This document shows, one piece after another, positions 1-55,213 of a DNA stretch of 55,213 nucleotides. The stretch is taken from contig CAISTY010000048.1 in assembly GCA_903888515.1 (NCBI GenBank), positions 1-55,213 on the forward strand, written 5' to 3'. The stretch's first letter is position 1, and every line of letters begins with the position of its first letter. Origin of the DNA: Akkermansiaceae bacterium (GTDB taxonomy: Bacteria > Verrucomicrobiota > Verrucomicrobiia > Verrucomicrobiales > Akkermansiaceae). The notes below the pieces were generated by a model. The model was not told where the DNA came from, did not search any database, and was given only the letters and a program-made list of their open reading frames with translations. The position numbers were made by a program, and so were the translations under genes.

Positions 1-1
1 G

Positions 2-421
2 CCAGGGGTGCTGTGCGAAACCTACCGACTGCGCTGGCGCATTGAGAAATCCTTCGACCAACAAGAACAGAAACTCGACGAGCGCAAGGCCTGGGCCACC
101 AGCGACACGGCCAAAACCATCCTGGTCATCTCCATCTGCTTCGCCAACAACCTGCTGCAACTTTTTAAAGCCACCCTCAAAACCGAGGAAGGCATCGAGG
201 ACACCAAAGTCATCAAGGCCTCTCACAAGGATCTGGACCGGCGCGAGGCCAATGCCAAAAAATCGGGCCGCCCATTTCCTAAGGCGCTCTTTCTTGACCT
301 CTATCGACCCACCGAACTTAGCCTTCAATTCATCCGCTGGCTACGCACCGCGCTCACGATTCCGACCTGCTACAGACAAGCCCTGGAACGCCTGCATCCA
401 CTCATGGAAAGTTACCTATAG
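2..421 (+). CDS. IS4-superfamily transposase, C-terminal part (cut by window edge)
   Basis: The reading frame is open at the left edge and ends at 421, giving about 139 residues. Near its start it has the spaced residues Y-x2-R-x3-E within YRLRWRIEKSF, the C-terminal signature of DDE transposases of the IS4 superfamily, followed by a basic helical tail. The N-terminal DDE residues lie outside the window, so intactness cannot be judged. It lies just upstream of the 80-bp repeat at 452 and the arsenic/mercury island, which suggests the island border is a site of insertion. The exact IS family is uncertain. Confidence 0.72.
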   Translation, partial: PGVLCETYRLRWRIEKSFDQQEQKLDERKAWATSDTAKTILVISICFANNLLQLFKATLKTEEGIEDTKVIKASHKDLDRREANAKKSGRPFPKALFLDLYRPTELSLQFIRWLRTALTIPTCYRQALERLHPLMESYL

Positions 422-451
422 ACTAACAATGGACAGGGTTGTCTAAAATCA

Positions 452-531
452 GGGAGCTTGCCAAACTTGTTCACATGGGCCATCCTGACACCTGTAGTCG
501 CCTAGCGCGGACCCAAGGCACCCACTCACAA
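452..531 (+). repeat. Dispersed ~80-bp direct repeat, copy 1
   Basis: The first 33 bases (gggagcttgccaaactt onward) match the segment at 16356 with a single mismatch, and the remainder matches with small gaps. In both places the repeat ends directly at an ATG start codon, here that of the FmdB-like gene at 532. The two copies are in the same orientation about 16 kb apart. The repeat can be translated through, but the two peptide versions are not well conserved, so I read it as non-coding. Confidence 0.7.
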
Positions 532-765
532 ATGACCACCTACGTCTATCAAACCATCCCGCAAGTGCCCGGCGAGGAACCGAGCTGTTTCGAGATCAAA
601 CAAAGCATGCATGATCAGCCGTTGACCACCCACCCGGAAACCGGCGAACCCATCCGCCGCGTCATTCTCGGCGGCTTCGGCATCTTGAACGGCGGCAAGG
701 CAACGCAACAGCCTGTGCCATCGGGCCGCGGCTGTTGCGGTGGCTCCGGCTGCGGTTGCCACTGA
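532..765 (+). CDS. FmdB-like small protein, zinc ribbon lost, Cys-rich tail
   Basis: This 77-residue protein follows the FmdB/zinc-ribbon pattern (MTTYVYQ start, QSM.D.PLT, then E.IRRVI.GG), but the CxxC pairs expected in that family are gone. The usual C-P-x-C-G is replaced by HPETG and only one Cys remains in the N-terminal half. The C-terminus instead carries GCCGGSGCGCH, a dense Cys/His cluster that could bind a soft metal. The start at 532 was chosen because the upstream part of the frame lies in the dispersed repeat. It is the first gene of the arsenic/mercury island, 110 bp before arsR. The function is unknown; a metal-binding accessory role is inferred. Confidence 0.7.
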   Translation: MTTYVYQTIPQVPGEEPSCFEIKQSMHDQPLTTHPETGEPIRRVILGGFGILNGGKATQQPVPSGRGCCGGSGCGCH

Positions 766-844
766 ATGAGCTGCGGACCTTGGTGAGGGGACGCAGCATC
801 GCCGCGCGTGTGGTCGCAAATCTTTTTTTTGCAAATTTTCCTTG

Positions 845-866
845 CGTATTTCGCGAAAACACGAAT
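845..866. promoter_or_regulatory. Putative ArsR operator upstream of arsR (copy 1)
   Basis: A perfect 10-bp palindrome, tttcgcgaaa (849-858), lies in an AT-rich stretch 18 bp before the arsR start, preceded by ttgcgtattt. The region before the second arsR (6464-6503) holds a related ttttcccgcgaaaa and ttgcgcgtattt. A palindrome just upstream of an ArsR gene fits autoregulation. The site is inferred. Confidence 0.45.
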
Positions 867-875
867 AGTAACGTC

Positions 876-1235
876 ATGCAGGGCCGCACGAAAGCGATTC
901 CACGATGGGCGGTGAAGCCGACGAAGACGGCACTCAAGCGCCAGGCCGAGGTGTTTAAAGCGCTAGGTCACCCTGGGCGCATGGCGATTGTCCATGCTTT
1001 GGGCAATGGCGAGGTGTGCGCCTGCGAGTTGGCCACGGTGGCCGGGTGTGCGCCTTCGACCACCTCGCGCCACCTGACGGTGCTGCGGCATGCCGGCTTG
1101 ATCGCCGACGAGCGGCGCGGCCAGCAGATTTTCTATCGGCTGACTTTTCCCTGTGTGCTCACCTTCGCCGAATGCATCAATCGGGTTGATGCCGGGGAAA
1201 AGGTGCAAACATTGCAGGTCGCCTGTTGTGCCTAA
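876..1235 (+). CDS. arsR: ArsR-family metalloregulator (first copy)
   Basis: The 119-residue winged-helix protein shows the ArsR pattern: A.VFKALGHPGRMAIV, then the metal-site motif EVCACELA (Cys48 and Cys50), and the recognition region STTSRHLTVLRHAGLI. Further cysteines occur near residue 58 and as a CC pair at the C-terminus. ArsR proteins repress their own operon and release DNA when arsenite or another thiophilic metal binds. The ATG at 876 was chosen because a palindromic operator candidate lies just upstream; longer forms would read through it. It heads the block that leads to hgcAB. The inducing metal cannot be read from the sequence. Confidence 0.9.
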   Translation: MQGRTKAIPRWAVKPTKTALKRQAEVFKALGHPGRMAIVHALGNGEVCACELATVAGCAPSTTSRHLTVLRHAGLIADERRGQQIFYRLTFPCVLTFAECINRVDAGEKVQTLQVACCA

Positions 1236-1242
1236 CGGAAAA

Positions 1243-1294
1243 ATCCAAGATCCCAAATCCCAAATCTGAAATCTGAAATCTGAAATCTGAAATC
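1243..1294 (+). repeat. Heptad-phased tandem repeat array
   Basis: Seven full 7-bp units in strict phase (variants of atccaag, atcccaa and four copies of atctgaa) plus a partial unit fill the gap between arsR and the thioredoxin gene and stop exactly at its ATG. No Shine-Dalgarno sequence is left for the downstream gene. Confidence 0.85.
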
Positions 1295-1672
1295 ATGAAC
1301 ATACTCATCATCGGCCCCGGTTGCCACAAATGCAAGACACTCGCGCAACTCACCGAGCAAGCGGTTGCGGAACTCGGCATCACCGCCGAAATCACCAAGG
1401 TCACCGACCTCAAGCAAATCATGGCGTTGGGCGTGATGATGACGCCTGCGCTGGTCGTGGACGGCACCGTCAAGGTATCCGGGCGGGTGCCCGGTATCGT
1501 CGAAATCAAGGCCATGGTCTGTGGTGCGACGCAAACCCTCTTGGAATCCGGTCTGAGCCCCGCTGATGTGATCAACCTCATTCCCGTGAAACCCTTGGCA
1601 GCTATGGAACCACAAGTCACCGAGACTTACCGGACCTGCCTGCCCGCTATCTATCAGAAGATTAAACCGTAA
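1295..1672 (+). CDS. Small thioredoxin-fold redox protein (redox-active disulfide protein 2 type)
   Basis: This protein of 125 residues starts MNILIIGPGCHKC, with the active-site C-x2-C in the first helix of a thioredoxin fold, and has the cis-Pro region MMTPALVVDG and an SGRVPG loop. This matches the archaeal/bacterial small thioredoxin-like proteins often found beside arsenic genes and ArsP permeases. It probably passes electrons between a thioredoxin reductase or CcdA partner and a metal-handling protein in the cytoplasm. The C-terminal ~45 residues with an extra Cys are unusual for the family, which is normally about 80 residues. It has no clear ribosome binding site because the heptad array abuts the ATG. 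Confidence 0.85.
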   Translation: MNILIIGPGCHKCKTLAQLTEQAVAELGITAEITKVTDLKQIMALGVMMTPALVVDGTVKVSGRVPGIVEIKAMVCGATQTLLESGLSPADVINLIPVKPLAAMEPQVTETYRTCLPAIYQKIKP

Positions 1673-1712
1673 TCACGGATCCAGCCCAATCAAAAGACAC
1701 AATAATCCAATC

Positions 1713-2996
1713 ATGAAAACACCTGCTAGAATTGTGATTGTTCTGCTCGTTGTGGGAGCGGCCGCTGCGACCATCATCCTCAAAGGCAACAAATCACGCG
1801 ACGCCGCCAACCCAACAACCGCCGTGGTGACCAGCGACGCTGCGGCGGCTACCGATGCGACGGCCAAGCTTCCCAAGCTTCTGGACCTCGGTGCAACCAA
1901 ATGCATTCCCTGTAAAATGATGGCTCCGATTCTGGAAGAGCTGAAGAAGGAATATGCCGGCAAAATGAAAGTCGAGTTTATCGACGTGTGGCAGAATGAG
2001 GACGCCGGGAAGAAATATGGTGTCGAGATGATACCCACTCAGATTTTCTATGACGCCAACGGCAAGGAATTGTTCCGCCACACCGGTTTTTTCGGCAAGG
2101 AGGACATTCTCGCCAAGTGGAAGGAACTGGGCGTGGATATCAGCGGTGGCAAGCCTGCTGCGGGGATCGTGCGCGAGACCCCGGTGGCCGCAGACACCCG
2201 CCCTCGCGACAGCGTTTGCTTCATGTGCGACGGAACCATTGATCCCAAGACCAAGGCGCTGGTGAAAGGCCAGGCCGAGCAGCATGCCTTTTGTGCACCC
2301 CACTGCTACTTCATCTACTTTTCCAGTTTGGTGAACCCGGATGCGAAGGCTGAGGAGGCCAAGGTCAGCGTGACGGATTGGGAGAACGGCAACCTGGTTC
2401 CATCCGCAACAGCCAGCTATCTCTACGGCATGGGCACCAAGGGCCGCGCCACCATCAAGGCGTTCGCGACGGGCGAGGCAGCTACCAAGGAGCAACAGTC
2501 GGCCCCCGGCAACCTGGTCACCTGGGACGTGCTCAAGGCCAAGGAACTGACCACGCGCTGCGCGTTTTGCGACCGTGCCGTTTATCCCGAGGACGCCTGC
2601 GGGGTCGAGTTCGGCAGCACGCACGGCCACGGCTGCTGCACCCATTGTTCGCTGGGCGTTGCCGCGCGACTCAAGCAGGACATTGAAATCGAAGCCAAGG
2701 ACGGACTAACAGGAGAGATGATCCGGGTGAAAACCCTGGATGGACAGATTGCCTCGTTAGAACCGGGGACGGCCATTGCCTGGTTTGGTCAGAAGAAAGG
2801 ACCGGACGGCAAATGGGTTTCCGCCGGGTGCTTCAAGCAGGGATTTTTCGTCAATGAAACCAATCTGCAAAAGTGGCTGGACGCGCGTCCGGCGATGACC
2901 GGCCGGCAAATCACCATCGCGCAGGCACTATCCGACAAGATGAAGCTCAGCCCTGAGCAGATCGCGAAAGCCTGCAAACTCGGCGAGTGCAAGTGA
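1713..2996 (+). CDS. Membrane-anchored thioredoxin fused to NosL-like Cys-rich domain
   Basis: The 427-residue protein has an N-terminal hydrophobic anchor (about residues 5-22) and then a thioredoxin domain with the active site CIPCK and cis-Pro MIPTQIFYD, ending near residue 145. The rest is Cys-rich: CFMCDG, a CAPHC motif, a segment VTDWENGNLV resembling NosL/copper-chaperone proteins, then CAFCD and HGHGCCTHC, and a Cys near the very C-terminus. The anchor predicts an extracytoplasmic position. It lies between a small thioredoxin and an ArsP-like permease in the hgc block. A role in reducing or delivering a thiophilic metal is inferred. Organomercurial lyase was considered, but its catalytic arrangement was not recognised. 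Confidence 0.75.
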   Translation: MKTPARIVIVLLVVGAAAATIILKGNKSRDAANPTTAVVTSDAAAATDATAKLPKLLDLGATKCIPCKMMAPILEELKKEYAGKMKVEFIDVWQNEDAGKKYGVEMIPTQIFYDANGKELFRHTGFFGKEDILAKWKELGVDISGGKPAAGIVRETPVAADTRPRDSVCFMCDGTIDPKTKALVKGQAEQHAFCAPHCYFIYFSSLVNPDAKAEEAKVSVTDWENGNLVPSATASYLYGMGTKGRATIKAFATGEAATKEQQSAPGNLVTWDVLKAKELTTRCAFCDRAVYPEDACGVEFGSTHGHGCCTHCSLGVAARLKQDIEIEAKDGLTGEMIRVKTLDGQIASLEPGTAIAWFGQKKGPDGKWVSAGCFKQGFFVNETNLQKWLDARPAMTGRQITIAQALSDKMKLSPEQIAKACKLGECK

Positions 2997-3050
2997 GGTG
3001 CCCAGCCGTCAATCGGCAGTGATTGCCATGCCACAACTGATTATATAGCC

Positions 3051-4352
3051 ATGAACGACGTCAAGAAATTCGCATGTCTGTTAGGAGTGTTTCTGCTGGC
3101 CTATTTTGTGCCGTTTGATCATCCGGAGGCAGCCAACGCAATTCTGGAGGGATTCCGGCTGCTCCAGTGGTATGCGGTGAATCACACTCTGGCATGCGTG
3201 GTGCCGGCCATGTTCATCGCGGGTGCGATTTCCACGTTTCTGTCGCAGGTGTCGGTGATGCGATATCTGGGGCCGCGGTCGAATCGGACGCTGGCCTATG
3301 GGGTGGCGTCGGTGTCAGGCATGATCCTGGCGGTATGCTCGTGCAGCGTGCTGCCGATGTTTGCGGGGATTTACACGATGGGTGCGGGTTTGGGGCCGGC
3401 CAGCGCGTTCCTGTATTCGGGACCGGCGATCAATGTGCTGGCGGTTTTCCTCTCCGCGCGGGTGTTGGGGCTCGACCTGGGTATCGCGCGGGCTGTGGGG
3501 GCGATCACGTTCGCGGTCATCATCGGGCTGTTGATGCACTTGGTTTTCCGCCGGAGCGAGGGTCTGCGCCAGGAAAAACTGCTGCAGATGCCTGAGGAGA
3601 CAGCCAGTCCGCGGCCGCTGTGGAAGACGGCTTTGTTTTTTGCTGCGATGGTGATGTTCCTGATTTTCAGTGATTGGTATAACACCAACGATGTGACGAT
3701 CACGCTGAATGACGGGACGAGGATTGAGGCCAACGTGCGCTTTTCGCGCCCGGAGTCTGTGGAAATCCAAGCCTACGACACGGCCGGGCGTTTGGGAACG
3801 GAATTGCGCCGCTTGAGCCGGACTGATATTCTAACAATTACGCCAAAGCCCGGATGGGTGATGACGGTGCACGGCATGAAGTGGGTGCTGGCGGGATTCA
3901 TGGGGTTGGTGGTTGCGCTGATGACGTGGCGGTGGTTCAACCCGCAAGAGCGCAAAGACTGGATGAAAGCCACTTGGGATTTCGGCCTGATGATTGTGCC
4001 ACTGCTGTTTGGCGGGGTGTTTGTTACGGGTGTGATTGGCGCATTGATCCCGGAGAGCCAGGTGGCCACATGGGTTGGCGGCAACAGCCTCGCCTCCAAT
4101 TTCGTCGCCGCGTTCGTCGGGATGATCTGGTATTTCGCGACGTTGACCGAGATTCCAATCGTGGAAATGCTCACACGCTTGGGCATGGGCAAAGGCCCCG
4201 CGCTCGCGTTGTTGCTGGCAGGCCCCGCGCTGTCGTTGCCCAGCATTCTGGTGATCAACAAGATCATCGGTGCCCGGAAGACCTTTGTTTTCTGCTTTCT
4301 TGTGGTGGTGATGTCCACGATTGTCGGCATGGCATTCGGCGCGTTGGCGTGA
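3051..4352 (+). CDS. arsP: ArsP-type permease (PF03773-like), with extracytoplasmic insertion
   Basis: The 433-residue polytopic membrane protein has the family hallmark VCSCSVLPMFAGIYTMGAG followed by LYSGPAINVLAV, and a matching second half (EIPIVEMLTRLGMGKGPALA, then LLAGPALSLPSI). Members of this family include ArsP, which exports methylated and aromatic organoarsenicals. Between the two halves, at about residues 208-270, lies a non-membrane insertion rich in beta-type sequence (VTITLNDGTRIEANV). Its place directly upstream of the CcdA and hgcAB genes makes organometal export a plausible job. The substrate itself is not readable. Symbol use is by family. Confidence 0.85.
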   Translation: MNDVKKFACLLGVFLLAYFVPFDHPEAANAILEGFRLLQWYAVNHTLACVVPAMFIAGAISTFLSQVSVMRYLGPRSNRTLAYGVASVSGMILAVCSCSVLPMFAGIYTMGAGLGPASAFLYSGPAINVLAVFLSARVLGLDLGIARAVGAITFAVIIGLLMHLVFRRSEGLRQEKLLQMPEETASPRPLWKTALFFAAMVMFLIFSDWYNTNDVTITLNDGTRIEANVRFSRPESVEIQAYDTAGRLGTELRRLSRTDILTITPKPGWVMTVHGMKWVLAGFMGLVVALMTWRWFNPQERKDWMKATWDFGLMIVPLLFGGVFVTGVIGALIPESQVATWVGGNSLASNFVAAFVGMIWYFATLTEIPIVEMLTRLGMGKGPALALLLAGPALSLPSILVINKIIGARKTFVFCFLVVVMSTIVGMAFGALA

Positions 4353-4381
4353 TTCTAACGGAACTTGTCGATATCATCATC

Positions 4382-5080
4382 ATGGAAACCATCTTCACCC
4401 ACCTCAGTCACGCGGTCGAAGGCGCGCCACTCATTGCGCTGGGTGCCGCCGTGGTCTGGGGCATTCTGAGCATCGTGCTCAGCCCGTGCCATTTGGCGAG
4501 CATTCCGCTCATCGTTGGTTTCATCAGCGAGCAGGGTCCGGTCACCACGCGCCGAGCGTTCTGGACCTCGACCTTGTTCGCCGTGGGCATACTCGTCACC
4601 ATCGCGGCGATCGGCGCGATCACAGCGGGCGCGGGACGCATGCTGGGCGACGTCGGGCGTTACGGGAATTATTTTGTGGCGCTCATTTTCTTCGTGGTGG
4701 GTCTTCATTTGTTAGGTGTGATCCCGCTGCCATTCTCCGGGCCGGGGCAAGTGGGCATGAAGCGCAAGGGGATGCTCGCCGCATTGATTCTCGGCTTGGT
4801 GTTTGGCGTGGCCCTGGGGCCCTGCACCTTCGCCTACATGGCCCCGATGCTGGGCGTCACCTTCAAGCTGGCGCAGACCGCCCCGTGGTATGGCGCGTCA
4901 TTGTTGTTGGCCTACGGCGTCGGCCACTGTGCGGTGATCGTGCTGGCCGGCACCTCCACCGAGGTGGTGCAGAAATTCCTCAACTGGAACGAGCAATCCA
5001 AGGCGGTCACCCGGATCAAGAGTGCGTGTGGCGCGCTTGTTGTGTTAGGCGGCATTTGGATGATCTACACGGCTCCCTGA
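4382..5080 (+). CDS. CcdA/DsbD-type transmembrane electron carrier (first copy)
   Basis: The 232-residue membrane protein has about six hydrophobic segments and the two CcdA-type intramembrane Cys-Pro motifs, SPCHLASIPL in the first helix and GPCTFAYMAPML in the fourth. CcdA proteins move electrons from cytoplasmic thioredoxin across the membrane to extracytoplasmic redox proteins; the anchored thioredoxin-NosL fusion two genes upstream is a natural acceptor. The ATG at 4382 follows the permease stop by about 30 bp, and the hgcA start follows 12 bp after the stop, so co-transcription is very likely. Confidence 0.88.
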   Translation: METIFTHLSHAVEGAPLIALGAAVVWGILSIVLSPCHLASIPLIVGFISEQGPVTTRRAFWTSTLFAVGILVTIAAIGAITAGAGRMLGDVGRYGNYFVALIFFVVGLHLLGVIPLPFSGPGQVGMKRKGMLAALILGLVFGVALGPCTFAYMAPMLGVTFKLAQTAPWYGASLLLAYGVGHCAVIVLAGTSTEVVQKFLNWNEQSKAVTRIKSACGALVVLGGIWMIYTAP

Positions 5081-5092
5081 TAACTGTCAGTT

Positions 5093-6124
5093 ATGAACTC
5101 TGACAAATGTTGCTGTAAGCAAAGCGCGGATTGCGGTGGTTCGTCGCAGCACGTTCGCACACTCACGCCCGACTGGGGAGTGTCTGATTTTCTGGGCATG
5201 ATTCGCGTGCGTCTTGGTTGCGGGCGCATGTCCTACGGCATGGAACCGGGGTTGTACGCCATGGGCAGCCCTACCCCGGAGTCGCCGGTGCTGGCGACGG
5301 CCAATTACAAACTGACGGTTGACGTGCTGCGGCGTGAATTGGGCGATCGCGATCTGTGGCTGCTGGTTCTCGACACGGCCAACGTCAATGTCTGGTGCGC
5401 TGCGGGCAAGGGGCTATTTGGCACGGCGGAGTTGACGAGGCAGATCGAAGCGACACGGCTCGCGCAACATGTGACGCGCCGCCGGGTCATCCTGCCGCAA
5501 CTCGGCGCGCCGGGTGTGGCCGCGCACAAGGTGAAGAGTCAGACGGGGTTCCATGTCGTCTATGGCCCGGTGCGAGCCAAGGACATTCCTGAATTCCTCG
5601 ACAACGGCCAAGACGCGACACCAGAGATGCGCCGCGTGACGTTTCCGCTAGGCGAGCGGTTGGCTCTAACGCCAATTGAATTGCGTCAACAATTCCGCGC
5701 TGCGCTGATTCTGGTGCTGGCCCTTGGCCTGACACCCGTCATCTGGCGCGGTTGGGATCAGGGCTTGTGGAACCACGGTTTGCGCGGAGCCATGGCTGGA
5801 GTTGCATGCTGGCTTGCAGGCTGCCTGCTCGGCCCCGCGCTGCTTCCATGGCTTCCTGGACGCGCTTTCTGGGTGAAAGGCGCATTTCTCGGCGCGGCCC
5901 TGGCGGCGGGCCTTGCCTTGACTGGTGTTGTCCAGGGACTTCTTCCCGGGTTGGGCGCCATGCTTTGGTTGGGCGCGGGTGTTTCCTTCCTGCTGATGAA
6001 CTTCACCGGATGCTCGACATTCACTTCGCTATCGGGTGTGAAGCGAGAGATGAAGGCCATCCCCGCACAAATTGCCGCCGGCACCATGGGACTTGTTCTG
6101 TGGTCAACCGGCTGGTGGCTGTGA
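5093..6124 (+). CDS. hgcA: Mercury methylation corrinoid protein HgcA
   Basis: The 343-residue protein contains NVWCAAGKGLFGT, the strictly conserved cap-helix motif of HgcA, with the cobalt-ligating Cys at residue 102 (codon 5396-5398). The corrinoid-binding domain spans about residues 25-200 (VLATANYKLT, PQLGAPGVAAHKVK, GFHVVYGPVRAKDIPEFL). Five hydrophobic segments follow (about 205-343), including LLMNFTGCSTFTSL. Length and order match known HgcA (about 340 residues). HgcA transfers a methyl group from its corrinoid to Hg(II), giving methylmercury, and needs HgcB to be re-reduced; hgcB is the next gene, 32 bp on. The N-terminus carries an unusual KCCCKQSADC cluster. The context is an arsenic-resistance island. 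No alternative family has this motif. Confidence 0.96.
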   Translation: MNSDKCCCKQSADCGGSSQHVRTLTPDWGVSDFLGMIRVRLGCGRMSYGMEPGLYAMGSPTPESPVLATANYKLTVDVLRRELGDRDLWLLVLDTANVNVWCAAGKGLFGTAELTRQIEATRLAQHVTRRRVILPQLGAPGVAAHKVKSQTGFHVVYGPVRAKDIPEFLDNGQDATPEMRRVTFPLGERLALTPIELRQQFRAALILVLALGLTPVIWRGWDQGLWNHGLRGAMAGVACWLAGCLLGPALLPWLPGRAFWVKGAFLGAALAAGLALTGVVQGLLPGLGAMLWLGAGVSFLLMNFTGCSTFTSLSGVKREMKAIPAQIAAGTMGLVLWSTGWWL

Positions 6125-6156
6125 CCAACACCGTATTTCCTAACTGAACACCATAT

Positions 6157-6438
6157 ATGCGCTATCTCAAGAATGTCGTCACCCTGCAACTGAATGAATC
6201 GGTATGCATTGGCTGCGGCCGCTGCGTCGAGGTATGCCCCCATGCCGTGTTTCATATTCACCATCGCCGAGCCGTCATCGTTGATCGCGACGCCTGCATG
6301 GAATGCGGTGCGTGCGCCCGCAATTGCCCGGTGGATGCCGTCTCTGTCATTGCCGGTGTCGGCTGTGTCACAGGATTGCTCAACCGGGCGCTTGGGCGCA
6401 AAGGCGATTGTTGTTGCACTGAAGACTCGTGCTGCTAA
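6157..6438 (+). CDS. hgcB: HgcB, [4Fe-4S] ferredoxin partner of HgcA
   Basis: The 93-residue protein has two [4Fe-4S] motifs: Cys17/20/23/27 in CIGCGRCVEVCP and Cys47/50/53/57 in CMECGACARNCP. The C-M-E-C-G-A-C form is diagnostic of HgcB. It also has the additional conserved Cys of the family (Cys70 in VGCVTG) and the vicinal C-terminal cysteines (CC at 92-93), preceded here by a further CCC at 85-87. HgcB reduces the HgcA cobalt centre, and its extra cysteines are thought to bind and hand over Hg(II). It directly follows hgcA and precedes the second arsR. Confidence 0.95.
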   Translation: MRYLKNVVTLQLNESVCIGCGRCVEVCPHAVFHIHHRRAVIVDRDACMECGACARNCPVDAVSVIAGVGCVTGLLNRALGRKGDCCCTEDSCC

Positions 6439-6463
6439 TCACCACCTGAGCACCAAAACTGAA

Positions 6464-6503
6464 TTTTCCCGCGAAAAATCAATATTTGCACTTGCGCGTA
6501 TTT
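6464..6503. promoter_or_regulatory. Putative promoter/operator before second arsR
   Basis: The 91-bp gap between hgcB and the second arsR is AT-rich and holds the imperfect palindrome ttttcccgcgaaaa (6464-6477) and cttgcgcgtattt (6491-6503). Both resemble sequence before the first arsR (ttgcgtattt and tttcgcgaaa). This suggests a shared ArsR-type operator and an internal promoter for arsC onward. Confidence 0.4.
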
Positions 6504-6529
6504 AATCGGCGGCTTAAATAAAGGCTGTC

Positions 6530-6898
6530 ATGGCCGTCAAGCAAACCGCATCAGAGCAGGTCGTCGCGATCTACAAGTGCCTGTGCGACGTCAATCGTCT
6601 GCGGATTCTCAATCTCCTGCGCATTGAGTCGCAGTGTGTTTGCCACATTGAGAAGGTGCTCGGCATCGGCCCGGTGAGAACCTCCCAGCAACTCGCGTAT
6701 CTGCGTCGCCATGGAATGGTGGAGGTAGAGGTCCGCGGCACATGGCGGGTGTACTCGCTGCCCGCCAAACCGGGACCGGAATTGGCGGCCAACCTTGCCT
6801 GCCTGCAAGACTGCATTTTCGAAGGCAAAAACTTCCGGGAGGATCTCGCCCGCCTGAAGAAAATCCGCCAGGGCAAATGCGGCCCCAAGCCGATCTAA
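6530..6898 (+). CDS. arsR: ArsR-family metalloregulator (second copy)
   Basis: The 122-residue winged-helix protein has IYKCLCDVNRLRILNLL, the metal motif QCVCHIEKVL (Cys36 and Cys38) and the recognition stretch VRTSQQLAYLRRHGMV. It differs from the first ArsR in this island, which has a CAC metal motif and a longer N-terminal tail, so the two are paralogues rather than a recent duplication. It starts 91 bp after hgcB and precedes arsC by 16 bp, fitting an ars repressor that may also control hgcAB read-through. Confidence 0.92.
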   Translation: MAVKQTASEQVVAIYKCLCDVNRLRILNLLRIESQCVCHIEKVLGIGPVRTSQQLAYLRRHGMVEVEVRGTWRVYSLPAKPGPELAANLACLQDCIFEGKNFREDLARLKKIRQGKCGPKPI

Positions 6899-6914
6899 CA
6901 AACCACTATTATTC

Positions 6915-7382
6915 ATGCCCTCTCCGCCTTTACCCATCGTCCTGATCCTTTGCACTGGCAATTCGTGCCGCAGTCACCTGGCGGAAGGCATCCTGCGCCA
7001 AGCCGCCGCTGACAGGCTGGACGTGCGCAGTGCCGGATCGAATCCCGCCGGTTATGTTCATCCGCTGGCCATCCGGGTCATGGCCGAGATCGGCATCGAT
7101 ATTTCCGCACACCGGAGCAAGCACATGGACGAATTTCTCCAACAGAACGTGGAGACCGTGATCACAGTCTGCGGCAATGCCGACCAAGCCTGCCCGATGT
7201 TTTCCGGCCAACTCAACCGCCATCATTGGGGATTCGACGATCCGGCCCATGCACAAGGCAGTGTGGATGAACAACTGGCCGTATTTCGCCGGGTGCGCGA
7301 CCAAATCAAAATGGTTTTCGAGGCCTACGCCGATGGACGGCGTGACGAGGCGAATAACAACACAACCAACAACCTATCATGA
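6915..7382 (+). CDS. arsC: Arsenate reductase, thioredoxin-coupled LMW-PTP type
   Basis: The 155-residue protein begins with the phosphatase-like loop LCTGNSCRSHLAEG (Cys13-x5-Arg19) and has the two extra redox cysteines Cys86 and Cys93 in VCGNADQACP, spaced as in the thioredoxin-dependent arsenate reductases. It reduces As(V) to As(III) in the cytoplasm using a Cys relay regenerated by thioredoxin. It follows arsR, and its stop overlaps the start of the next gene (ATGA at 7379), so the two are translationally coupled. Confidence 0.95.
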   Translation: MPSPPLPIVLILCTGNSCRSHLAEGILRQAAADRLDVRSAGSNPAGYVHPLAIRVMAEIGIDISAHRSKHMDEFLQQNVETVITVCGNADQACPMFSGQLNRHHWGFDDPAHAQGSVDEQLAVFRRVRDQIKMVFEAYADGRRDEANNNTTNNLS

Positions 7383-8131
7383 ACACAACCAACGAAGAGC
7401 CGAAAGCAAGTGACAACATGGAATTACTCAAACAACAAGCCGAGGGATGTGGGGTCGGCTGCGCCTGCCACGGCTCCGGGGCTTCGGGCAAGGCACGCTG
7501 GGTGATTTGCGCCATCGTGCTGGCCGTCGCCGGAATACTGGTGGTGCGCGCCATGACCAAGACCGATGCCGCCTCGGCCCAACCGCAGTCAACTGCATTT
7601 GCGACCCCAGTCGCGTCACCTGCGGTGGTTCCCGTTGCAGCATCCGAAACAACACCTGAGGCAGCTCCAGAGGCGACACCCGTGGTGCCTGCCCAAGGCG
7701 TTCCATCGGTCAGCCCTACGGTGGTGGCTGAGCCTGCCGCAGCGAGTGCGGAAACGATGATCGGAGCATTTGCCGAACTCAATACAGTCGCAGCCAGGAG
7801 TGACGCCGTTTTCGTCTATCTGCTTGGAAAAGAGGAAACTTCCGGAAGCGCCGCCGCTGCGAAGGCGATGCAGGCCGCCGTGCGAACGATTGCGGCCAAG
7901 GGAGGAGTCAAATGCGCCATCTTCACTTTGAAAGCGGGTTCGCCCGATTACGCGAACCTTGCGCCACAGGTGTCGCGACCTGGAGTGCTGGCCATGGTCA
8001 AGGGCAAGGGCATGAGCGCGGTTATGGGTGAGATCACTGAAACAAAACTGGTGCAAAGTTATGTGGCAGCGTCGAGTGCGGGCGGCTGTGGCAGCGGTGG
8101 ATGCGCCCCAGGTACCCCCGGCTGCAATTGA
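7379..8131 (+). CDS. Membrane-anchored thioredoxin-fold-like protein with Cys-rich ends
   Basis: The 250-residue protein has a Cys cluster near the start (GCGVGCACHG), one membrane segment (about residues 41-61), a long Ala/Pro/Val/Thr linker (about 65-122) and a compact domain (about 125-235) whose pattern (DAVFVYLLG, then AIFTLKAGSPDY and RPGVLAMVKG) resembles a thioredoxin fold without a CxxC site. It ends in GGCGSGGCAPGTPGC. It overlaps the end of arsC and precedes a CcdA-like gene, so a redox or metal-handling role is inferred. I do not recognise a named family. Confidence 0.7.
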   Translation: MNTTNEEPKASDNMELLKQQAEGCGVGCACHGSGASGKARWVICAIVLAVAGILVVRAMTKTDAASAQPQSTAFATPVASPAVVPVAASETTPEAAPEATPVVPAQGVPSVSPTVVAEPAAASAETMIGAFAELNTVAARSDAVFVYLLGKEETSGSAAAAKAMQAAVRTIAAKGGVKCAIFTLKAGSPDYANLAPQVSRPGVLAMVKGKGMSAVMGEITETKLVQSYVAASSAGGCGSGGCAPGTPGCN

Positions 8132-8147
8132 ACTGAAAGTTCACAAG

Positions 8148-8849
8148 ATGATTGAATCCATCAAGACCGCGTTGCAGGCGGGCAGTTCGGGCGCGATTGC
8201 CCTGCCCTTGGCATTCTTGTTAGGTCTGGCCAGTGCCGTGGGCAGCGCCTGTTGCACCCTGCCCGCGATGGGCATGCTGGTGGCCTACTCGGGTACGCGG
8301 GAGAATGTGTGCCGCCGGACCGCCCTGGTGTCGGCGCTTGCGTTCATGATTGGCACCACCTTGGCGCTGATTGTGCTAGGTTACGTCGCGGGTTTCGTGG
8401 GCCAGTCGGCACAGGCGCTGCTAGGTAACTATTGGAAACTGTTTGCCGGGGTGATCGCAGTGTTGTTCGGGCTCGCGGCTCTTGGCTTGTTGCCGGTGAA
8501 GCTTCCACAATTGCGGCGCAATACAGCCACGTCGGCCGCAGGACAGGGGATTCTCGGGACGCTCATCGTGGGATTGTTGCTGGGTGGCGGCGTGGCGGCC
8601 TGCTCGCTGCCCTGCAATCCGGGAATCTTCATCGTGTTAGGTGCGGCAGTGTTGCAGGGTCATTCGGTGTGGGGGATGCTGCTGATGGCCGCGTTCGCGC
8701 TGGGTTTCAGCCTGCCGCTCGCGGCCATTCTGCTCGGCGTTTCGTTTGGCAAGGCATCGATCAAGGCGCAGAAAGTCGAGGCGGCCATTCGGATCGTTGC
8801 CGGGGTGCTGCTGGTCGGCGTCGGTCTCTATCTGCTGGCGACATTCTAA
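8148..8849 (+). CDS. CcdA/DsbD-type transmembrane electron carrier (second copy)
   Basis: The 233-residue protein has about six membrane helices with paired cysteine motifs GSACCTLPAMGM and CSLPCNPGIF, the positions used by CcdA/DsbD-beta proteins. It probably carries electrons to the anchored thioredoxin-like protein upstream. The ATG at 8148 was preferred to a longer form that would overlap the previous gene by 100 bp. With the first CcdA-like gene (4382) it makes two separate relays in one island; the two proteins are not close copies. Confidence 0.82.
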   Translation: MIESIKTALQAGSSGAIALPLAFLLGLASAVGSACCTLPAMGMLVAYSGTRENVCRRTALVSALAFMIGTTLALIVLGYVAGFVGQSAQALLGNYWKLFAGVIAVLFGLAALGLLPVKLPQLRRNTATSAAGQGILGTLIVGLLLGGGVAACSLPCNPGIFIVLGAAVLQGHSVWGMLLMAAFALGFSLPLAAILLGVSFGKASIKAQKVEAAIRIVAGVLLVGVGLYLLATF

Positions 8850-8864
8850 CTAATCTCTCAAGCC

Positions 8865-9197
8865 ATGAAAACCATCCAAATCTTTGATCCCCCGATGTGC
8901 TGTTCCTCCGGCGTGTGTGGGGCCGAGGTGGATAACAATCTCGTCAATTTCACCGTGTCATTGCAGTGGCTCAAAATGAACGGCGTGCAGGTGGAACGTT
9001 TCAATCCGCTCCATCAGTATGATGTGTTTGCCGCCAACGAGGTCGTGACCAAAGCCGTGAATGAAAAAGGCATCGAGTGCCTGCCACTGATCCTGCTCGA
9101 CGGCGAGGTCGTCAGTTCCGGCATCTATCCGAGTCGGCTCGAATTGAGCGGCATGACAGGTCTTGGCAATCAGGAAGCCGCTGCCGAACCATCATGA
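8865..9197 (+). CDS. arsD: Arsenite metallochaperone ArsD
   Basis: This protein of 110 residues starts MKTIQIFDPPMCCSSGVCG, placing Cys12, Cys13 and Cys18 exactly as in characterised ArsD, and has a thioredoxin-like core ending in GIECLPLILLDGEVV and SGIYPSRLEL. ArsD binds As(III) and hands it to ArsA. Its stop overlaps the arsA start (ATGA at 9194), a typical arsD-arsA coupling. Confidence 0.96.
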   Translation: MKTIQIFDPPMCCSSGVCGAEVDNNLVNFTVSLQWLKMNGVQVERFNPLHQYDVFAANEVVTKAVNEKGIECLPLILLDGEVVSSGIYPSRLELSGMTGLGNQEAAAEPS

Positions 9198-11002
9198 ACC
9201 TGCCGATCTATCAGACCGATCCGGCCACCGCCACCCGCTATCTGTTTTTCACCGGTAAAGGTGGTGTTGGTAAAACCTCGCTGTCCTGTGCCACGGCCTT
9301 GAAACTCGCCGAGGCAGGCAAGCGCGTGTTGCTGGTCAGCACCGACCCGGCTTCCAATCTGGATGAAGTGCTGGAAACACACTTGACCAATGCACCCACA
9401 GCCATTGTCGGAGTTCCTGGCCTTGACGCGATGAACATCGACCCGGTCGAGGCGGCCGCCGCTTATCGCGAACGCCTGATCGGCCCGATGCGCGGCCTGC
9501 TGCCGGAGGCTGCCTTGCGCAACATGGTGGAACAGCTATCCGGATCCTGTACGGTGGAAATCGCGGCCTTCGATGAGTTCACGGCATTGATCGGCGACCC
9601 GGAGGCGGCGAAGAACTACGACCATGTCGTTTTTGATACCGCGCCCACCGGACACACGCTGCGTCTCATGAGTCTGGCCAAAGCGTGGGACCAGTTCCTG
9701 GACACCAGCACCAGTGGCAGTTCCTGCCTGGGACCCCTCGCGGGACTGGATAAACAACGCGCCATTTATGAGGCCACCGTTCATACGCTGGCCGATGCCA
9801 CCGCAACGACGCTGGTGCTGGTGAGCCGCCCCCAATCCGCCGCGCTCCATGAAGCGGAACGCACGTCGGGCGAGTTGCGGGAGTTGGGTGTCGGCAATCA
9901 GCGCCTTGTCATCAACGGGGTCTTTGAAACCAATTGCCCGGACGACGTCACTGCCCTCGCGTTGCAACGCCGTGGCATCGCGGCCATTGAGGCTGCCAGC
10001 GCTTTTATCAACAGCCTGCCGACTTCTATCGTGCCGCTGCGGCCGGTGAATATCCTCGGCGTCCAAGGCCTGCGATTGCTGCTAGCAAGCGGATCTTCCG
10101 CCATCGCTCCCCCTCCGCTTAACGGTTGGACCCCGCCTGCAATGGAAAGCTTGGAAGCGCTGGTCTCCGACATCGAACGCCAGGGCAACGGCGTCATCAT
10201 GACGATGGGCAAAGGCGGTGTGGGCAAGACCACGGTGGCCGCTGCCATCGCTGTGATGCTGGCAAAGCGCGGTCATTCCGTCCATCTCAGCACCACCGAT
10301 CCCGCCGCGCATGTGGCGCAGACTTTGGCGGGCCAAGTGGCCGGGCTCACGCTTAGCTCAATCGATCCCGCCAAGGAAACCGCCGCCTATCAGGAGGAGG
10401 TGATGGCGGCGCAAGGAGGCGCGATGGATGCGGCGGGCCGGTCGTTGTTAGAGGAGGACCTGCGCTCTCCGTGCACCGAGGAGATCGCCGTGTTCCGTGC
10501 CTTTGCCCGCGAAGTGGGCCATGGCACAAACCGCTTTGTGGTGCTCGACACCGCGCCCACTGGCCACACGTTGCTGCTGCTGGATGCCAGCGAGGCCTAT
10601 CAACGCGAACTGGAGCGGCAGGCCCGCAGCACCCAGCCGGAGGAAGTGCTGAAACTGCTGGAACGACTGCGCGATCCGGCATTCACCCGCATTTTGCTAG
10701 TCACCCTGCCCGAGGCCACGCCGGTCCACGAGGCCGCCGATTTGCAGGAGGACCTTCGCCGGGCGCGCATCGAACCCTTTGCGTGGGTCGTCAATCAAAG
10801 CCTTCTTCACAGCGGTTCCAGTGATCCCCTGCTGCAAGGCCGCGAAGAATCCGAGCGCCGCTACCTGAGCGAGGTGGTGGCAACCCACTCCACCCGCACC
10901 GCCTGGCTGCCATGGCAGGCGGAGGAACCCACCGGGCCCGACGCGCTGGCGCGGTTGGCAGTATCCAGCCTCAAACCTGCAATACCAACGAAGAAACCAT
11001 GA
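9194..11002 (+). CDS. arsA: Arsenite efflux pump ATPase ArsA (two-domain)
   Basis: The 602-residue protein has two homologous ATPase halves. The P-loops are GKGGVGKTS (residue 21 onward) and GKGGVGKTTV (about 339 onward), and each half has the signal DTAPTGHTL. The arsenite-binding cysteines are present in GSCTVEIAAFDEF, in SSCLGPLAG and in SPCTEEIAVF. ArsA receives As(III) from ArsD and energises the exporter. The ATG at 9194 lies in the arsD stop overlap; a longer frame upstream is arsD in another frame. Its stop overlaps the acr3 start. Partnership with an ACR3-type rather than ArsB-type pump is seen in several phyla. Confidence 0.96.
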   Translation: MNLPIYQTDPATATRYLFFTGKGGVGKTSLSCATALKLAEAGKRVLLVSTDPASNLDEVLETHLTNAPTAIVGVPGLDAMNIDPVEAAAAYRERLIGPMRGLLPEAALRNMVEQLSGSCTVEIAAFDEFTALIGDPEAAKNYDHVVFDTAPTGHTLRLMSLAKAWDQFLDTSTSGSSCLGPLAGLDKQRAIYEATVHTLADATATTLVLVSRPQSAALHEAERTSGELRELGVGNQRLVINGVFETNCPDDVTALALQRRGIAAIEAASAFINSLPTSIVPLRPVNILGVQGLRLLLASGSSAIAPPPLNGWTPPAMESLEALVSDIERQGNGVIMTMGKGGVGKTTVAAAIAVMLAKRGHSVHLSTTDPAAHVAQTLAGQVAGLTLSSIDPAKETAAYQEEVMAAQGGAMDAAGRSLLEEDLRSPCTEEIAVFRAFAREVGHGTNRFVVLDTAPTGHTLLLLDASEAYQRELERQARSTQPEEVLKLLERLRDPAFTRILLVTLPEATPVHEAADLQEDLRRARIEPFAWVVNQSLLHSGSSDPLLQGREESERRYLSEVVATHSTRTAWLPWQAEEPTGPDALARLAVSSLKPAIPTKKP

Positions 11003-12099
11003 ACACGAAACCTGACCTGCTCTCCGCCGCCCCCAAGCGCCTGAACTTTTTCGAACGCTATCTATCACTCTGGGTTCTCGTTTGCATGATCGTCGGCGTG
11101 GCGCTGGGCAAACTGCTGCCGGATGTCATCGCCACCCTGAGCAAGCTGGAATTCGGCCAGGGCTCGCAAGTCAACATCCCCATCGCCGTGCTCATCTGGC
11201 TGATGATTTTCCCGATGATGCTAAAAATCGATTTCGGCTCGCTGGGCGGCATCGCGAAGAAACCCAAGGGGCTGTTCATCACGCTGTTCGTGAACTGGCT
11301 GGTGAAACCCTTCAGCATGGCCTTCCTCGCGTGGGTCTTCCTGCAACATGTATTTGCCGGATGGGTAGAGCCGGAGATGGCCAAAAACTACACCGCCGGT
11401 CTCATCATCCTGGCTGCCGCGCCCTGCACCGCCATGGTGTTCGTGTGGAGTTATCTAACAGACGGCGACCCGGCCTACACGCTGGTGCAGGTGGCGATCA
11501 ACGACCTCATCATGCTGGTGGCGTTCGCGCCCATTGTGATGTTCCTATGCGGGGTGGCTGACGTGATCGTGCCGTCCAAGGTGCTCATCACTTCGGTCGT
11601 CGTGTTCATTGTCATTCCGCTGGCGGCGGGATATCTCACCCGCAAGGTGCTGTTGAAATCCCATGGCTCCGAGTGGTTCGAGAAATCCTTCCTGCCCCGG
11701 TTCCAACCGGTGACGGTCGTGGCGCTGCTGGCCACCCTGGTGCTCATTTTCGCTTTTCAAGCGGAAAATCTAACAACCAAGTGGGTTGCGGTCATTTTGT
11801 TAGCCGTTCCCATCCTGGTGCAGGTCTATTTCAACTCCAGCCTGACCTACCTGTTGATGCGGTGGTTCAAGGTGCCGCACAATGTCGCATCACCCGGTGC
11901 CCTGATCGGTGCCAGCAATTTTTTCGAACTGGCGGTGGCCGTGGCCATCACGCTCTTCGGGCCCAGCTCGGGAGCGGCGCTGGCCTGCGTCGTGGGCGTG
12001 CTGGTAGAAGTGCCCGTCATGCTTTCCGTCTGCCGCGTCTGCAACGCCTCGCGCGATTGGTATCAGCGGAGCCTACGCGGACCTGAATTCGACGCTTGA
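10999..12099 (+). CDS. acr3: ACR3-type arsenite efflux transporter
   Basis: The 366-residue membrane protein of about ten helices carries ACR3 hallmarks: IWLMIFPMMLKIDFGSL, NWLVKPFSMAFLAW, LAAAPCTAMVFVWSYLTDGD with the essential Cys, and ASPGALIGASNFFELAVAVA near the end. It exports As(III) across the inner membrane, here probably energised by ArsA. It starts inside the arsA stop codon and is the last gene of the ars/hgc block; the following 400 bp hold only gene remnants. Confidence 0.96.
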   Translation: MNTKPDLLSAAPKRLNFFERYLSLWVLVCMIVGVALGKLLPDVIATLSKLEFGQGSQVNIPIAVLIWLMIFPMMLKIDFGSLGGIAKKPKGLFITLFVNWLVKPFSMAFLAWVFLQHVFAGWVEPEMAKNYTAGLIILAAAPCTAMVFVWSYLTDGDPAYTLVQVAINDLIMLVAFAPIVMFLCGVADVIVPSKVLITSVVVFIVIPLAAGYLTRKVLLKSHGSEWFEKSFLPRFQPVTVVALLATLVLIFAFQAENLTTKWVAVILLAVPILVQVYFNSSLTYLLMRWFKVPHNVASPGALIGASNFFELAVAVAITLFGPSSGAALACVVGVLVEVPVMLSVCRVCNASRDWYQRSLRGPEFDA

Positions 12100-12257
12100 T
12101 TTCATCCCTGTCGCGGATTAGGCTCCCCTCATGTTGGCAATGAAACAAATTTCCCAAATGTCATCCAGCGAGCGCGTGGAATCGACTTCTACAACGTGAT
12201 CGAAGACGGCGTCGGCCTTTATTTCACGGAGGGCCAAGTAAGAATCACCCTAGCAAA

Positions 12258-12404
12258 ACGAATCCAATCCTTGAAGAACTTTGGCGCACCAAAGACGATT
12301 TGGCTCGCGAAGCCGGTGGCGATGTGCGCCGCCTCTGCGAAAACACCCGCCGCTGGGCCACAGCAAATCCGCACCCAGGCCCGGTCGTGAAGGACGCCGC
12401 CTAA
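12258..12404 (+). pseudogene. Remnant of a small conserved ORF (ACG where ATG expected)
   Basis: The frame reads TNPILEELWRTKDDLAREAG and then GGDVRRLCENTRRWA, ending at a TAA at 12402. This resembles small proteins common in planctomycetes and Verrucomicrobia that start M-N-P-I-x-E-E-L, but the first codon is ACG and no other start fits. The 130 bp before it carry a second start-less frame (VIEDGVGLYFTEGQ). No intact gene is visible in 12100-12496, so this is read as decayed sequence behind the ars operon. Confidence 0.4.
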
Positions 12405-12496
12405 CTCCGCAACTGGCTCGCGCGACAGGAGGAGGCGGACTTGTTAGTCGTCCGTGAGGACCCGCCGCCCTATGACAACGCATAACCCGGCCTAGC

Positions 12497-12910
12497 ATGC
12501 CTCCCCGACAAAATCAAAAAATCGAATTCCAGGAACCAGCCCCGTCCATCCTGCGGCAATGCGACGAGTGGCCGGCAGCGTGGATGAGTGTGGACGAGGA
12601 CGTTCTATACGGCCAGCGACTTGTCGCAGCGATGAAGCCGTTCATCGAGTCTCTGATAGCAACTAACGTTTCTAAGCGCGGCATCAAAAAACACTTGGAC
12701 AATCTCTGGCTGCTTGGCGGGGAGATCATCCGCGACGTGAGTTTGCACGAGGACTACGAAAAATCCGCTCCCGCCGCCAGATTATGGGATGCCATCGGCC
12801 CTCATGAAGGTCCCTATTGCCGGCACCTTCACACGGCCAGCGAGCAGCAGTCATACGATGCGACCTGCGGCAAGCTGTACCGGTTCCTCAAGCAAAACAG
12901 AAGCGGCTGA
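12497..12910 (+). CDS. Conserved hypothetical protein
   Basis: The 137-residue soluble, helical protein contains NLWLLGGEIIRDVSLHEDY and, at the end, SYDATCGKLYRFLKQ. I recall similar motifs from uncharacterised proteins scattered over diverse bacteria, often near mobile DNA, but no function is known to me. There is no signal peptide or membrane segment. It stands alone between decayed sequence and a convergent gene. Confidence 0.6.
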   Translation: MPPRQNQKIEFQEPAPSILRQCDEWPAAWMSVDEDVLYGQRLVAAMKPFIESLIATNVSKRGIKKHLDNLWLLGGEIIRDVSLHEDYEKSAPAARLWDAIGPHEGPYCRHLHTASEQQSYDATCGKLYRFLKQNRSG

Positions 12911-13061
12911 TCCAGGATCTTCTCGTTTTCTCTGTTGCCTTCTGTTCATCAGGAATGACACCATTGCTTCGAATTGTAGCGGCGCTTGATGCCAGAAGCG
13001 GAGGGGCGATGCGCTTCTCTTCCGATAGCTTCGTGTTCTTCGTGCCCTTCGTGGTGCCCAT

Positions 13062-14630
13062 TCACTTGGAAACCTTGTCCAGAATATCCTTCACAATGCC
13101 CCGCAAGTCCAGCTCGTCCTTCTTTTCCTTTTCTTCCTTAGCGGGCGGCACGGCATAGATTCGCGTGGCCGGATTGTCAAATATCTCGGAGACCAGTCTC
13201 TCCACGAAGGCCGTCTCATGGCCTTCTTCCTTCATCCGTGCGATCAGGTCGCGAAACGGTTCAAGACTAATACATATGGCAGACTTGAACGCCCACTCTT
13301 CTTCGGCTCGCCGTTCACTCGAATACCTTTTCGCGGTGAAGGTGACGAGGAATGCCAAAGGTGCAACAATGATGAGGCGGGCATAGACCAACGCCCATTG
13401 AATGTCTCCTTTGTCCTTTCCGTAAAGCTCTGTGATGTGTGAGACGAACGAGAAGGCAAACCAGATGGTTCCGCCGACCGATGTGAGCAAAAGAGCTGCC
13501 CACACCCAACTAGCAATAGTGATGTGCCGCCGCCGCGTATCGAAGGCGGTGAACAACGACGCGCCAATCGCCTTCCGCAAGTGGCCCTTGATCTGGTCGA
13601 TGAGCGACTCGTTCGTGCTAACGATAGTCGCGGTGCGCTCGCGAAGATCCGTAACCGACTGCTCGGTATTTTTTCCCAATTCGGCCAAATGTAATTGGGC
13701 CGCCTTCCCAGAGTCCGTCATCTGAAGCCTATGTTTCTCGATCTCACCATAGAACGCTGTGATCTCATCCATTTGAACCTTGATCGTCGCTCTCGCGTCG
13801 GTGACGTCTTGGAGCTTCGCTTTGGCCTCAGCCTCAGCCTCCCGCACTTGTTGGCCAACAGTTTGGACGGTCAAGAGCTCCGCGTCAGCCGTGGTCTTGC
13901 GGGAGGTGAATTCAGCCGTGGCCGCTAAAGCTTCAGAATCGAAGGTGGCACGCACCTCTCTAACTGCGTTGGCGTTCTCCGTCGCCGCATTCACGAGCGT
14001 CCGGATCTCTGTCGAATCAGTCTGCCCAGCTACGAGGAGGGCCGCGAGCCCATCGATCGATGGTTGTAGCGCATCGAACCGCTCGGTCACCTTCGCGTTG
14101 AAGTCAGCTTGCGACTGAACCAGGCACTTTTCAAACGTGTCCAGCTTACTGGTGAGTTCCGATTCGTGGCCTTCGAGGGCTGTCATCACTTTGCGGGCGG
14201 CGGCTTCGGTCTTTTGGCGGGCGAGTCGGATAAACTCGACCTGTTCCTGCGCGGTCTTGCCAGTAAAACCATAGGTGATCAGGCCATACTGCAGGCAATA
14301 GACGTACAGATCATCAAGCTGTTTCAGCAGGTCTGAAGCTGACTCGGCCGGGACAGGCTGGTCTGCAGCAGGAAGGCCCGCGAATGTGTTCTCGATTTGG
14401 ATCAATCGGTCGCGTATGGCGGTGGTGATAACCGTCGGAAAAAAATCGGATTTGCGGTCGCCGTAGAAAGTCGCGAGCGATGCAAGGAGAAGTGAAGTGT
14501 TGCTGAGCGTGCGTTCTGCGTTCGGCCCCACTACTGAATCAGAGACTCCAAGCCGGGCAGAGAGAGCGGTCTTACTCTCTGTAAGGAACGTATTCAGTCG
14601 CTTTGCAATCTTGTCGAGCATAAATATCAT
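13062..14630 (-). CDS. Coiled-coil membrane protein of unknown function
   Basis: The 522-residue protein has a helical N-terminal domain (about 1-150), a long Ala/Glu/Lys-rich coiled-coil region (about 150-350), two transmembrane helices near 370-390 and 415-435 (WVWAALLLTSVGGTIWFAF and LIIVAPLAFLVTF), and a charged C-terminal cytoplasmic tail ending in KEEKEKKDEL. No enzymatic motif is seen. It sits with an antitoxin-chaperone pair and a broken restriction locus, so a membrane-linked defence role is possible, but that is position-based speculation. No Shine-Dalgarno sequence precedes the ATG. Confidence 0.75.
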   Translation of the reverse strand: MIFMLDKIAKRLNTFLTESKTALSARLGVSDSVVGPNAERTLSNTSLLLASLATFYGDRKSDFFPTVITTAIRDRLIQIENTFAGLPAADQPVPAESASDLLKQLDDLYVYCLQYGLITYGFTGKTAQEQVEFIRLARQKTEAAARKVMTALEGHESELTSKLDTFEKCLVQSQADFNAKVTERFDALQPSIDGLAALLVAGQTDSTEIRTLVNAATENANAVREVRATFDSEALAATAEFTSRKTTADAELLTVQTVGQQVREAEAEAKAKLQDVTDARATIKVQMDEITAFYGEIEKHRLQMTDSGKAAQLHLAELGKNTEQSVTDLRERTATIVSTNESLIDQIKGHLRKAIGASLFTAFDTRRRHITIASWVWAALLLTSVGGTIWFAFSFVSHITELYGKDKGDIQWALVYARLIIVAPLAFLVTFTAKRYSSERRAEEEWAFKSAICISLEPFRDLIARMKEEGHETAFVERLVSEIFDNPATRIYAVPPAKEEKEKKDELDLRGIVKDILDKVSK

Positions 14631-15016
14631 GAGTGAATTTTTGATGGGAATTCAAACAGCCTTTTCTTTGAATGCTGGGAATTTCGACGGGGCCACCAGT
14701 CCCAAATAACGGACATTGGAGTATTTCCAGGCCCGACGAGTCCCCTCCCCGCGTGGTCGGAACTCGCCTGCGTTGAGCGGGGCGCGAGGCAAATGCGGGT
14801 CCGGGGTTGTCTTTGGGCGCTGCCGGGAAGAGTCTGGAGGCGTGAGCCAGTGAGAGGAGAAAGGGATGGAGCGTTGGGTACGGGGCTATGGCGGTGCATT
14901 GGCACGTGGGCGCGGACTCCCACGCTCCTTGGGGAGAGAGGGCGGGCAGGGGGGTGAGGATGAGGTGAGTGCGAGGCAGCGGATTTTTTCTAATGATTGA
15001 AATCTGGCGGAATCTG
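14631..15016. other. Intergenic region with REP-like hairpin
   Basis: No convincing gene is seen in these 386 bp. It has a G-rich, purine-biased stretch (14740-14990) and an inverted repeat, cgtggg/cccacg, at 14905-14924. Short frames in it are compositional. Confidence 0.45.
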
Positions 15017-15496
15017 TTATTTTGCCTTCCGGGTGCTAGTGCTCTTGCGCGGCGGTTTGCTGTCGGGATCTTGGGCTGCGGGAGCATCAGCCGACTTGAA
15101 AAAGGTGGTGGAAGGGATCAACAGCGGGCCGTAGGGGCCGCGACCGGTGGCGGAGCGGAGGATTTCGCGGGCGGCTCCGAAGAGCATGGAGGGGCCGTTT
15201 GTTTCCACCGCGCGCTGGAGTTGATCGGCGGGGAAGCCGGGGCGGACTTCGATGAATCCCACCATGTGCAGTTCATAAGCATAGGGAAGGTTTTTACCCA
15301 CCAGAGCATCCTGCTTGATGACGAGGTCGACGGAGAAACGGTTAGGGTGATCTCCGTCCGAGCGAATGCATTGCTCCGTAACCTGGAGATTGGCGACATC
15401 CAGATTCTGAGGTTTTGCCGGATCATGATCGGCCAATGCCTCGACGCGGATCGAGACGACGAAGTAATCGGTGAGTTGAAGGGGCGCGAGTTTCAT
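15017..15496 (-). CDS. SecB-like chaperone, probably of a toxin-antitoxin-chaperone system
   Basis: The 159-residue protein has the SecB pattern: LQLTDYFVVSIRVE at the start, alternating beta strands (FSVDLVI, YELHMVGFIEV) and the C-terminal signature SMLFGAAREILRSATGRG followed by PYGPLLIPSTTF. The tail is Lys/Ser rich. It starts 3 bp after the stop of an MqsA/HigA-like antitoxin, and such SecB-like proteins act as chaperones of antitoxins in toxin-antitoxin-chaperone modules. The general export SecB role is less likely given this partner. Confidence 0.75.
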   Translation of the reverse strand: MKLAPLQLTDYFVVSIRVEALADHDPAKPQNLDVANLQVTEQCIRSDGDHPNRFSVDLVIKQDALVGKNLPYAYELHMVGFIEVRPGFPADQLQRAVETNGPSMLFGAAREILRSATGRGPYGPLLIPSTTFFKSADAPAAQDPDSKPPRKSTSTRKAK

Positions 15497-15499
15497 GGG

Positions 15500-15991
15500 T
15501 CACATGGCAATGGGTTCGGTGGTACCACCCCGACACCACTCACCAGTGTAAGTATGCGGCGCGTGCTGGCGGTTGCCGATGAAGTGAACAATTTTTTCGC
15601 ACTGCGTCAGGCGTGGCTGGCGCACCGAGCGCAGGTCTTCCGATGTCACTTTGTTTGTTTCGAGGAGCCGGAGCAGGGTGTTGACGAGTTGGCTCGGATA
15701 CTCGTGGCCGTTTTCCCAACGCGACAGGGACTTCTTGCCGCAGCCGAGGAGGTCCGAGAGTTGGTCCTGTGAGAGCTTGTGGTGGTCGCGCAGGGCGCGG
15801 ATATCCGCAGCGGCAAGCAGCCCCATGTAGCGGGCCTGGGTTTTGTCGATGAGGATGGAGGATTCCGACGTCACCATTTCGTTGCCGAAGTCGTCGGTGT
15901 AAACCTCGATTTCGATGGTTTCCACCTTGACCGCCGCCCGGTATTCTGTGGCGGGGATGTAGATGTCGAAGGGGACTTTTTTGGTTTTCAT
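15500..15991 (-). CDS. MqsA/HigA-like antitoxin (XRE helix-turn-helix)
   Basis: The 163-residue protein has an N-terminal domain without zinc-binding cysteines (about 1-60) and a helix-turn-helix of the MqsA/HigA type: YMGLLAAADIRALRDHHKLS, then QLSDLLGCGKKSLSRWENG. After it comes a tail of about 40 residues that could be the chaperone-addiction segment of toxin-antitoxin-chaperone systems. The ATG at 15991 was preferred; a longer version from 16066 adds a low-complexity start. The SecB-like gene follows immediately. No toxin ORF is visible upstream, so the module looks incomplete. Confidence 0.7.
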   Translation of the reverse strand: MKTKKVPFDIYIPATEYRAAVKVETIEIEVYTDDFGNEMVTSESSILIDKTQARYMGLLAAADIRALRDHHKLSQDQLSDLLGCGKKSLSRWENGHEYPSQLVNTLLRLLETNKVTSEDLRSVRQPRLTQCEKIVHFIGNRQHAPHTYTGEWCRGGTTEPIAM

Positions 15992-16355
15992 TATTGGAGG
16001 ATACGGATCACCGCTTCGCACCAGTCTGGAGGTAGAGGTTCGACGAGGGGCATTGGAGCGGCTCACGGGGCAAAGTTACCAATTGATACCATCTGGTCAA
16101 GGGGTATTTTCAGAATTTTTCACGGGCGGGGATGGCGGGGCATGGGTGGGCGAGCCTGGAGGCTCGCGGTCCTTCTGGCGGATGCTGGGTGGGTTGAGTT
16201 CAAGGCGGGAGATTTTCCCCTAACGAGTGGAATCTATCGGAATCTGCGGATTTTGGGAAGAAGCAAGTGAGGCGGAGTGGAAAAAATTTTGTGAGGCAGT
16301 GGATTTCCGAGAGATTCGCGGATTTTGGAATGGGCGTCCGGGAGCTGGGGCGTCC
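15992..16355. other. Intergenic region with perfect hairpin and 16-bp tandem duplication
   Basis: No gene is supported here. It contains a perfect 8-bp inverted repeat, gcgagcctggaggctcgc, at 16150-16167 and a direct duplication of cgtccgggagct at about 16336 and 16351, leading into the dispersed repeat. A toxin gene expected for the neighbouring antitoxin was looked for on both strands and not found. Confidence 0.45.
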
Positions 16356-16432
16356 GGGAGCTTGCCAAACTTCTTCACATGGGCCATCGTGCCCCCAGCG
16401 GTCGCCTAGGGCGGCCCAAGGCACTCCACTCA
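16356..16432 (+). repeat. Dispersed ~80-bp direct repeat, copy 2
   Basis: This matches the copy at 452-531 (33 bases with one mismatch, then a gapped match including gtcgcctag and caaggca). It ends immediately before the ATG of the truncated methylase at 16433. It has the same orientation as copy 1, so the pair could recombine and remove the intervening ~16 kb. Confidence 0.7.
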
Positions 16433-16750
16433 ATGATCGAACGTCACTTCAACATCCCATTTGTCGCGGGGTTGGCTCTGCGGGAAAAGCAGATCCAGCA
16501 GAATTACCGGCCGGTCATCGCTGTACATAAGTGGTTCGCCCGTCGGCCGGGAACCTTGTTCCGGGCATTGATCCTCTCGGAGTTTTCCGGACACCCGGTC
16601 ATCGAGAACTTCTATCAATCCCACCACATGCCGGAATTCCGCGTCTTCGATCCGTTCATGGGGGGCGGCACGACGATGATGGAGGCTATGCGATGCTTCC
16701 CTATGAACGATTTCTCGGAAGACCGTTTGCAGGTCACCGCGACTCCGTGA
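16433..16750 (+). pseudogene. DNA methylase, N-terminal fragment
   Basis: The frame gives REKQIQQNYRPVIAVHKWFA, then RRPGTLFRALILSEF and DPFMGGGTTMMEA, the start of large DNA methylases that carry the SAM-binding D-P-F-x-G-x-G-T motif. Homology stops right after MMEA, where a different reading frame takes over as a nuclease-like protein. A deletion has therefore removed the catalytic and target-recognition parts (several hundred residues). The fragment cannot be active. Confidence 0.65.
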
Positions 16751-17172
16751 GCGACCTGATAGGCGATAACCTCGAGTCGGCCATTGAAGAGATGCTCGCC
16801 AAAGACGGCATCAGTTTTCGCAAGACCCGACGAGCTGAACGATTGGCGGGGTTTGATCAAGCTCCGGATTTCATCATCCCCGATGAATTCTCACCCAGAG
16901 TCATTATCGAGGCCAAGATCACCGAAGATGATGGCACAGCTCGCGACAAAGTCACCCGCATTCTCCGCCTATGCTAAATGGCGGAAGACCGGAAAACCAA
17001 GGGTATGCCAGGCTATCAAGTGATCGCCTGCATCGCCGGACGTGGGTTTGGTGTGAGGCGCAAGGACATGCGCCAATTGATCCTGCACACAAAGGGCAAG
17101 GTGTTCACTCCCAAGACGATGGAACGTCTTGTCGAGTGCTCTGCCCTGAGGGAGTTCAGAAGTGCAAAATGA
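16693..17172 (+). pseudogene. PD-(D/E)xK nuclease-like protein, interrupted by a stop
   Basis: The frame from about 16693 reads DNLESAIEEMLAKDGISFRK and then PDFIIPDEFSPRVIIEAKI, a PD-(D/E)xK nuclease core (PD followed 11 residues on by EAK). It is cut by a TAA at 16975-16977 and resumes in the same frame at 16978 with MAEDRKTKGMPGYQVIACIA, GFGVRRKDM and LVECSALREF. The two halves together look like the C-terminal restriction nuclease of a restriction-modification locus, so this is a broken gene. Its 5' end is fused to the methylase fragment. Confidence 0.6.
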
Positions 17173-17334
17173 AAAACGACCGTCACCGGCCCATTGGCGA
17201 TTTTGAGCGTGAACGGGGTCTTTGTTTCATAAAACCATGAGTCGTTTATGCGGAAAGCGGCAGGCGGGCAAGGGCGGAGTCGCCGTCCATAACCATGAAT
17301 GGAGCCAGTCCTCGCGGACCCGTAATGGAAGTTC

Positions 17335-18135
17335 CTAAAGCTTGAATTTCGGGCACTGGCTGAGGAACTCATGCGGATTTCGATAGATCAACGCATCAAT
17401 GGCATCCGCGCTGTGGCCGCGTTTGCGCATTTCCATGGCGGTGTAGGGAATGGATAGCGGAATGCTCACGCCCCAGTCGCAGGCGCTGTTCATCCACAAC
17501 CGTTGCGCACCGTAGGTTTCAATGATGTCGATCGCCCGTACCGGTGAGCATTTCGATCCCGGATAGAGCGTCATGCCCGCCCAGAATCCGGCGTCCAGCA
17601 CCATCTCGACGGTGTGTTCCTCGACGTGGTCGATGATGACACGTTCCGGCTTGATGCGGGGGTTGTTGCGCAGCGCGTCCAGGGTGAGGCGGGTTCCCTT
17701 GAGTTTGTCTTCCAGATGCGGAGTGTGGACGAGGATCAGTTGATCGTGGCGGGCCGCCAGATCGATGTGCATTTCAAGCACCTCAAGTTCGTTGCGGCTG
17801 TTTTTGTTGAGCCCGATCTCGCCGATGCCGAGCACGTTCGGCCGGTCGATGAATTCGGGGATGAGCGCGAGCACCTCCTTGGCGAGACCGACATCCTCCG
17901 ATTCCTTGGGATTGATGCACAGCCAGCAGAAATGGGGCAGGCCGAACTTGGCGGCGCGGGATGGTTCGTAATTGGTGAGTTGGAGGAAATAGTCGTGGAA
18001 GCCGTCAGCGGAGCCGCGGTCGAAGCCGGCCCAGAACGCCGGTTCGCACACTGCGGCACAGCCGCTTGCCACCATGTTGATATAGTCATCGGTGACGCGA
18101 CTGACCATATGGGCGTGAGGTTCGATGTAGCGCAT
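17335..18135 (-). CDS. TatD-family metal-dependent hydrolase, EboB-like
   Basis: This protein of 266 residues starts [10 protein letters not shown], with the metal-binding H-x-H, followed by [10 protein letters not shown] and [18 protein letters not shown] with the bridging Glu, [15 protein letters not shown], and SACDWGVS with the last metal Asp. This is the TatD amidohydrolase fold in the form encoded by eboB of ebo clusters. None of the other ebo genes (prenyltransferase, dehydroquinate synthase-like) is nearby. It is followed on the same strand order by a heptad repeat and a 92-residue gene. Substrate unknown. Confidence 0.8.
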
Positions 18136-18144
18136 GGGGATGAG

Positions 18145-18207
18145 GAGATTGGAGATTGGAGATTGGAGATTTGAGATTTGAGATTGGAGATTGGAGATTT
18201 GAAATTA
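18145..18207 (-). repeat. Heptad-phased tandem repeat array
   Basis: Eight 7-bp units (gagattg or gagattt) in strict phase plus one degenerate unit fill the short gap between the 92-residue gene and the EboB-like gene, touching the stop of the former. Confidence 0.85.
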
Positions 18208-18483
18208 CAAGGTGCCCGGCCATGCGCCGCAGGCGGCCTTGGTGGTCGCGGCGGGAATCGGCTCGTCCGTGGGATCGCTGAAGGCAAGCAGGATCCGTTT
18301 CGCCGCGTGTGGTTCGCGGGTGGAGAGTTCGGCCAAAGCGCAATGGAATGCCTTCATCCGAAAGTCATCATCACCGTCGGCGCGGGCGACCCGGTCGAGA
18401 AATGCTCCGATGTCGATCAGCTTGTGGCGAGCCTCGACGAAATAGAGGTCCAATATTTCCTGTCGTGTCAATTTATTGTGCAT
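18205..18483 (-). CDS. Small conserved helical protein, partner of EboB-like hydrolase
   Basis: The 92-residue protein starts MHNKLTRQEILDLYFVEARH and continues with KLIDIGAFLDRVARADG and FHCALAEL. It is soluble and helical, with no known motif. The start at 18483 was chosen because homology-like, well-formed sequence begins there; the frame can extend to 18741 but the extension is low quality. It is upstream of the hydrolase on the same strand, separated only by the heptad array, so co-expression is likely. Function unknown. Confidence 0.65.
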   Translation of the reverse strand: MHNKLTRQEILDLYFVEARHKLIDIGAFLDRVARADGDDDFRMKAFHCALAELSTREPHAAKRILLAFSDPTDEPIPAATTKAACGAWPGTL

Positions 18484-18797
18484 GGTTGTGGACTTGTGAG
18501 TGGGGAGTTCCAGCACACGAAGCTGGGCACGAACCATCGGTCCTGTCAAGGTCAGGATTTCCCGTGATTCATTTCGCCAGAATATGGGTTTCGCGGTTAG
18601 TCGCGGGAAATTCCGGCAGGCTCTGGCGTAGCGCGAGAGTCCCCCCCCCTTCGGAGGGCGTGATTCCAGGACGAATCGTTCGCCATCACGGACCGAATCG
18701 CAGCCAAAGCGTCCCGGCAATGATTTTAAAAAATCCGGCACTATCAGGTTGCCATGGCCGGGGAATTGAGTTTAGCGTCATTTCAATGGGCAGGGGC
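18484..18797. other. Intergenic region between divergent genes
   Basis: No gene is supported. It contains a small stable hairpin, ccct-tcgg-aggg, at 18647-18658 next to a C-run. Promoters for the divergent 92-residue gene and the SprT-like gene should lie here but I cannot place them. Confidence 0.4.
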
Positions 18798-19382
18798 ATG
18801 CTTCAACTAGAGTTCCGTTGGCCTTCGTGGCTGCACGTTCCCAAGGTTCCGGTATCCTCGCGGCCCCGATCCACCTGCGGGGACAGCGGGCTCACGGCTT
18901 GGTGCGCGGAAACTTCGAATGGTCTGGGGCTGCCCGAACTTGCCCGCAAGGTGGGTGTTTTCTGGAATCCACGCATGCAGACTACCGCTGGTCGCGCGTG
19001 GTGGCCGGACCGGTCCATCGAACTCAACCCGAAGCTCCGGGAATGCGCGCCCGAGGAACTCTGGCGCACCCTCAAACACGAACTCGCCCATCTCATTGCC
19101 TACGAACGCTGCGGCCGCCGACACACGGATCCCCACGGTCCCGAATGGGCAACCGCCTGCACGGAATTGGGCATCCCCGGCGAACATCCATTCCACACGC
19201 TCCCCTTCAAACGCCGCCGCATGAAGCGCAACCACGTCTACATTTGCTCTAACTGCCTCACCACCATCCACCGCGTGCAACCGCTCCAACGCACCGTCGC
19301 TTGCTACGACTGCTGCCGCAAATTCAATGGCGGCGCCTACCACGAGCGCTTCCGGTTGGTCAAAAAGAAGCCGGAGGCATGA
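18798..19382 (+). CDS. SprT-like zinc metallopeptidase domain protein
   Basis: The 194-residue protein has RSIELNPKLRECAPEELWRT followed by LKHELAHLIAY, an H-E-x-x-H zinc site, then a DPHGPEWATAC segment typical of SprT-like proteins, and a C-terminal zinc ribbon (CSNC and CYDCC). SprT-like domains occur in DNA-protein crosslink proteases and in uncharacterised bacterial proteins. The start is uncertain: ATG codons at 18786 and 18798 are both possible. Confidence 0.8.
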   Translation: MLQLEFRWPSWLHVPKVPVSSRPRSTCGDSGLTAWCAETSNGLGLPELARKVGVFWNPRMQTTAGRAWWPDRSIELNPKLRECAPEELWRTLKHELAHLIAYERCGRRHTDPHGPEWATACTELGIPGEHPFHTLPFKRRRMKRNHVYICSNCLTTIHRVQPLQRTVACYDCCRKFNGGAYHERFRLVKKKPEA

Positions 19383-19516
19383 CCATACGGGTGCGGGTGT
19401 CGCTGCGGCGGGAAGCAACTCCATGATCGGTCTGCGGGTCACCACTCACGCGGCCTGCCGCAGGATGCGACCGCCATGTTCAGACCCGTGTCACGGTTAG
19501 AAACCCGCCAAGGGAA

Positions 19517-20911
19517 CTACTTATTGTCGTCTTGCTTCGGCGCGTCCTTCGCGGGCGGGGTCGCATCCTTCGCGGGTGGGGCGGCTTCGACGGGAGGGGT
19601 CGCGGCTTCGACGGGTGGGGTCACGGCTTCAGCGGGCGGCGTGGCGGGCTGGGCGGGAGGAGTTGCGATGATGCCGCCGGGAAGTTTTTGGATGGATCCG
19701 GTGTTAGGATCGGGTGCGGGTGGCGGGGTGGCTTTGGCGATGAGTTGATCCCGTTCTTTCAGCAGGGCATCGACGGTGCTCTTGCTGACTTCGAAGGTGC
19801 GTCCGGCGAGGGCCTTTTCCTTGGCGAGTTTTTCCGTTAGGGTCTTGAGGCGTCCGGTGAAGGCGTCATCCTTGGTTTTGGCGTCCTCGGGCTTTTCACC
19901 GTCTTCTTTCTTGCGTTCCTTGGGCAGTTCGGCAGCGACGGTCACGGTGAGAAAATGATTGTCGGTGGCCGCAGGCTGCGGGTTGTCCGGATCCGCCGGC
20001 GGCGGCGTGGCGGGCGCTTTGGCCGGAGTGATGGTTAGAGTATATGTAAAACCTTCGAAGGTCTGGATGACGGCGGTGCGTTTGCCCGCGGTCTCGGCAC
20101 GTTCGGCCACTTTGTCGGCCGGCACCACGTCCTCGAAGCGGGCGTAGGAGAACAGATTCTTGAGTGGGGCGGCGGCGGTGGTGTCGAGCGTTTCGTTGGC
20201 GGTGGCACCCTCGAGTTTGAACTCGGCATCTTCGGTCACGCGGGTGAGTTTCCATGCGGGCTCGTCCTTGCCCTTGTGGCTGACGGTGATGGATTGGATT
20301 TTTTCCGGACTGATGAAATCATCGGCCAGCCAGCGGCGAACTTCGGCGCTAACAGAATAAAACATCTCGTTCACGGCGTAGAAGCCGGATGGATCGTCAT
20401 GGTTGCGCACATAGCGGCCGACGGCATGGGGTCCACCCATGGGCGAGGCGGCGCCGCCTTCGATGTTTTTACCGAGTGAAACCTTGGCGAGGTACTTGCC
20501 ATCGGCCTCCTTGTTGAAGGTGACTGTCAGACCGCGCTCCTTGGCGTCGGTGGCGGATTCATCCATGCCGAAGCGTGCCGCATTGGACGGTCCGGCTTCG
20601 ATGCCGCGGGTGACTTTAAGTTCGGCGAGGGTGCGGATGAACTCATTGATGGAAGTGGTGTTAGCTGGATAGGAGTCGCGCTGGGAGAGCGTCCACTTGC
20701 CATCTTTTTTCACCAAGGTGACGGATCCGGCGGCACCCTGGATCTCCACGGTGGAAATATCAGTGGCCGGAAAGGATTTAAATAGAGTATTCCCCGCCGC
20801 ACGCATGCCCGCGCTTTGGGTCGATGGCTTGTGACTGAGTTTCATGATGGTCACGGCACCGCCGAGCACGAGGGCGATGACCCAGAAGATGATAACCTGG
20901 CGTTTGTTCAT
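19517..20911 (-). CDS. DUF4340 protein of Gld-like ABC operon
   Basis: The 464-residue protein has an N-terminal membrane anchor (about 6-24) and the DUF4340 pattern (ISTVEIQGAAGSVTLVKKDG, KWTLSQRDSYPAN). The C-terminal ~60 residues are Ala/Pro/Thr/Glu low-complexity repeats (TPPVEAATPPVEA). It is the last gene of a four-gene set: ATPase, permease, GldG-like and this. In such sets DUF4340 proteins accompany the GldG-like protein; the substrate of the system is unknown. Confidence 0.85.
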   Translation of the reverse strand: MNKRQVIIFWVIALVLGGAVTIMKLSHKPSTQSAGMRAAGNTLFKSFPATDISTVEIQGAAGSVTLVKKDGKWTLSQRDSYPANTTSINEFIRTLAELKVTRGIEAGPSNAARFGMDESATDAKERGLTVTFNKEADGKYLAKVSLGKNIEGGAASPMGGPHAVGRYVRNHDDPSGFYAVNEMFYSVSAEVRRWLADDFISPEKIQSITVSHKGKDEPAWKLTRVTEDAEFKLEGATANETLDTTAAAPLKNLFSYARFEDVVPADKVAERAETAGKRTAVIQTFEGFTYTLTITPAKAPATPPPADPDNPQPAATDNHFLTVTVAAELPKERKKEDGEKPEDAKTKDDAFTGRLKTLTEKLAKEKALAGRTFEVSKSTVDALLKERDQLIAKATPPPAPDPNTGSIQKLPGGIIATPPAQPATPPAEAVTPPVEAATPPVEAAPPAKDATPPAKDAPKQDDNK

Positions 20912-20920
20912 GGGAGAATG

Positions 20921-20983
20921 GATTTAAGATTTGAAATTGGAGATTTGAAATTGGAGATTTGGAATTGGAGATTTGGAATTCCA
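20921..20983 (-). repeat. Heptad-phased tandem repeat array
   Basis: Nine 7-bp units, alternating gattt(g/a)(a/g) and aattgga, stop exactly at the GldG-like stop codon and lie 9 bp from the DUF4340 start. Confidence 0.85.
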
Positions 20984-22888
20984 TCAGCGGGCGCGGGTCG
21001 AGCGGCGGCGTTGGATGAAAAGAATGAACCCGAAGAGGATGACGATGGCCGGCATGGCGGCGACGTTGATGAGGGTGATTTTCCCTGCGAGCTTGTCCTT
21101 TTGGCGGCGCAGTTCTTTTTCCTGTTCGCGGATGAGTTTCGAGTATTCGACCTGTTCTTTGCGCAGATTGCGGATTTCCGCTTCCTGCTCGGGAGATAGA
21201 TAAAGTTCGGAGCCACGGGTTTTTTGCGCCTGCAGTTCGCTGAGTTTCTGTTGGGCGGCCTTTTGTTTTTCCTGGAATTCCTCGATCTTGGAACCGACCT
21301 GTTTATTGAAGTCGGATTCCATTTGCTGGACCACGGTGAACGGACGGCGGATGGCCGAGCGCGAGCGCGAACCGATCAGGTGTTTCGATCCGACCGCTTG
21401 GTCGAGCAGGTTGAAGAGCAGGGAAGCATTGCCGTTGGCGGGCGAGGCCAACTGGGTGCCGCCGAAATTCTGCACGTTGTAGGCGAAACGGTCGTGGAAC
21501 GCATCAATGTCGGCAATCAGGAAAACATTGCCCGGGTTGGTGGCTTCTTTCAGATAGACCGGCTTCGCTTCGTCTTTCTTCTCGTCTTTCTTTTCGTCGG
21601 GCGATGCGTCTTCGGCCTTGGGTTTGCCGTCGGGGAAAGCGGTCTTGAAGGATCCTGCCAGGTGGGTGACCAGATCGTAGGCGGTGCCGGATGACTTGAA
21701 GGTGGTGGTGAGCGACGGGTCTAACTGAGAGGCGCGCATGGCATCGACAAAACCCGCGCTGGTGGTGGATTTCATCAGGGTGTTGGCGGCCACGCCGCCA
21801 CCGCCGGTTTTGGTGATGGCACCGGGCAGGAAGAAAGTGACCGAGGCCAAGTCCTTGGTGATGACGTTGCCCTGTTCCTGCTGCGGCATCGAATCCTTGT
21901 TGAGTGTCAGAACGGCGAGGCCGAGGCGGTCGCCGCCGAGTTTGGTGGCGAGCGTGGGATCGGCCAGAACCTTGGTGGATTCGAAAGACACTCCCCAGGC
22001 GGTGAGCAGGGTGGGCAGCGTGGAAGTGGTGGGATTGCCCTGCTGGCCCATCATCGGGTTGCCGCCGCCGGTCATTTGGGCGGCCACGGAAAAGGCGTCG
22101 AGGCAGGCGACCACGGTGCCGCCGCCGAGGAGGTATTGATCGACGGCGAACTCGGCTTCCGGGGTGATGCCCGCAGGATGGAAGAGCAACAGCACCTTGA
22201 TCGCCTTCGGATCGATGACGGGCGATTGCAGCGGGATGTCCACGAGATCGAAGGACTGCTTGAGTTGCTGATAGATCACCCAGCCCGGGGTCGGCGGCTG
22301 GCCGGGCATCATCGCCGGGGCCCCCTTGAGATTGAGTGCGGACATGATGCCGATTTTGGCTTTGACGGGCGTACTGACCTCGGCGATGGCCTTGGATAGA
22401 TGATATTCCAACATGGTTTCATCGCGCGGATCGATGAACGGGATGACGCTGGTACGGTCGAGGCACGAGATGGCGAGGCCGAAGTAGAGGTTCTGATCGT
22501 TCATGCGCTGGCCGTTGATGCCATCGAGGTTGGCGGAATCCTCGGCGTCGGTGTCAGGCTGCGGGTCGAGGTTTTCAACGCGCAGTTTGCCCTTGGAGAG
22601 ATACGCGTATTCCTTGACCAGATCATCGACGCGGCGCATGTGGAGTTTGATTTCCGCCGGCACGAAGTCGGTATTACGAGATGCGTAGTAGCGGATGACG
22701 ACCGGGGTGTCCAGTTCGCCGAGGATGGCGCGGGTTCCCTTGGAGAGCGTGTGGATTTGTTTTTCGGTAAAATCCGCGCCGCGGTTGCCAAGCGAGGTGA
22801 GTGAGACGAGCCAGTTGGCGGACACGGCGATGACGACGAGCGAGGCGACTCCGAGCGCCGCGCGGGTGACGGGATGGGTGATTTTCAT
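20984..22888 (-). CDS. GldG-like ABC transporter auxiliary protein
   Basis: The 634-residue protein has an N-terminal signal anchor (about 10-30), a GldG/IFT52-like domain (LSKGTRAILGELDTPVVIRY, MLEYHLSKAIAEV, VDQYLLGGGTVVACLDAFS) and a C-terminal coiled coil (about 535-610) followed by a last membrane helix (INVAAMPAIVILFGFILF). It lies between the permease and the DUF4340 gene on the same strand. In Bacteroidetes GldG works with GldA and GldF in gliding; elsewhere the substrate is unknown, and gliding should not be assumed here. Confidence 0.88.
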   Translation of the reverse strand: MKITHPVTRAALGVASLVVIAVSANWLVSLTSLGNRGADFTEKQIHTLSKGTRAILGELDTPVVIRYYASRNTDFVPAEIKLHMRRVDDLVKEYAYLSKGKLRVENLDPQPDTDAEDSANLDGINGQRMNDQNLYFGLAISCLDRTSVIPFIDPRDETMLEYHLSKAIAEVSTPVKAKIGIMSALNLKGAPAMMPGQPPTPGWVIYQQLKQSFDLVDIPLQSPVIDPKAIKVLLLFHPAGITPEAEFAVDQYLLGGGTVVACLDAFSVAAQMTGGGNPMMGQQGNPTTSTLPTLLTAWGVSFESTKVLADPTLATKLGGDRLGLAVLTLNKDSMPQQEQGNVITKDLASVTFFLPGAITKTGGGGVAANTLMKSTTSAGFVDAMRASQLDPSLTTTFKSSGTAYDLVTHLAGSFKTAFPDGKPKAEDASPDEKKDEKKDEAKPVYLKEATNPGNVFLIADIDAFHDRFAYNVQNFGGTQLASPANGNASLLFNLLDQAVGSKHLIGSRSRSAIRRPFTVVQQMESDFNKQVGSKIEEFQEKQKAAQQKLSELQAQKTRGSELYLSPEQEAEIRNLRKEQVEYSKLIREQEKELRRQKDKLAGKITLINVAAMPAIVILFGFILFIQRRRSTRAR

Positions 22889-22948
22889 GGGAGATGCTGA
22901 AAGTTCTAAAGTGGAGAGAAGAAGAGTGAATGGTTGGCGAATTCTTGT

Positions 22949-22984
22949 CTTGTGTCTTGCGTCTTCGAGTCTTGTGTCTTCAAG
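22949..22984 (-). repeat. Heptad-like tandem repeat array
   Basis: Five units of the type cttgtgt, cttgcgt, cttcgagt (one of 8 bp), cttgtgt and cttcaag lie at the junction of the permease and GldG-like genes and run over the permease stop codon at 22980. Confidence 0.7.
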
Positions 22985-23711
22985 AACGTTTGGCGGAGAG
23001 GATGGCGCTGGTGCCTAACAGGCATACAAAGATGAAGGAGGTGAACCAGATGAGGTCCTGAAGGCGGAACAGGCCGCGGTTGAGCGAGCGGAAATGGTCC
23101 CAGACACCGACGGAAACCACGGCTTCCACCACGGCGGGAGATGCGGCTTTGCCGAGTTCGCGGGTGAAGTCATCATATCCGCAGAGAACCATGGTCACGC
23201 AGATGGCTACCGAGACAATCAGGCACACGACCTGGTCGCGGGTGCAGGCGGAGATGAGCATGGTGATGGCGAGGAAGGTGCAGCAGACGAGGAAACTGCC
23301 GAGGTACCCCGCGAGGATGGCGCCGTTGTCCGGATCGCCGAGGTAGTTGACGGTGAGCACGATGGGGAATGTGAGCAAGAGAGCCACGCACCAGACGCTG
23401 GCGGCGGCGAGGAATTTGCCGATGATGGCGCTCCAGGTGGAAAGCGGGAAGGTGCCTAACAGTTCGATGGTGCCGGTGCGTTGTTCGTCGGCCCAGAGTT
23501 TCATGCCCACGGCTGGGGCGAGCAGCATGAAGATCCACGGATGCCAGAAGAAGAACGTCCATTCCAGCGAAGCGTCGCCGACCCGCATGAAATTGCCGAA
23601 ACTGAAGGTGAGGCCCATTGAGAGGGCGAGGAAGATGACGATGATCGCGTAGGCCGTGGGCTGGGCGAAGTAGCTGGTCAGCTCGCGTTTGTAGATGGTT
23701 AGAGAAGTCAT
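22980..23711 (-). CDS. ABC-2 type permease (GldF-like)
   Basis: The 243-residue membrane protein has six hydrophobic segments and the GldF/ABC-2 pattern: LTIYKRELTSYFAQPTAYAI, ALSMGLTFSFGNF, RTGTIELLGTFPLSTWSAII, GKFLAAASVW. It follows the ATPase gene and precedes the GldG-like gene, so the three form an ABC exporter-like complex in the inner membrane. Confidence 0.9.
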   Translation of the reverse strand: MTSLTIYKRELTSYFAQPTAYAIIVIFLALSMGLTFSFGNFMRVGDASLEWTFFFWHPWIFMLLAPAVGMKLWADEQRTGTIELLGTFPLSTWSAIIGKFLAAASVWCVALLLTFPIVLTVNYLGDPDNGAILAGYLGSFLVCCTFLAITMLISACTRDQVVCLIVSVAICVTMVLCGYDDFTRELGKAASPAVVEAVVSVGVWDHFRSLNRGLFRLQDLIWFTSFIFVCLLGTSAILSAKRS

Positions 23712-23842
23712 GTGGAGATAGTGGATAGTGGATTGAAGATCGTGGATGAGGTGAGAGACCAGAGACCAGATGCCAGAGACCAGAAAGAGCAGAACCGGAG
23801 CAACGCCTATTCTCTGGATTCTGGTGTCTGGTTTCTGGAGTT
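23712..23842 (-). repeat. Complex heptad repeat region with inverted halves
   Basis: The whole 131-bp gap between the ATPase and permease genes is made of 7-bp-phased units: gagacca/gatgcca types in the first half and ggattct/ggtttct types in the second. The two halves are roughly inverted copies and could form a long imperfect hairpin in the mRNA. Confidence 0.75.
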
Positions 23843-24574
23843 TTACGCTGCGGCTTCGGTGTCGCGGGTGGTGAGGCGGCGGAACAGGTCGGTGAGCGAG
23901 CCGGTGCCGGATTGTTCGAGGAGTTGGGCGGGGGTGCCGTCAGCGACGATTTTCCCGCAGTCCACGATGACGGCGCGGGTGCAGGCGGCCTCGACCTCTT
24001 CGAGGATGTGGGTGGAAAAGAGGATGGCCTTGTTTTGTCCGAGGCGTTTGATGAGTTGGCGGACCTCGTGTTTTTGGTTGGGATCGAGACCGTCGGTGGG
24101 TTCGTCGAGGATCAGCACTTCAGGATCGTGAAGGAGGGCTTGGGCAAGGCAGGTGCGGTGGCGATAGCCCTTGGAGAGCGTATCGATCGACTGGCTGGTG
24201 ACGCTGGTAAGGACGCAGGTTTCGATGGCACGCTCGACGGCGTCCTTGTTGGCGGTTCCCTTGAGGCCGCGAATGCTGGCGCAGAATTTGAGGAATCCGA
24301 TGACCGTCATGTCATGATAGAGCGGGGCCAATTCCGGCAGGTAGCCGACCTTGGTTTTGGCTTGCTTCGGATTGTCGATGACGGAGATGCCGCAGACCCT
24401 GGCATCGCCCGAGGTGGGGGGCAGGAACCCGGTGATCATGCGCATGGTGGTGGATTTGCCGGCTCCGTTAGGCCCTAGAAACCCAAGTACTTCGCCTGTC
24501 TTGACCGTGAACGTGAGATTGTCCACGGCGCATTTGGATCCGAACTGTTTGGTGAGGTTTTCGACTTCGATCAT
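23843..24574 (-). CDS. ABC transporter ATPase (GldA-like)
   Basis: The 243-residue ATPase has Walker A GPNGAGKSTTMRMI, the Q-loop region GYLPELAPLY, the signature SKGYRHRTCLAQAL (an unusual form of LSGGQ) and Walker B EVLILDEPTDGLDP with the H-loop STHILEEVE. The start at MIEVENLTKQFG was chosen; the frame extends another 57 residues upstream but that part is not ABC-like. It is the first gene of the Gld-like operon. Confidence 0.92.
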   Translation of the reverse strand: MIEVENLTKQFGSKCAVDNLTFTVKTGEVLGFLGPNGAGKSTTMRMITGFLPPTSGDARVCGISVIDNPKQAKTKVGYLPELAPLYHDMTVIGFLKFCASIRGLKGTANKDAVERAIETCVLTSVTSQSIDTLSKGYRHRTCLAQALLHDPEVLILDEPTDGLDPNQKHEVRQLIKRLGQNKAILFSTHILEEVEAACTRAVIVDCGKIVADGTPAQLLEQSGTGSLTDLFRRLTTRDTEAAA

Positions 24575-24738
24575 GGGTTGTGGAAGGTCAGGTTGGCGTG
24601 GCGTTGCCGCATTCAAAAACGGCACCGTGAAGTGTTCTTGTTTGAAAAAATCACAATTTGTACGATACGTGTTATTTGCGTCCGCGTGAATTGTGTCTTG
24701 AACGATCCCATGGGGTGGCGGCAGTATGTCTCCAGTCC

Positions 24739-26505
24739 ATGGCAACCACCCGCGCCGAGCCCGAAGTCATCTATGAAGGCATCCCCGCTTCACCGGGTAT
24801 CGCCATGGCTCCGGTGCATGTGACCGCCCGCGGGTTTTCCGCGCCCGAGGTGTATGCCATCGACGAGTCCGAGATCGGGCGCGAACAGGATCGTTTCCAG
24901 CAGGCCATCGAGATTACCAAGCGGCAGTTGATCGAACTCCAAAGCCGGCTCGAGGATCTATCGGGAGCAACCGCCAGCAGCATTTTCGAAACACACGTGA
25001 TGATGATCGAGGACCGGGCTGTGGTCCAACGCGTGCTCGGAACAATCGCCGATCGCTTGCAGAACGCGGAATGCGCGTTTTACGCGGTGATGCAGAACTT
25101 CCTCGAAGCGATGCGCCGGATCCCGGACCCTTACCTGCGCGAACGCACCGCGGACATCGAGGACGTGGCCCAACGCGTGCTGCGCAATTTTTCCGCAGAC
25201 TCCGACGCCCGGCACACGGGGCCCGACGACCAGCACATCCTCGTCGCCTACGATCTGGCACCCTCGGATACCGCATTGATGAACCGCAGGCACGTCCTGG
25301 GATTCGCGACGGAACAAGGCAGCCTGAATTCCCACACCGCCATCCTCGCCCGCGCGTTCGGCGTGCCCGCCGTGGTCGGCCTCGAAGGTGCCGTCATCGA
25401 CGTGATGGCGCTCGCTCCCGCGATTCTCGATGGCTATACCGGCAAACTCATCCTCCATCCCGCGCCGGACACCCTCGCGCGCTATCAGCAACTCGCCGAA
25501 GCCAAAGCCAGAATCCGCAGTTCGCTCGAAGCCGTGCGCGGTGCGGCCACCGAAACCGTCGATGGCAGGCCGCTCATGTTGTCGGCGAACATCGAGATCA
25601 TCGATGAACTGCCGCTGGTGAAACGCAGCGGCGCCAAGGGCATCGGACTCTATCGGACCGAATTCCTGCTGCTCAACGGCGAAGAAATGCCCGACGAAAA
25701 ACGCCAGGTTGAAATCTATTCAAAGCTCACCTGTGAAATGGCGCCGCATACCGTGATCATCCGGACCTTGGATGCCGGCGGCGACAAACTCCCGGTGGAG
25801 CCCCTCACAGACATCGAACCCAACCCGTTCCTCGGCTGGCGCGGGATCCGCGTTTCACTGGCGCGACCGGCGATGTTCCGCGAACAAATCCGTGCCATCC
25901 TGCGGGCCAGCTCCGCAGGGCAGGTGGCCGTGATGTTTCCGATGATCTCGGGTCTCTCGGAAGTCTGGCGCTGCAAGGAAATGGTGCGCCGCTGCATGGA
26001 CGAACTGGAAAAAGAAGGCGTTCCGTTCGACCGCGACCTTCCCGTCGGCATCATGATCGAAGTGCCGGCAGCCGCCCTGTGCGCCGATTTGCTGGCACCC
26101 GAAGTGGATTTCTTCTCCATCGGCACTAACGACCTGATTCAATACACCCTCGCCGTGGATCGCGTGAACCCGTATGTCGCCGATCTTTACCGCCCGACCC
26201 ACCCGTCGGTCATCCGTCTGATCAAACGAACCATCGACGCCGCCATCGATCACGGCATCTGGACCGGTGTCTGCGGCGAAATGGCCGCCGACATCCGCCT
26301 CACACCCCTCCTGATAGGCCTCGGCGTCGAGGAATTGTCCGTCGGCCCCCAAAAAGTGCCGGACGTCGGCCAGGCGATCCGCTCGCTGAGCTACGCCGAA
26401 TGCGCCGCCATGGCCGACGAGGCGCTGCGCCACAACCGGAGCCAGGGCATCTTCGACCTCTCGCTGGCCCTCGCCCGCAAGCACTACGGAGAATTGCTGG
26501 ATTGA
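24739..26505 (+). CDS. ptsI: PTS enzyme I, phosphoenolpyruvate-protein phosphotransferase
   Basis: The 588-residue protein starts EVIYEGIPASPGIAMAPVHV and has the phosphohistidine site GSLNSHTAILAR (His199), the PEP-binding region GLYRTEFLLL, NPFLGWRGIRVSL, MFPMISGLSEV, the metal/PEP site MIEVPAAAL, FSIGTNDLIQYTLAVDR and the catalytic Cys motif GVCGEMAAD. Enzyme I takes phosphate from PEP and passes it to HPr. No HPr gene is adjacent. The start at 24739 is the ATG preceding the conserved N-terminus. Confidence 0.94.
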   Translation: MATTRAEPEVIYEGIPASPGIAMAPVHVTARGFSAPEVYAIDESEIGREQDRFQQAIEITKRQLIELQSRLEDLSGATASSIFETHVMMIEDRAVVQRVLGTIADRLQNAECAFYAVMQNFLEAMRRIPDPYLRERTADIEDVAQRVLRNFSADSDARHTGPDDQHILVAYDLAPSDTALMNRRHVLGFATEQGSLNSHTAILARAFGVPAVVGLEGAVIDVMALAPAILDGYTGKLILHPAPDTLARYQQLAEAKARIRSSLEAVRGAATETVDGRPLMLSANIEIIDELPLVKRSGAKGIGLYRTEFLLLNGEEMPDEKRQVEIYSKLTCEMAPHTVIIRTLDAGGDKLPVEPLTDIEPNPFLGWRGIRVSLARPAMFREQIRAILRASSAGQVAVMFPMISGLSEVWRCKEMVRRCMDELEKEGVPFDRDLPVGIMIEVPAAALCADLLAPEVDFFSIGTNDLIQYTLAVDRVNPYVADLYRPTHPSVIRLIKRTIDAAIDHGIWTGVCGEMAADIRLTPLLIGLGVEELSVGPQKVPDVGQAIRSLSYAECAAMADEALRHNRSQGIFDLSLALARKHYGELLD

Positions 26506-26517
26506 AACCTAACCGCC

Positions 26518-27831
26518 TCACGCTTCGTTCGGATAGGCGGTTTCACCGTGCTCCGATTGGTCCATCCCTTCGTATTCCTGCTCCTCGCTCACCCGCAGGC
26601 CCAGCGTCGCCTTGATGAGCAAAGCGATGGCCGCGGTGGCCGCAGCCGACCACACGATGGTCACGCCCACACCGGCGGCCTGTATGCCCAACTGCATGCC
26701 GACGGATTTCACCGCGCCCAGCCCGCCAAGCCAGGATTGGCCGAAAAACGCCACCAGCAACGTGCCGAATATGCCACCCACCCCGTGTACCGCAAACACA
26801 TCGAGCGAATCGTCGATATGCAGCTTTTCCCGAATCAGACTGACGGTGAAATAACAAGCCACCGCAGCCATCGAACCTATCAGGATGGCACCCGCCGGGC
26901 CAACGTCACCCGATGCGGGGGTGATCGTGGCCAGTCCCGCCACCAGCCCCGTCACCAGTCCGATCAAGCCGACCTTGCCGTTGCGGAGTCGCTCTAACAA
27001 GCACCAGACGAGCGCTGCGGAGCAGGCCGACAGATGCGTCACCAACAGGGTCATGCCGGCCGCTCCGCTGGCAGTGAGCTGACTGCCGGCGTTGAAGCCG
27101 AACCATCCCACCCACAACATCGCCGCCCCCACAAAAACCATGCCCGGATTGTGCGGTTGGTGCGGGTGCTCGGGAAAACCGCGACGCCGACCTAACAGAA
27201 CGGCCAGCACCAGCGCCGACACCCCGGCGGTGGTGTGGACCACGATCCCCCCGGCAAGATCCTTGATGCCCATCACCTGCAGCCAACCGCCGCCCCACAC
27301 CCAGTGGGTCACCGGCACGTACACCAAGACCAGCCACAGCGCCGAAAACATCAGCATGGCACCGAATTTCATGCGCTCGACCACCGCGCCGACATAAAGA
27401 CCCGGTGTGATGATCGCAAAGGTCATTTGGAACATCACAAACAAAGCCTCCGGCACATGGGTGCCCGGGGCGACGGTGTCCGGGGTGATGCCCTTGAGGA
27501 ATGCCGCGTCCAAATTGCCGATCCAGCCACCGTCACCCTTGAAGGCAAGACTGTAAAGACCCGCCACCCACAACAGCGACGCCATGCAGGCAATGCCTGC
27601 GCACTGCGCCATCACCGACAACACATTCCGCGCCCGCACCAAGCCACCGTAAAACAACGCCAATCCGGGCATCGTCATGAACAGAACCAAGGCCGTGGCG
27701 GCAATCATCCACGCCGTATGGCCGGAATCCACCGCTCCAGCGGTCTCCCCCGCCTGCGTCATCAGGGTTCCAAGTGCTGTCACGCCAAGCATGGCATGAC
27801 CCGTTTTGAAAGTGTGCGAAAAACGATGCAT
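26518..27831 (-). CDS. amt: Ammonium transporter
   Basis: The 437-residue protein has an N-terminal signal-like segment and the Amt fold: MIAATALVLFMTMPGLALFY, GGLVRARNVLSVMAQ, YVPVTHWVWGGGWL, DLAGGIVVHTTAGVSALVLA with the pore His, and FAVHGVGGIFGTLLVAFFG with the second pore His. The C-terminal tail contains RVSEEQEYEGMDQSEHGE, the usual cytoplasmic regulatory tail. No glnB/glnK gene is adjacent, which is atypical. It converges with ptsI, separated by 12 bp. Confidence 0.94.
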   Translation of the reverse strand: MHRFSHTFKTGHAMLGVTALGTLMTQAGETAGAVDSGHTAWMIAATALVLFMTMPGLALFYGGLVRARNVLSVMAQCAGIACMASLLWVAGLYSLAFKGDGGWIGNLDAAFLKGITPDTVAPGTHVPEALFVMFQMTFAIITPGLYVGAVVERMKFGAMLMFSALWLVLVYVPVTHWVWGGGWLQVMGIKDLAGGIVVHTTAGVSALVLAVLLGRRRGFPEHPHQPHNPGMVFVGAAMLWVGWFGFNAGSQLTASGAAGMTLLVTHLSACSAALVWCLLERLRNGKVGLIGLVTGLVAGLATITPASGDVGPAGAILIGSMAAVACYFTVSLIREKLHIDDSLDVFAVHGVGGIFGTLLVAFFGQSWLGGLGAVKSVGMQLGIQAAGVGVTIVWSAAATAAIALLIKATLGLRVSEEQEYEGMDQSEHGETAYPNEA

Positions 27832-27943
27832 GGGCGCTTTTCGAAGCAGAATTCATTCCATTATTTCGGGAAAATCAGGCAAACAACCCGCGCATGCATT
27901 GATCATACGGCCCATGGAGTCTCGGATCATCCACCAACCACTG

Positions 27944-29812
27944 TTACCAATCCATGGTGATGCCCGCGTAGAGGCCGGGACCCGCGCCTTGGACCACGGA
28001 GCCCCAGCCGTTGTAGAGTTCGTAGTCTGCATCGCAGGCGTTCTCGAGACGGGCGTGGAGTTTGACCCTGTCCGTCACCTGATAGGACCCGTAGATCCGG
28101 GTCACGGTGTAGGCGTCCAGCGGATTGCCGTTCCATGAGTGTGCGGAAAGATGGGTGGCCCCGATGCCGATGAGCGCCTTGGAAGCAGGCTTCCAATCGA
28201 GCGAGGCGGTGGCGGCATTGCGCGGCAAGCCTGCCTTGCTCAGGCTTTCGCGGAGATATGTCCAGGCGAGACGGTAGCTCAGCGCCTTGTCCATCCAGGA
28301 GCCGCGCAGGCCGACTTCAAGCCCGTCGGTGGTGGAATCGCCGGCCATGTTGTCAGGCGGCTTGGGCATCCAGTCCGGCGGTCCGCTGGGCGGATAGAAG
28401 ATCTGATCGGTGATGCGGTTTTGAAACCAGGTCACTTCCAGCGTGTGGTGGGCGCCGATTTTCTGTTCGATGCCGAGGTCCCAGCCGATCGAGGATTCGG
28501 CCTTCAGGTCGGCATATCCCGGAGCATAACTCGATCCGAAAAGTTCCATGTAGGCAGGTGCCCGGAACGAGGTGCCGATGCCGCCGCGGATGGTGGTGCC
28601 GGTGGCGGTGATGGTATGGATGGCACCCAGGCGCCAGGTGAGTTCGTCGCCGAACGCATCGTAATCCTCCCAGCGCAGCGAGGCGGTGGTGGTCAGATGG
28701 TCGATCACATCCCACTCGAGGGTGGCGTGAGCGCCGTAGCGGGTGCCCCTCTGGTCATCGCTGATGGCGCTTTCATAGGTGTCCTGGTGATAGAACGCGC
28801 CAGTTAACAACCGGAGGCTGTCCGTAAGGGTGATCTCATGATCGGTGGAGATGTTGCCGGCGCGCAGGTCGGAGAAGTAGACGCCCCGTACGGGCGACCC
28901 GGTCATCCAGTCATCGTAGGTATATCTCTGGTCGTAGCTTTCCTGATAGTAGCCGGCATGGAAGCGCGCGGTCCAGCGGTCCGAGATTCTGCCGATGGCA
29001 TAGATGGTGCCGAGGGCCGTGTTCACGCTGCTGTCGCTGTCCCTGCTGAACAGGGTGTCCAGATCCTGGCCGGATGAATCGAGCCCCCGAAAGGTGGTGC
29101 CGATGGTCCATATGGGATTGATTTTCCCTTCCACGCGCAGGGCGGTGTTGCCTTGCTGGTAGTGGTTGTGCGGGGCGTCGTTGTCGGTTTCCGCGTAACC
29201 TCCCGAGAGGTAGTAGGAGAGGTCGCCGGACTGACCTTGGAACATGCCATGCGCGGCGAGCGAATTGAAGGAACCTGCTTCAAAGGTGGTGGCTCCGCGG
29301 GGTTTGCCGGTGCCATGGGGTGTTTCCATCCAGAGCACGCCACCGATGGATTCGCCGCCGTAAATGGCGCCTTGCGGGCCGCGTAGCACCTCGATGTTGC
29401 CCACGCTATAGGTGTTGGCTCCACCGAGAATGTTCCCGAGCTGGTTGTTGGAATCACTGAGGCGCATGCCATCGATGACGACTTGTGCGTACTGCGTGGT
29501 GGTGCCGCGGATGAAGAGGGAACCGGGGGCACCGGTTTGTCCGCTGGTCGAGGTGGAGACCACGCCGGGCGAGGCGTTGAGCGCATCGCGGAGTTGATAG
29601 ATCCCCTGATTCCGCAGTTCCGCAGGATTCAACACGGTCACGGCAGACGTGACGCTGGAGGATTTTTGCGGAATGCGCAGTGCGGAGACGACCAGCGGTT
29701 CGAGTTCAGCCTTGGTTTCCTCCGCATGGGCGGGGAGGTGGGCAAGCAGGGCGAGCAGTGCGACGGTGGCACTCCGGCGGGAGCCTCTCAGAGGCGTTGG
29801 GTGATGTAACAT
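27944..29812 (-). CDS. btuB: TonB-dependent outer-membrane receptor, BtuB-like (probable corrinoid uptake)
   Basis: The 622-residue protein has a signal peptide (TVALLALLAHLPAHA), a TonB-box-like EPLVVSAL, a plug domain (YQLRDALNASPGV, SLFIRGTTTQYAQVVIDGMR, VLRGPQGAIYGGESIGGV) and a beta barrel ending in an aromatic residue (YAGITMDW). A cobalamin riboswitch lies directly upstream on the same strand, which assigns the substrate class. The ATG at 29812 begins the signal peptide. HgcA and possibly other enzymes in this genome need corrinoids, so this receptor may serve them. The substrate was not read from the barrel itself. Confidence 0.88.
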   Translation of the reverse strand: MLHHPTPLRGSRRSATVALLALLAHLPAHAEETKAELEPLVVSALRIPQKSSSVTSAVTVLNPAELRNQGIYQLRDALNASPGVVSTSTSGQTGAPGSLFIRGTTTQYAQVVIDGMRLSDSNNQLGNILGGANTYSVGNIEVLRGPQGAIYGGESIGGVLWMETPHGTGKPRGATTFEAGSFNSLAAHGMFQGQSGDLSYYLSGGYAETDNDAPHNHYQQGNTALRVEGKINPIWTIGTTFRGLDSSGQDLDTLFSRDSDSSVNTALGTIYAIGRISDRWTARFHAGYYQESYDQRYTYDDWMTGSPVRGVYFSDLRAGNISTDHEITLTDSLRLLTGAFYHQDTYESAISDDQRGTRYGAHATLEWDVIDHLTTTASLRWEDYDAFGDELTWRLGAIHTITATGTTIRGGIGTSFRAPAYMELFGSSYAPGYADLKAESSIGWDLGIEQKIGAHHTLEVTWFQNRITDQIFYPPSGPPDWMPKPPDNMAGDSTTDGLEVGLRGSWMDKALSYRLAWTYLRESLSKAGLPRNAATASLDWKPASKALIGIGATHLSAHSWNGNPLDAYTVTRIYGSYQVTDRVKLHARLENACDADYELYNGWGSVVQGAGPGLYAGITMDW

Positions 29813-29849
29813 GTGGATCTCATCAATGTCTGTAAGTCGCAGACGGTTG

Positions 29850-30032
29850 AAAAATCCCCCCGGGCTGGCTTTCTGGCTTACCGTTCCGCTCACGCAGTCC
29901 GGAATCACAGTGGCGATACCGCGTTGGAATTACACCAACTTCCCCATCAATTTCCTGCCCATGCGAAGGGCTTCCCAAAGAGAGTCGGCCTTGCACCGAC
30001 GGCGCGGAGTTAGGGAGCAACCCGTCCGCTTG
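29850..30032 (-). ncRNA. Cobalamin riboswitch
   Basis: On the minus strand the segment contains ggaagttggtgtaattccaa, then the conserved B12 box gccactg (29908-29914) followed by tgattccggactg, and further on aagccagaaagccagccc, which correspond to the core of cobalamin riboswitches. A small hairpin, gtctg/cagac (29828-29844), lies between it and the receptor start. It should lower receptor expression when adenosyl- or other cobalamin is abundant. Confidence 0.9.
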
Positions 30033-30163
30033 CAAGGAAAATGAGGGAAATCAAAGAAATTGCGTCGGAATTGAGGGATGAAGCCCTGCTGAGGGTGACC
30101 CGGGCCATTGCTGAGGGCTTATTGTGGCTTGACTCGGTGGGGCTGCGGGTTTTTGCTTCCGCC

Positions 30164-30520
30164 ATGTTCCGGGAGGTCCTGAAGTCAAAACTGCATCGCG
30201 CGATGATTACGGACGCGAATGTGGATTATGCAGGCAGCATCGAGATTCCGTCGGATCTGATGGGGGCGGCGGATTTGTGGGCGGGCGAAAAGGTGTTGGT
30301 GGCTTCCATCACTACCGGCGCGCGTTTGGAAACCTACGTGCTTGAAGGCCAACCCGGCACCGGGAAAATCCTGATCAATGGTGGGGCCGCTCATTTGATC
30401 AAGGCCGGAGAGCGGGTTGCAGTCATGGCCTTCGCCCTGTCGGAAACGCCGATGCAACCGAAAATCCTGCTGTTCGACGAGAACAACCAAGTGATTGACG
30501 GTGCTTCAAACCCGTGTTAG
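30164..30520 (+). CDS. panD: Aspartate 1-decarboxylase
   Basis: The 118-residue protein MFREVLKSKLHRAMITDANV continues with YAGSIEI, in which Gly24-Ser25 is the self-cleavage site that forms the pyruvoyl cofactor, and NGGAAHLIKAGERVAVMAF. It makes beta-alanine for pantothenate synthesis. The frame is open for 41 codons upstream, but the family start is at 30164. The next gene begins 11 bp after its stop. Confidence 0.95.
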   Translation: MFREVLKSKLHRAMITDANVDYAGSIEIPSDLMGAADLWAGEKVLVASITTGARLETYVLEGQPGTGKILINGGAAHLIKAGERVAVMAFALSETPMQPKILLFDENNQVIDGASNPC

Positions 30521-30531
30521 TCCTTGCCTCC

Positions 30532-31092
30532 ATGAAACGCGCATCGGTGTTTTCCTCAGTCATCGTTTTGGGTCTCGCTGCCTGCGATACCATGACCCGG
30601 CCCATCACCAGCGGGGACTTTGATCCGCTCCGCCCGCCAGGCGGCGGCAGTTCCAACATCAAGCCCAGCGGGTCTTTTGTGGCGGGACAATTCGTGCGGG
30701 CCGCAGTGAACAACACGGCGTTTTTCAAAACCCGTCCGAAGGGCGACGCGGATGCCCACAAACTTCTCACGCGCGGCACCTCGATGAAGGTGATTTCCCA
30801 CAGCGACAGTTATGTGAAGGTGGAACTGGACAGTGGCGAGGTCGGCTTCGTGCCGGCCGTCATGCTGGAGGACCCGAACGCCGCACAAGGAGCCCCCGTC
30901 ACCCATCCGGGTGAATTCCAAATTTACCCTCCGCTGGATGCCAACAGCCAACCGTTTCCTGCCGTGACACCCGCGGAGAAACCGCCTGAAGGGGCGATTC
31001 CCACGGTGATCGATCCAGAAGCACCCGCCGAGCCCGAGCTGAGCAAGCCGAAGAAGGGACCCACGCCGCTGCCGCCCAATGGCGAAGAATGA
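30532..31092 (+). CDS. Lipoprotein with SH3-like domain, unknown function
   Basis: The 186-residue protein has a lipoprotein signal with the lipobox LGLAAC (Cys18), a small beta domain of bacterial SH3 type (FVRAAVNNTAFFKTRPKG to KVELDSGEVGFVPAVMLE) and a Pro-rich C-terminal third. It probably sits in the envelope. It is close behind panD, and its stop overlaps the start of the URO-D-like gene (ATGA). Confidence 0.7.
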   Translation: MKRASVFSSVIVLGLAACDTMTRPITSGDFDPLRPPGGGSSNIKPSGSFVAGQFVRAAVNNTAFFKTRPKGDADAHKLLTRGTSMKVISHSDSYVKVELDSGEVGFVPAVMLEDPNAAQGAPVTHPGEFQIYPPLDANSQPFPAVTPAEKPPEGAIPTVIDPEAPAEPELSKPKKGPTPLPPNGEE

Positions 31093-32543
31093 AAAACGAA
31101 ATTTTTCACATGAATACCGCGGAAAAATACCAACGGCGCCTGAGCAGATATCTCACTGCAATGCGCAACGAAAAACCGGATTGTGTGCCTATCAGGCCAT
31201 TTGTTGCGGAGTTCACCGCCAAGGTGGCCGGTTATACCAATCAGGAAGTCACCCACGATTATGACAAGGCCTTTGCCGCCGCCCGGGCATGTGCGAACCT
31301 GTTTGACTGGGATGCGGTCGTCGGCAACATGGTCTATGTCTGGACCGGGTTGACGCAGGCGCTAAGCACGCGTTATTACTCCATTCCGGGCATCGACCTC
31401 CCGGCGAGCTCGGGTTTCCAGTATCTCGAACCGTCCGAAGGTCACGAATTCATGCGGGCCGATGAATACGACCACCTGATAGATGATCCGACCGGTTTTC
31501 TGTTGAATGTCTGGCTGCCGCGGACGTTGCGCGATGTGCCGGCCCCGGGAGAACCCGCGACTTCGCGCGGTCACCAGGCCCTGATCAAGGGCACCATGGC
31601 GATGATGCAATATTTCAACGCCTTCGGAGATCAACATGCCAGACTCATCAACGAGTGTGGCACCGTGCCCGCCATCTGTGGAATCCTCAAGTCGCCGTTT
31701 GATATCATTGCCGACAAACTGCGCGGTTATGTCGGATTGACCATCGACATGGCGGAGCAGCCGGCCAAGGTGCTGGCGGCCGCCGAGGCGCTCATGCCGC
31801 ACATGTATCATGTGGCGTTGTCCACCGCCGACGCGCAGAAGCAGGTGCCCATCGGTTTTTGGATGCACCGGGGGTGCGTGCCATTCATCACGCCCTCGCA
31901 GTTTCACTCGCACTACTGGCCGACGCTCAAGCCGATCATTGAGAATCTTTGGGCGCACGGGCATCAGACGTTGTTTTATGCCGAAGGGAACTGGGGGTAT
32001 CATCTCGATTCCTTCGCCGAATTGCCGGATACCAGTATCGTGTACCATGTGGACCGCGGAGACCTGTTTGAGACCCATCGCAAAATCGGCCACAAGTTCT
32101 GCCTGAGCGGCGGTGTCCCCAATACCCTGCTCAGCTTCGGGACGCCGGACGCGGTGCGGGCATGCTGCAAACGCATTATCGATGAGGTGGCGGCGGATGG
32201 CGGATATATCATGGACGCCAGCGCAATCATGCAGGATGACACATCCATCGAAAACATGCATGCCCTCACGGATTTCACCCGCGAATATGGCATTTATTCC
32301 CAGGCGACAAATGCCGCAATCCCTGCCGCACTCCGCCCGTGCGATGGCATGGAATCCGCCAACCTGCCTCCGGCACCGCCCATCTCCGCCGCCGGCATCA
32401 CGCCGGGATCGGTCAGGCCATGGGCGCAGAAAAAGACCGAACTGCCCGCCGATCTCGATAACGAACCGCTGCTCGAACGCATTTGGTCCCAAACCGATGC
32501 CAACGCATACATGTTCGTCTATCAGTGCCTGCTTTCCTTCTAA
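31089..32543 (+). CDS. Uroporphyrinogen decarboxylase-family protein
   Basis: The 484-residue protein fits the URO-D/corrinoid-methyltransferase superfamily: a TIM-barrel-like core with MHRGCVPFITPSQFHSHYWP and HGHQTLFYAEGNWGYHLDSF, then KFCLSGGVPNTLLSFGTPDA and VAADGGYIMDASAIMQDD. True HemE residues are not evident, and such divergent members cluster with sugar oxidoreductases in PVC bacteria. It overlaps the preceding lipoprotein gene by ATGA; a second Met at 31110 is also possible. The substrate is unknown. Confidence 0.75.
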   Translation: MKNEIFHMNTAEKYQRRLSRYLTAMRNEKPDCVPIRPFVAEFTAKVAGYTNQEVTHDYDKAFAAARACANLFDWDAVVGNMVYVWTGLTQALSTRYYSIPGIDLPASSGFQYLEPSEGHEFMRADEYDHLIDDPTGFLLNVWLPRTLRDVPAPGEPATSRGHQALIKGTMAMMQYFNAFGDQHARLINECGTVPAICGILKSPFDIIADKLRGYVGLTIDMAEQPAKVLAAAEALMPHMYHVALSTADAQKQVPIGFWMHRGCVPFITPSQFHSHYWPTLKPIIENLWAHGHQTLFYAEGNWGYHLDSFAELPDTSIVYHVDRGDLFETHRKIGHKFCLSGGVPNTLLSFGTPDAVRACCKRIIDEVAADGGYIMDASAIMQDDTSIENMHALTDFTREYGIYSQATNAAIPAALRPCDGMESANLPPAPPISAAGITPGSVRPWAQKKTELPADLDNEPLLERIWSQTDANAYMFVYQCLLSF

Positions 32544-32595
32544 CATCCCTGCACTACGATCCACTATCACCCCAACCACACACTAACTGATAATC

Positions 32596-33810
32596 ATGAA
32601 CATGCCTCCATTTTCGCGCCGCCAATTCCTCGGTGGTGTTACGGCCTCATCCGTGCTGGGCACGCTTGGCAGCCACGCGCAAGAAGCCACTACTCCCGCC
32701 AGCACCCGCAAGATCAAGATCGGCCTCGTCGGCTGTGGCGGCCGCGGCAGTTGGATCGCCAAGCTGTTCCAAAAACACGGCGGTTATGAACTCCACGCCG
32801 TGGCCGACTATTTCCAAGAGATCGCGGACCGCGCCGGTGACACGCTCGGCGTGGACAAGGCACGGCGGTTCTCCGGGTTGTCCGGTTGCAAGAAGCTGAT
32901 TGAAAGCGGCGTGGAGGCCGTGGTGCTGGAGGTGCCGCCGTATTTCCTCCCCGAACAAGCGACGGCGGCGGTGGCGGCCGGCTTGCATGTTTATATGGCC
33001 AAACCGGTGGCCGTGGATGTGCCCGGATGCCTCGCGATCGAAGCCGCCGGCAAACAGGCGACGCAAAAACAACGGGTATTCCTCGTGGACTATCAGATGC
33101 CCACCGATCCAGCCAACATCGAAGTCGTCCGCCGCATCCACGAGGGCGGACTCGGCAAGCTGGCACATGTGCAATCTTACGGGATGAGTGGCGGTTTCCC
33201 CGACCCGCCGAAAACGGCTAACATCGAAAGCCGTTTGCAGCACTTGGTCTGGGTCAACGATATCGCGCTGGGTTGCGATAACATCGGCAACTACGACATC
33301 CATGCGATCGATGTGGCCCTGTGGGTCATCGGCGAACGCCCGGTCTCGGCCGCCGGTTCCTCGGGGATCGTGCGCAAGGACCCGCATGGCGACGGCCGCG
33401 ACGTGATTTCGGTGGTCTATCAGTATGCCAACGGCGTCATTCACAACCATTTCGGGCAGGCGCTCAACAATACCAGTGGCGGCAACCTGTCCGTCGCCTG
33501 CTATGGCCCCGCCGCCCAGGCACTGGTCAATTACTGGGGCAAGGCGTTCTTGCGGGGCGGCCCGCAACAGTTCAACGGCGACAAGGTCGAAAACCTTTAC
33601 GGCTTGGGCGCGACGCGCAACATCGCAAGTTTCCATCAACAGATCACCGGCGGCAATTTCGCCAACGACACCGTGCGCCGCTCAGTGGACGGCTGCCTCG
33701 CTTGTATCCTCGGCCGCGAGGCCGCCGAGCGCCACGGCTCGATGACCATGGAAGCATTGCTGAAGGAAAACAAACGTTTGAACGTGAATCTGGAGGGACT
33801 CAAGGCATGA
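32596..33810 (+). CDS. Gfo/Idh/MocA-family oxidoreductase with Tat-type signal
   Basis: The 404-residue protein has a twin-arginine-like signal (SRRQFLGGVTASSVLGTLG), an N-terminal Rossmann domain (KIGLVGCGGRGSWIAKLF) and the family motif GLHVYMAKPVAVDVPGCLAI with the catalytic Lys-Pro. These secreted oxidoreductases act on sugars, often in 3-keto-glycoside breakdown. Its stop overlaps the start of the next gene (ATGA at 33807), whose DUF1080 domain supports a carbohydrate role. Confidence 0.9.
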   Translation: MNMPPFSRRQFLGGVTASSVLGTLGSHAQEATTPASTRKIKIGLVGCGGRGSWIAKLFQKHGGYELHAVADYFQEIADRAGDTLGVDKARRFSGLSGCKKLIESGVEAVVLEVPPYFLPEQATAAVAAGLHVYMAKPVAVDVPGCLAIEAAGKQATQKQRVFLVDYQMPTDPANIEVVRRIHEGGLGKLAHVQSYGMSGGFPDPPKTANIESRLQHLVWVNDIALGCDNIGNYDIHAIDVALWVIGERPVSAAGSSGIVRKDPHGDGRDVISVVYQYANGVIHNHFGQALNNTSGGNLSVACYGPAAQALVNYWGKAFLRGGPQQFNGDKVENLYGLGATRNIASFHQQITGGNFANDTVRRSVDGCLACILGREAAERHGSMTMEALLKENKRLNVNLEGLKA

Positions 33811-35276
33811 GCCAACGCAAGTGTTTGTCAGGCATTGTGTTGTTGGCAACCGCAGCCATGTGCGGGGCGGCACAACCGGCGTTTTTCGCGATGGATACCG
33901 GTACCCGGGACGCGACCCACCAGACGGCCGAGGCGCAGGTGGAGTTGGTCAAGGAACTCGGCTTCGACGGCATCGGCCCCTGTTATACCAAGCCGGATGC
34001 GCTGCGCGAGATGCTCGCTGCCTTGGACCGGCAGCATGCGAAGATGTTCGCGCTCTATCTGCGGCTCGATCTCGATGCCGCGGAGCCTGTGAGCCCGGCG
34101 ATCCGCGACTCGCTCGAGCAGTTGCGCGGACGGAACTCGATCCTGTGGTTTTTTGTGACCACCAAGGCCCACAAGCCGTCAGATCCCGCAGGCGACGCGC
34201 GGGCCGTTCCGGTGATGCGTGATTTGGCGGCACTGGCACAACAGGCCGGACTGCGCATCGCCCTCTATCCGCACACCGGTTGCTGGGTTGAACGCGGCGA
34301 GGATGCGGCGCGTTTGGCACGCCAGGTGGACCGGAAAAACTTCGGTGTCACCTTCAACCTTTGCCACTGGCTGAAGGTCGATGGCAAGGATCTCGACGCC
34401 AGCCTCAAGGATGCTCTCCCCCACCTGATGGTGGTGACGATCAACGGTGCCGATGCCGATGGCAAGGATTGGGGAAAATTGATCCAACCTCTGGACAGCG
34501 GAACCTATGATACGGGAAACCTGTTGGATAAACTGAAGGCATTGGACTGGAACGGGCCGGTGGGCTTGCAGCACTTTGGCATCAAGGGCGACGCCCGCGC
34601 CAACCTGCAACGCTCGATGAACAGCTGGCGACGCATGCAGGGCGTGGCCATGATGCCCGCAGGCAAGGCGTTTGCAGCATGGGAACCCGCCACCGGTTGG
34701 CAGGAGGTCGGAAATGTGAAAACAGACCCGCAAAATCCCAAGCTCTTGCTCAGCGAACCCGGCACGAGCGCGGTGATCTCGCAGGGTGCCGCCCCATATC
34801 TGCTCACCAAGGAACGCTTCGGCGACGTCGCGGTGCATGCGGAGTTCATGATCCGGCAGAAGTCCAATTCCGGCATCTATTTCTGCGGCAGCCACGAGGT
34901 GCAGATCTATGACAGCTTCGGCGTCGCCAAGGATGCATATCCCGGCATCGAATGTGGCGGCATCTATCCGGAATGGATCAACAATGCCAACGTCCGCGGC
35001 CATGCGCCGCTCGTCAATGCCAGCAAACCGGCGGGTGAGTGGCAGACGTTCGACGTGATCTACCGCGCGCCCCGCTTCGATGCCGCAGGCGTGAAAACCC
35101 GCAATGCCCGCTTCGAGAAGGTGTTTCACAACGGCATCCTCATCCACGACAACGTGGAATTGTTAGGCCCGACCCGTGCCGGGCTCCCCGAACAAGCCAC
35201 CGGTCCGCTGCGCATCCAAGGCGACCACGGACCAATCGCCTATCGCAACGTGCGCGTCCTTCGCCTCCCCGAGTGA
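33807..35276 (+). CDS. Secreted sugar-isomerase-like plus DUF1080 (3-keto-disaccharide hydrolase-like) protein
   Basis: The 489-residue two-domain protein has a signal peptide (CLSGIVLLATAAMCGAAQ), a xylose-isomerase-like TIM barrel (about 25-270: AEAQVELVKELGFDGIGPCY, IALYPHTGCWVE, FGVTFNLCHWLKVDGKD) and a DUF1080 beta-sandwich (about 285-489: FGDVAVHAEFMIRQKSNSGI, YFCGSHEVQIYDSFG, GPLRIQGDHGPIAYRNVRV). DUF1080 proteins include 3-keto-disaccharide hydrolases. It is translationally coupled to the oxidoreductase before it, so the two likely act on the same glycoside in the periplasm. Confidence 0.87.
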   Translation: MSQRKCLSGIVLLATAAMCGAAQPAFFAMDTGTRDATHQTAEAQVELVKELGFDGIGPCYTKPDALREMLAALDRQHAKMFALYLRLDLDAAEPVSPAIRDSLEQLRGRNSILWFFVTTKAHKPSDPAGDARAVPVMRDLAALAQQAGLRIALYPHTGCWVERGEDAARLARQVDRKNFGVTFNLCHWLKVDGKDLDASLKDALPHLMVVTINGADADGKDWGKLIQPLDSGTYDTGNLLDKLKALDWNGPVGLQHFGIKGDARANLQRSMNSWRRMQGVAMMPAGKAFAAWEPATGWQEVGNVKTDPQNPKLLLSEPGTSAVISQGAAPYLLTKERFGDVAVHAEFMIRQKSNSGIYFCGSHEVQIYDSFGVAKDAYPGIECGGIYPEWINNANVRGHAPLVNASKPAGEWQTFDVIYRAPRFDAAGVKTRNARFEKVFHNGILIHDNVELLGPTRAGLPEQATGPLRIQGDHGPIAYRNVRVLRLPE

Positions 35277-35351
35277 GGCTGGATGCGCGCGCCTTGTGCC
35301 CGATGTGGCAGTGCTTGCGGTGCGCTTTCAGGGCGTCTAAAAGGGCACCCC

Positions 35352-36380
35352 ATGCCATTGCGGACTCAGGATTTCGATTACCATTTGCCGGTCGAGTTGA
35401 TTGCAGCGCGGCCCCTCGCCGAGCGTGCGGCCTCGCGCATGCTGGTGGTGCACCGGGACTCCGGCCGGATCGAACACCGGATGTTCCGGGATTTTCCGCA
35501 GTTCCTGCAGGCTCATGATTTGTTAGTCCTGAACGATACCAAGGTGATCGCCGCGCGGGTGTTTTCGGATGACGGGAAAATAGAACTGCTGTGCCTGGAG
35601 CGGCGATCGCCAGTGGATTGGCGCTGCCTAGTGAGTCCAGGCAAACGGATGAAACCGGGCCGTACGCTGACAGTGGGCGGCATCACCGGCACGGTGGCGG
35701 AGGTTTTCAACAACGGTGACCGCAGAATCCGCTGGGACGCGCCAATGGACTTGAACCAACACGGGCATCTCGCGCTGCCGCATTACTTGGGCCGCGCCGA
35801 AGAACCACCCGACCGCGAACGCTATCAAACCGTGTTCGCCCGCCAGGAAGGGGCGATCGCCGCGCCGACGGCCGGCCTGCATTTCACGCCGGAAATGTTA
35901 GAACAACTGCCGCACGCGTTTCTCACCTTGCATGTGGGGGTGGGTACGTTCCGGCCGGTGAAAGCGGAGGTGGTGGCCGATCACATCATGCACGCGGAAA
36001 AATTCACGCTGAGTGCGGACACCGTGCGCCGGGTGAATGCGGCGCACCGGGTGCTGGCGGTGGGAACCACGGTGACGCGGGTGCTGGAGGCGCTGGGATC
36101 GAAGAACGAGGATCGAAGATTGAAAATCCAGGAGTCGGATCATCTGGGGGAAACGGATATTTTCATCTATCCGCCGCATGATTTCCGCGTTGTCGACGGC
36201 CTGCTGACGAATTTTCATTTGCCGCAAAGCACCTTGATCATGTTGGTGAGCGCGTTCGCCGGACGGGAGTTGGTCATGGAGGCATACCGGCAAGCCGTGG
36301 CGGAACGCTACCGTTTTTTCAGTTACGGTGACTGCATGTTAGTGGTTGGTGGGACCGGCCAAGCCGCTGGCTTCCGATAG
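35352..36380 (+). CDS. queA: S-adenosylmethionine:tRNA ribosyltransferase-isomerase
   Basis: The 342-residue protein has the QueA pattern: MPLRTQDFDYHLPVELIAAR, LLVLNDTKVIAARVF, PHYLGRAEEPPDRERYQTVF, GAIAAPTAGLHFTPEML, LHVGVGTFRPVKAE and TNFHLPQSTLIMLVSAFAG. It makes epoxyqueuosine in tRNA. A short insertion (SKNEDRRLKIQESDH) near residue 255 is slightly unusual. The ATG at 35352 matches the family start. Confidence 0.96.
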   Translation: MPLRTQDFDYHLPVELIAARPLAERAASRMLVVHRDSGRIEHRMFRDFPQFLQAHDLLVLNDTKVIAARVFSDDGKIELLCLERRSPVDWRCLVSPGKRMKPGRTLTVGGITGTVAEVFNNGDRRIRWDAPMDLNQHGHLALPHYLGRAEEPPDRERYQTVFARQEGAIAAPTAGLHFTPEMLEQLPHAFLTLHVGVGTFRPVKAEVVADHIMHAEKFTLSADTVRRVNAAHRVLAVGTTVTRVLEALGSKNEDRRLKIQESDHLGETDIFIYPPHDFRVVDGLLTNFHLPQSTLIMLVSAFAGRELVMEAYRQAVAERYRFFSYGDCMLVVGGTGQAAGFR

Positions 36381-36596
36381 ACACAAGGTGGCAATTTCGT
36401 GGGCGGTCATTGCTGCCTCGCTGTCGCGCTTGCCAGGCATACGGCTGACTTTAGTGCCGGATGCCCCATTTATCGGGACGAGGCGCCGAAAGACATAAGG
36501 TTGACACCAGCCGCCCATGATGGGCTTGATCTCCGTGCCGGTCGGGACGATCATTTGGATACCGAGGTTCTGACTTGGCCACGGTTGTTTCCGCAT
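36339..36596 (-). CDS. Possible small protein, uncertain
   Basis: An 85-codon frame on the minus strand starts back-to-back with the exonuclease gene (its ATG overlaps that gene's ATG) and ends inside the 3' end of queA. The peptide (IMGGWCQPYVFRRLVPINGA, then SGTKVSRMPGKRDSEAAMTA) looks protein-like, with a well-mixed composition, but I recognise no family. It fills an otherwise empty 214-bp gap. It could also be chance. Confidence 0.35.
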   Translation of the reverse strand: MRKQPWPSQNLGIQMIVPTGTEIKPIMGGWCQPYVFRRLVPINGASGTKVSRMPGKRDSEAAMTAHEIATLCLSEASGLAGPTNH

Positions 36597-37212
36597 GAGC
36601 ATTCCCAAAACACCACCCCTCACGGCAGACATCGCTGCATTGGAGCCCTTCGATGGCCTCAGCTTGGAGCGCGTCTTCGTGGTGACGAACCAACGCCAAG
36701 CCGAGCTCGCCTTGCATGAACTCATGAGCGCCGGTGTCGTGGGCTTCGATACCGAGTCAAAACCGACTTTTCAAAAGGGCCAGAAATCCGCAGGTCCGCA
36801 TGTGCTGCAATTCGCCACCATGGAGAAGGCGTTTATTTTCCAGTCCGATTGCGTCGATAGCCACCCGGTGATCCTTGAATTGCTGCAATCCTCCGAACTC
36901 ACAAAAATCGGCTTCGGCCTCGGCGGTGATCTCCGTCAGATCTCCAACCGCTTCGGCATCCACCCTGCCGCCGTGGTGGACCTTGATCGTTCGTTCAAAA
37001 AACTGGGCTACCGGAATTCGGTCGGGGCGAAATCGGCGATCGCCATGTGCTTCAATCGCAAGCTCTTGAAATCCAAATCCGTCACCACTTCAAACTGGGC
37101 GGCGCGGGTCTTGTCCGAGCGCCAGTTGCTCTATGCCGCCAATGATGCCTATGCCGCGATCAGGATCTACCACGCACTTCGCGATGATGCTCAGGGAACT
37201 GCGGAATCCTGA
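36595..37212 (+). CDS. DEDDy 3'-5' exonuclease domain protein
   Basis: The 205-residue protein is a single DnaQ-like/WRN-type exonuclease domain. Motif I is VGFDTESKP (D-x-E), motif II is KIGFGLGGDLRQISNRFG and motif III is LLYAANDAYAAIRIYHAL (Y-x3-D). It is like RNase D without the HRDC domain. The role (RNA maturation or DNA repair) cannot be told from the sequence. Confidence 0.85.
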   Translation: MSIPKTPPLTADIAALEPFDGLSLERVFVVTNQRQAELALHELMSAGVVGFDTESKPTFQKGQKSAGPHVLQFATMEKAFIFQSDCVDSHPVILELLQSSELTKIGFGLGGDLRQISNRFGIHPAAVVDLDRSFKKLGYRNSVGAKSAIAMCFNRKLLKSKSVTTSNWAARVLSERQLLYAANDAYAAIRIYHALRDDAQGTAES

Positions 37213-37387
37213 GTCTCCACACTTGGCGTCCCGCACTTCGCAGGGCTAACGAATCCTCGTGTCGGAAAGGGATGACAATTGGCGCTGGAACCCGGGGGAC
37301 TCCGTGTGCAGGACCCCGGCCAGGTTGTTAAGAAACATTTACATTATAGACTTGTCAGGGGTGGCTTTTCCGCTACGGTGACTCGTG

Positions 37388-37576
37388 ATGAAACCAATCC
37401 TGTTGATCGCACTTGCCACTGCAATCGTCCTCACCAGTTCCTGCAATACGTTTATCGGAATGGGCCGTGACCTGCGGCTCACTGGAGAAGGCATGGAGAA
37501 AACCGCCGGCAAGGCCCAAACTAAAGGGGGCGCAAACACGAGTGGGGCTGATAATTCGGGCGTGCCTGTTTACTGA
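37388..37576 (+). CDS. Entericidin-like small lipoprotein
   Basis: The 62-residue peptide has a lipoprotein signal ending in LTSSC (Cys19) followed by NTFIGMGRDLRLTGEGMEKT, the pattern of entericidin A/B family lipoproteins. These small envelope lipoproteins are known from stress and antidote roles in enterobacteria; the role here is not known. ATG at 37388 is preferred over the GTG one codon upstream. Confidence 0.75.
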   Translation: MKPILLIALATAIVLTSSCNTFIGMGRDLRLTGEGMEKTAGKAQTKGGANTSGADNSGVPVY

Positions 37577-37605
37577 GCGCACTCTGCCAAACGACACTCG
37601 CAATA

Positions 37606-37626
37606 CCTCCGGAAAAACACCGGAGG
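37606..37626. terminator. Hairpin between convergent genes
   Basis: cctccgg and ccggagg form a perfect 7-bp stem with a 7-base A-rich loop, placed between the entericidin-like gene and the convergent membrane protein gene. There is no strong T-run on either side, so termination is a guess from position. Confidence 0.45.
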
Positions 37627-37632
37627 AACAGG

Positions 37633-38238
37633 TCAATATTGCCGCCAGAAAGCACAAGCACAGACCAGCGTCGCCACCCCATAGCCAAGACCCGCGAAGG
37701 AGAACACGGCCCAACGTTTCGGATCTGCGGTGACCCAGGTCACGGCATCCCGGAACAAATAGGGCATGCCAACCCAGAAAAGCGAGGCGGTGAGCAAGGC
37801 GTAAGCGTAAATCGGCACCAGCAAGCGCGAGGACGGATCCTTGAGAAATGCGGCTTCAAGCATCGGCGAGGCGACCATGAGACCTATCACCCCCAGCGCG
37901 CGAATGGCGAGGAAATCCTTCACGCTGATGGAAACCAACACCATCGTCACCGGCACCAGAATCCGCAGGGTCGGCTTGGCACCATTGAATTCACCGAGTT
38001 CCATCGCGAGGGCGCTGAGTTTGCCCAGCCCGTCAGGCGCGATCAGCAACCAGAACCATGCAAGGCCAATCCCTAGCAGAATTTGACCGGCCACTTGATC
38101 GCGTGGGAATTTTTTCAGGAATCCCTGCACCAACGCAGGTTTCGCCAGCATCAACGCGTGACTGCCAATCAGCCAGACGCTCAAAATCAAGCCAACAGTG
38201 AAAAGCGAGAGGTGCTCGTAAGGGTGCATCGGATCCAT
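37633..38238 (-). CDS. Polytopic membrane protein of unknown function
   Basis: The 201-residue protein has about five or six hydrophobic helices (FTVGLILSVWLIGSHALMLA, AGQILLGIGLAWFWLLIA, LRILVPVTMVLVSISV, LVPIYAYALLTASLFWVGM, FAGLGYGVATLVCACAF). No motif of a known transporter family is seen. It resembles uncharacterised inner-membrane proteins of Verrucomicrobia. It stands alone on its strand. Confidence 0.75.
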   Translation of the reverse strand: MDPMHPYEHLSLFTVGLILSVWLIGSHALMLAKPALVQGFLKKFPRDQVAGQILLGIGLAWFWLLIAPDGLGKLSALAMELGEFNGAKPTLRILVPVTMVLVSISVKDFLAIRALGVIGLMVASPMLEAAFLKDPSSRLLVPIYAYALLTASLFWVGMPYLFRDAVTWVTADPKRWAVFSFAGLGYGVATLVCACAFWRQY

Positions 38239-38357
38239 GCGGCCCCCGAACTAAGGCGCGAAGACGGAACATTCAAGCGCCAACTCACCTGATGGATTCA
38301 CGAATTTCTCACACGGCCTGCATCATGGCATCACAATCGGATTGAATACTCCCTTCC

Positions 38358-38600
38358 ATGACCCTCCCCCAATTGATCCAACCGAACCACGCAGATGCCG
38401 TAGAACGTCCATCACCCGCCTCAGTCGCGTTGTCCCCGCTCGCCGCTCGCCAAGTGGCCCGGCCATCCAGCCCGGCGCCTTCCATGACCCAATACCGCGC
38501 CAAACATGCCTTGTCGCCTTGCGCTCCCGCGCCGTCAACTCGCGCCCCGCATCGCCCCTTGGACCCGGAGTTTCGCTCCTGGCTCGAGGAGTTGCTGTGA
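38358..38600 (+). CDS. Possible small protein upstream of prfB
   Basis: An 80-codon frame (TLPQLIQPNHADAVERPSPA at the start, LDPEFRSWLEELL at the end) lies in the 436-bp gap before prfB. It is Pro/Ala/Ser rich and disordered-looking, apart from a short amphipathic C-terminus. I recognise no family. An opposite-strand frame over the same bases is equally long, so this call is weak. Confidence 0.35.
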   Translation: MTLPQLIQPNHADAVERPSPASVALSPLAARQVARPSSPAPSMTQYRAKHALSPCAPAPSTRAPHRPLDPEFRSWLEELL

Positions 38601-38674
38601 TATCCGCACCCGCGAAGCCGGCTGTCGGGATCCGGCTTGCTTCGGAGTGCGAAATGGCGTTTGCTGCCGCCCGC

Positions 38675-39815
38675 ATGTCCTCACTTCCCACCGCTGACCT
38701 TCTGGCGCTCGACACAACCGGCCTGAAAACCCGCTTGTCGAAACTCAGGAGGTATCTTTGACGTCCCGTCCCTAACAAACGAAATCCACACCCTCGAGGA
38801 AGCCATGGGCGCGCCCGGGTTTTGGAATGATTCCGACAAGGCGAAGTCGATCAGTTCCAAAGCCTCGGGCTTGAAGAAAAAACTCGAAGCATTCCTGAAA
38901 CTCGAAGCGCGCGTGGCGGACATCGACGAAGGGGTGTCGCTCGCCAAGGAATTCGATGATGCCGAACTGGCCGGCGAGGCCCTCACCAATGCCAAGGGTC
39001 TGGAAGACGACATCCGGTCCTACGAACTGCTCACCCTGCTCGATCAACCGAGTGATATCTCGCCGTGTTTCCTGGTTATTTCCGCAGGCGCGGGCGGAAC
39101 CGAAGCCTGCGATTGGGCGCAGATGCTCCACCGCATGTATACCCGCTGGGCCGAGCGCAAGGGCTACACCGTCGAGACGTTGGACTGGCAGGACGGTGAT
39201 GAGGCCGGCCTGCGCACCGCCACCCTCAAGATCACCGGCGACTATGCCTATGGCTTCCTCAAGAACGAGCGTGGCGTCCACAGGCTTGTTAGAATCTCGC
39301 CGTTCGACTCGAATGCCAAGCGCCATACCTCGTTCGCTTCGATCGACGCGACTCCGGAGGTCTCCAAGGAAATCAACATCGAGATCAACGACAAGGATGT
39401 CGAAATCACCACCACCCGTTCCGGCGGCAAGGGCGGCCAGAACGTCAACAAGGTGGAAACCGCCGTCATCCTGCGCCACCTGCCCACCGGCATTCTCATC
39501 CGCTCCACCGCCGCACGCACCCAGGGCCAGAACCGCGAACTCGCCTATCAGATCCTCAAGGCCAAACTCTATACCATCGAGGAAGACAAACAAAAGGCCG
39601 ACGCCGACCGCGCGTACAGCGAAAAGGGCGACGTTTCATGGGGCTATCAAATCCGCTCCTATGTCTTCCAGCCCTATCAGAAAGTGCTCGACCTGCGCAC
39701 CGGCGAGGAATCCGGCAGCATCCAGGACGTCATGGATGGCAATCTCGACCCCTTCATCGAAGCCAAACTCCGCGGCAAGGTCCGCATCAAAGGCGCCAAG
39801 GACGAGGATGAGTGA
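38675..39815 (+). CDS. prfB: Peptide chain release factor 2, with programmed +1 frameshift
   Basis: The gene is read in two frames. A short first frame ([20 protein letters not shown] to RRYL) ends at a TGA at 38759-38761; a +1 shift there continues as [10 protein letters not shown] into the main frame to 39815. The main part has the RF2 tripeptide in [11 protein letters not shown] (SPF, recognising UGA/UAA) and the peptidyl-hydrolysis motif [13 protein letters not shown] (GGQ). The first-frame start may be 38675 or the ATG at 38654. The frameshift couples RF2 level to UGA termination efficiency. Confidence 0.94.
38747..38762 (+). promoter_or_regulatory. prfB frameshift site
   Basis: aggagg (38747-38752), then tat, ctt and tga c: a Shine-Dalgarno-like stimulator three bases before the CTT-TGA-C slippery site, with the same spacing as the well-known RF2 autoregulation signal. 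Confidence 0.93.
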
Positions 39816-39816
39816 A

Positions 39817-39927
39817 AAGTGGCGGCGGTTTCCCCCGCCAAGCCCCTCCGCAAGTATGTTAGATCAGGCCTGTCAGGCGGACGGGATCATGAAAACTTGG
39901 CATGGCGGTTGCAAACCGCCGCCACCT
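39817..39927. repeat. Inverted-repeat-bounded intergenic element (REP/MITE-like)
   Basis: The gap between the convergent prfB and siroheme-decarboxylase-like genes is filled by a 111-bp element. Its outer ends, aagtggcggcggttt (39817) and aaaccgccgccacct (39913), are inverted copies. An inner palindrome ggcggtt-gca-aaccgcc is present at the right end. It may end transcription in both directions. Confidence 0.6.
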
Positions 39928-40968
39928 TCAGGCCATCTCGCTTTCCCAGCGCGCCTCATCATCGGTAAAATAGCGCACCCGTACTTTTTTGAATTCCTTG
40001 GTGGAATAGAGCGCGTGGCGGTCGGTGATGCCGGTGGCCTCGGCGATGGCTGTTAGAGTCTGCTCGCATTCCTCCTCGCTCTTGCCGTGGACCATGGTGA
40101 ACAGGTTGTAAGGCCACTCCGGATAGCTCGGACGCTGGTAGCAATGGCTCACCGCGCGGAACCCCGCCATCATTTCACCGAGTCGCTGCAAGGCCGCCGG
40201 GTCATCCGCCGGGCCGGCCCAGACGCCCATGGCGTTCGCGCCGAAACCCGCCTTGCGGTGGTGCAGCACCGCTGCGAAACGCCGCATCCGCCCGGATGTT
40301 AGAAAATGCTGGTGCAGCGCCGCCGCCGCCTCGAACGACATGCCGAGTTCCTTCGCCACCGCCACAAACGGCGCCGGCACCAGCGCCAGATCCCGCTGCA
40401 TCAGCCGCACGAAGGCGATCTCACCGGCGGTTAGAGGCCCGGCATCCGTGCGGTTCGCCTCGGTATAGGCGGGGGCTTCCTGGTCGTCCGGGCGCGCCCC
40501 GCCCTCGACATCGAACCTCACGCCGATCTTGAACAGACGCAACGTCGGCAGCAGGCGGGTCGATGCCGCGCCTGATAGACGGTGCAGCAGGTCGACCGTG
40601 CCTTCCAAACCCAGTCGGCTGGTGGGCGGCACGGCGATGGTGTACCACAGGTTGAATGCATGGTTGCGCAGATAGTTGTGGCTCACTCCCGGATGGGAAT
40701 TGATCACGGACACCGCCTTGTCTAGCAGTTCGGGTGCGATCCTGGCCGCCACCAGGCTGGACGCGTAGCCGAGGCTGCGGGTGTCGAAAATCGCACTGAT
40801 CTGGCGGATCACTTTGTCCTCTTTCAAGGATTGCACCCGTGCCAGGGCGGCGCTTTCCGTTAGGCCGCAAAGTTTTCCGAGGTCTGCGAACGGTCGCTCC
40901 GAAAAAGGCACGGCTTCCTGCAAAAATCCCAACAGTGCGGCATCAGTGACATCGGTCGTGGCGTTCAT
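39928..40968 (-). CDS. Siroheme decarboxylase-like protein (AhbA/AhbB or NirD/NirL fusion)
   Basis: The 346-residue protein consists of two Lrp/AsnC-like halves. The first has ADLGKLCGLTESAALARVQS, SAIFDTRSLGYASSLVAARI and HNYLRNHAFNLWYTI; the second has KAGFGANAMGVWAG and HCYQRPSYPEWPYNLFTMVH. This is the layout of the siroheme decarboxylase subunits AhbA and AhbB (or NirD and NirL) joined in one chain. They turn siroheme into didecarboxysiroheme on the way to heme or heme d1. No other heme or nir genes are adjacent. A plain Lrp regulator is less likely because of the H-N-Y-L-R and H-C-Y-Q-R motifs. Confidence 0.8.
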   Translation of the reverse strand: MNATTDVTDAALLGFLQEAVPFSERPFADLGKLCGLTESAALARVQSLKEDKVIRQISAIFDTRSLGYASSLVAARIAPELLDKAVSVINSHPGVSHNYLRNHAFNLWYTIAVPPTSRLGLEGTVDLLHRLSGAASTRLLPTLRLFKIGVRFDVEGGARPDDQEAPAYTEANRTDAGPLTAGEIAFVRLMQRDLALVPAPFVAVAKELGMSFEAAAALHQHFLTSGRMRRFAAVLHHRKAGFGANAMGVWAGPADDPAALQRLGEMMAGFRAVSHCYQRPSYPEWPYNLFTMVHGKSEEECEQTLTAIAEATGITDRHALYSTKEFKKVRVRYFTDDEARWESEMA

Positions 40969-41253
40969 CTCGGGGGAAACTTAACACGTTCTCACCTAAG
41001 CAAAAGCCCGGACTGAATTGCAGATTATGAGACGATTCCCTTTTGCGAAGGGGATCGGGAAGGCTGGGAGAATGTCGTGGTTCAATGACGCTGGAGCAGA
41101 GCCCGTGAGCGTGGGTTTTTCATGGCGAAAACGCAGTGGCGGAACTGGTTGTGGTTGTGCGCTGTAAAAAGGTCAAAAAAAAGATTGTCAAAAGGAATGA
41201 TTGTGAAAGATTTCCGCGGACAACTCGTCACGGATTCTTTCACGAAATACCTT

Positions 41254-43968
41254 ATGAAAACATGCCATGGGATTCTTTGCTCGGTTTCTTCTTTGTTGAT
41301 TTTCGGTGTGGCCACGCTGACGGTTGAAGCGGCGCCCCCCGGCGGAGTTGGGGCGTGGGGTGCGGGAGAGACGAACACCAATGTTGACCCGGAATACGGA
41401 CAGTCGATCGTTCCTGCCGGTCTGGGCGGCGTGACGACGGCAATTTCCGGAGGTCCTTATCACAGCGTGGCCTTGAAGAACGATGGCACGGTGGTGGCTT
41501 GGGGCTCCAACACCTATGGACAAACGACCACCTCCGTCACGGCGACCGCAACGGGTGCCGCCAATGCCTTCACCATCACTCTCGGTGCGGCCAATGCCGG
41601 GATTGTTACGGGCATGTCGGTCACCGGGGTTGGCATCGGTACTGGAGCCGTCGTTCGGAGCGTTGTCACCACGGCTGTGACCCTTTCCGTAGCCAATACG
41701 AGTGCGGTCACGAATACCCTGCCATTAACATTTTCCATCGTCGGGGTGCAGGCCATTGCGGCAGGTGGTTTGCACACCTTGGCCTTGAAGAACGATGGCA
41801 CCGTGATGGCTTGGGGAGCCGGCAAGACGAACGTGGCGGGTACCGTCAATTTGGGGCAATCGATCATTCCCGCCGGTCTGACCACGTTGTCAGGGGTGAG
41901 TGCAACCATACCCGCCAATACCACCGGTTTGATCAACACCGTGACTCTCGCTGTCGCCAACCCCGACATTGTGGTGGGCATGTCCGTGACCGGCCCGGGC
42001 GGGACGGTGGGCGCCGGGGCGAAAGTCACCAGTGTTGCCAGCACGACCGTGACGCTTTCAGTTGCCAATACCAATACCGTCCTGACTCCCACACAATTGA
42101 CCTTTTCCAGCGGTGTCGTGGCGATTGCTGCGGGATATTATTTCAGCGTGGCCTTGAAGAACGATGCTTCGGTGGTGGCATGGGGTGACAACACCTCCGG
42201 TCAAACAACCCTGCCAGCCGGCTTGGCCCCGATAGTACGACCCGCAACCGTGCCGCCTAATCCCGCCGGCACGATCAATACCATTACTGGTGCTGCTTTT
42301 TCCCTCGTTAATGTGGGCATGTTAGTCACGGGGCCGCCCGGAACGGTTGGTCCTGGAGCAATCGTTGTAAGTAAGACAGGTTCCACGCCTTATGTCCTGA
42401 CGCTATCAGTTCCTAATGCTGTCAACACGAATGCTTCTGATATTACTGCAAATTTAACATTTGGCCCCCCACCCATCATGGCGATCTCTGCGGGCAATGA
42501 ACACACCGTGGCCTTGAAGAGCGATGGTACGGTGGCGGCTTGGGGACGCAATGTGGAAGGGCAAACCGCTGGCTTGGCCACCGTTGCGGCTACCGCGACC
42601 TTGAACATCGGTCCCTTTCCTGCCGGCACATCCAATTCAACGGTGACTCTCGCTGCCGTTAATACCGGTATTGTCCCCGGGATGTTGGTCACCGGACCGG
42701 CACTGACGGTCGGCGTCAATGCGAAGGTGGTCAGCAAGGATGTGACCGGCCTGATCGTCACCCTCTCGGTTCCCAATGTGAATACCGTCCTGACTAGCGG
42801 GGCCGCCTTGACATTTTCCCCCCTAGACATCAAGGGCACCGCCATTGCGGCGGGTGGTGATAATACTTATGTCTTGAAGACCGACACCACGGTGCAGGCC
42901 TTCGGAGACAACACCAATGGCCAGACGAACATTCCCGCCGGTCTGACCGGAGTGACGGCGATTGCGGCGGGTGGCGATCACGCGGTGGCCTTGAAGACTG
43001 ATACCACGGTGGTGGCGTGGGGGAAGATTTGGAATGGGTCGGCGTTCGTATCTGAAACCGTTCCTGCCGGCTTGAGCGGGGTGTCGGCCATTGCGGCGGG
43101 TGCTAATCACTCTTTGGCTATTGTGAGCGGACCGCCCATCATCACCACCCAGCCAGTCGGGGCGTCAATCAATCAGGGAGACTCTGTCACCTTGAGTGTG
43201 GTGGCCATGAATGCCCAGACCTATCAGTGGCGCAAGAACGGAGTGGACATTTCCGGTGCCACCGAAGCGACGCTGATCGTGAGCAGCGATCCGGGCTCTT
43301 ACACGGTGTTGGTCAGTAACAGCTCTGGCAGCGTGCTAAGCAGCCCGGCAATCATTGCCGTGATCATGGCACCCGCCATCACCTCGCAACCGCTCGACGT
43401 GGCCGTCGATCTGAACTTGGTGATGCCAGCGACCGCCACCTTTGAAGTGAAGGCCAGCGGCGGCGGGATGAGCTATCAGTGGTATAAGAACGGGGTGGCT
43501 CTTTCGAATGGGGCGGACAGCACGGGTCGAATCATTGCCCGTGCCACCACCTCGGTGCTGACATTGTCCAATATCACCACCACTGCGGATGTGGGCAGTT
43601 ACTCGGTAGTGGCGACTAACATCGCCGGTATGGTCAGCAGCCAGTCCGCAGCATTGAGTGTGATTCCCTTGAATACGATCGCGGTTGTGCAACCCCTGAT
43701 TACCAGTAGTTTGGAAGCAATATTTTTGATCAAGGGATCAGCGATGGCTCCCCCCTACACCATCACCGCCAACACTCACACCGCCAGCACCCCTGTCACC
43801 TATTCCGTCAAAAATCTTCCCAAGGGACTCAAACTCAACAGCATGACCGGTGTGATCTCGGGCACGCCGACAAGGACGGGTACGCATTACGTTACCTTGA
43901 AAGCGATCAGGAAAGGCGCGGGGACCGCGTCCGCCATCAAACCTTTCGTGGTGGGGAATCCACCTTGA
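41254..43968 (+). CDS. Secreted giant protein with RCC1 blades, interleaved beta modules and Ig-like domains
   Basis: The 904-residue protein has a signal peptide (SSLLIFGVATLTVEA). Six to seven RCC1-type blades (ISGGPYHSVALKNDGTVVAW pattern) alternate with four copies of a second ~65-residue module (GMSVTGPGGTVGAGAKV to VTLSVANT and LTFS) up to about residue 620. Two Ig-like domains follow (QGDSVTLSVVAMNAQTYQWR; SYQWYKNGVALSNGADSTGR), then a putative-Ig/cadherin-like end (LPKGLKLNSMTGVISGTPTR). It is probably cell-surface or secreted, for adhesion. The start at 41254 gives the signal peptide; the frame is open from 41122. Confidence 0.85.
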   Translation: MKTCHGILCSVSSLLIFGVATLTVEAAPPGGVGAWGAGETNTNVDPEYGQSIVPAGLGGVTTAISGGPYHSVALKNDGTVVAWGSNTYGQTTTSVTATATGAANAFTITLGAANAGIVTGMSVTGVGIGTGAVVRSVVTTAVTLSVANTSAVTNTLPLTFSIVGVQAIAAGGLHTLALKNDGTVMAWGAGKTNVAGTVNLGQSIIPAGLTTLSGVSATIPANTTGLINTVTLAVANPDIVVGMSVTGPGGTVGAGAKVTSVASTTVTLSVANTNTVLTPTQLTFSSGVVAIAAGYYFSVALKNDASVVAWGDNTSGQTTLPAGLAPIVRPATVPPNPAGTINTITGAAFSLVNVGMLVTGPPGTVGPGAIVVSKTGSTPYVLTLSVPNAVNTNASDITANLTFGPPPIMAISAGNEHTVALKSDGTVAAWGRNVEGQTAGLATVAATATLNIGPFPAGTSNSTVTLAAVNTGIVPGMLVTGPALTVGVNAKVVSKDVTGLIVTLSVPNVNTVLTSGAALTFSPLDIKGTAIAAGGDNTYVLKTDTTVQAFGDNTNGQTNIPAGLTGVTAIAAGGDHAVALKTDTTVVAWGKIWNGSAFVSETVPAGLSGVSAIAAGANHSLAIVSGPPIITTQPVGASINQGDSVTLSVVAMNAQTYQWRKNGVDISGATEATLIVSSDPGSYTVLVSNSSGSVLSSPAIIAVIMAPAITSQPLDVAVDLNLVMPATATFEVKASGGGMSYQWYKNGVALSNGADSTGRIIARATTSVLTLSNITTTADVGSYSVVATNIAGMVSSQSAALSVIPLNTIAVVQPLITSSLEAIFLIKGSAMAPPYTITANTHTASTPVTYSVKNLPKGLKLNSMTGVISGTPTRTGTHYVTLKAIRKGAGTASAIKPFVVGNPP

Positions 43969-44035
43969 CGGTTATTTTTCACGTGTTCCCGTGGTTGACC
44001 CCATGGGAGTGGGTTGCTAGTTTCCGCGCCCTGAC

Positions 44036-46801
44036 ATGAGCGCAGACGCCCCGAACTACAAAGACACGCTGACTCTTCCGCAGACGAGTTTCCCGATGCG
44101 GGGCGATCTCGTGGAGAGCGAACCCAAACGTCTCGCGCGATGGGAGCATGACGGGCTTTACGGCAAAATCCTTGCCCGCCGCAGGGCCCGGAACGCCCCG
44201 GATTTCATCCTTCATGATGGCCCGCCCTTTGCCAACGGCGACGTCCACATGGGTACCGCGCTCAACAAGTTGCTCAAGGATCTGGTCGTGAAATCCAAGA
44301 CGATGGCAGGCTTCAGCGTGCCGTTCATCCCCGGCTGGGATTGCCACGGACTGCCCATCGAGTTCAAGGTTGTTAGAGAAACCGCAGGGTTGGAACCCGC
44401 CGAGATCCGGCGTCGGTGCGCGGCATTCGCAACGAAGTTCATCGACATCCAGCGAGCTTCGTTCCGCCGTCTCGGCGTGTTCGGCGATTGGCAAAACCCG
44501 TATCTCACGATGCATCCGGGTTACGAGGCGAGCATCCTGCGCGTCTTCGCCAAGCTCGTGGAAAATGGCAGCATCTATCAAGCGAAGAAGCCGGTCCAGT
44601 GGTCCTACGGCGCACAGACGGCACTCGCCGAAGCGGAAGTGGAATACAAGGACAAGGAAAGCCCGGCCATCTTCGTGAAATTCGACTTGACCGACGCATC
44701 CCTCAACCAGTTGCGGGATGCATCGGTCATGCACAAGGGAATTGCCAGTGCTGCGATTGCGATTTGGACGACCACTCCATGGACCTTGCCGGCCAATCTT
44801 GCACTGGCGGTGCATCCAAACTTGGATTACTCGCTCTGTGAGTTTATTGATGCTAACGGAAAAACCGAGTCACTCCTGATTTGCGATGATCTGGTGAGTG
44901 CTTTCATGGCGAGAACCGGGATGCGGCTCGGCCGGGGAACGCTCCTATCCGTCACAGGCCGTGAACTCGAAGGACTAACAGCACAACACCCGTTCCTGCC
45001 CCGCGCCTCCAAAATCATCCTTGCCAACTTCGTCACCACCGAAACCGGTACCGGCGCGGTCCACATCGCCCCGGGTCATGGCGCGGACGACTACGTGGCC
45101 GGCCAGCAATACGACCTTCCCGTGCTTTCGCCTGTCGATGACGCCGGGAAATTCACCGCCGAGGTCGGTCTTGATGAACTGATAGGCGTGCACGTTTTCA
45201 AGTCAAACGAACGCATCATCGAAATCCTCGCGGCGAGCAGCCACTTGTTAGGGCGCGAGGTTTACCAGCACTCGTACCCCCATTGCTGGCGTTCCAAAAC
45301 CCCGATCATCTTCCGCGCCGTCGAGCAGTTCTTCATCTCGCTCGAAACCCTCCGCAGTCAGGCGCTCGAACAAATCGACCAGGTCGAGTGGCTACCCGCA
45401 TGGGGCCGCAACCGCATTTACGGCACCGTGGAAGCACGGCCCGACTGGTGCATCTCGCGCCAGCGCACGTGGGGGGTGCCGCTGCCCGTTTTCTTCGATG
45501 AATCCGGCACGGCCATCCTGTCAGCCGATCTCGCGTTGAAAATCGCCGATCTCGTGGAAATCGAGGGCACTAATTTTTGGTTCGAGCACAGCGACGCGGA
45601 ACTTGCCGCGCGCCTCGGCCTGCCTGCTGGTGTGAAAAAATGCCGTGATACCCTTGATGTCTGGATTGATTCGGGTTGCTCGCATGCCGCCGTGCTCGAC
45701 GCGCATCCGGAATTGCATGCGCCGGCCGATCTCTATCTGGAGGCCACCGACCAGCACCGCGGCTGGTTCCAAAGCTCGCTCATGCTCAGTTGCGCCTACC
45801 GTGGCACCGCCCCGTACAAGTCGGTGATGACCCATGGCTTCGTCGTGGACAAGGATAAGAAAAAACTCTCCAAGTCGGAGGCCGAGAAAGCCGGCAAGCC
45901 GATCGACGCCGCCCACTTCTATCAAAAATATGGTGCCGACATCGTCCGCCTGTGGGTTTCCTCGGTCGATTGGCAGAATGAAGTCCCCTTCGGCGAGGAT
46001 CTCTTCAAACAAGTGGCCGAGCCCTACCGCCGCCTGCGCAACACCCTGCGCATTCTGTTAGGCAACCTCAATGGTTTCGAGGAGAGCGGGCGGCCCGCCA
46101 ATCCGGCATTCACCCTGCTCGACCGCTGGATTCTGGAACGCCTGCACGAGGTCGTCGCCGAGTGCCGCAAGGCCTATGAAACCTACGAGTTCCGCAAGGT
46201 ATTCAACTCGCTCAACCAGTTCTGCACCACCGATCTATCCGCAATTTATATTGATGCCACCAAGGACCGGATGTATTGCGACGCGGCGGATTCCCCGCGC
46301 CGCCTTGCTTCACAAACCGCGATGTTTGAGATCTTCACCAGCATCGTAAAACTGTTAGCGCCGATCCTCGTCTTCACTGCGGACGAGGCATGGGAACACG
46401 CCGGATTCACCACCGGCTGCATCCACGAACAGGACTTTCCCGATGCCAATCCCGCATTCACACCCGGCATGGCCACCCGCCAGGCCGAACGGCTCTTCGA
46501 AATCAAATACGTCATCCAGACCGCCATCGAAGCATGCATCCAAGCCAAGGAGTTCACCCGCAACAACGAGGCGGATATCACTCTCACAATTCCGGCTGCC
46601 GACACCGCCTTGTTGGCACTGCTCAACGACCGCGAATTTGCCACCGAATTCTTCATCATCGCCGACCTGCACGCCTCTATCGGCGACGTCCTGCAAGCCA
46701 CCGCCCTCAAGACGGACTTGCAGCTCTGCCCGCGCTGCCGCAAACATGAACCGCTGCTAGCCAGCGGTCTGTGCGCGAGATGCGATGAGGTTTGTAAATG
46801 A
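44036..46801 (+). CDS. ileS: Isoleucyl-tRNA synthetase
   Basis: The 921-residue class I synthetase has a HIGH-type motif in PPFANGDVHMGTALNKLLKD (fourth position Thr), GWDCHGLPIEFKV, the editing domain (TTPWTLPANLALAVHPNLDY, GTGAVHIAPGHGADDY), RPDWCISRQRTWGVPLPVFF, the KMSKS-type motif KKLSKSEAEK and a C-terminal zinc ribbon (CPRC and CARC). Length and order are those of bacterial IleRS. lspA follows after 52 bp, a common gene order. Confidence 0.97.
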   Translation: MSADAPNYKDTLTLPQTSFPMRGDLVESEPKRLARWEHDGLYGKILARRRARNAPDFILHDGPPFANGDVHMGTALNKLLKDLVVKSKTMAGFSVPFIPGWDCHGLPIEFKVVRETAGLEPAEIRRRCAAFATKFIDIQRASFRRLGVFGDWQNPYLTMHPGYEASILRVFAKLVENGSIYQAKKPVQWSYGAQTALAEAEVEYKDKESPAIFVKFDLTDASLNQLRDASVMHKGIASAAIAIWTTTPWTLPANLALAVHPNLDYSLCEFIDANGKTESLLICDDLVSAFMARTGMRLGRGTLLSVTGRELEGLTAQHPFLPRASKIILANFVTTETGTGAVHIAPGHGADDYVAGQQYDLPVLSPVDDAGKFTAEVGLDELIGVHVFKSNERIIEILAASSHLLGREVYQHSYPHCWRSKTPIIFRAVEQFFISLETLRSQALEQIDQVEWLPAWGRNRIYGTVEARPDWCISRQRTWGVPLPVFFDESGTAILSADLALKIADLVEIEGTNFWFEHSDAELAARLGLPAGVKKCRDTLDVWIDSGCSHAAVLDAHPELHAPADLYLEATDQHRGWFQSSLMLSCAYRGTAPYKSVMTHGFVVDKDKKKLSKSEAEKAGKPIDAAHFYQKYGADIVRLWVSSVDWQNEVPFGEDLFKQVAEPYRRLRNTLRILLGNLNGFEESGRPANPAFTLLDRWILERLHEVVAECRKAYETYEFRKVFNSLNQFCTTDLSAIYIDATKDRMYCDAADSPRRLASQTAMFEIFTSIVKLLAPILVFTADEAWEHAGFTTGCIHEQDFPDANPAFTPGMATRQAERLFEIKYVIQTAIEACIQAKEFTRNNEADITLTIPAADTALLALLNDREFATEFFIIADLHASIGDVLQATALKTDLQLCPRCRKHEPLLASGLCARCDEVCK

Positions 46802-46805
46802 TTTC

Positions 46806-46845
46806 CATAAGACCTATAAGACTTATAGGACCTATGGGTCCCATT
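46806..46845 (+). repeat. Heptad-phased repeat with palindrome
   Basis: 7-bp units (ataagac, ctataag, acttata, ggaccta, tgggtcc) lie between ileS and lspA and include a perfect palindrome, cctataag-a-cttatagg. Confidence 0.75.
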
Positions 46846-46853
46846 CAACTCCC

Positions 46854-47435
46854 ATGACCTTTCCCCGCCTCCTGCTCTTCATCACCCTGCCGCTCTACGT
46901 GCTCGATCAAATCACGAAGTTCTGGACCATCGAAACCTTCCATCCGCCATGGGTGGAATCCGGTGCCAGCATTGCCGTGGTTGAGAATGTCTTCCACCTC
47001 GTGCGCGTCCACAATCAGGGCGTGGCCTTCGGCTTTGGCAATGGCACGGACTGGGCGCCCATCGTGTTTCTTTTGGTGCCCGTCATCGCCCTCATCCTGC
47101 TGCGGGTTTTTTGGAAAAAGGGAGTCTTCAACCACCCGCTCTCAAGGGTGGCCGTCGCCCTCCTGTTGTGTGGAATCTTCGGGAATCTAACTGACAGGCT
47201 GATCCAGGGGTTCCTGCTTGAGGAATTCAGGCAGGCGGCGTTTTGGCAACGCCTGTGCGAAGGTTACGTGGTGGATTTCATTGCGATCAAACTTCCGTAT
47301 TACGCCAAGCTGGTCCCTGCCAGCGGCGGTTGGTGGCCGGCCTTCAATGTTGCGGACTCCTGCATCTGCATTGCCGCGGTCCTGCTCTTCATCGGTGGCA
47401 GCCGCGAGGCGCGGAAAGCGGAGAACCAAGAGTAG
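46854..47435 (+). CDS. lspA: Lipoprotein signal peptidase (signal peptidase II)
   Basis: The 193-residue membrane protein has four helices and the LspA motifs: YVLDQITKFW, NVFHLVRVHNQGVAFGFG, GNLTDR with catalytic Asp114, and WPAFNVADSCI with catalytic Asp168. An insertion of about 30 residues between the two Asp motifs makes it a little longer than usual. It cleaves lipoprotein signal peptides at the inner membrane; several lipoproteins are encoded in this window. The ATG at 46854 follows the heptad repeat. Confidence 0.95.
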   Translation: MTFPRLLLFITLPLYVLDQITKFWTIETFHPPWVESGASIAVVENVFHLVRVHNQGVAFGFGNGTDWAPIVFLLVPVIALILLRVFWKKGVFNHPLSRVAVALLLCGIFGNLTDRLIQGFLLEEFRQAAFWQRLCEGYVVDFIAIKLPYYAKLVPASGGWWPAFNVADSCICIAAVLLFIGGSREARKAENQE

Positions 47436-47608
47436 CTAACAGAAGAACGCGAGGCGTCCTGCTGTCCTCTCCCGGTTCCTGGTTTTTTAAAATATTTCCT
47501 TCATGACCGCCAATCATTGGTGCCGGTGAAATAAATATGTTAGGATTTTCCGGTTGACGCTTGCGGCGGGGTGACCATTCTTGCAGTTGTAAATTCCGAT
47601 CCGTATTC

Positions 47609-48100
47609 ATGCGTTGCGTTCAATGTGGTTCCCTTAAAGACAAGGTTCTCGATTCCAGATCCTCGAAGGATGGAACGGCGATTCGTCGTCGGCGCGAATG
47701 TCTGCAATGCGCGTACCGCTATACCACTTACGAACAGATCGAACGCACGGAGTTGCGCGTGTTGAAGCGCGATGGAACCCGCGAGGCGCTCAACCGCGAG
47801 AAATTGATGAGCGGGCTGGTCAAGGCCTGCGAGAAACGGCCGGTGTCGATGGACCGGTTGGACCGCGCGGTGGATGAAATTCTAGCAGAGCTGCACAAGG
47901 ATCATCTCAGCGAGGTGCCGTCCGCCATTATCGGCGGCAAGGTGATGGACAAGCTCCATCAGATAGATCCGGTGGCCTATATCCGCTACGCTTCGGTTTA
48001 CCGGCAGTTTGAAGACGTGAATGAGTTCATACAGGAGATTCAATCGCTGTCCCGCCGCGCCGCACGTGATCCGTTCCAACGTCGTTTGTTCAAGGATTGA
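47609..48100 (+). CDS. nrdR: Transcriptional repressor NrdR
   Basis: The 163-residue protein has an N-terminal zinc ribbon (MRCVQCGS; CLQCAYRYTTYE) with the VLDSR signature, and an ATP-cone domain (VLKRDGTREALNREKLMSGL to AYIRYASVYRQF). NrdR senses ATP/dATP and represses ribonucleotide reductase genes. No nrd gene lies in the window. Confidence 0.96.
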   Translation: MRCVQCGSLKDKVLDSRSSKDGTAIRRRRECLQCAYRYTTYEQIERTELRVLKRDGTREALNREKLMSGLVKACEKRPVSMDRLDRAVDEILAELHKDHLSEVPSAIIGGKVMDKLHQIDPVAYIRYASVYRQFEDVNEFIQEIQSLSRRAARDPFQRRLFKD

Positions 48101-48130
48101 TTTCATCCACACCCACTTAAAGCACCCTCC

Positions 48131-48703
48131 GTGATCTCACTCATTGGCAATCGCCCCGCCCTGCAAATCGGCCGCTATCAGGTGATCGACTACGACACCG
48201 CGTGGCTGGATGATGCGTTGCAGCGGGCGGCGCGGGCGGCGGATCGCGAGGATTTCCCGTTTATCGATGACATCCGCAGCGGGATCGTGAAATACTTGGA
48301 AACGAAGTGTCCGCTGAAGCTCCTGGAACTAGAGGAACTCTACAACCGGGTGCGCCGGATGCTGGTGAAGATCGGCTGCGAGAGCATCGCCGAGCATCTG
48401 GTGCCACTGGCTCCGCCGGTGACCGTCCAGCTGGTGCGTGCGGCAATGGAGGCGGAAAACGGCTTCGAACTCGCGTTTTTCGCCACCCTGCGTGCGGAAC
48501 TCCGCGAACTCCGCGCCGCCGGAGTCGAGGAAATCCGGTTTACGGGTTTGCGTGAAAGTGTGCTCATTTTACGCGGCACCGCGAAGTGGAACAAACAATG
48601 TGAGAATCTGCTAACAGAGGTGCGGGCGTTTCTCGGGGAATGGGACGGTGCGGATTTGCAAAGCGGGCGCATGCCGCACCTTTGTGTTGAAAGCGAGTGC
48701 TGA
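48131..48703 (+). CDS. Conserved hypothetical protein downstream of nrdR
   Basis: The 190-residue soluble protein starts with GTG at 48131, 30 bp after nrdR. It contains DDIRSGIVKYLETKCPLKLL, ELEELYNRVRRMLVKIGCES and ELRELRAAGVEEIRFTGL. The middle part is helical and loosely like a nucleotide-sensing or cone-type domain, which I cannot confirm. The spacing suggests co-transcription with nrdR. Confidence 0.65.
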   Translation: MISLIGNRPALQIGRYQVIDYDTAWLDDALQRAARAADREDFPFIDDIRSGIVKYLETKCPLKLLELEELYNRVRRMLVKIGCESIAEHLVPLAPPVTVQLVRAAMEAENGFELAFFATLRAELRELRAAGVEEIRFTGLRESVLILRGTAKWNKQCENLLTEVRAFLGEWDGADLQSGRMPHLCVESEC

Positions 48704-48768
48704 GAACCCAACGGCATGAAGAGGACACCAGCGTCATGCCAACAAGCTTGCGATGAGAGAGCCTGCCA

Positions 48769-49962
48769 ATGCTTGCGCTTGCACTCGGTGTCCGGGGCGG
48801 GCAGGGTAGTGGCGTGCAAGAGACGAAGGAGGGAGCCCGCCTTTGGGACGGCTATGTGTGTCCGGATTGCCGGTTTGTATTTCGCGTACAGCGGGAATAC
48901 GACGGGCGAGGACTGGTCTGCCCGAGTTGTCGCAGGATGCTGAAAATCCCATTGGCAGGCGACGATGTGCCGCCCTTGCTGATGCCGCAGCGTCCGTCAC
49001 CCATGAAAGCACCTCCTTCGAACCCGGGTGCGCATCCGGGCGGTGCACGCCGCCACACGAAAAAATCGCATCATTCGAGGAGGCATATGTGGGAAGGTTC
49101 GTCCGGGCAAGCGAGCCGTTTAGGTCTTGGGGAAAAGCGTCAGATGTACTGGCTGCTGATCGTCGGAACATTCCTGTTGCTGGTGATCGTGGCGGGAGTG
49201 TTGCTGACCATGTTTGGCGGCAAAGCCCATGCCCCGCCGCTTGTGGCATCGTCGCTCGGAAAGCCTGCCGTTCCATCCAACCAACCAGAGACCCCGCTCC
49301 CAACCAATACCCGGCGCACTGACGCCGCCTTTCTCGCCGAGGCCGAACCGTTGACGAGAAAGTTTCTGGAAGCCTGTCGGATCGAGGACCTGTTGCCCCT
49401 CGTCTGGAATCCAAGCGTGGCGGAAGCCAGGATGCGCCGCCACTATTCCGCGGGTGAAATCGCGGCTCCCGGAATGGTGGCATTCAACACGGCATCCGAA
49501 ATCCTCCGCACAGGCACGACCTCCATCCTCAAGAGCCGCACCCGCAGTCATGACGAAATAGCACTCGCCTATGTCGAAACCCCCCAAGGAATCAAAATCG
49601 ATTGGGAAAGCTGGGTCGGATGGTCTGACATGTCGTGGCAGCAATTTCTAACAACGAAACCGACCGCCGGGCAGGTGTTCCGGCTGGTCTTGTGTCCCAC
49701 TGATTATTATAACTTCGCTTTCGCCAATGATAACAAATGGCAGGCGTATCGGTTGACATCACCGGATGGCGGGCATTTGCTCTACGGCTATGCCGAACGC
49801 GGCTCGGTGATGAATTCCAAACTCCGCCCGTCACTTGATAACCAGCAGACCCCGCTGATGCTTGCCTTGAAATTTCCTGAAAACGCGACCTCCAACAACC
49901 AGGTGCTCATCGAGAAGATCGTCGCCGAAGGATGGGTGCTCGAATCCGAAGATTCCCCATGA
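48769..49962 (+). CDS. Zinc-ribbon single-pass membrane protein, unknown function
   Basis: The 397-residue protein has an N-terminal zinc ribbon (DGYVCPDCRFVFRVQ and GLVCPSCRRML), a His/Pro/Lys-rich linker, one membrane helix (WLLIVGTFLLLVIVAGVLLT, about 127-146) and a C-terminal extracytoplasmic domain (about 185-397, EPLTRKFLEACRIEDLLPLV). This design is frequent in uncharacterised PVC proteins. The exact start is uncertain; an in-frame Met could lie nearer the ribbon. Confidence 0.7.
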   Translation: MLALALGVRGGQGSGVQETKEGARLWDGYVCPDCRFVFRVQREYDGRGLVCPSCRRMLKIPLAGDDVPPLLMPQRPSPMKAPPSNPGAHPGGARRHTKKSHHSRRHMWEGSSGQASRLGLGEKRQMYWLLIVGTFLLLVIVAGVLLTMFGGKAHAPPLVASSLGKPAVPSNQPETPLPTNTRRTDAAFLAEAEPLTRKFLEACRIEDLLPLVWNPSVAEARMRRHYSAGEIAAPGMVAFNTASEILRTGTTSILKSRTRSHDEIALAYVETPQGIKIDWESWVGWSDMSWQQFLTTKPTAGQVFRLVLCPTDYYNFAFANDNKWQAYRLTSPDGGHLLYGYAERGSVMNSKLRPSLDNQQTPLMLALKFPENATSNNQVLIEKIVAEGWVLESEDSP

Positions 49963-50017
49963 CGCCGACCCCTTGCGACCAGGCACTGGTAATCAATCCC
50001 GCCCCCTAGAGATGCGA

Positions 50018-51067
50018 TCACGCGGTTGGAACCGCCGCGCGGATCCGCGCCGCCACTGCGTGGAAAGCCGCAGCAACCTTGTTCGCCGCCGGATCTAACA
50101 ATGCAACCGGAGCACCGGCGTCCCCCCGCTCGCGGGTCAACACGTCGAGCGGAATCCGGCCGAGCAACGGAACCTGGAGAAGTTCCGCCTCGCGCACGCC
50201 GCCACCTTCCCCGAAAAGATGATATTTTTTCCCGGCGTCGCACTCGAACCACGCCATGTTTTCTATCAGACCGAGGATAGGTACGTTGACCTTTTCAAAC
50301 ATGGCCACCGCCTTGCGCGCGTCGATGAGCGCCACTTCCTGCGGCGTGGTGACGATGATCGCGCCATCCACCAAGACGGTTTGCACCACGGTCAATTGGA
50401 TGTCACCGGTACCGGGCGGCAGGTCGAGCAGCAGATAGTCGAGGTCTTCCCAAGCGACCTGCAACAGGAATTGCTGGGTGTAACGGTGGGCCATCGGCCC
50501 GCGCACGATCACCGGCGATCCATCATCCAACAGGAATCCCATGGACATGAGTTGGATGCCGTGTGCCTGGAGAGGGATGATTTGATTCCGCTCGTTGGCC
50601 AGTGGACGGGCGTGGATGCCGAACATATGTGCCACCGACGGACCATAGAGATCACAATCACAGAGACCGACCTTCGCCCCGGTGGCCACCAGAGCCACGG
50701 CGAGATTGACGGAGACGGTGGATTTCCCGACTCCTCCCTTGCCGGAGGCCACGGCGATGATGCGCTTCACCCCCGGCATTGCTGACTTGACCTGTTCCCC
50801 GCCATGTCCCCCCGCAGCGGGCGCATCCTTGACGTCAATTACCACTTTGACGGACCCGACGCCAGGCAGCTTGTCCAACACCGCATGGCAATCCTGGAAA
50901 ATCTGTTCGGGCACCTTGGCATCACGTGTTTGGACCTCGATGCACACGGTGGTGAGACCGGCTTCACAACTGATTTCCTTCACCAGACCGAAAGAAACAA
51001 TGTCCCTGGAAAAACCGGGGTAACAGACTTGACGGAGGGCTTCACGGATGGAATCGGAACTCATCAT
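50018..51067 (-). CDS. mrp: Mrp/NBP35-family Fe-S cluster carrier ATPase
   Basis: The 349-residue protein has an N-terminal MIP18-like domain (about 1-90), the deviant Walker A AVASGKGGVGKSTVSVNLA, MGFLLDDGSPVIVRGP, DYLLLDLPPGTGDIQLTV and NMAWFECDAGKKYHLFGEGG. Mrp proteins carry [4Fe-4S] clusters to apoproteins. The usual C-x2-C at the NMAWF region is reduced to a single Cys here, which is worth noting for cluster binding. A GTG at 51076 is an alternative start. Confidence 0.93.
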   Translation of the reverse strand: MMSSDSIREALRQVCYPGFSRDIVSFGLVKEISCEAGLTTVCIEVQTRDAKVPEQIFQDCHAVLDKLPGVGSVKVVIDVKDAPAAGGHGGEQVKSAMPGVKRIIAVASGKGGVGKSTVSVNLAVALVATGAKVGLCDCDLYGPSVAHMFGIHARPLANERNQIIPLQAHGIQLMSMGFLLDDGSPVIVRGPMAHRYTQQFLLQVAWEDLDYLLLDLPPGTGDIQLTVVQTVLVDGAIIVTTPQEVALIDARKAVAMFEKVNVPILGLIENMAWFECDAGKKYHLFGEGGGVREAELLQVPLLGRIPLDVLTRERGDAGAPVALLDPAANKVAAAFHAVAARIRAAVPTA

Positions 51068-51204
51068 GGGCGACACAAGTCTCGCCCATTCAGGGCCACG
51101 TGCAATGCGTTAGTTTGTAATTTCATCAAATGCCGGAATCCGGTGGCGTTTCGCGACAAGCCATGGAATTCCAGAGGGAAAGCATAAGCATCACGAATCC
51201 GGAT

Positions 51205-51801
51205 TCAGGTGATTCTCACGGTCCTCATCCGTTCCGCGACGACGAGCGCGGTGATCTTGGCGAAATCCTCCTCGCGGGTGGAGGATAGCAGGACATAACT
51301 ATATTTCCTCCAATGCCGCATTTCATCGCGGGAGCTGGACATGCGCAAGGTGATGGTTGCCTCGCTGTCGGTGCCCCGGCCGGACAAGCGTGCGTGCAAT
51401 TCTTCCTCGCTCGGTGGCATCACAAACAGATCCACCGCTGCCTGCCGGATGTCCGGGTCCGCGCAGTTCCGGATCTGATCCGCGCCCTGGACATCGATGT
51501 CCATCACCACGTCCACGCCGACCTTGAGATAGGACAAAACCTCCGCCTTGAGCGATCCATAAAGATGGCCGTGCACCACCGCGTGTTCGAGAAAATCCCC
51601 TGTTTGCAGCCGGTGTTCGAACTCCCCGCGGGTGAGAAAATGATAATCCCTGCCGTCCACTTCGCCCGGACGCGGTGAGCGGGTGGTGCAGGAGATCGAA
51701 TACCGCACCTCGCCCGCATCCGCCAAGCGGCGGCACAGTGTGGATTTTCCCGAACCCGATGGGCCGGAAACCACGAGCAACATCCCAGTACGTGCGAACA
51801 T
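51205..51801 (-). CDS. gmk: Guanylate kinase
   Basis: The 198-residue protein has the P-loop VVSGPSGSGKSTLCRRLA, the GMP-binding stretch SISCTTRSPRPGEVDGRDYH, HGHLYGSLKAEV, DVVMDIDVQGADQIR and LSGRGTDSEATITLRM. It phosphorylates GMP to GDP. It lies downstream of a degraded region and is transcribed toward mrp, 137 bp away. Confidence 0.96.
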   Translation of the reverse strand: MFARTGMLLVVSGPSGSGKSTLCRRLADAGEVRYSISCTTRSPRPGEVDGRDYHFLTRGEFEHRLQTGDFLEHAVVHGHLYGSLKAEVLSYLKVGVDVVMDIDVQGADQIRNCADPDIRQAAVDLFVMPPSEEELHARLSGRGTDSEATITLRMSSSRDEMRHWRKYSYVLLSSTREEDFAKITALVVAERMRTVRIT

Positions 51802-51870
51802 GGGCGGATCATGACGAAACCCCGCGCTCTTGGCAAATAGAGAAAAGACGCAGCTCGCACTGTTAGGGTT

Positions 51871-52070
51871 TTACCACAACCATCCATAGAGCGCCAACGT
51901 GAGAGCAATCACCACCATGCCACAAATCAAGCCCGGGCGCGAGTGATCGAGCGGAATTTCACGATCTTCTGCAAATTGCGGATTGCCTGCGTGCGCGAAT
52001 CCACCGACCGTTAGCCAACCACCATGCTTGTTCCGGTATTTCCAAAAACAACTCGAGCGCTTGGGAAGAC
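51871..52070 (-). pseudogene. Possible C-terminal remnant of a membrane protein
   Basis: A start-less minus-strand frame reads FWKYRNKHGGWLTVGG, EIPLDHSRPG and a hydrophobic end LICGMVVIALTLALYGWLW, then stop. The pattern looks like the tail of a transporter, with no ATG/GTG/TTG before it. It overlaps the regulator fragment on the other strand, so at least one of the two is fortuitous. Confidence 0.3.
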
Positions 52071-52345
52071 ATCACGATGGGATTCAATCCACGTCCGAGA
52101 AAGCCGTCGAACTGGCGGCGTTGCGCGCCAAAGAGGGTTACATGAGCCACTGTGAATGCACTCCCGGAGCACCCGTTCGGATCGTGGAAATCCATAACCC
52201 ACTGCAACGCGTCTTCGAGCGTTACCCGCGGGCGCTTGCCATGGAACTCCGGATGCTCGAGCAATGGTTTGGCACCCGCGTGGTCCGTCACGCACTCCCT
52301 GGAGGACGCGAAACTCCTCCAAGGGTCGTCTTTGAAATTTCCTAA
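51983..52345 (+). pseudogene. Truncated DeoR/COG2345-like regulator (sensor domain without HTH)
   Basis: The 120-residue frame contains FRYFQKQLERLG, VELAALRAKEGYMSHCEC, VRIVEIHNPLQRVFERYPRA and a final RVVFEIS, the layout of the C-terminal domain of COG2345-type winged-helix regulators in which a Cys-rich site binds a cluster or metal. The DNA-binding N-terminal part is missing; the bases before it carry a different, opposite-strand fragment. It is probably a decayed gene. Confidence 0.45.
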
Positions 52346-52420
52346 AAAAGAATGATGGTATCTATTAACTGCATGACGCCGGTTCAAATTGCGTCAAGAC
52401 TGCCCCCACCACCCAATGCC

Positions 52421-55054
52421 ATGAAACATCCCAACTTGGTCTCTATCGCCGCACTTGCCATCTTGTTGGCCACCGGTTGCAACAAACCCTCAACCGATGT
52501 CGCCACACAGATCGCCGACCTCGAACGCAAAACCAACGAAGCCGTCGAACGGCAACAGGAACTCGAGCAACAACTCGCCGATCAGAAACTCGCCGCCGAA
52601 CGTGAGGCCATCGAGCGCGAGAGAATGCATATCGAAGAGGCCCGCGCCGACCTCGAACGGCAACAGGGCGAGACCGCAGCCGCCGAGGCCGCAAAAATCC
52701 GTCAGCGTGAGGAGGCCCTTGCCACCCGCGAGGGCAAGCTCGAACAACTCCAAGCCCGCATCGAGGAAAAGCAGGACGAACTCGATCAACGCGCCCAACA
52801 ACTCAGTGAGCGTGATCGCGAACTCGCCGGAAGTGAAGCCCTGGATTTCAAGGATGAGGGAGCACAACAGGCACCGGTGGGCGACTATGGAATGTTTTAC
52901 GATGCGCTGTCGTCCTATGGTTCGTGGTTCGAGACTCCGGACTATGGTTATGTCTGGCAACCCGTGATCGTGCGCGACACCACATGGCGCCCCTACTTGC
53001 GTGGCCGCTGGGTTTGCAGTGACCGCGGTTGGACCTGGATCTCCGATGAACCCTACGGCTGGGCCACCTATCACTATGGCCGTTGGGCGCGGCTCCGCAA
53101 CCACGGATGGATTTGGGTTCCGGGGAGCGAATGGGCACCTTCCTGGGTCTCATGGCGGTATAGCGACAGGCACGTCGGCTGGGCACCGTTGCCACCGGAA
53201 ACCCTCGCCTATCGTAACCACCACTGGGATTCCTCGGTGGATGTGGCGTTTGGCATCGGCGCCTTGTGGTTCAATTTCGTGGAAATCCGTCACTTTGGCG
53301 GCCCGGTCAACCTCCATTGCCAGCCCTACAGCCAAAATAACATCTTCATCCAACAGACGGTCAATGTCACTAACATCCATGTGCAAAACCACCAGGTCAT
53401 TTGCGGCGGCCCGCGCTATCGCGACGTGTGCGACCGCATCGGCCGCCCGATGCCATTCTATCGTTTGGATATGGACCGCCATGACAGGCCCGGGCGTGAT
53501 TCGCTGGCGATGCAGCCGAAATTCCAGGGTGACCGCTTGAGGGTTGCCGCACCTAACATGGATGTCGCATGGAACGACGGGTTGAAGCCAACCCGGGTCA
53601 AAGGCCGCTTGGAATCAATGACCGTGGAGCGACCCAAAGGGCTCAGTCCGGAAATCACCGAGCGCTTCCGCACCAACCGCGAGGAAAACCGTAACAAGGC
53701 CGCACAAGCCATCACGGAACTCGGTGGCCGCGAAAAATTCAACCAACGCCGCATCGAACAACTGGAGGGCAACCGCCTGCAGGCCGTCGAGGATGCACGC
53801 AAAATCGCCACAGCCCGTGAAGCCGACAAGAGATCCGTGCGAGACAAGGGAACAAATAGGATCGATCGCAAGGAGCCCCGGCCCGATCCCGCTTTCCAAC
53901 AAAACCAACGCGATCAGGCTCTCAAGAAAAAGCAGTTGGAGGCAGAAAAAAACCTCCGCGATCAGGCGCTCAAGCAGCAGCAGTTGGAAGATGCCAAAAA
54001 CCAGCGCGACCAGACTCTCAAGCAACAGCAGTTGGAAGACGCCAAAAACCAGCGCGATCAGACTCTCAAACAAAAGCAGTTAGAGGCAGAAAAAAACCAG
54101 CGGGACCAGACCCTCAAGAAAAAACAGTTGGAAGATGCGCAGAACCTCCGCGATCAGGCACTCAAACAACAGCAACTGGAAGACGCCAAAAACCAGCGGG
54201 ACCAGACCCTCAAACAAAAGCAGTTGGAAGACGCCAAAAACCAGCGGGACCAGACTCTCAAACAAAAACAGTTGGAAGACGCCCAGAACCAGCGGGACCA
54301 GACCCTCAAGAAAAAACAGTTGGAAGATGCACAGAACCTCCGCGACCAGGCACTCAAACAACAGCAACTGGAAGACGCCAAAAACCAGCGGGATCAGGCA
54401 CTCAAGCAACAACAGTTGGAGGCCGCCCAAAGCAAACGTGATCAGGCGCTCAAACAACAACAATTGGAGGCCGCCCAGAACCAGCGTGACCAGACGCTCA
54501 AACAAAACAAGTTAGATGACGCCCAAAACAAACGAGACCAGGCACTCAAACAACAACAGTTGGAGGCCGCCAAAAACCAGCGCGATCAGGCGCTCAAACA
54601 AAACAAATTAGAGGACGCCCAAAACAAACGAGACCAGGCACTCAAACAACAACAGTTGGAGGCCGCCCAGAACCAGCGGGACCAGACTCTCAAACAAAAC
54701 AAGTTAGATGACGCCCAAAACAAACGAGACCAGGCACTCAAACAACAACAGTTGGAGGCCGCCCAGAACCAGCGCGACCAGGCGCTCAAACAAAAACAGC
54801 TAGAGGACGCGCAAATCCAGCGCGACCAAATCCTCAAGCGGCAGCAGTTGGAGGCAGAGCAAAACCAGCGCGACCAGGCATTCAAACAAAAGCGGTTAGA
54901 GGAGGATCAAGGCCGCCGCGACAAGGCACTCAAGCAACAGCAATCGCAGGATAACCAGCACCGTGAGCAAGCGGACCGCCAACAAAAGGAAAACGAAAAA
55001 CAACAGGAGCGCAAACTCGCGGACGACGAAGCGAAGAAGCGGCGCAACCGTTGA
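52421..55054 (+). CDS. Lipoprotein with DUF6600-like domain and 22 tandem coiled-coil repeats
   Basis: The 877-residue protein has a lipobox (LLATGC, Cys20), a Glu/Gln-rich coiled coil (about 30-140), a Trp/Tyr-rich DUF6600-like domain (about 155-330: YGSWFETPDYGYVWQPVIV, DRGWTWISDEPYGWATYHYG, HGWIWVPGSEWAPSWVSWRY), a basic linker and 22 repeats of 16 residues (NQRDQTLKQKQLEDAK type, residues 495-846) with a short charged tail. The repeats predict a very long helix. It is probably an envelope-anchored filament or spacer protein. The upstream Met at 52352 lacks the lipoprotein signal. Confidence 0.85.
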   Translation: MKHPNLVSIAALAILLATGCNKPSTDVATQIADLERKTNEAVERQQELEQQLADQKLAAEREAIERERMHIEEARADLERQQGETAAAEAAKIRQREEALATREGKLEQLQARIEEKQDELDQRAQQLSERDRELAGSEALDFKDEGAQQAPVGDYGMFYDALSSYGSWFETPDYGYVWQPVIVRDTTWRPYLRGRWVCSDRGWTWISDEPYGWATYHYGRWARLRNHGWIWVPGSEWAPSWVSWRYSDRHVGWAPLPPETLAYRNHHWDSSVDVAFGIGALWFNFVEIRHFGGPVNLHCQPYSQNNIFIQQTVNVTNIHVQNHQVICGGPRYRDVCDRIGRPMPFYRLDMDRHDRPGRDSLAMQPKFQGDRLRVAAPNMDVAWNDGLKPTRVKGRLESMTVERPKGLSPEITERFRTNREENRNKAAQAITELGGREKFNQRRIEQLEGNRLQAVEDARKIATAREADKRSVRDKGTNRIDRKEPRPDPAFQQNQRDQALKKKQLEAEKNLRDQALKQQQLEDAKNQRDQTLKQQQLEDAKNQRDQTLKQKQLEAEKNQRDQTLKKKQLEDAQNLRDQALKQQQLEDAKNQRDQTLKQKQLEDAKNQRDQTLKQKQLEDAQNQRDQTLKKKQLEDAQNLRDQALKQQQLEDAKNQRDQALKQQQLEAAQSKRDQALKQQQLEAAQNQRDQTLKQNKLDDAQNKRDQALKQQQLEAAKNQRDQALKQNKLEDAQNKRDQALKQQQLEAAQNQRDQTLKQNKLDDAQNKRDQALKQQQLEAAQNQRDQALKQKQLEDAQIQRDQILKRQQLEAEQNQRDQAFKQKRLEEDQGRRDKALKQQQSQDNQHREQADRQQKENEKQQERKLADDEAKKRRNR
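53903..54958 (+). repeat. 22 x 48-bp in-frame tandem repeat
   Basis: Twenty-two units of 48 bp (16 codons) run without interruption. Unit types K-K-K, K-Q-K, K-Q-Q and K-Q-N recur in blocks, for example the NKRDQALKQQQLE / NQRDQTLKQNKLD pair, showing duplication of multi-unit blocks. Confidence 0.95.
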
Positions 55055-55116
55055 TGCTTGCCGGCGGCCTCACCCTGGTCTTTATACACATTTTTTGGAT
55101 CTCCGATCACCATCTT

Positions 55117-55202
55117 GGTCGCGGAGCGACCGCATGATGGTAGCCGTGGGTTTCAACCCACGGTTTACGGCATCCCATGAGGGATCGCGTCGCGGAGCGA
55201 CG
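55117..55202. repeat. REP-like cluster of three perfect hairpins
   Basis: ggtcgc-gga-gcgacc (55117-55131), ccgtgggtt-tc-aacccacgg (55144-55163) and cgtcgc-gga-gcgacg (55188-55202) are three perfect inverted repeats within 86 bp, downstream of the repeat lipoprotein and close to the window edge. Confidence 0.75.
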
Positions 55203-55213
55203 CCTGAAACCAC

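Follow-up and report, generated by a model that had tools for sequence, protein, structure and literature searches.

On the evidence of gene order, the hgcA and hgcB genes described here are the last pair of a redox unit headed by one ArsR gene (ArsR1), and a second unit, headed by ArsR2 and carrying the arsenic genes, follows them; this two-unit architecture is new here. In the reading proposed here, the pair probably converts inorganic mercury into methylmercury as part of an island that defends the cell against thiophilic metals, and its expression is likely induced along with the defence against arsenic and similar metals. The whole 55,213-nucleotide stretch that was analysed is referred to below as the window.

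The gene at 5093..6124 (+) encodes HgcA, a corrinoid methyl carrier of 343 aa with a predicted C-terminal membrane domain. The sequence-only reading had named it and its neighbour hgcA and hgcB and had suggested profile searches as a check; both proteins exceeded the cut-offs of their models, HgcA with 394.1 bits against NCBIfam NF040863 (cut-off 275) over a reading frame without an internal stop. The motif NVWCAAGK occupies residues 99-106, with Cys102 as the corrinoid-ligand cysteine of the cap helix. The pattern N(V/I)WCAAGK is invariant across 20 aligned sequences and is matched in 92 of 96 HgcA loci, being absent from L065, L097, L102 and L122. Five overlapping hydropathy peaks in residues 200-301 are compatible with a membrane domain of four or five segments, a simple scan giving no exact count. 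The HgcAB-like fusion model reached 195.9 bits, below its cut-off of 285. A higher score for a CdhD-like corrinoid protein had been put forward as grounds for rejecting the assignment; this identity is ruled out, since the CdhD-type gamma subunit model gave 63.7 bits (cut-off 306) against the 394.1 bits for HgcA.

HgcB, encoded at 6157..6438 (+), is a 2x[4Fe-4S] ferredoxin of 93 aa that scored 118.2 bits against NF040864 (cut-off 99). Cysteines 17/20/23/27 and 47/50/53/57 form its two ferredoxin motifs, and the further Cys70 and the C-terminal pair 92/93 are present, as had been claimed. These HgcA and HgcB motif residues are tied to mercury methylators. The gaps are 12 bases between DsbD1 and hgcA, 32 bases between hgcA and hgcB and 91 bases between hgcB and ArsR2, with all genes on the plus strand. 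The source genome (G000) holds one HgcA copy. Compared with the same-genus genome G489, hgcA shows dN 0.051 and dS 0.341, and hgcB dN 0.058 and dS 0.312; the low dN relative to dS indicates that the pair is under purifying selection.

At the left end of the contig the island lies beside a transposase fragment (8-418, +), recognised by weak IS701/IS4 matches below cut-off. At the island head is CysX (532..765, +), a short Cys-rich protein, which matches Zn_ribbon_8 with 18 bits (cut-off 34.4) and is kept in the same-genus genome G737 (79%). ArsR1 (876..1235, +) heads the first unit. Its start was chosen after the 119-aa ORF of G489, and the longer frame, which opens at 735, matches PF01022 and NF033788 above cut-off. 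The next gene (1295..1672, +; TIGR00412, 97.5 bits) encodes an ArsE-type thioredoxin (TrxE) joined to a ProC-like end: DNA alignment with G489 places thioredoxin residues 1 to about 75 in frame with the final ~50 residues of a ProC-like protein. It is followed by a thioredoxin-NosL-MerB-like fusion (1713..2996, +), an ArsP_1-type permease of 433 aa (3051..4352, +; PF03773, 249.7 bits) and DsbD1, a DsbD/CcdA-like membrane protein of 232 aa (4382..5080, +; PF02683, 44.8 bits, cut-off 27.1). By its profile match the permease is a member of the ArsP_1 family, with a putative organoarsenical substrate. The best NCBIfam model for DsbD1 is ArsG, at 49.5 bits, below the cut-off of 200. From ArsR1 onward, the gaps in this unit are 12-59 bases. 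The "redox/permease genes upstream" of the earlier reading are thus borne out, and can be refined to these five genes. A perfect inverted repeat precedes ArsR1 in G489 and is, by eye, partly retained in the window. A sigma-70 scan of 12.6 kb was uninformative (1 match, shuffled mean 3.7), and a repeat scan of positions 1-13500 returned nothing resembling island borders. A palindrome spans the hgcA start in the window.

The fusion protein (427 aa) is membrane-anchored through one N-terminal hydrophobic segment. It matches PF00085 in its thioredoxin part, PF03243 in its MerB-like part (4e-18) and, weakly and below cut-off, PF05573 in its NosL-like part. Foldseek returned mostly thioredoxins, with MerB2 at rank 15 (target TM 0.47, rmsd 11.3 over 174 columns), so the assignment of a MerB fold leans more on PF03243, on the MerB2 alignment and on a separate structure comparison in which the fold was matched to MerB. 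In the available text of a 2021 survey (PMC8261052), Cys96, Asp99 and Cys159 are given as strictly conserved in MerB. The alignment matches Cys96 and Cys159 in the fusion, whereas the Asp99 position is taken by Cys312, which is invariant among 28 sequences; comparison with MerB2 (5c17) and MerB (3f0o) shows that MerB2 has Ser there. The missing Asp99, together with a score of 22.7 bits against the MerB model (cut-off 200), rules out a true MerB, and the protein is MerB-like. Unlike MerB, its MerB-like part is fused to a thioredoxin and a NosL-like part. The preferred interpretation is a thiol metal-binding or organometal-handling protein, unproven as a lyase. The same survey, as far as its available text goes, reports that HgcAB is absent from genomes with MerB alone. 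The fusion lacks one of the three MerB residues used there, and the present locus therefore does not contradict it. Here hgcAB is paired with a MerB-fold protein, and the MerB-like domain is newly recognised at this locus. A thioredoxin-NosL-MerB-like gene adjoining hgcAB was not found in the literature searched, which covered few subscription papers and is weak evidence of absence.

The second unit comprises ArsR2 (6530..6898; NF033788, 61.6 bits, cut-off 55; PF01022), a thioredoxin-type ArsC-like protein (6915..7382; PF01451), CGCG (7379..8131), DsbD2 (8148..8849; DsbD/CcdA-like membrane protein, PF02683, 52.2 bits), arsD (8865..9197; NF033727, 115.4 bits, cut-off 90), arsA (9194..11002; TIGR04291, 773 bits, cut-off 650) and acr3 (10999..12099; TIGR00832, 387 bits, cut-off 282.8), all on the plus strand. 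CGCG is a Cys-rich protein with one hydrophobic segment that profile searches placed in no named family; it recurs next to DsbD2 in related loci. The ATG starts of DsbD2 (8148), arsA (9194) and acr3 (10999) were chosen within the listed frames, and with these starts the gaps are -4 to 16 bases. The single Acr3 copy found in the source genome is the one inside the island. The order arsR-arsC-arsD-arsA-acr3 on one strand, as initially proposed, holds, except that arsC is only ArsC-like (TIGR02691, 141.8 bits, cut-off 174.3). Placement of hgcAB in a full ars operon stands as far as adjacency goes, but the ars genes form a separate unit headed by ArsR2. A single operon from ArsR1 to Acr3 is disfavoured by the 91-base gap, by the stretch before ArsR2 (6478..6529, +), a candidate promoter/operator of the second unit that appears conserved with G489 (by eye, no statistic), and by the other order of the units in G489.

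The host is probably a member of the Akkermansiaceae, as judged from two genes elsewhere on the contig. IleS and the protein at 20984-22885 are each present in 40 of the 41 genus genomes searched (up to 82% and 83%, respectively, the former besides G000), in agreement with the verrucomicrobial host suggested earlier. Named IleS relatives are an Akkermansiaceae bacterium (81%), a Luteolibacter sp. (80%) and Verrucomicrobia/Verrucomicrobiota bacterium entries; one relative at 81%, labelled cyanobacterium, is probably misnamed. Mercury-methylation potential is thereby placed in a probable Akkermansiaceae. In the literature searched, again with few subscription papers and as weak evidence of absence, hgcAB was not found in this family. 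The only paper listed for hgcA or mercury methylation together with Akkermansi- or Luteolibacter was a review on methylmercury and the gut microbiota. A cobalamin riboswitch (29846-29993, minus) lies on the same contig at the 5' end of a TonB-receptor gene (27947-29908), which makes corrinoid import or supply plausible. No MerA was found in the source genome (best match 55 bits, cut-off 454.45). An island protein of G489 that matches the MerA model with 363 bits is not MerA: it scores 493.7 bits as a dihydrolipoyl dehydrogenase (cut-off 408.8).

Comparison with the two same-genus genomes illuminates the history of the island. G489 has ArsR2...Acr3 followed by ArsR1-TrxE-Lpd-GcvH-DGC-DGC-OsmC-ProC-Trx-DsbD1-hgcA-hgcB, that is, the same two units as the window in opposite order; ArsC gave no match in this island. 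G737 has CysX-ArsR1-TrxE-Lpd-GcvH-DGC-DGC-OsmC-ProC-Trx-NosL-MerB-DsbD1-hgcA-hgcB, and no arsC, arsD, arsA or acr3 was found on its 35.9 kb contig, which ends ~3.4 kb past hgcB. ArsP occurs in the window only among the three. The in-frame junction of TrxE with the ProC end suggests that a block starting with Lpd and taking in most of ProC (~4 kb in G489) was lost, and 1295..1672 appears to be the deletion scar. Between G000 and G489, nine island genes (Nei-Gojobori; DsbD1 excluded) have dS 0.31-0.50 and dN 0.03-0.12, and the dS of the two core genes is 1.00 (IleS) and 1.31 (20984-22885); for G737, dS is 0.43-0.88 over five island genes only. An island dS so far below that of the two core genes fits transfer, and the whole island has probably passed from species to species in one piece. 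A less convincing alternative is that the island is under stronger codon constraint. Neither plasmid nor viral carriage could be demonstrated: the plasmids searched gave no match, and none of nine pattern matches in viral contigs was confirmed.

One alternative is that hgcAB is a passenger picked up by a mobile metal-resistance island, in which case the neighbourhood would be uninformative on function. The low island dS fits this explanation, as do the position of the island at a contig end beside the weak transposase fragment, a broken second copy on contig C267 of G489, and the rarity of HgcA in the genus, where it was detected at E <= 1e-30 in 3 of 73 genomes (G000; G489, 91%; G737, 83%). 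At that threshold the count is 2 of 48 among the cleaner genus genomes and 2 of 386 among the sampled order genomes, and 19 of 387 sampled phylum genomes have HgcA above cut-off. We nevertheless consider a passenger unlikely, because hgcAB is under purifying selection and ars or redox neighbours recur, in shuffled order, across verrucomicrobial families and some other phyla.

This recurrence was mapped with tblastn, using window and G489 proteins as queries against 23 verrucomicrobial hgcA loci; these come from 21 genomes, namely those 19 of the phylum search together with G489 and G737. ArsC, ArsD, ArsA or Acr3 is present on 14 of the 23 stretches, and a same-strand Trx or DsbD-type gene at 15 of 23, in shuffled order and in several families; in G305 and G273 the sole Trx match is weak and lies on the opposite strand. 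The nine loci without ars genes on the stretch examined are those of G737, G305, G361, G114, G273, G270 and G285 and two of G180, the last three lying on short contigs (8.4, 3.2 and 4.8 kb). Some Planctomycetota, Bacteroidota, Spirochaetota and Bacillota loci also have ars/redox neighbours of hgcA in shuffled order. Among the best 80 of 584 confirmed GTDB r220 loci, ars genes lie within 10 kb in 13 and are absent in 67; of the 33 loci flanked by over 5 kb on each side, 7 have them and 26 do not.

Acr3 exceeds its cut-off in 15 of 20 hgcA genomes, G737 being outside this count; of the 16 copies, 13 are found no more than 10 kb from hgcA. The count includes 11 genomes picked for ars-linked hgcA, in which 10 genomes hold 11 copies, all adjoining hgcA; the nine others hold five copies, of which two adjoin hgcA (G165, G250). 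The three copies on contigs other than that of hgcA belong to G285, G270 and G114. The second DGC protein of the G489 first unit was detected in 4 of 387 phylum genomes (E <= 1e-20), three of which carry hgcA (G065, G118, G347). In the fourth, G145, the contig stops ~0.5 kb past an ArsR gene, at the position that hgcA occupies in G165, a genome with the same genus code. In G378, a member of the host family, the stretch examined carries ArsR-ArsP-TrxE-Trx-DsbD1, with DsbD1 at 71%, but no hgcAB, so this module does not require hgcAB.

The significance of the neighbourhood was further assessed on an HgcA tree (128 rows, quick method), which contains HgcA rows only; the contrast with CdhD-type and fusion proteins comes from the profile scores given above. 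Both trees that were built omit P0016 and P0027 (<270 aa) and P0028, which looks chimeric, and P0031-P0120 were not used; the second also omits P0008, the G737 protein, which was entered as L153, and has 25 rows for proteins without genomic context. The window HgcA is nested among the HgcA rows, in a 28-row clade (SH-aLRT 100) within a 40-row branch (91). Genomic context is known for 15 rows of this branch, and 12 of them are ars-linked; the other three are the short contigs L156 and L097 and G737 with its redox unit. Over the tree, 27 of 103 rows with context are ars-linked (two pairs of rows are identical). Ars linkage requires 13 changes, against a shuffled mean of 24.0, with none of 500 shuffles that low, and well supported branches force at least nine. 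The varying gene order among the loci suggests that simple descent does not account for the nearness of ars or redox genes to hgcAB, which selection or repeated assembly would maintain instead. An HgcA branch that keeps ars or thiol-redox genes nearby despite changes of order makes it testable that hgcAB is co-regulated with thiophilic-metal defence.

In other bacteria, ArsR-family repressors leave DNA once As(III) is bound, HgcB delivers Hg(II) to HgcA, and the corrinoid of HgcA provides the methyl group. We propose that ArsR1 senses As(III) or a similar thiophile, releasing the first unit, so that hgcAB would share a transcript with the genes for thioredoxin, the ArsP-type permease and the DsbD-like protein. 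Surface and envelope thiols would be held reduced by thioredoxin and DsbD, which would allow Hg(II) to be passed on. HgcB may then deliver Hg(II) to HgcA, whose cysteine-ligated corrinoid would donate the methyl group; the methylated metal would exit the cell, perhaps via the permease. In parallel, the ArsR2 unit would reduce and expel arsenic.

It is conceivable that the native substrate of this HgcAB lineage is arsenic or another thiophile, which HgcAB would methylate, with an ArsP/ArsG-like permease exporting the product and the MerB-like fusion handling it. The ArsP_1 permease, the below-cut-off ArsG match of DsbD1 and the fusion itself are in line with this possibility, as is the arsenic-responsive hgcAB of ND132 (PMC10349881, from its available text). 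It is rendered improbable by the retained motif residues of mercury methylators and by the distribution of the two partners, ArsP being found at 2 of 23 verrucomicrobial hgcA loci and NosL-MerB at 4 of 23 (G000, G737 and both G347 loci). A related and equally doubtful idea is that in this lineage hgcAB belongs inherently to a cycle of arsenic and organometals and is no mercury gene with chance neighbours. Arsenite would serve as its native signal and perhaps also as its native methyl acceptor, the methylated product would leave through the ArsP-type permease, and the thioredoxin-NosL-MerB-like protein would protect the cell from it; if true, this would answer what HgcAB is for. Finally, an assembly or binning artefact at the island-chromosome join is very improbable: the island does sit at one end of a 55 kb contig in a 309-contig draft (93.14% complete, 3.07% contamination), but homologous islands occur in G489 and G737, both drafts too (the G737 assembly has 12.6 Mb and 6% contamination), IleS and the 20984-22885 protein, both encoded away from the island, match the genus, and the GC of the contig is even (0.56-0.63). 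Mercury methylation within a thiophilic-metal defence island is the reading that we favour.

The link between hgcAB and ars genes, the headline of the sequence-only reading, is real here; it is not new, having been published before. According to the available text of McDaniel et al. 2020 (PMC7438021), hgcAB is flanked by acr3, arsC, arsM and arsR in diverse putative methylators, and arsenic genes adjoin hgcAB in Prolixibacteraceae (PMC10504345, available part). The accessible portion of PMC10349881 gives ars genes on only 4 of 35 hgcAB contigs, none with arsR; of 31 confirmed methylators, it counts 14 in which arsR lies no more than three ORFs upstream of hgcA. According to the available text of PMC12953829, nearly all of 38 hgcA MAGs have ars genes, but no recognisable Hg-methylation genes surround hgcAB.

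In a comparison with the SAO and Tso selenoprotein systems, the permease weakly resembles SaoE, the fusion SaoL and the DsbD-like proteins TsoB. Every match is far below cut-off, however (SaoE 110.5 bits, cut-off 325; SaoL 19.1 bits, cut-off 140; Tso matches also below theirs), and both identities are ruled out. A further comparison is with ND132 (Pseudodesulfovibrio mercurii), for which ArsR-like control of hgcAB and an arsenic response are described (Gionfriddo 2023, as cited in the available text of PMC10349881). Both loci have an ArsR-family gene upstream of hgcA, whereas here ArsR1 is separated from hgcA by four genes, for a thioredoxin, the fusion, the permease and a DsbD-like protein, and hgcB is followed by a second ArsR. 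The loci in the available text of McDaniel et al. 2020 (PMC7438021) share with the present one the immediate adjacency of hgcAB and arsenic genes. In contrast to them, the island described here has two ArsR-headed units, arsD-arsA, the Trx-NosL-MerB-like fusion, an ArsP-type permease and two DsbD-like proteins, and its host is a probable Akkermansiaceae. To the known core this locus adds its organisation in two units, a MerB-like partner, a neighbourhood that recurs in several families and the probable transfer of the island between species.

Relative to the homologous island of the same-genus genome G489, the window carries what reads as an in-frame deletion scar at 1295-1672. In the DNA alignment with G489 (L132, 9882-14472), the ArsE-type thioredoxin in this segment is fused in frame to the tail of a ProC-like protein. 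The terminator scan and the G489 alignment also showed a short AAATCTG-type tandem repeat (window 1249-1294) immediately 5' of the thioredoxin gene. Elsewhere in G489, the island occurs once more in broken form on contig C267 (L133), with fragments of Acr3, DGC, OsmC, Trx, the DsbD/CcdA-like protein DsbD1 and HgcA. On the stretch examined of contig C21 in the same-family genome G378 (L166), an ArsR-ArsP-TrxE-Trx-DsbD1 unit occurs without hgcAB, TrxE being the ArsE-type thioredoxin.

HgcA itself starts with a Cys-rich tail, MNSDKCCCKQSADCGG (window 5093-5140), N-terminal to the part that the HgcA model spans. According to the alignment, this tail is retained in relatives such as the HgcA proteins P0003 and P0008, and a shorter version is found in P0015 and P0018. 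Another HgcA, P0028, judged by eye from the alignment, resembles the window's clade in its N-terminal half and deltaproteobacterial-type HgcA in its C-terminal half; it would be a recombinant or an assembly chimera, and it was excluded from the HgcA trees.

A TonB-dependent receptor gene on the minus strand (window 27947-29908), with a cobalamin riboswitch at its 5' end (29846-29993, same strand), likely serves corrinoid uptake.

A 2021 paper (PMC8261052) states that multiple HgcAB copies had so far been shown in no genome. In our profile search, two other verrucomicrobial genomes, both drafts, each yielded two HgcA genes above the cut-off (NF040863, 275 bits): G347 (C1:458153-459112 and C2:139730-140716; L134, L136) and G180 (on C198 and C4). 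Each of the two G347 hgcA loci is accompanied by Acr3 and a Trx-NosL-MerB-like gene.
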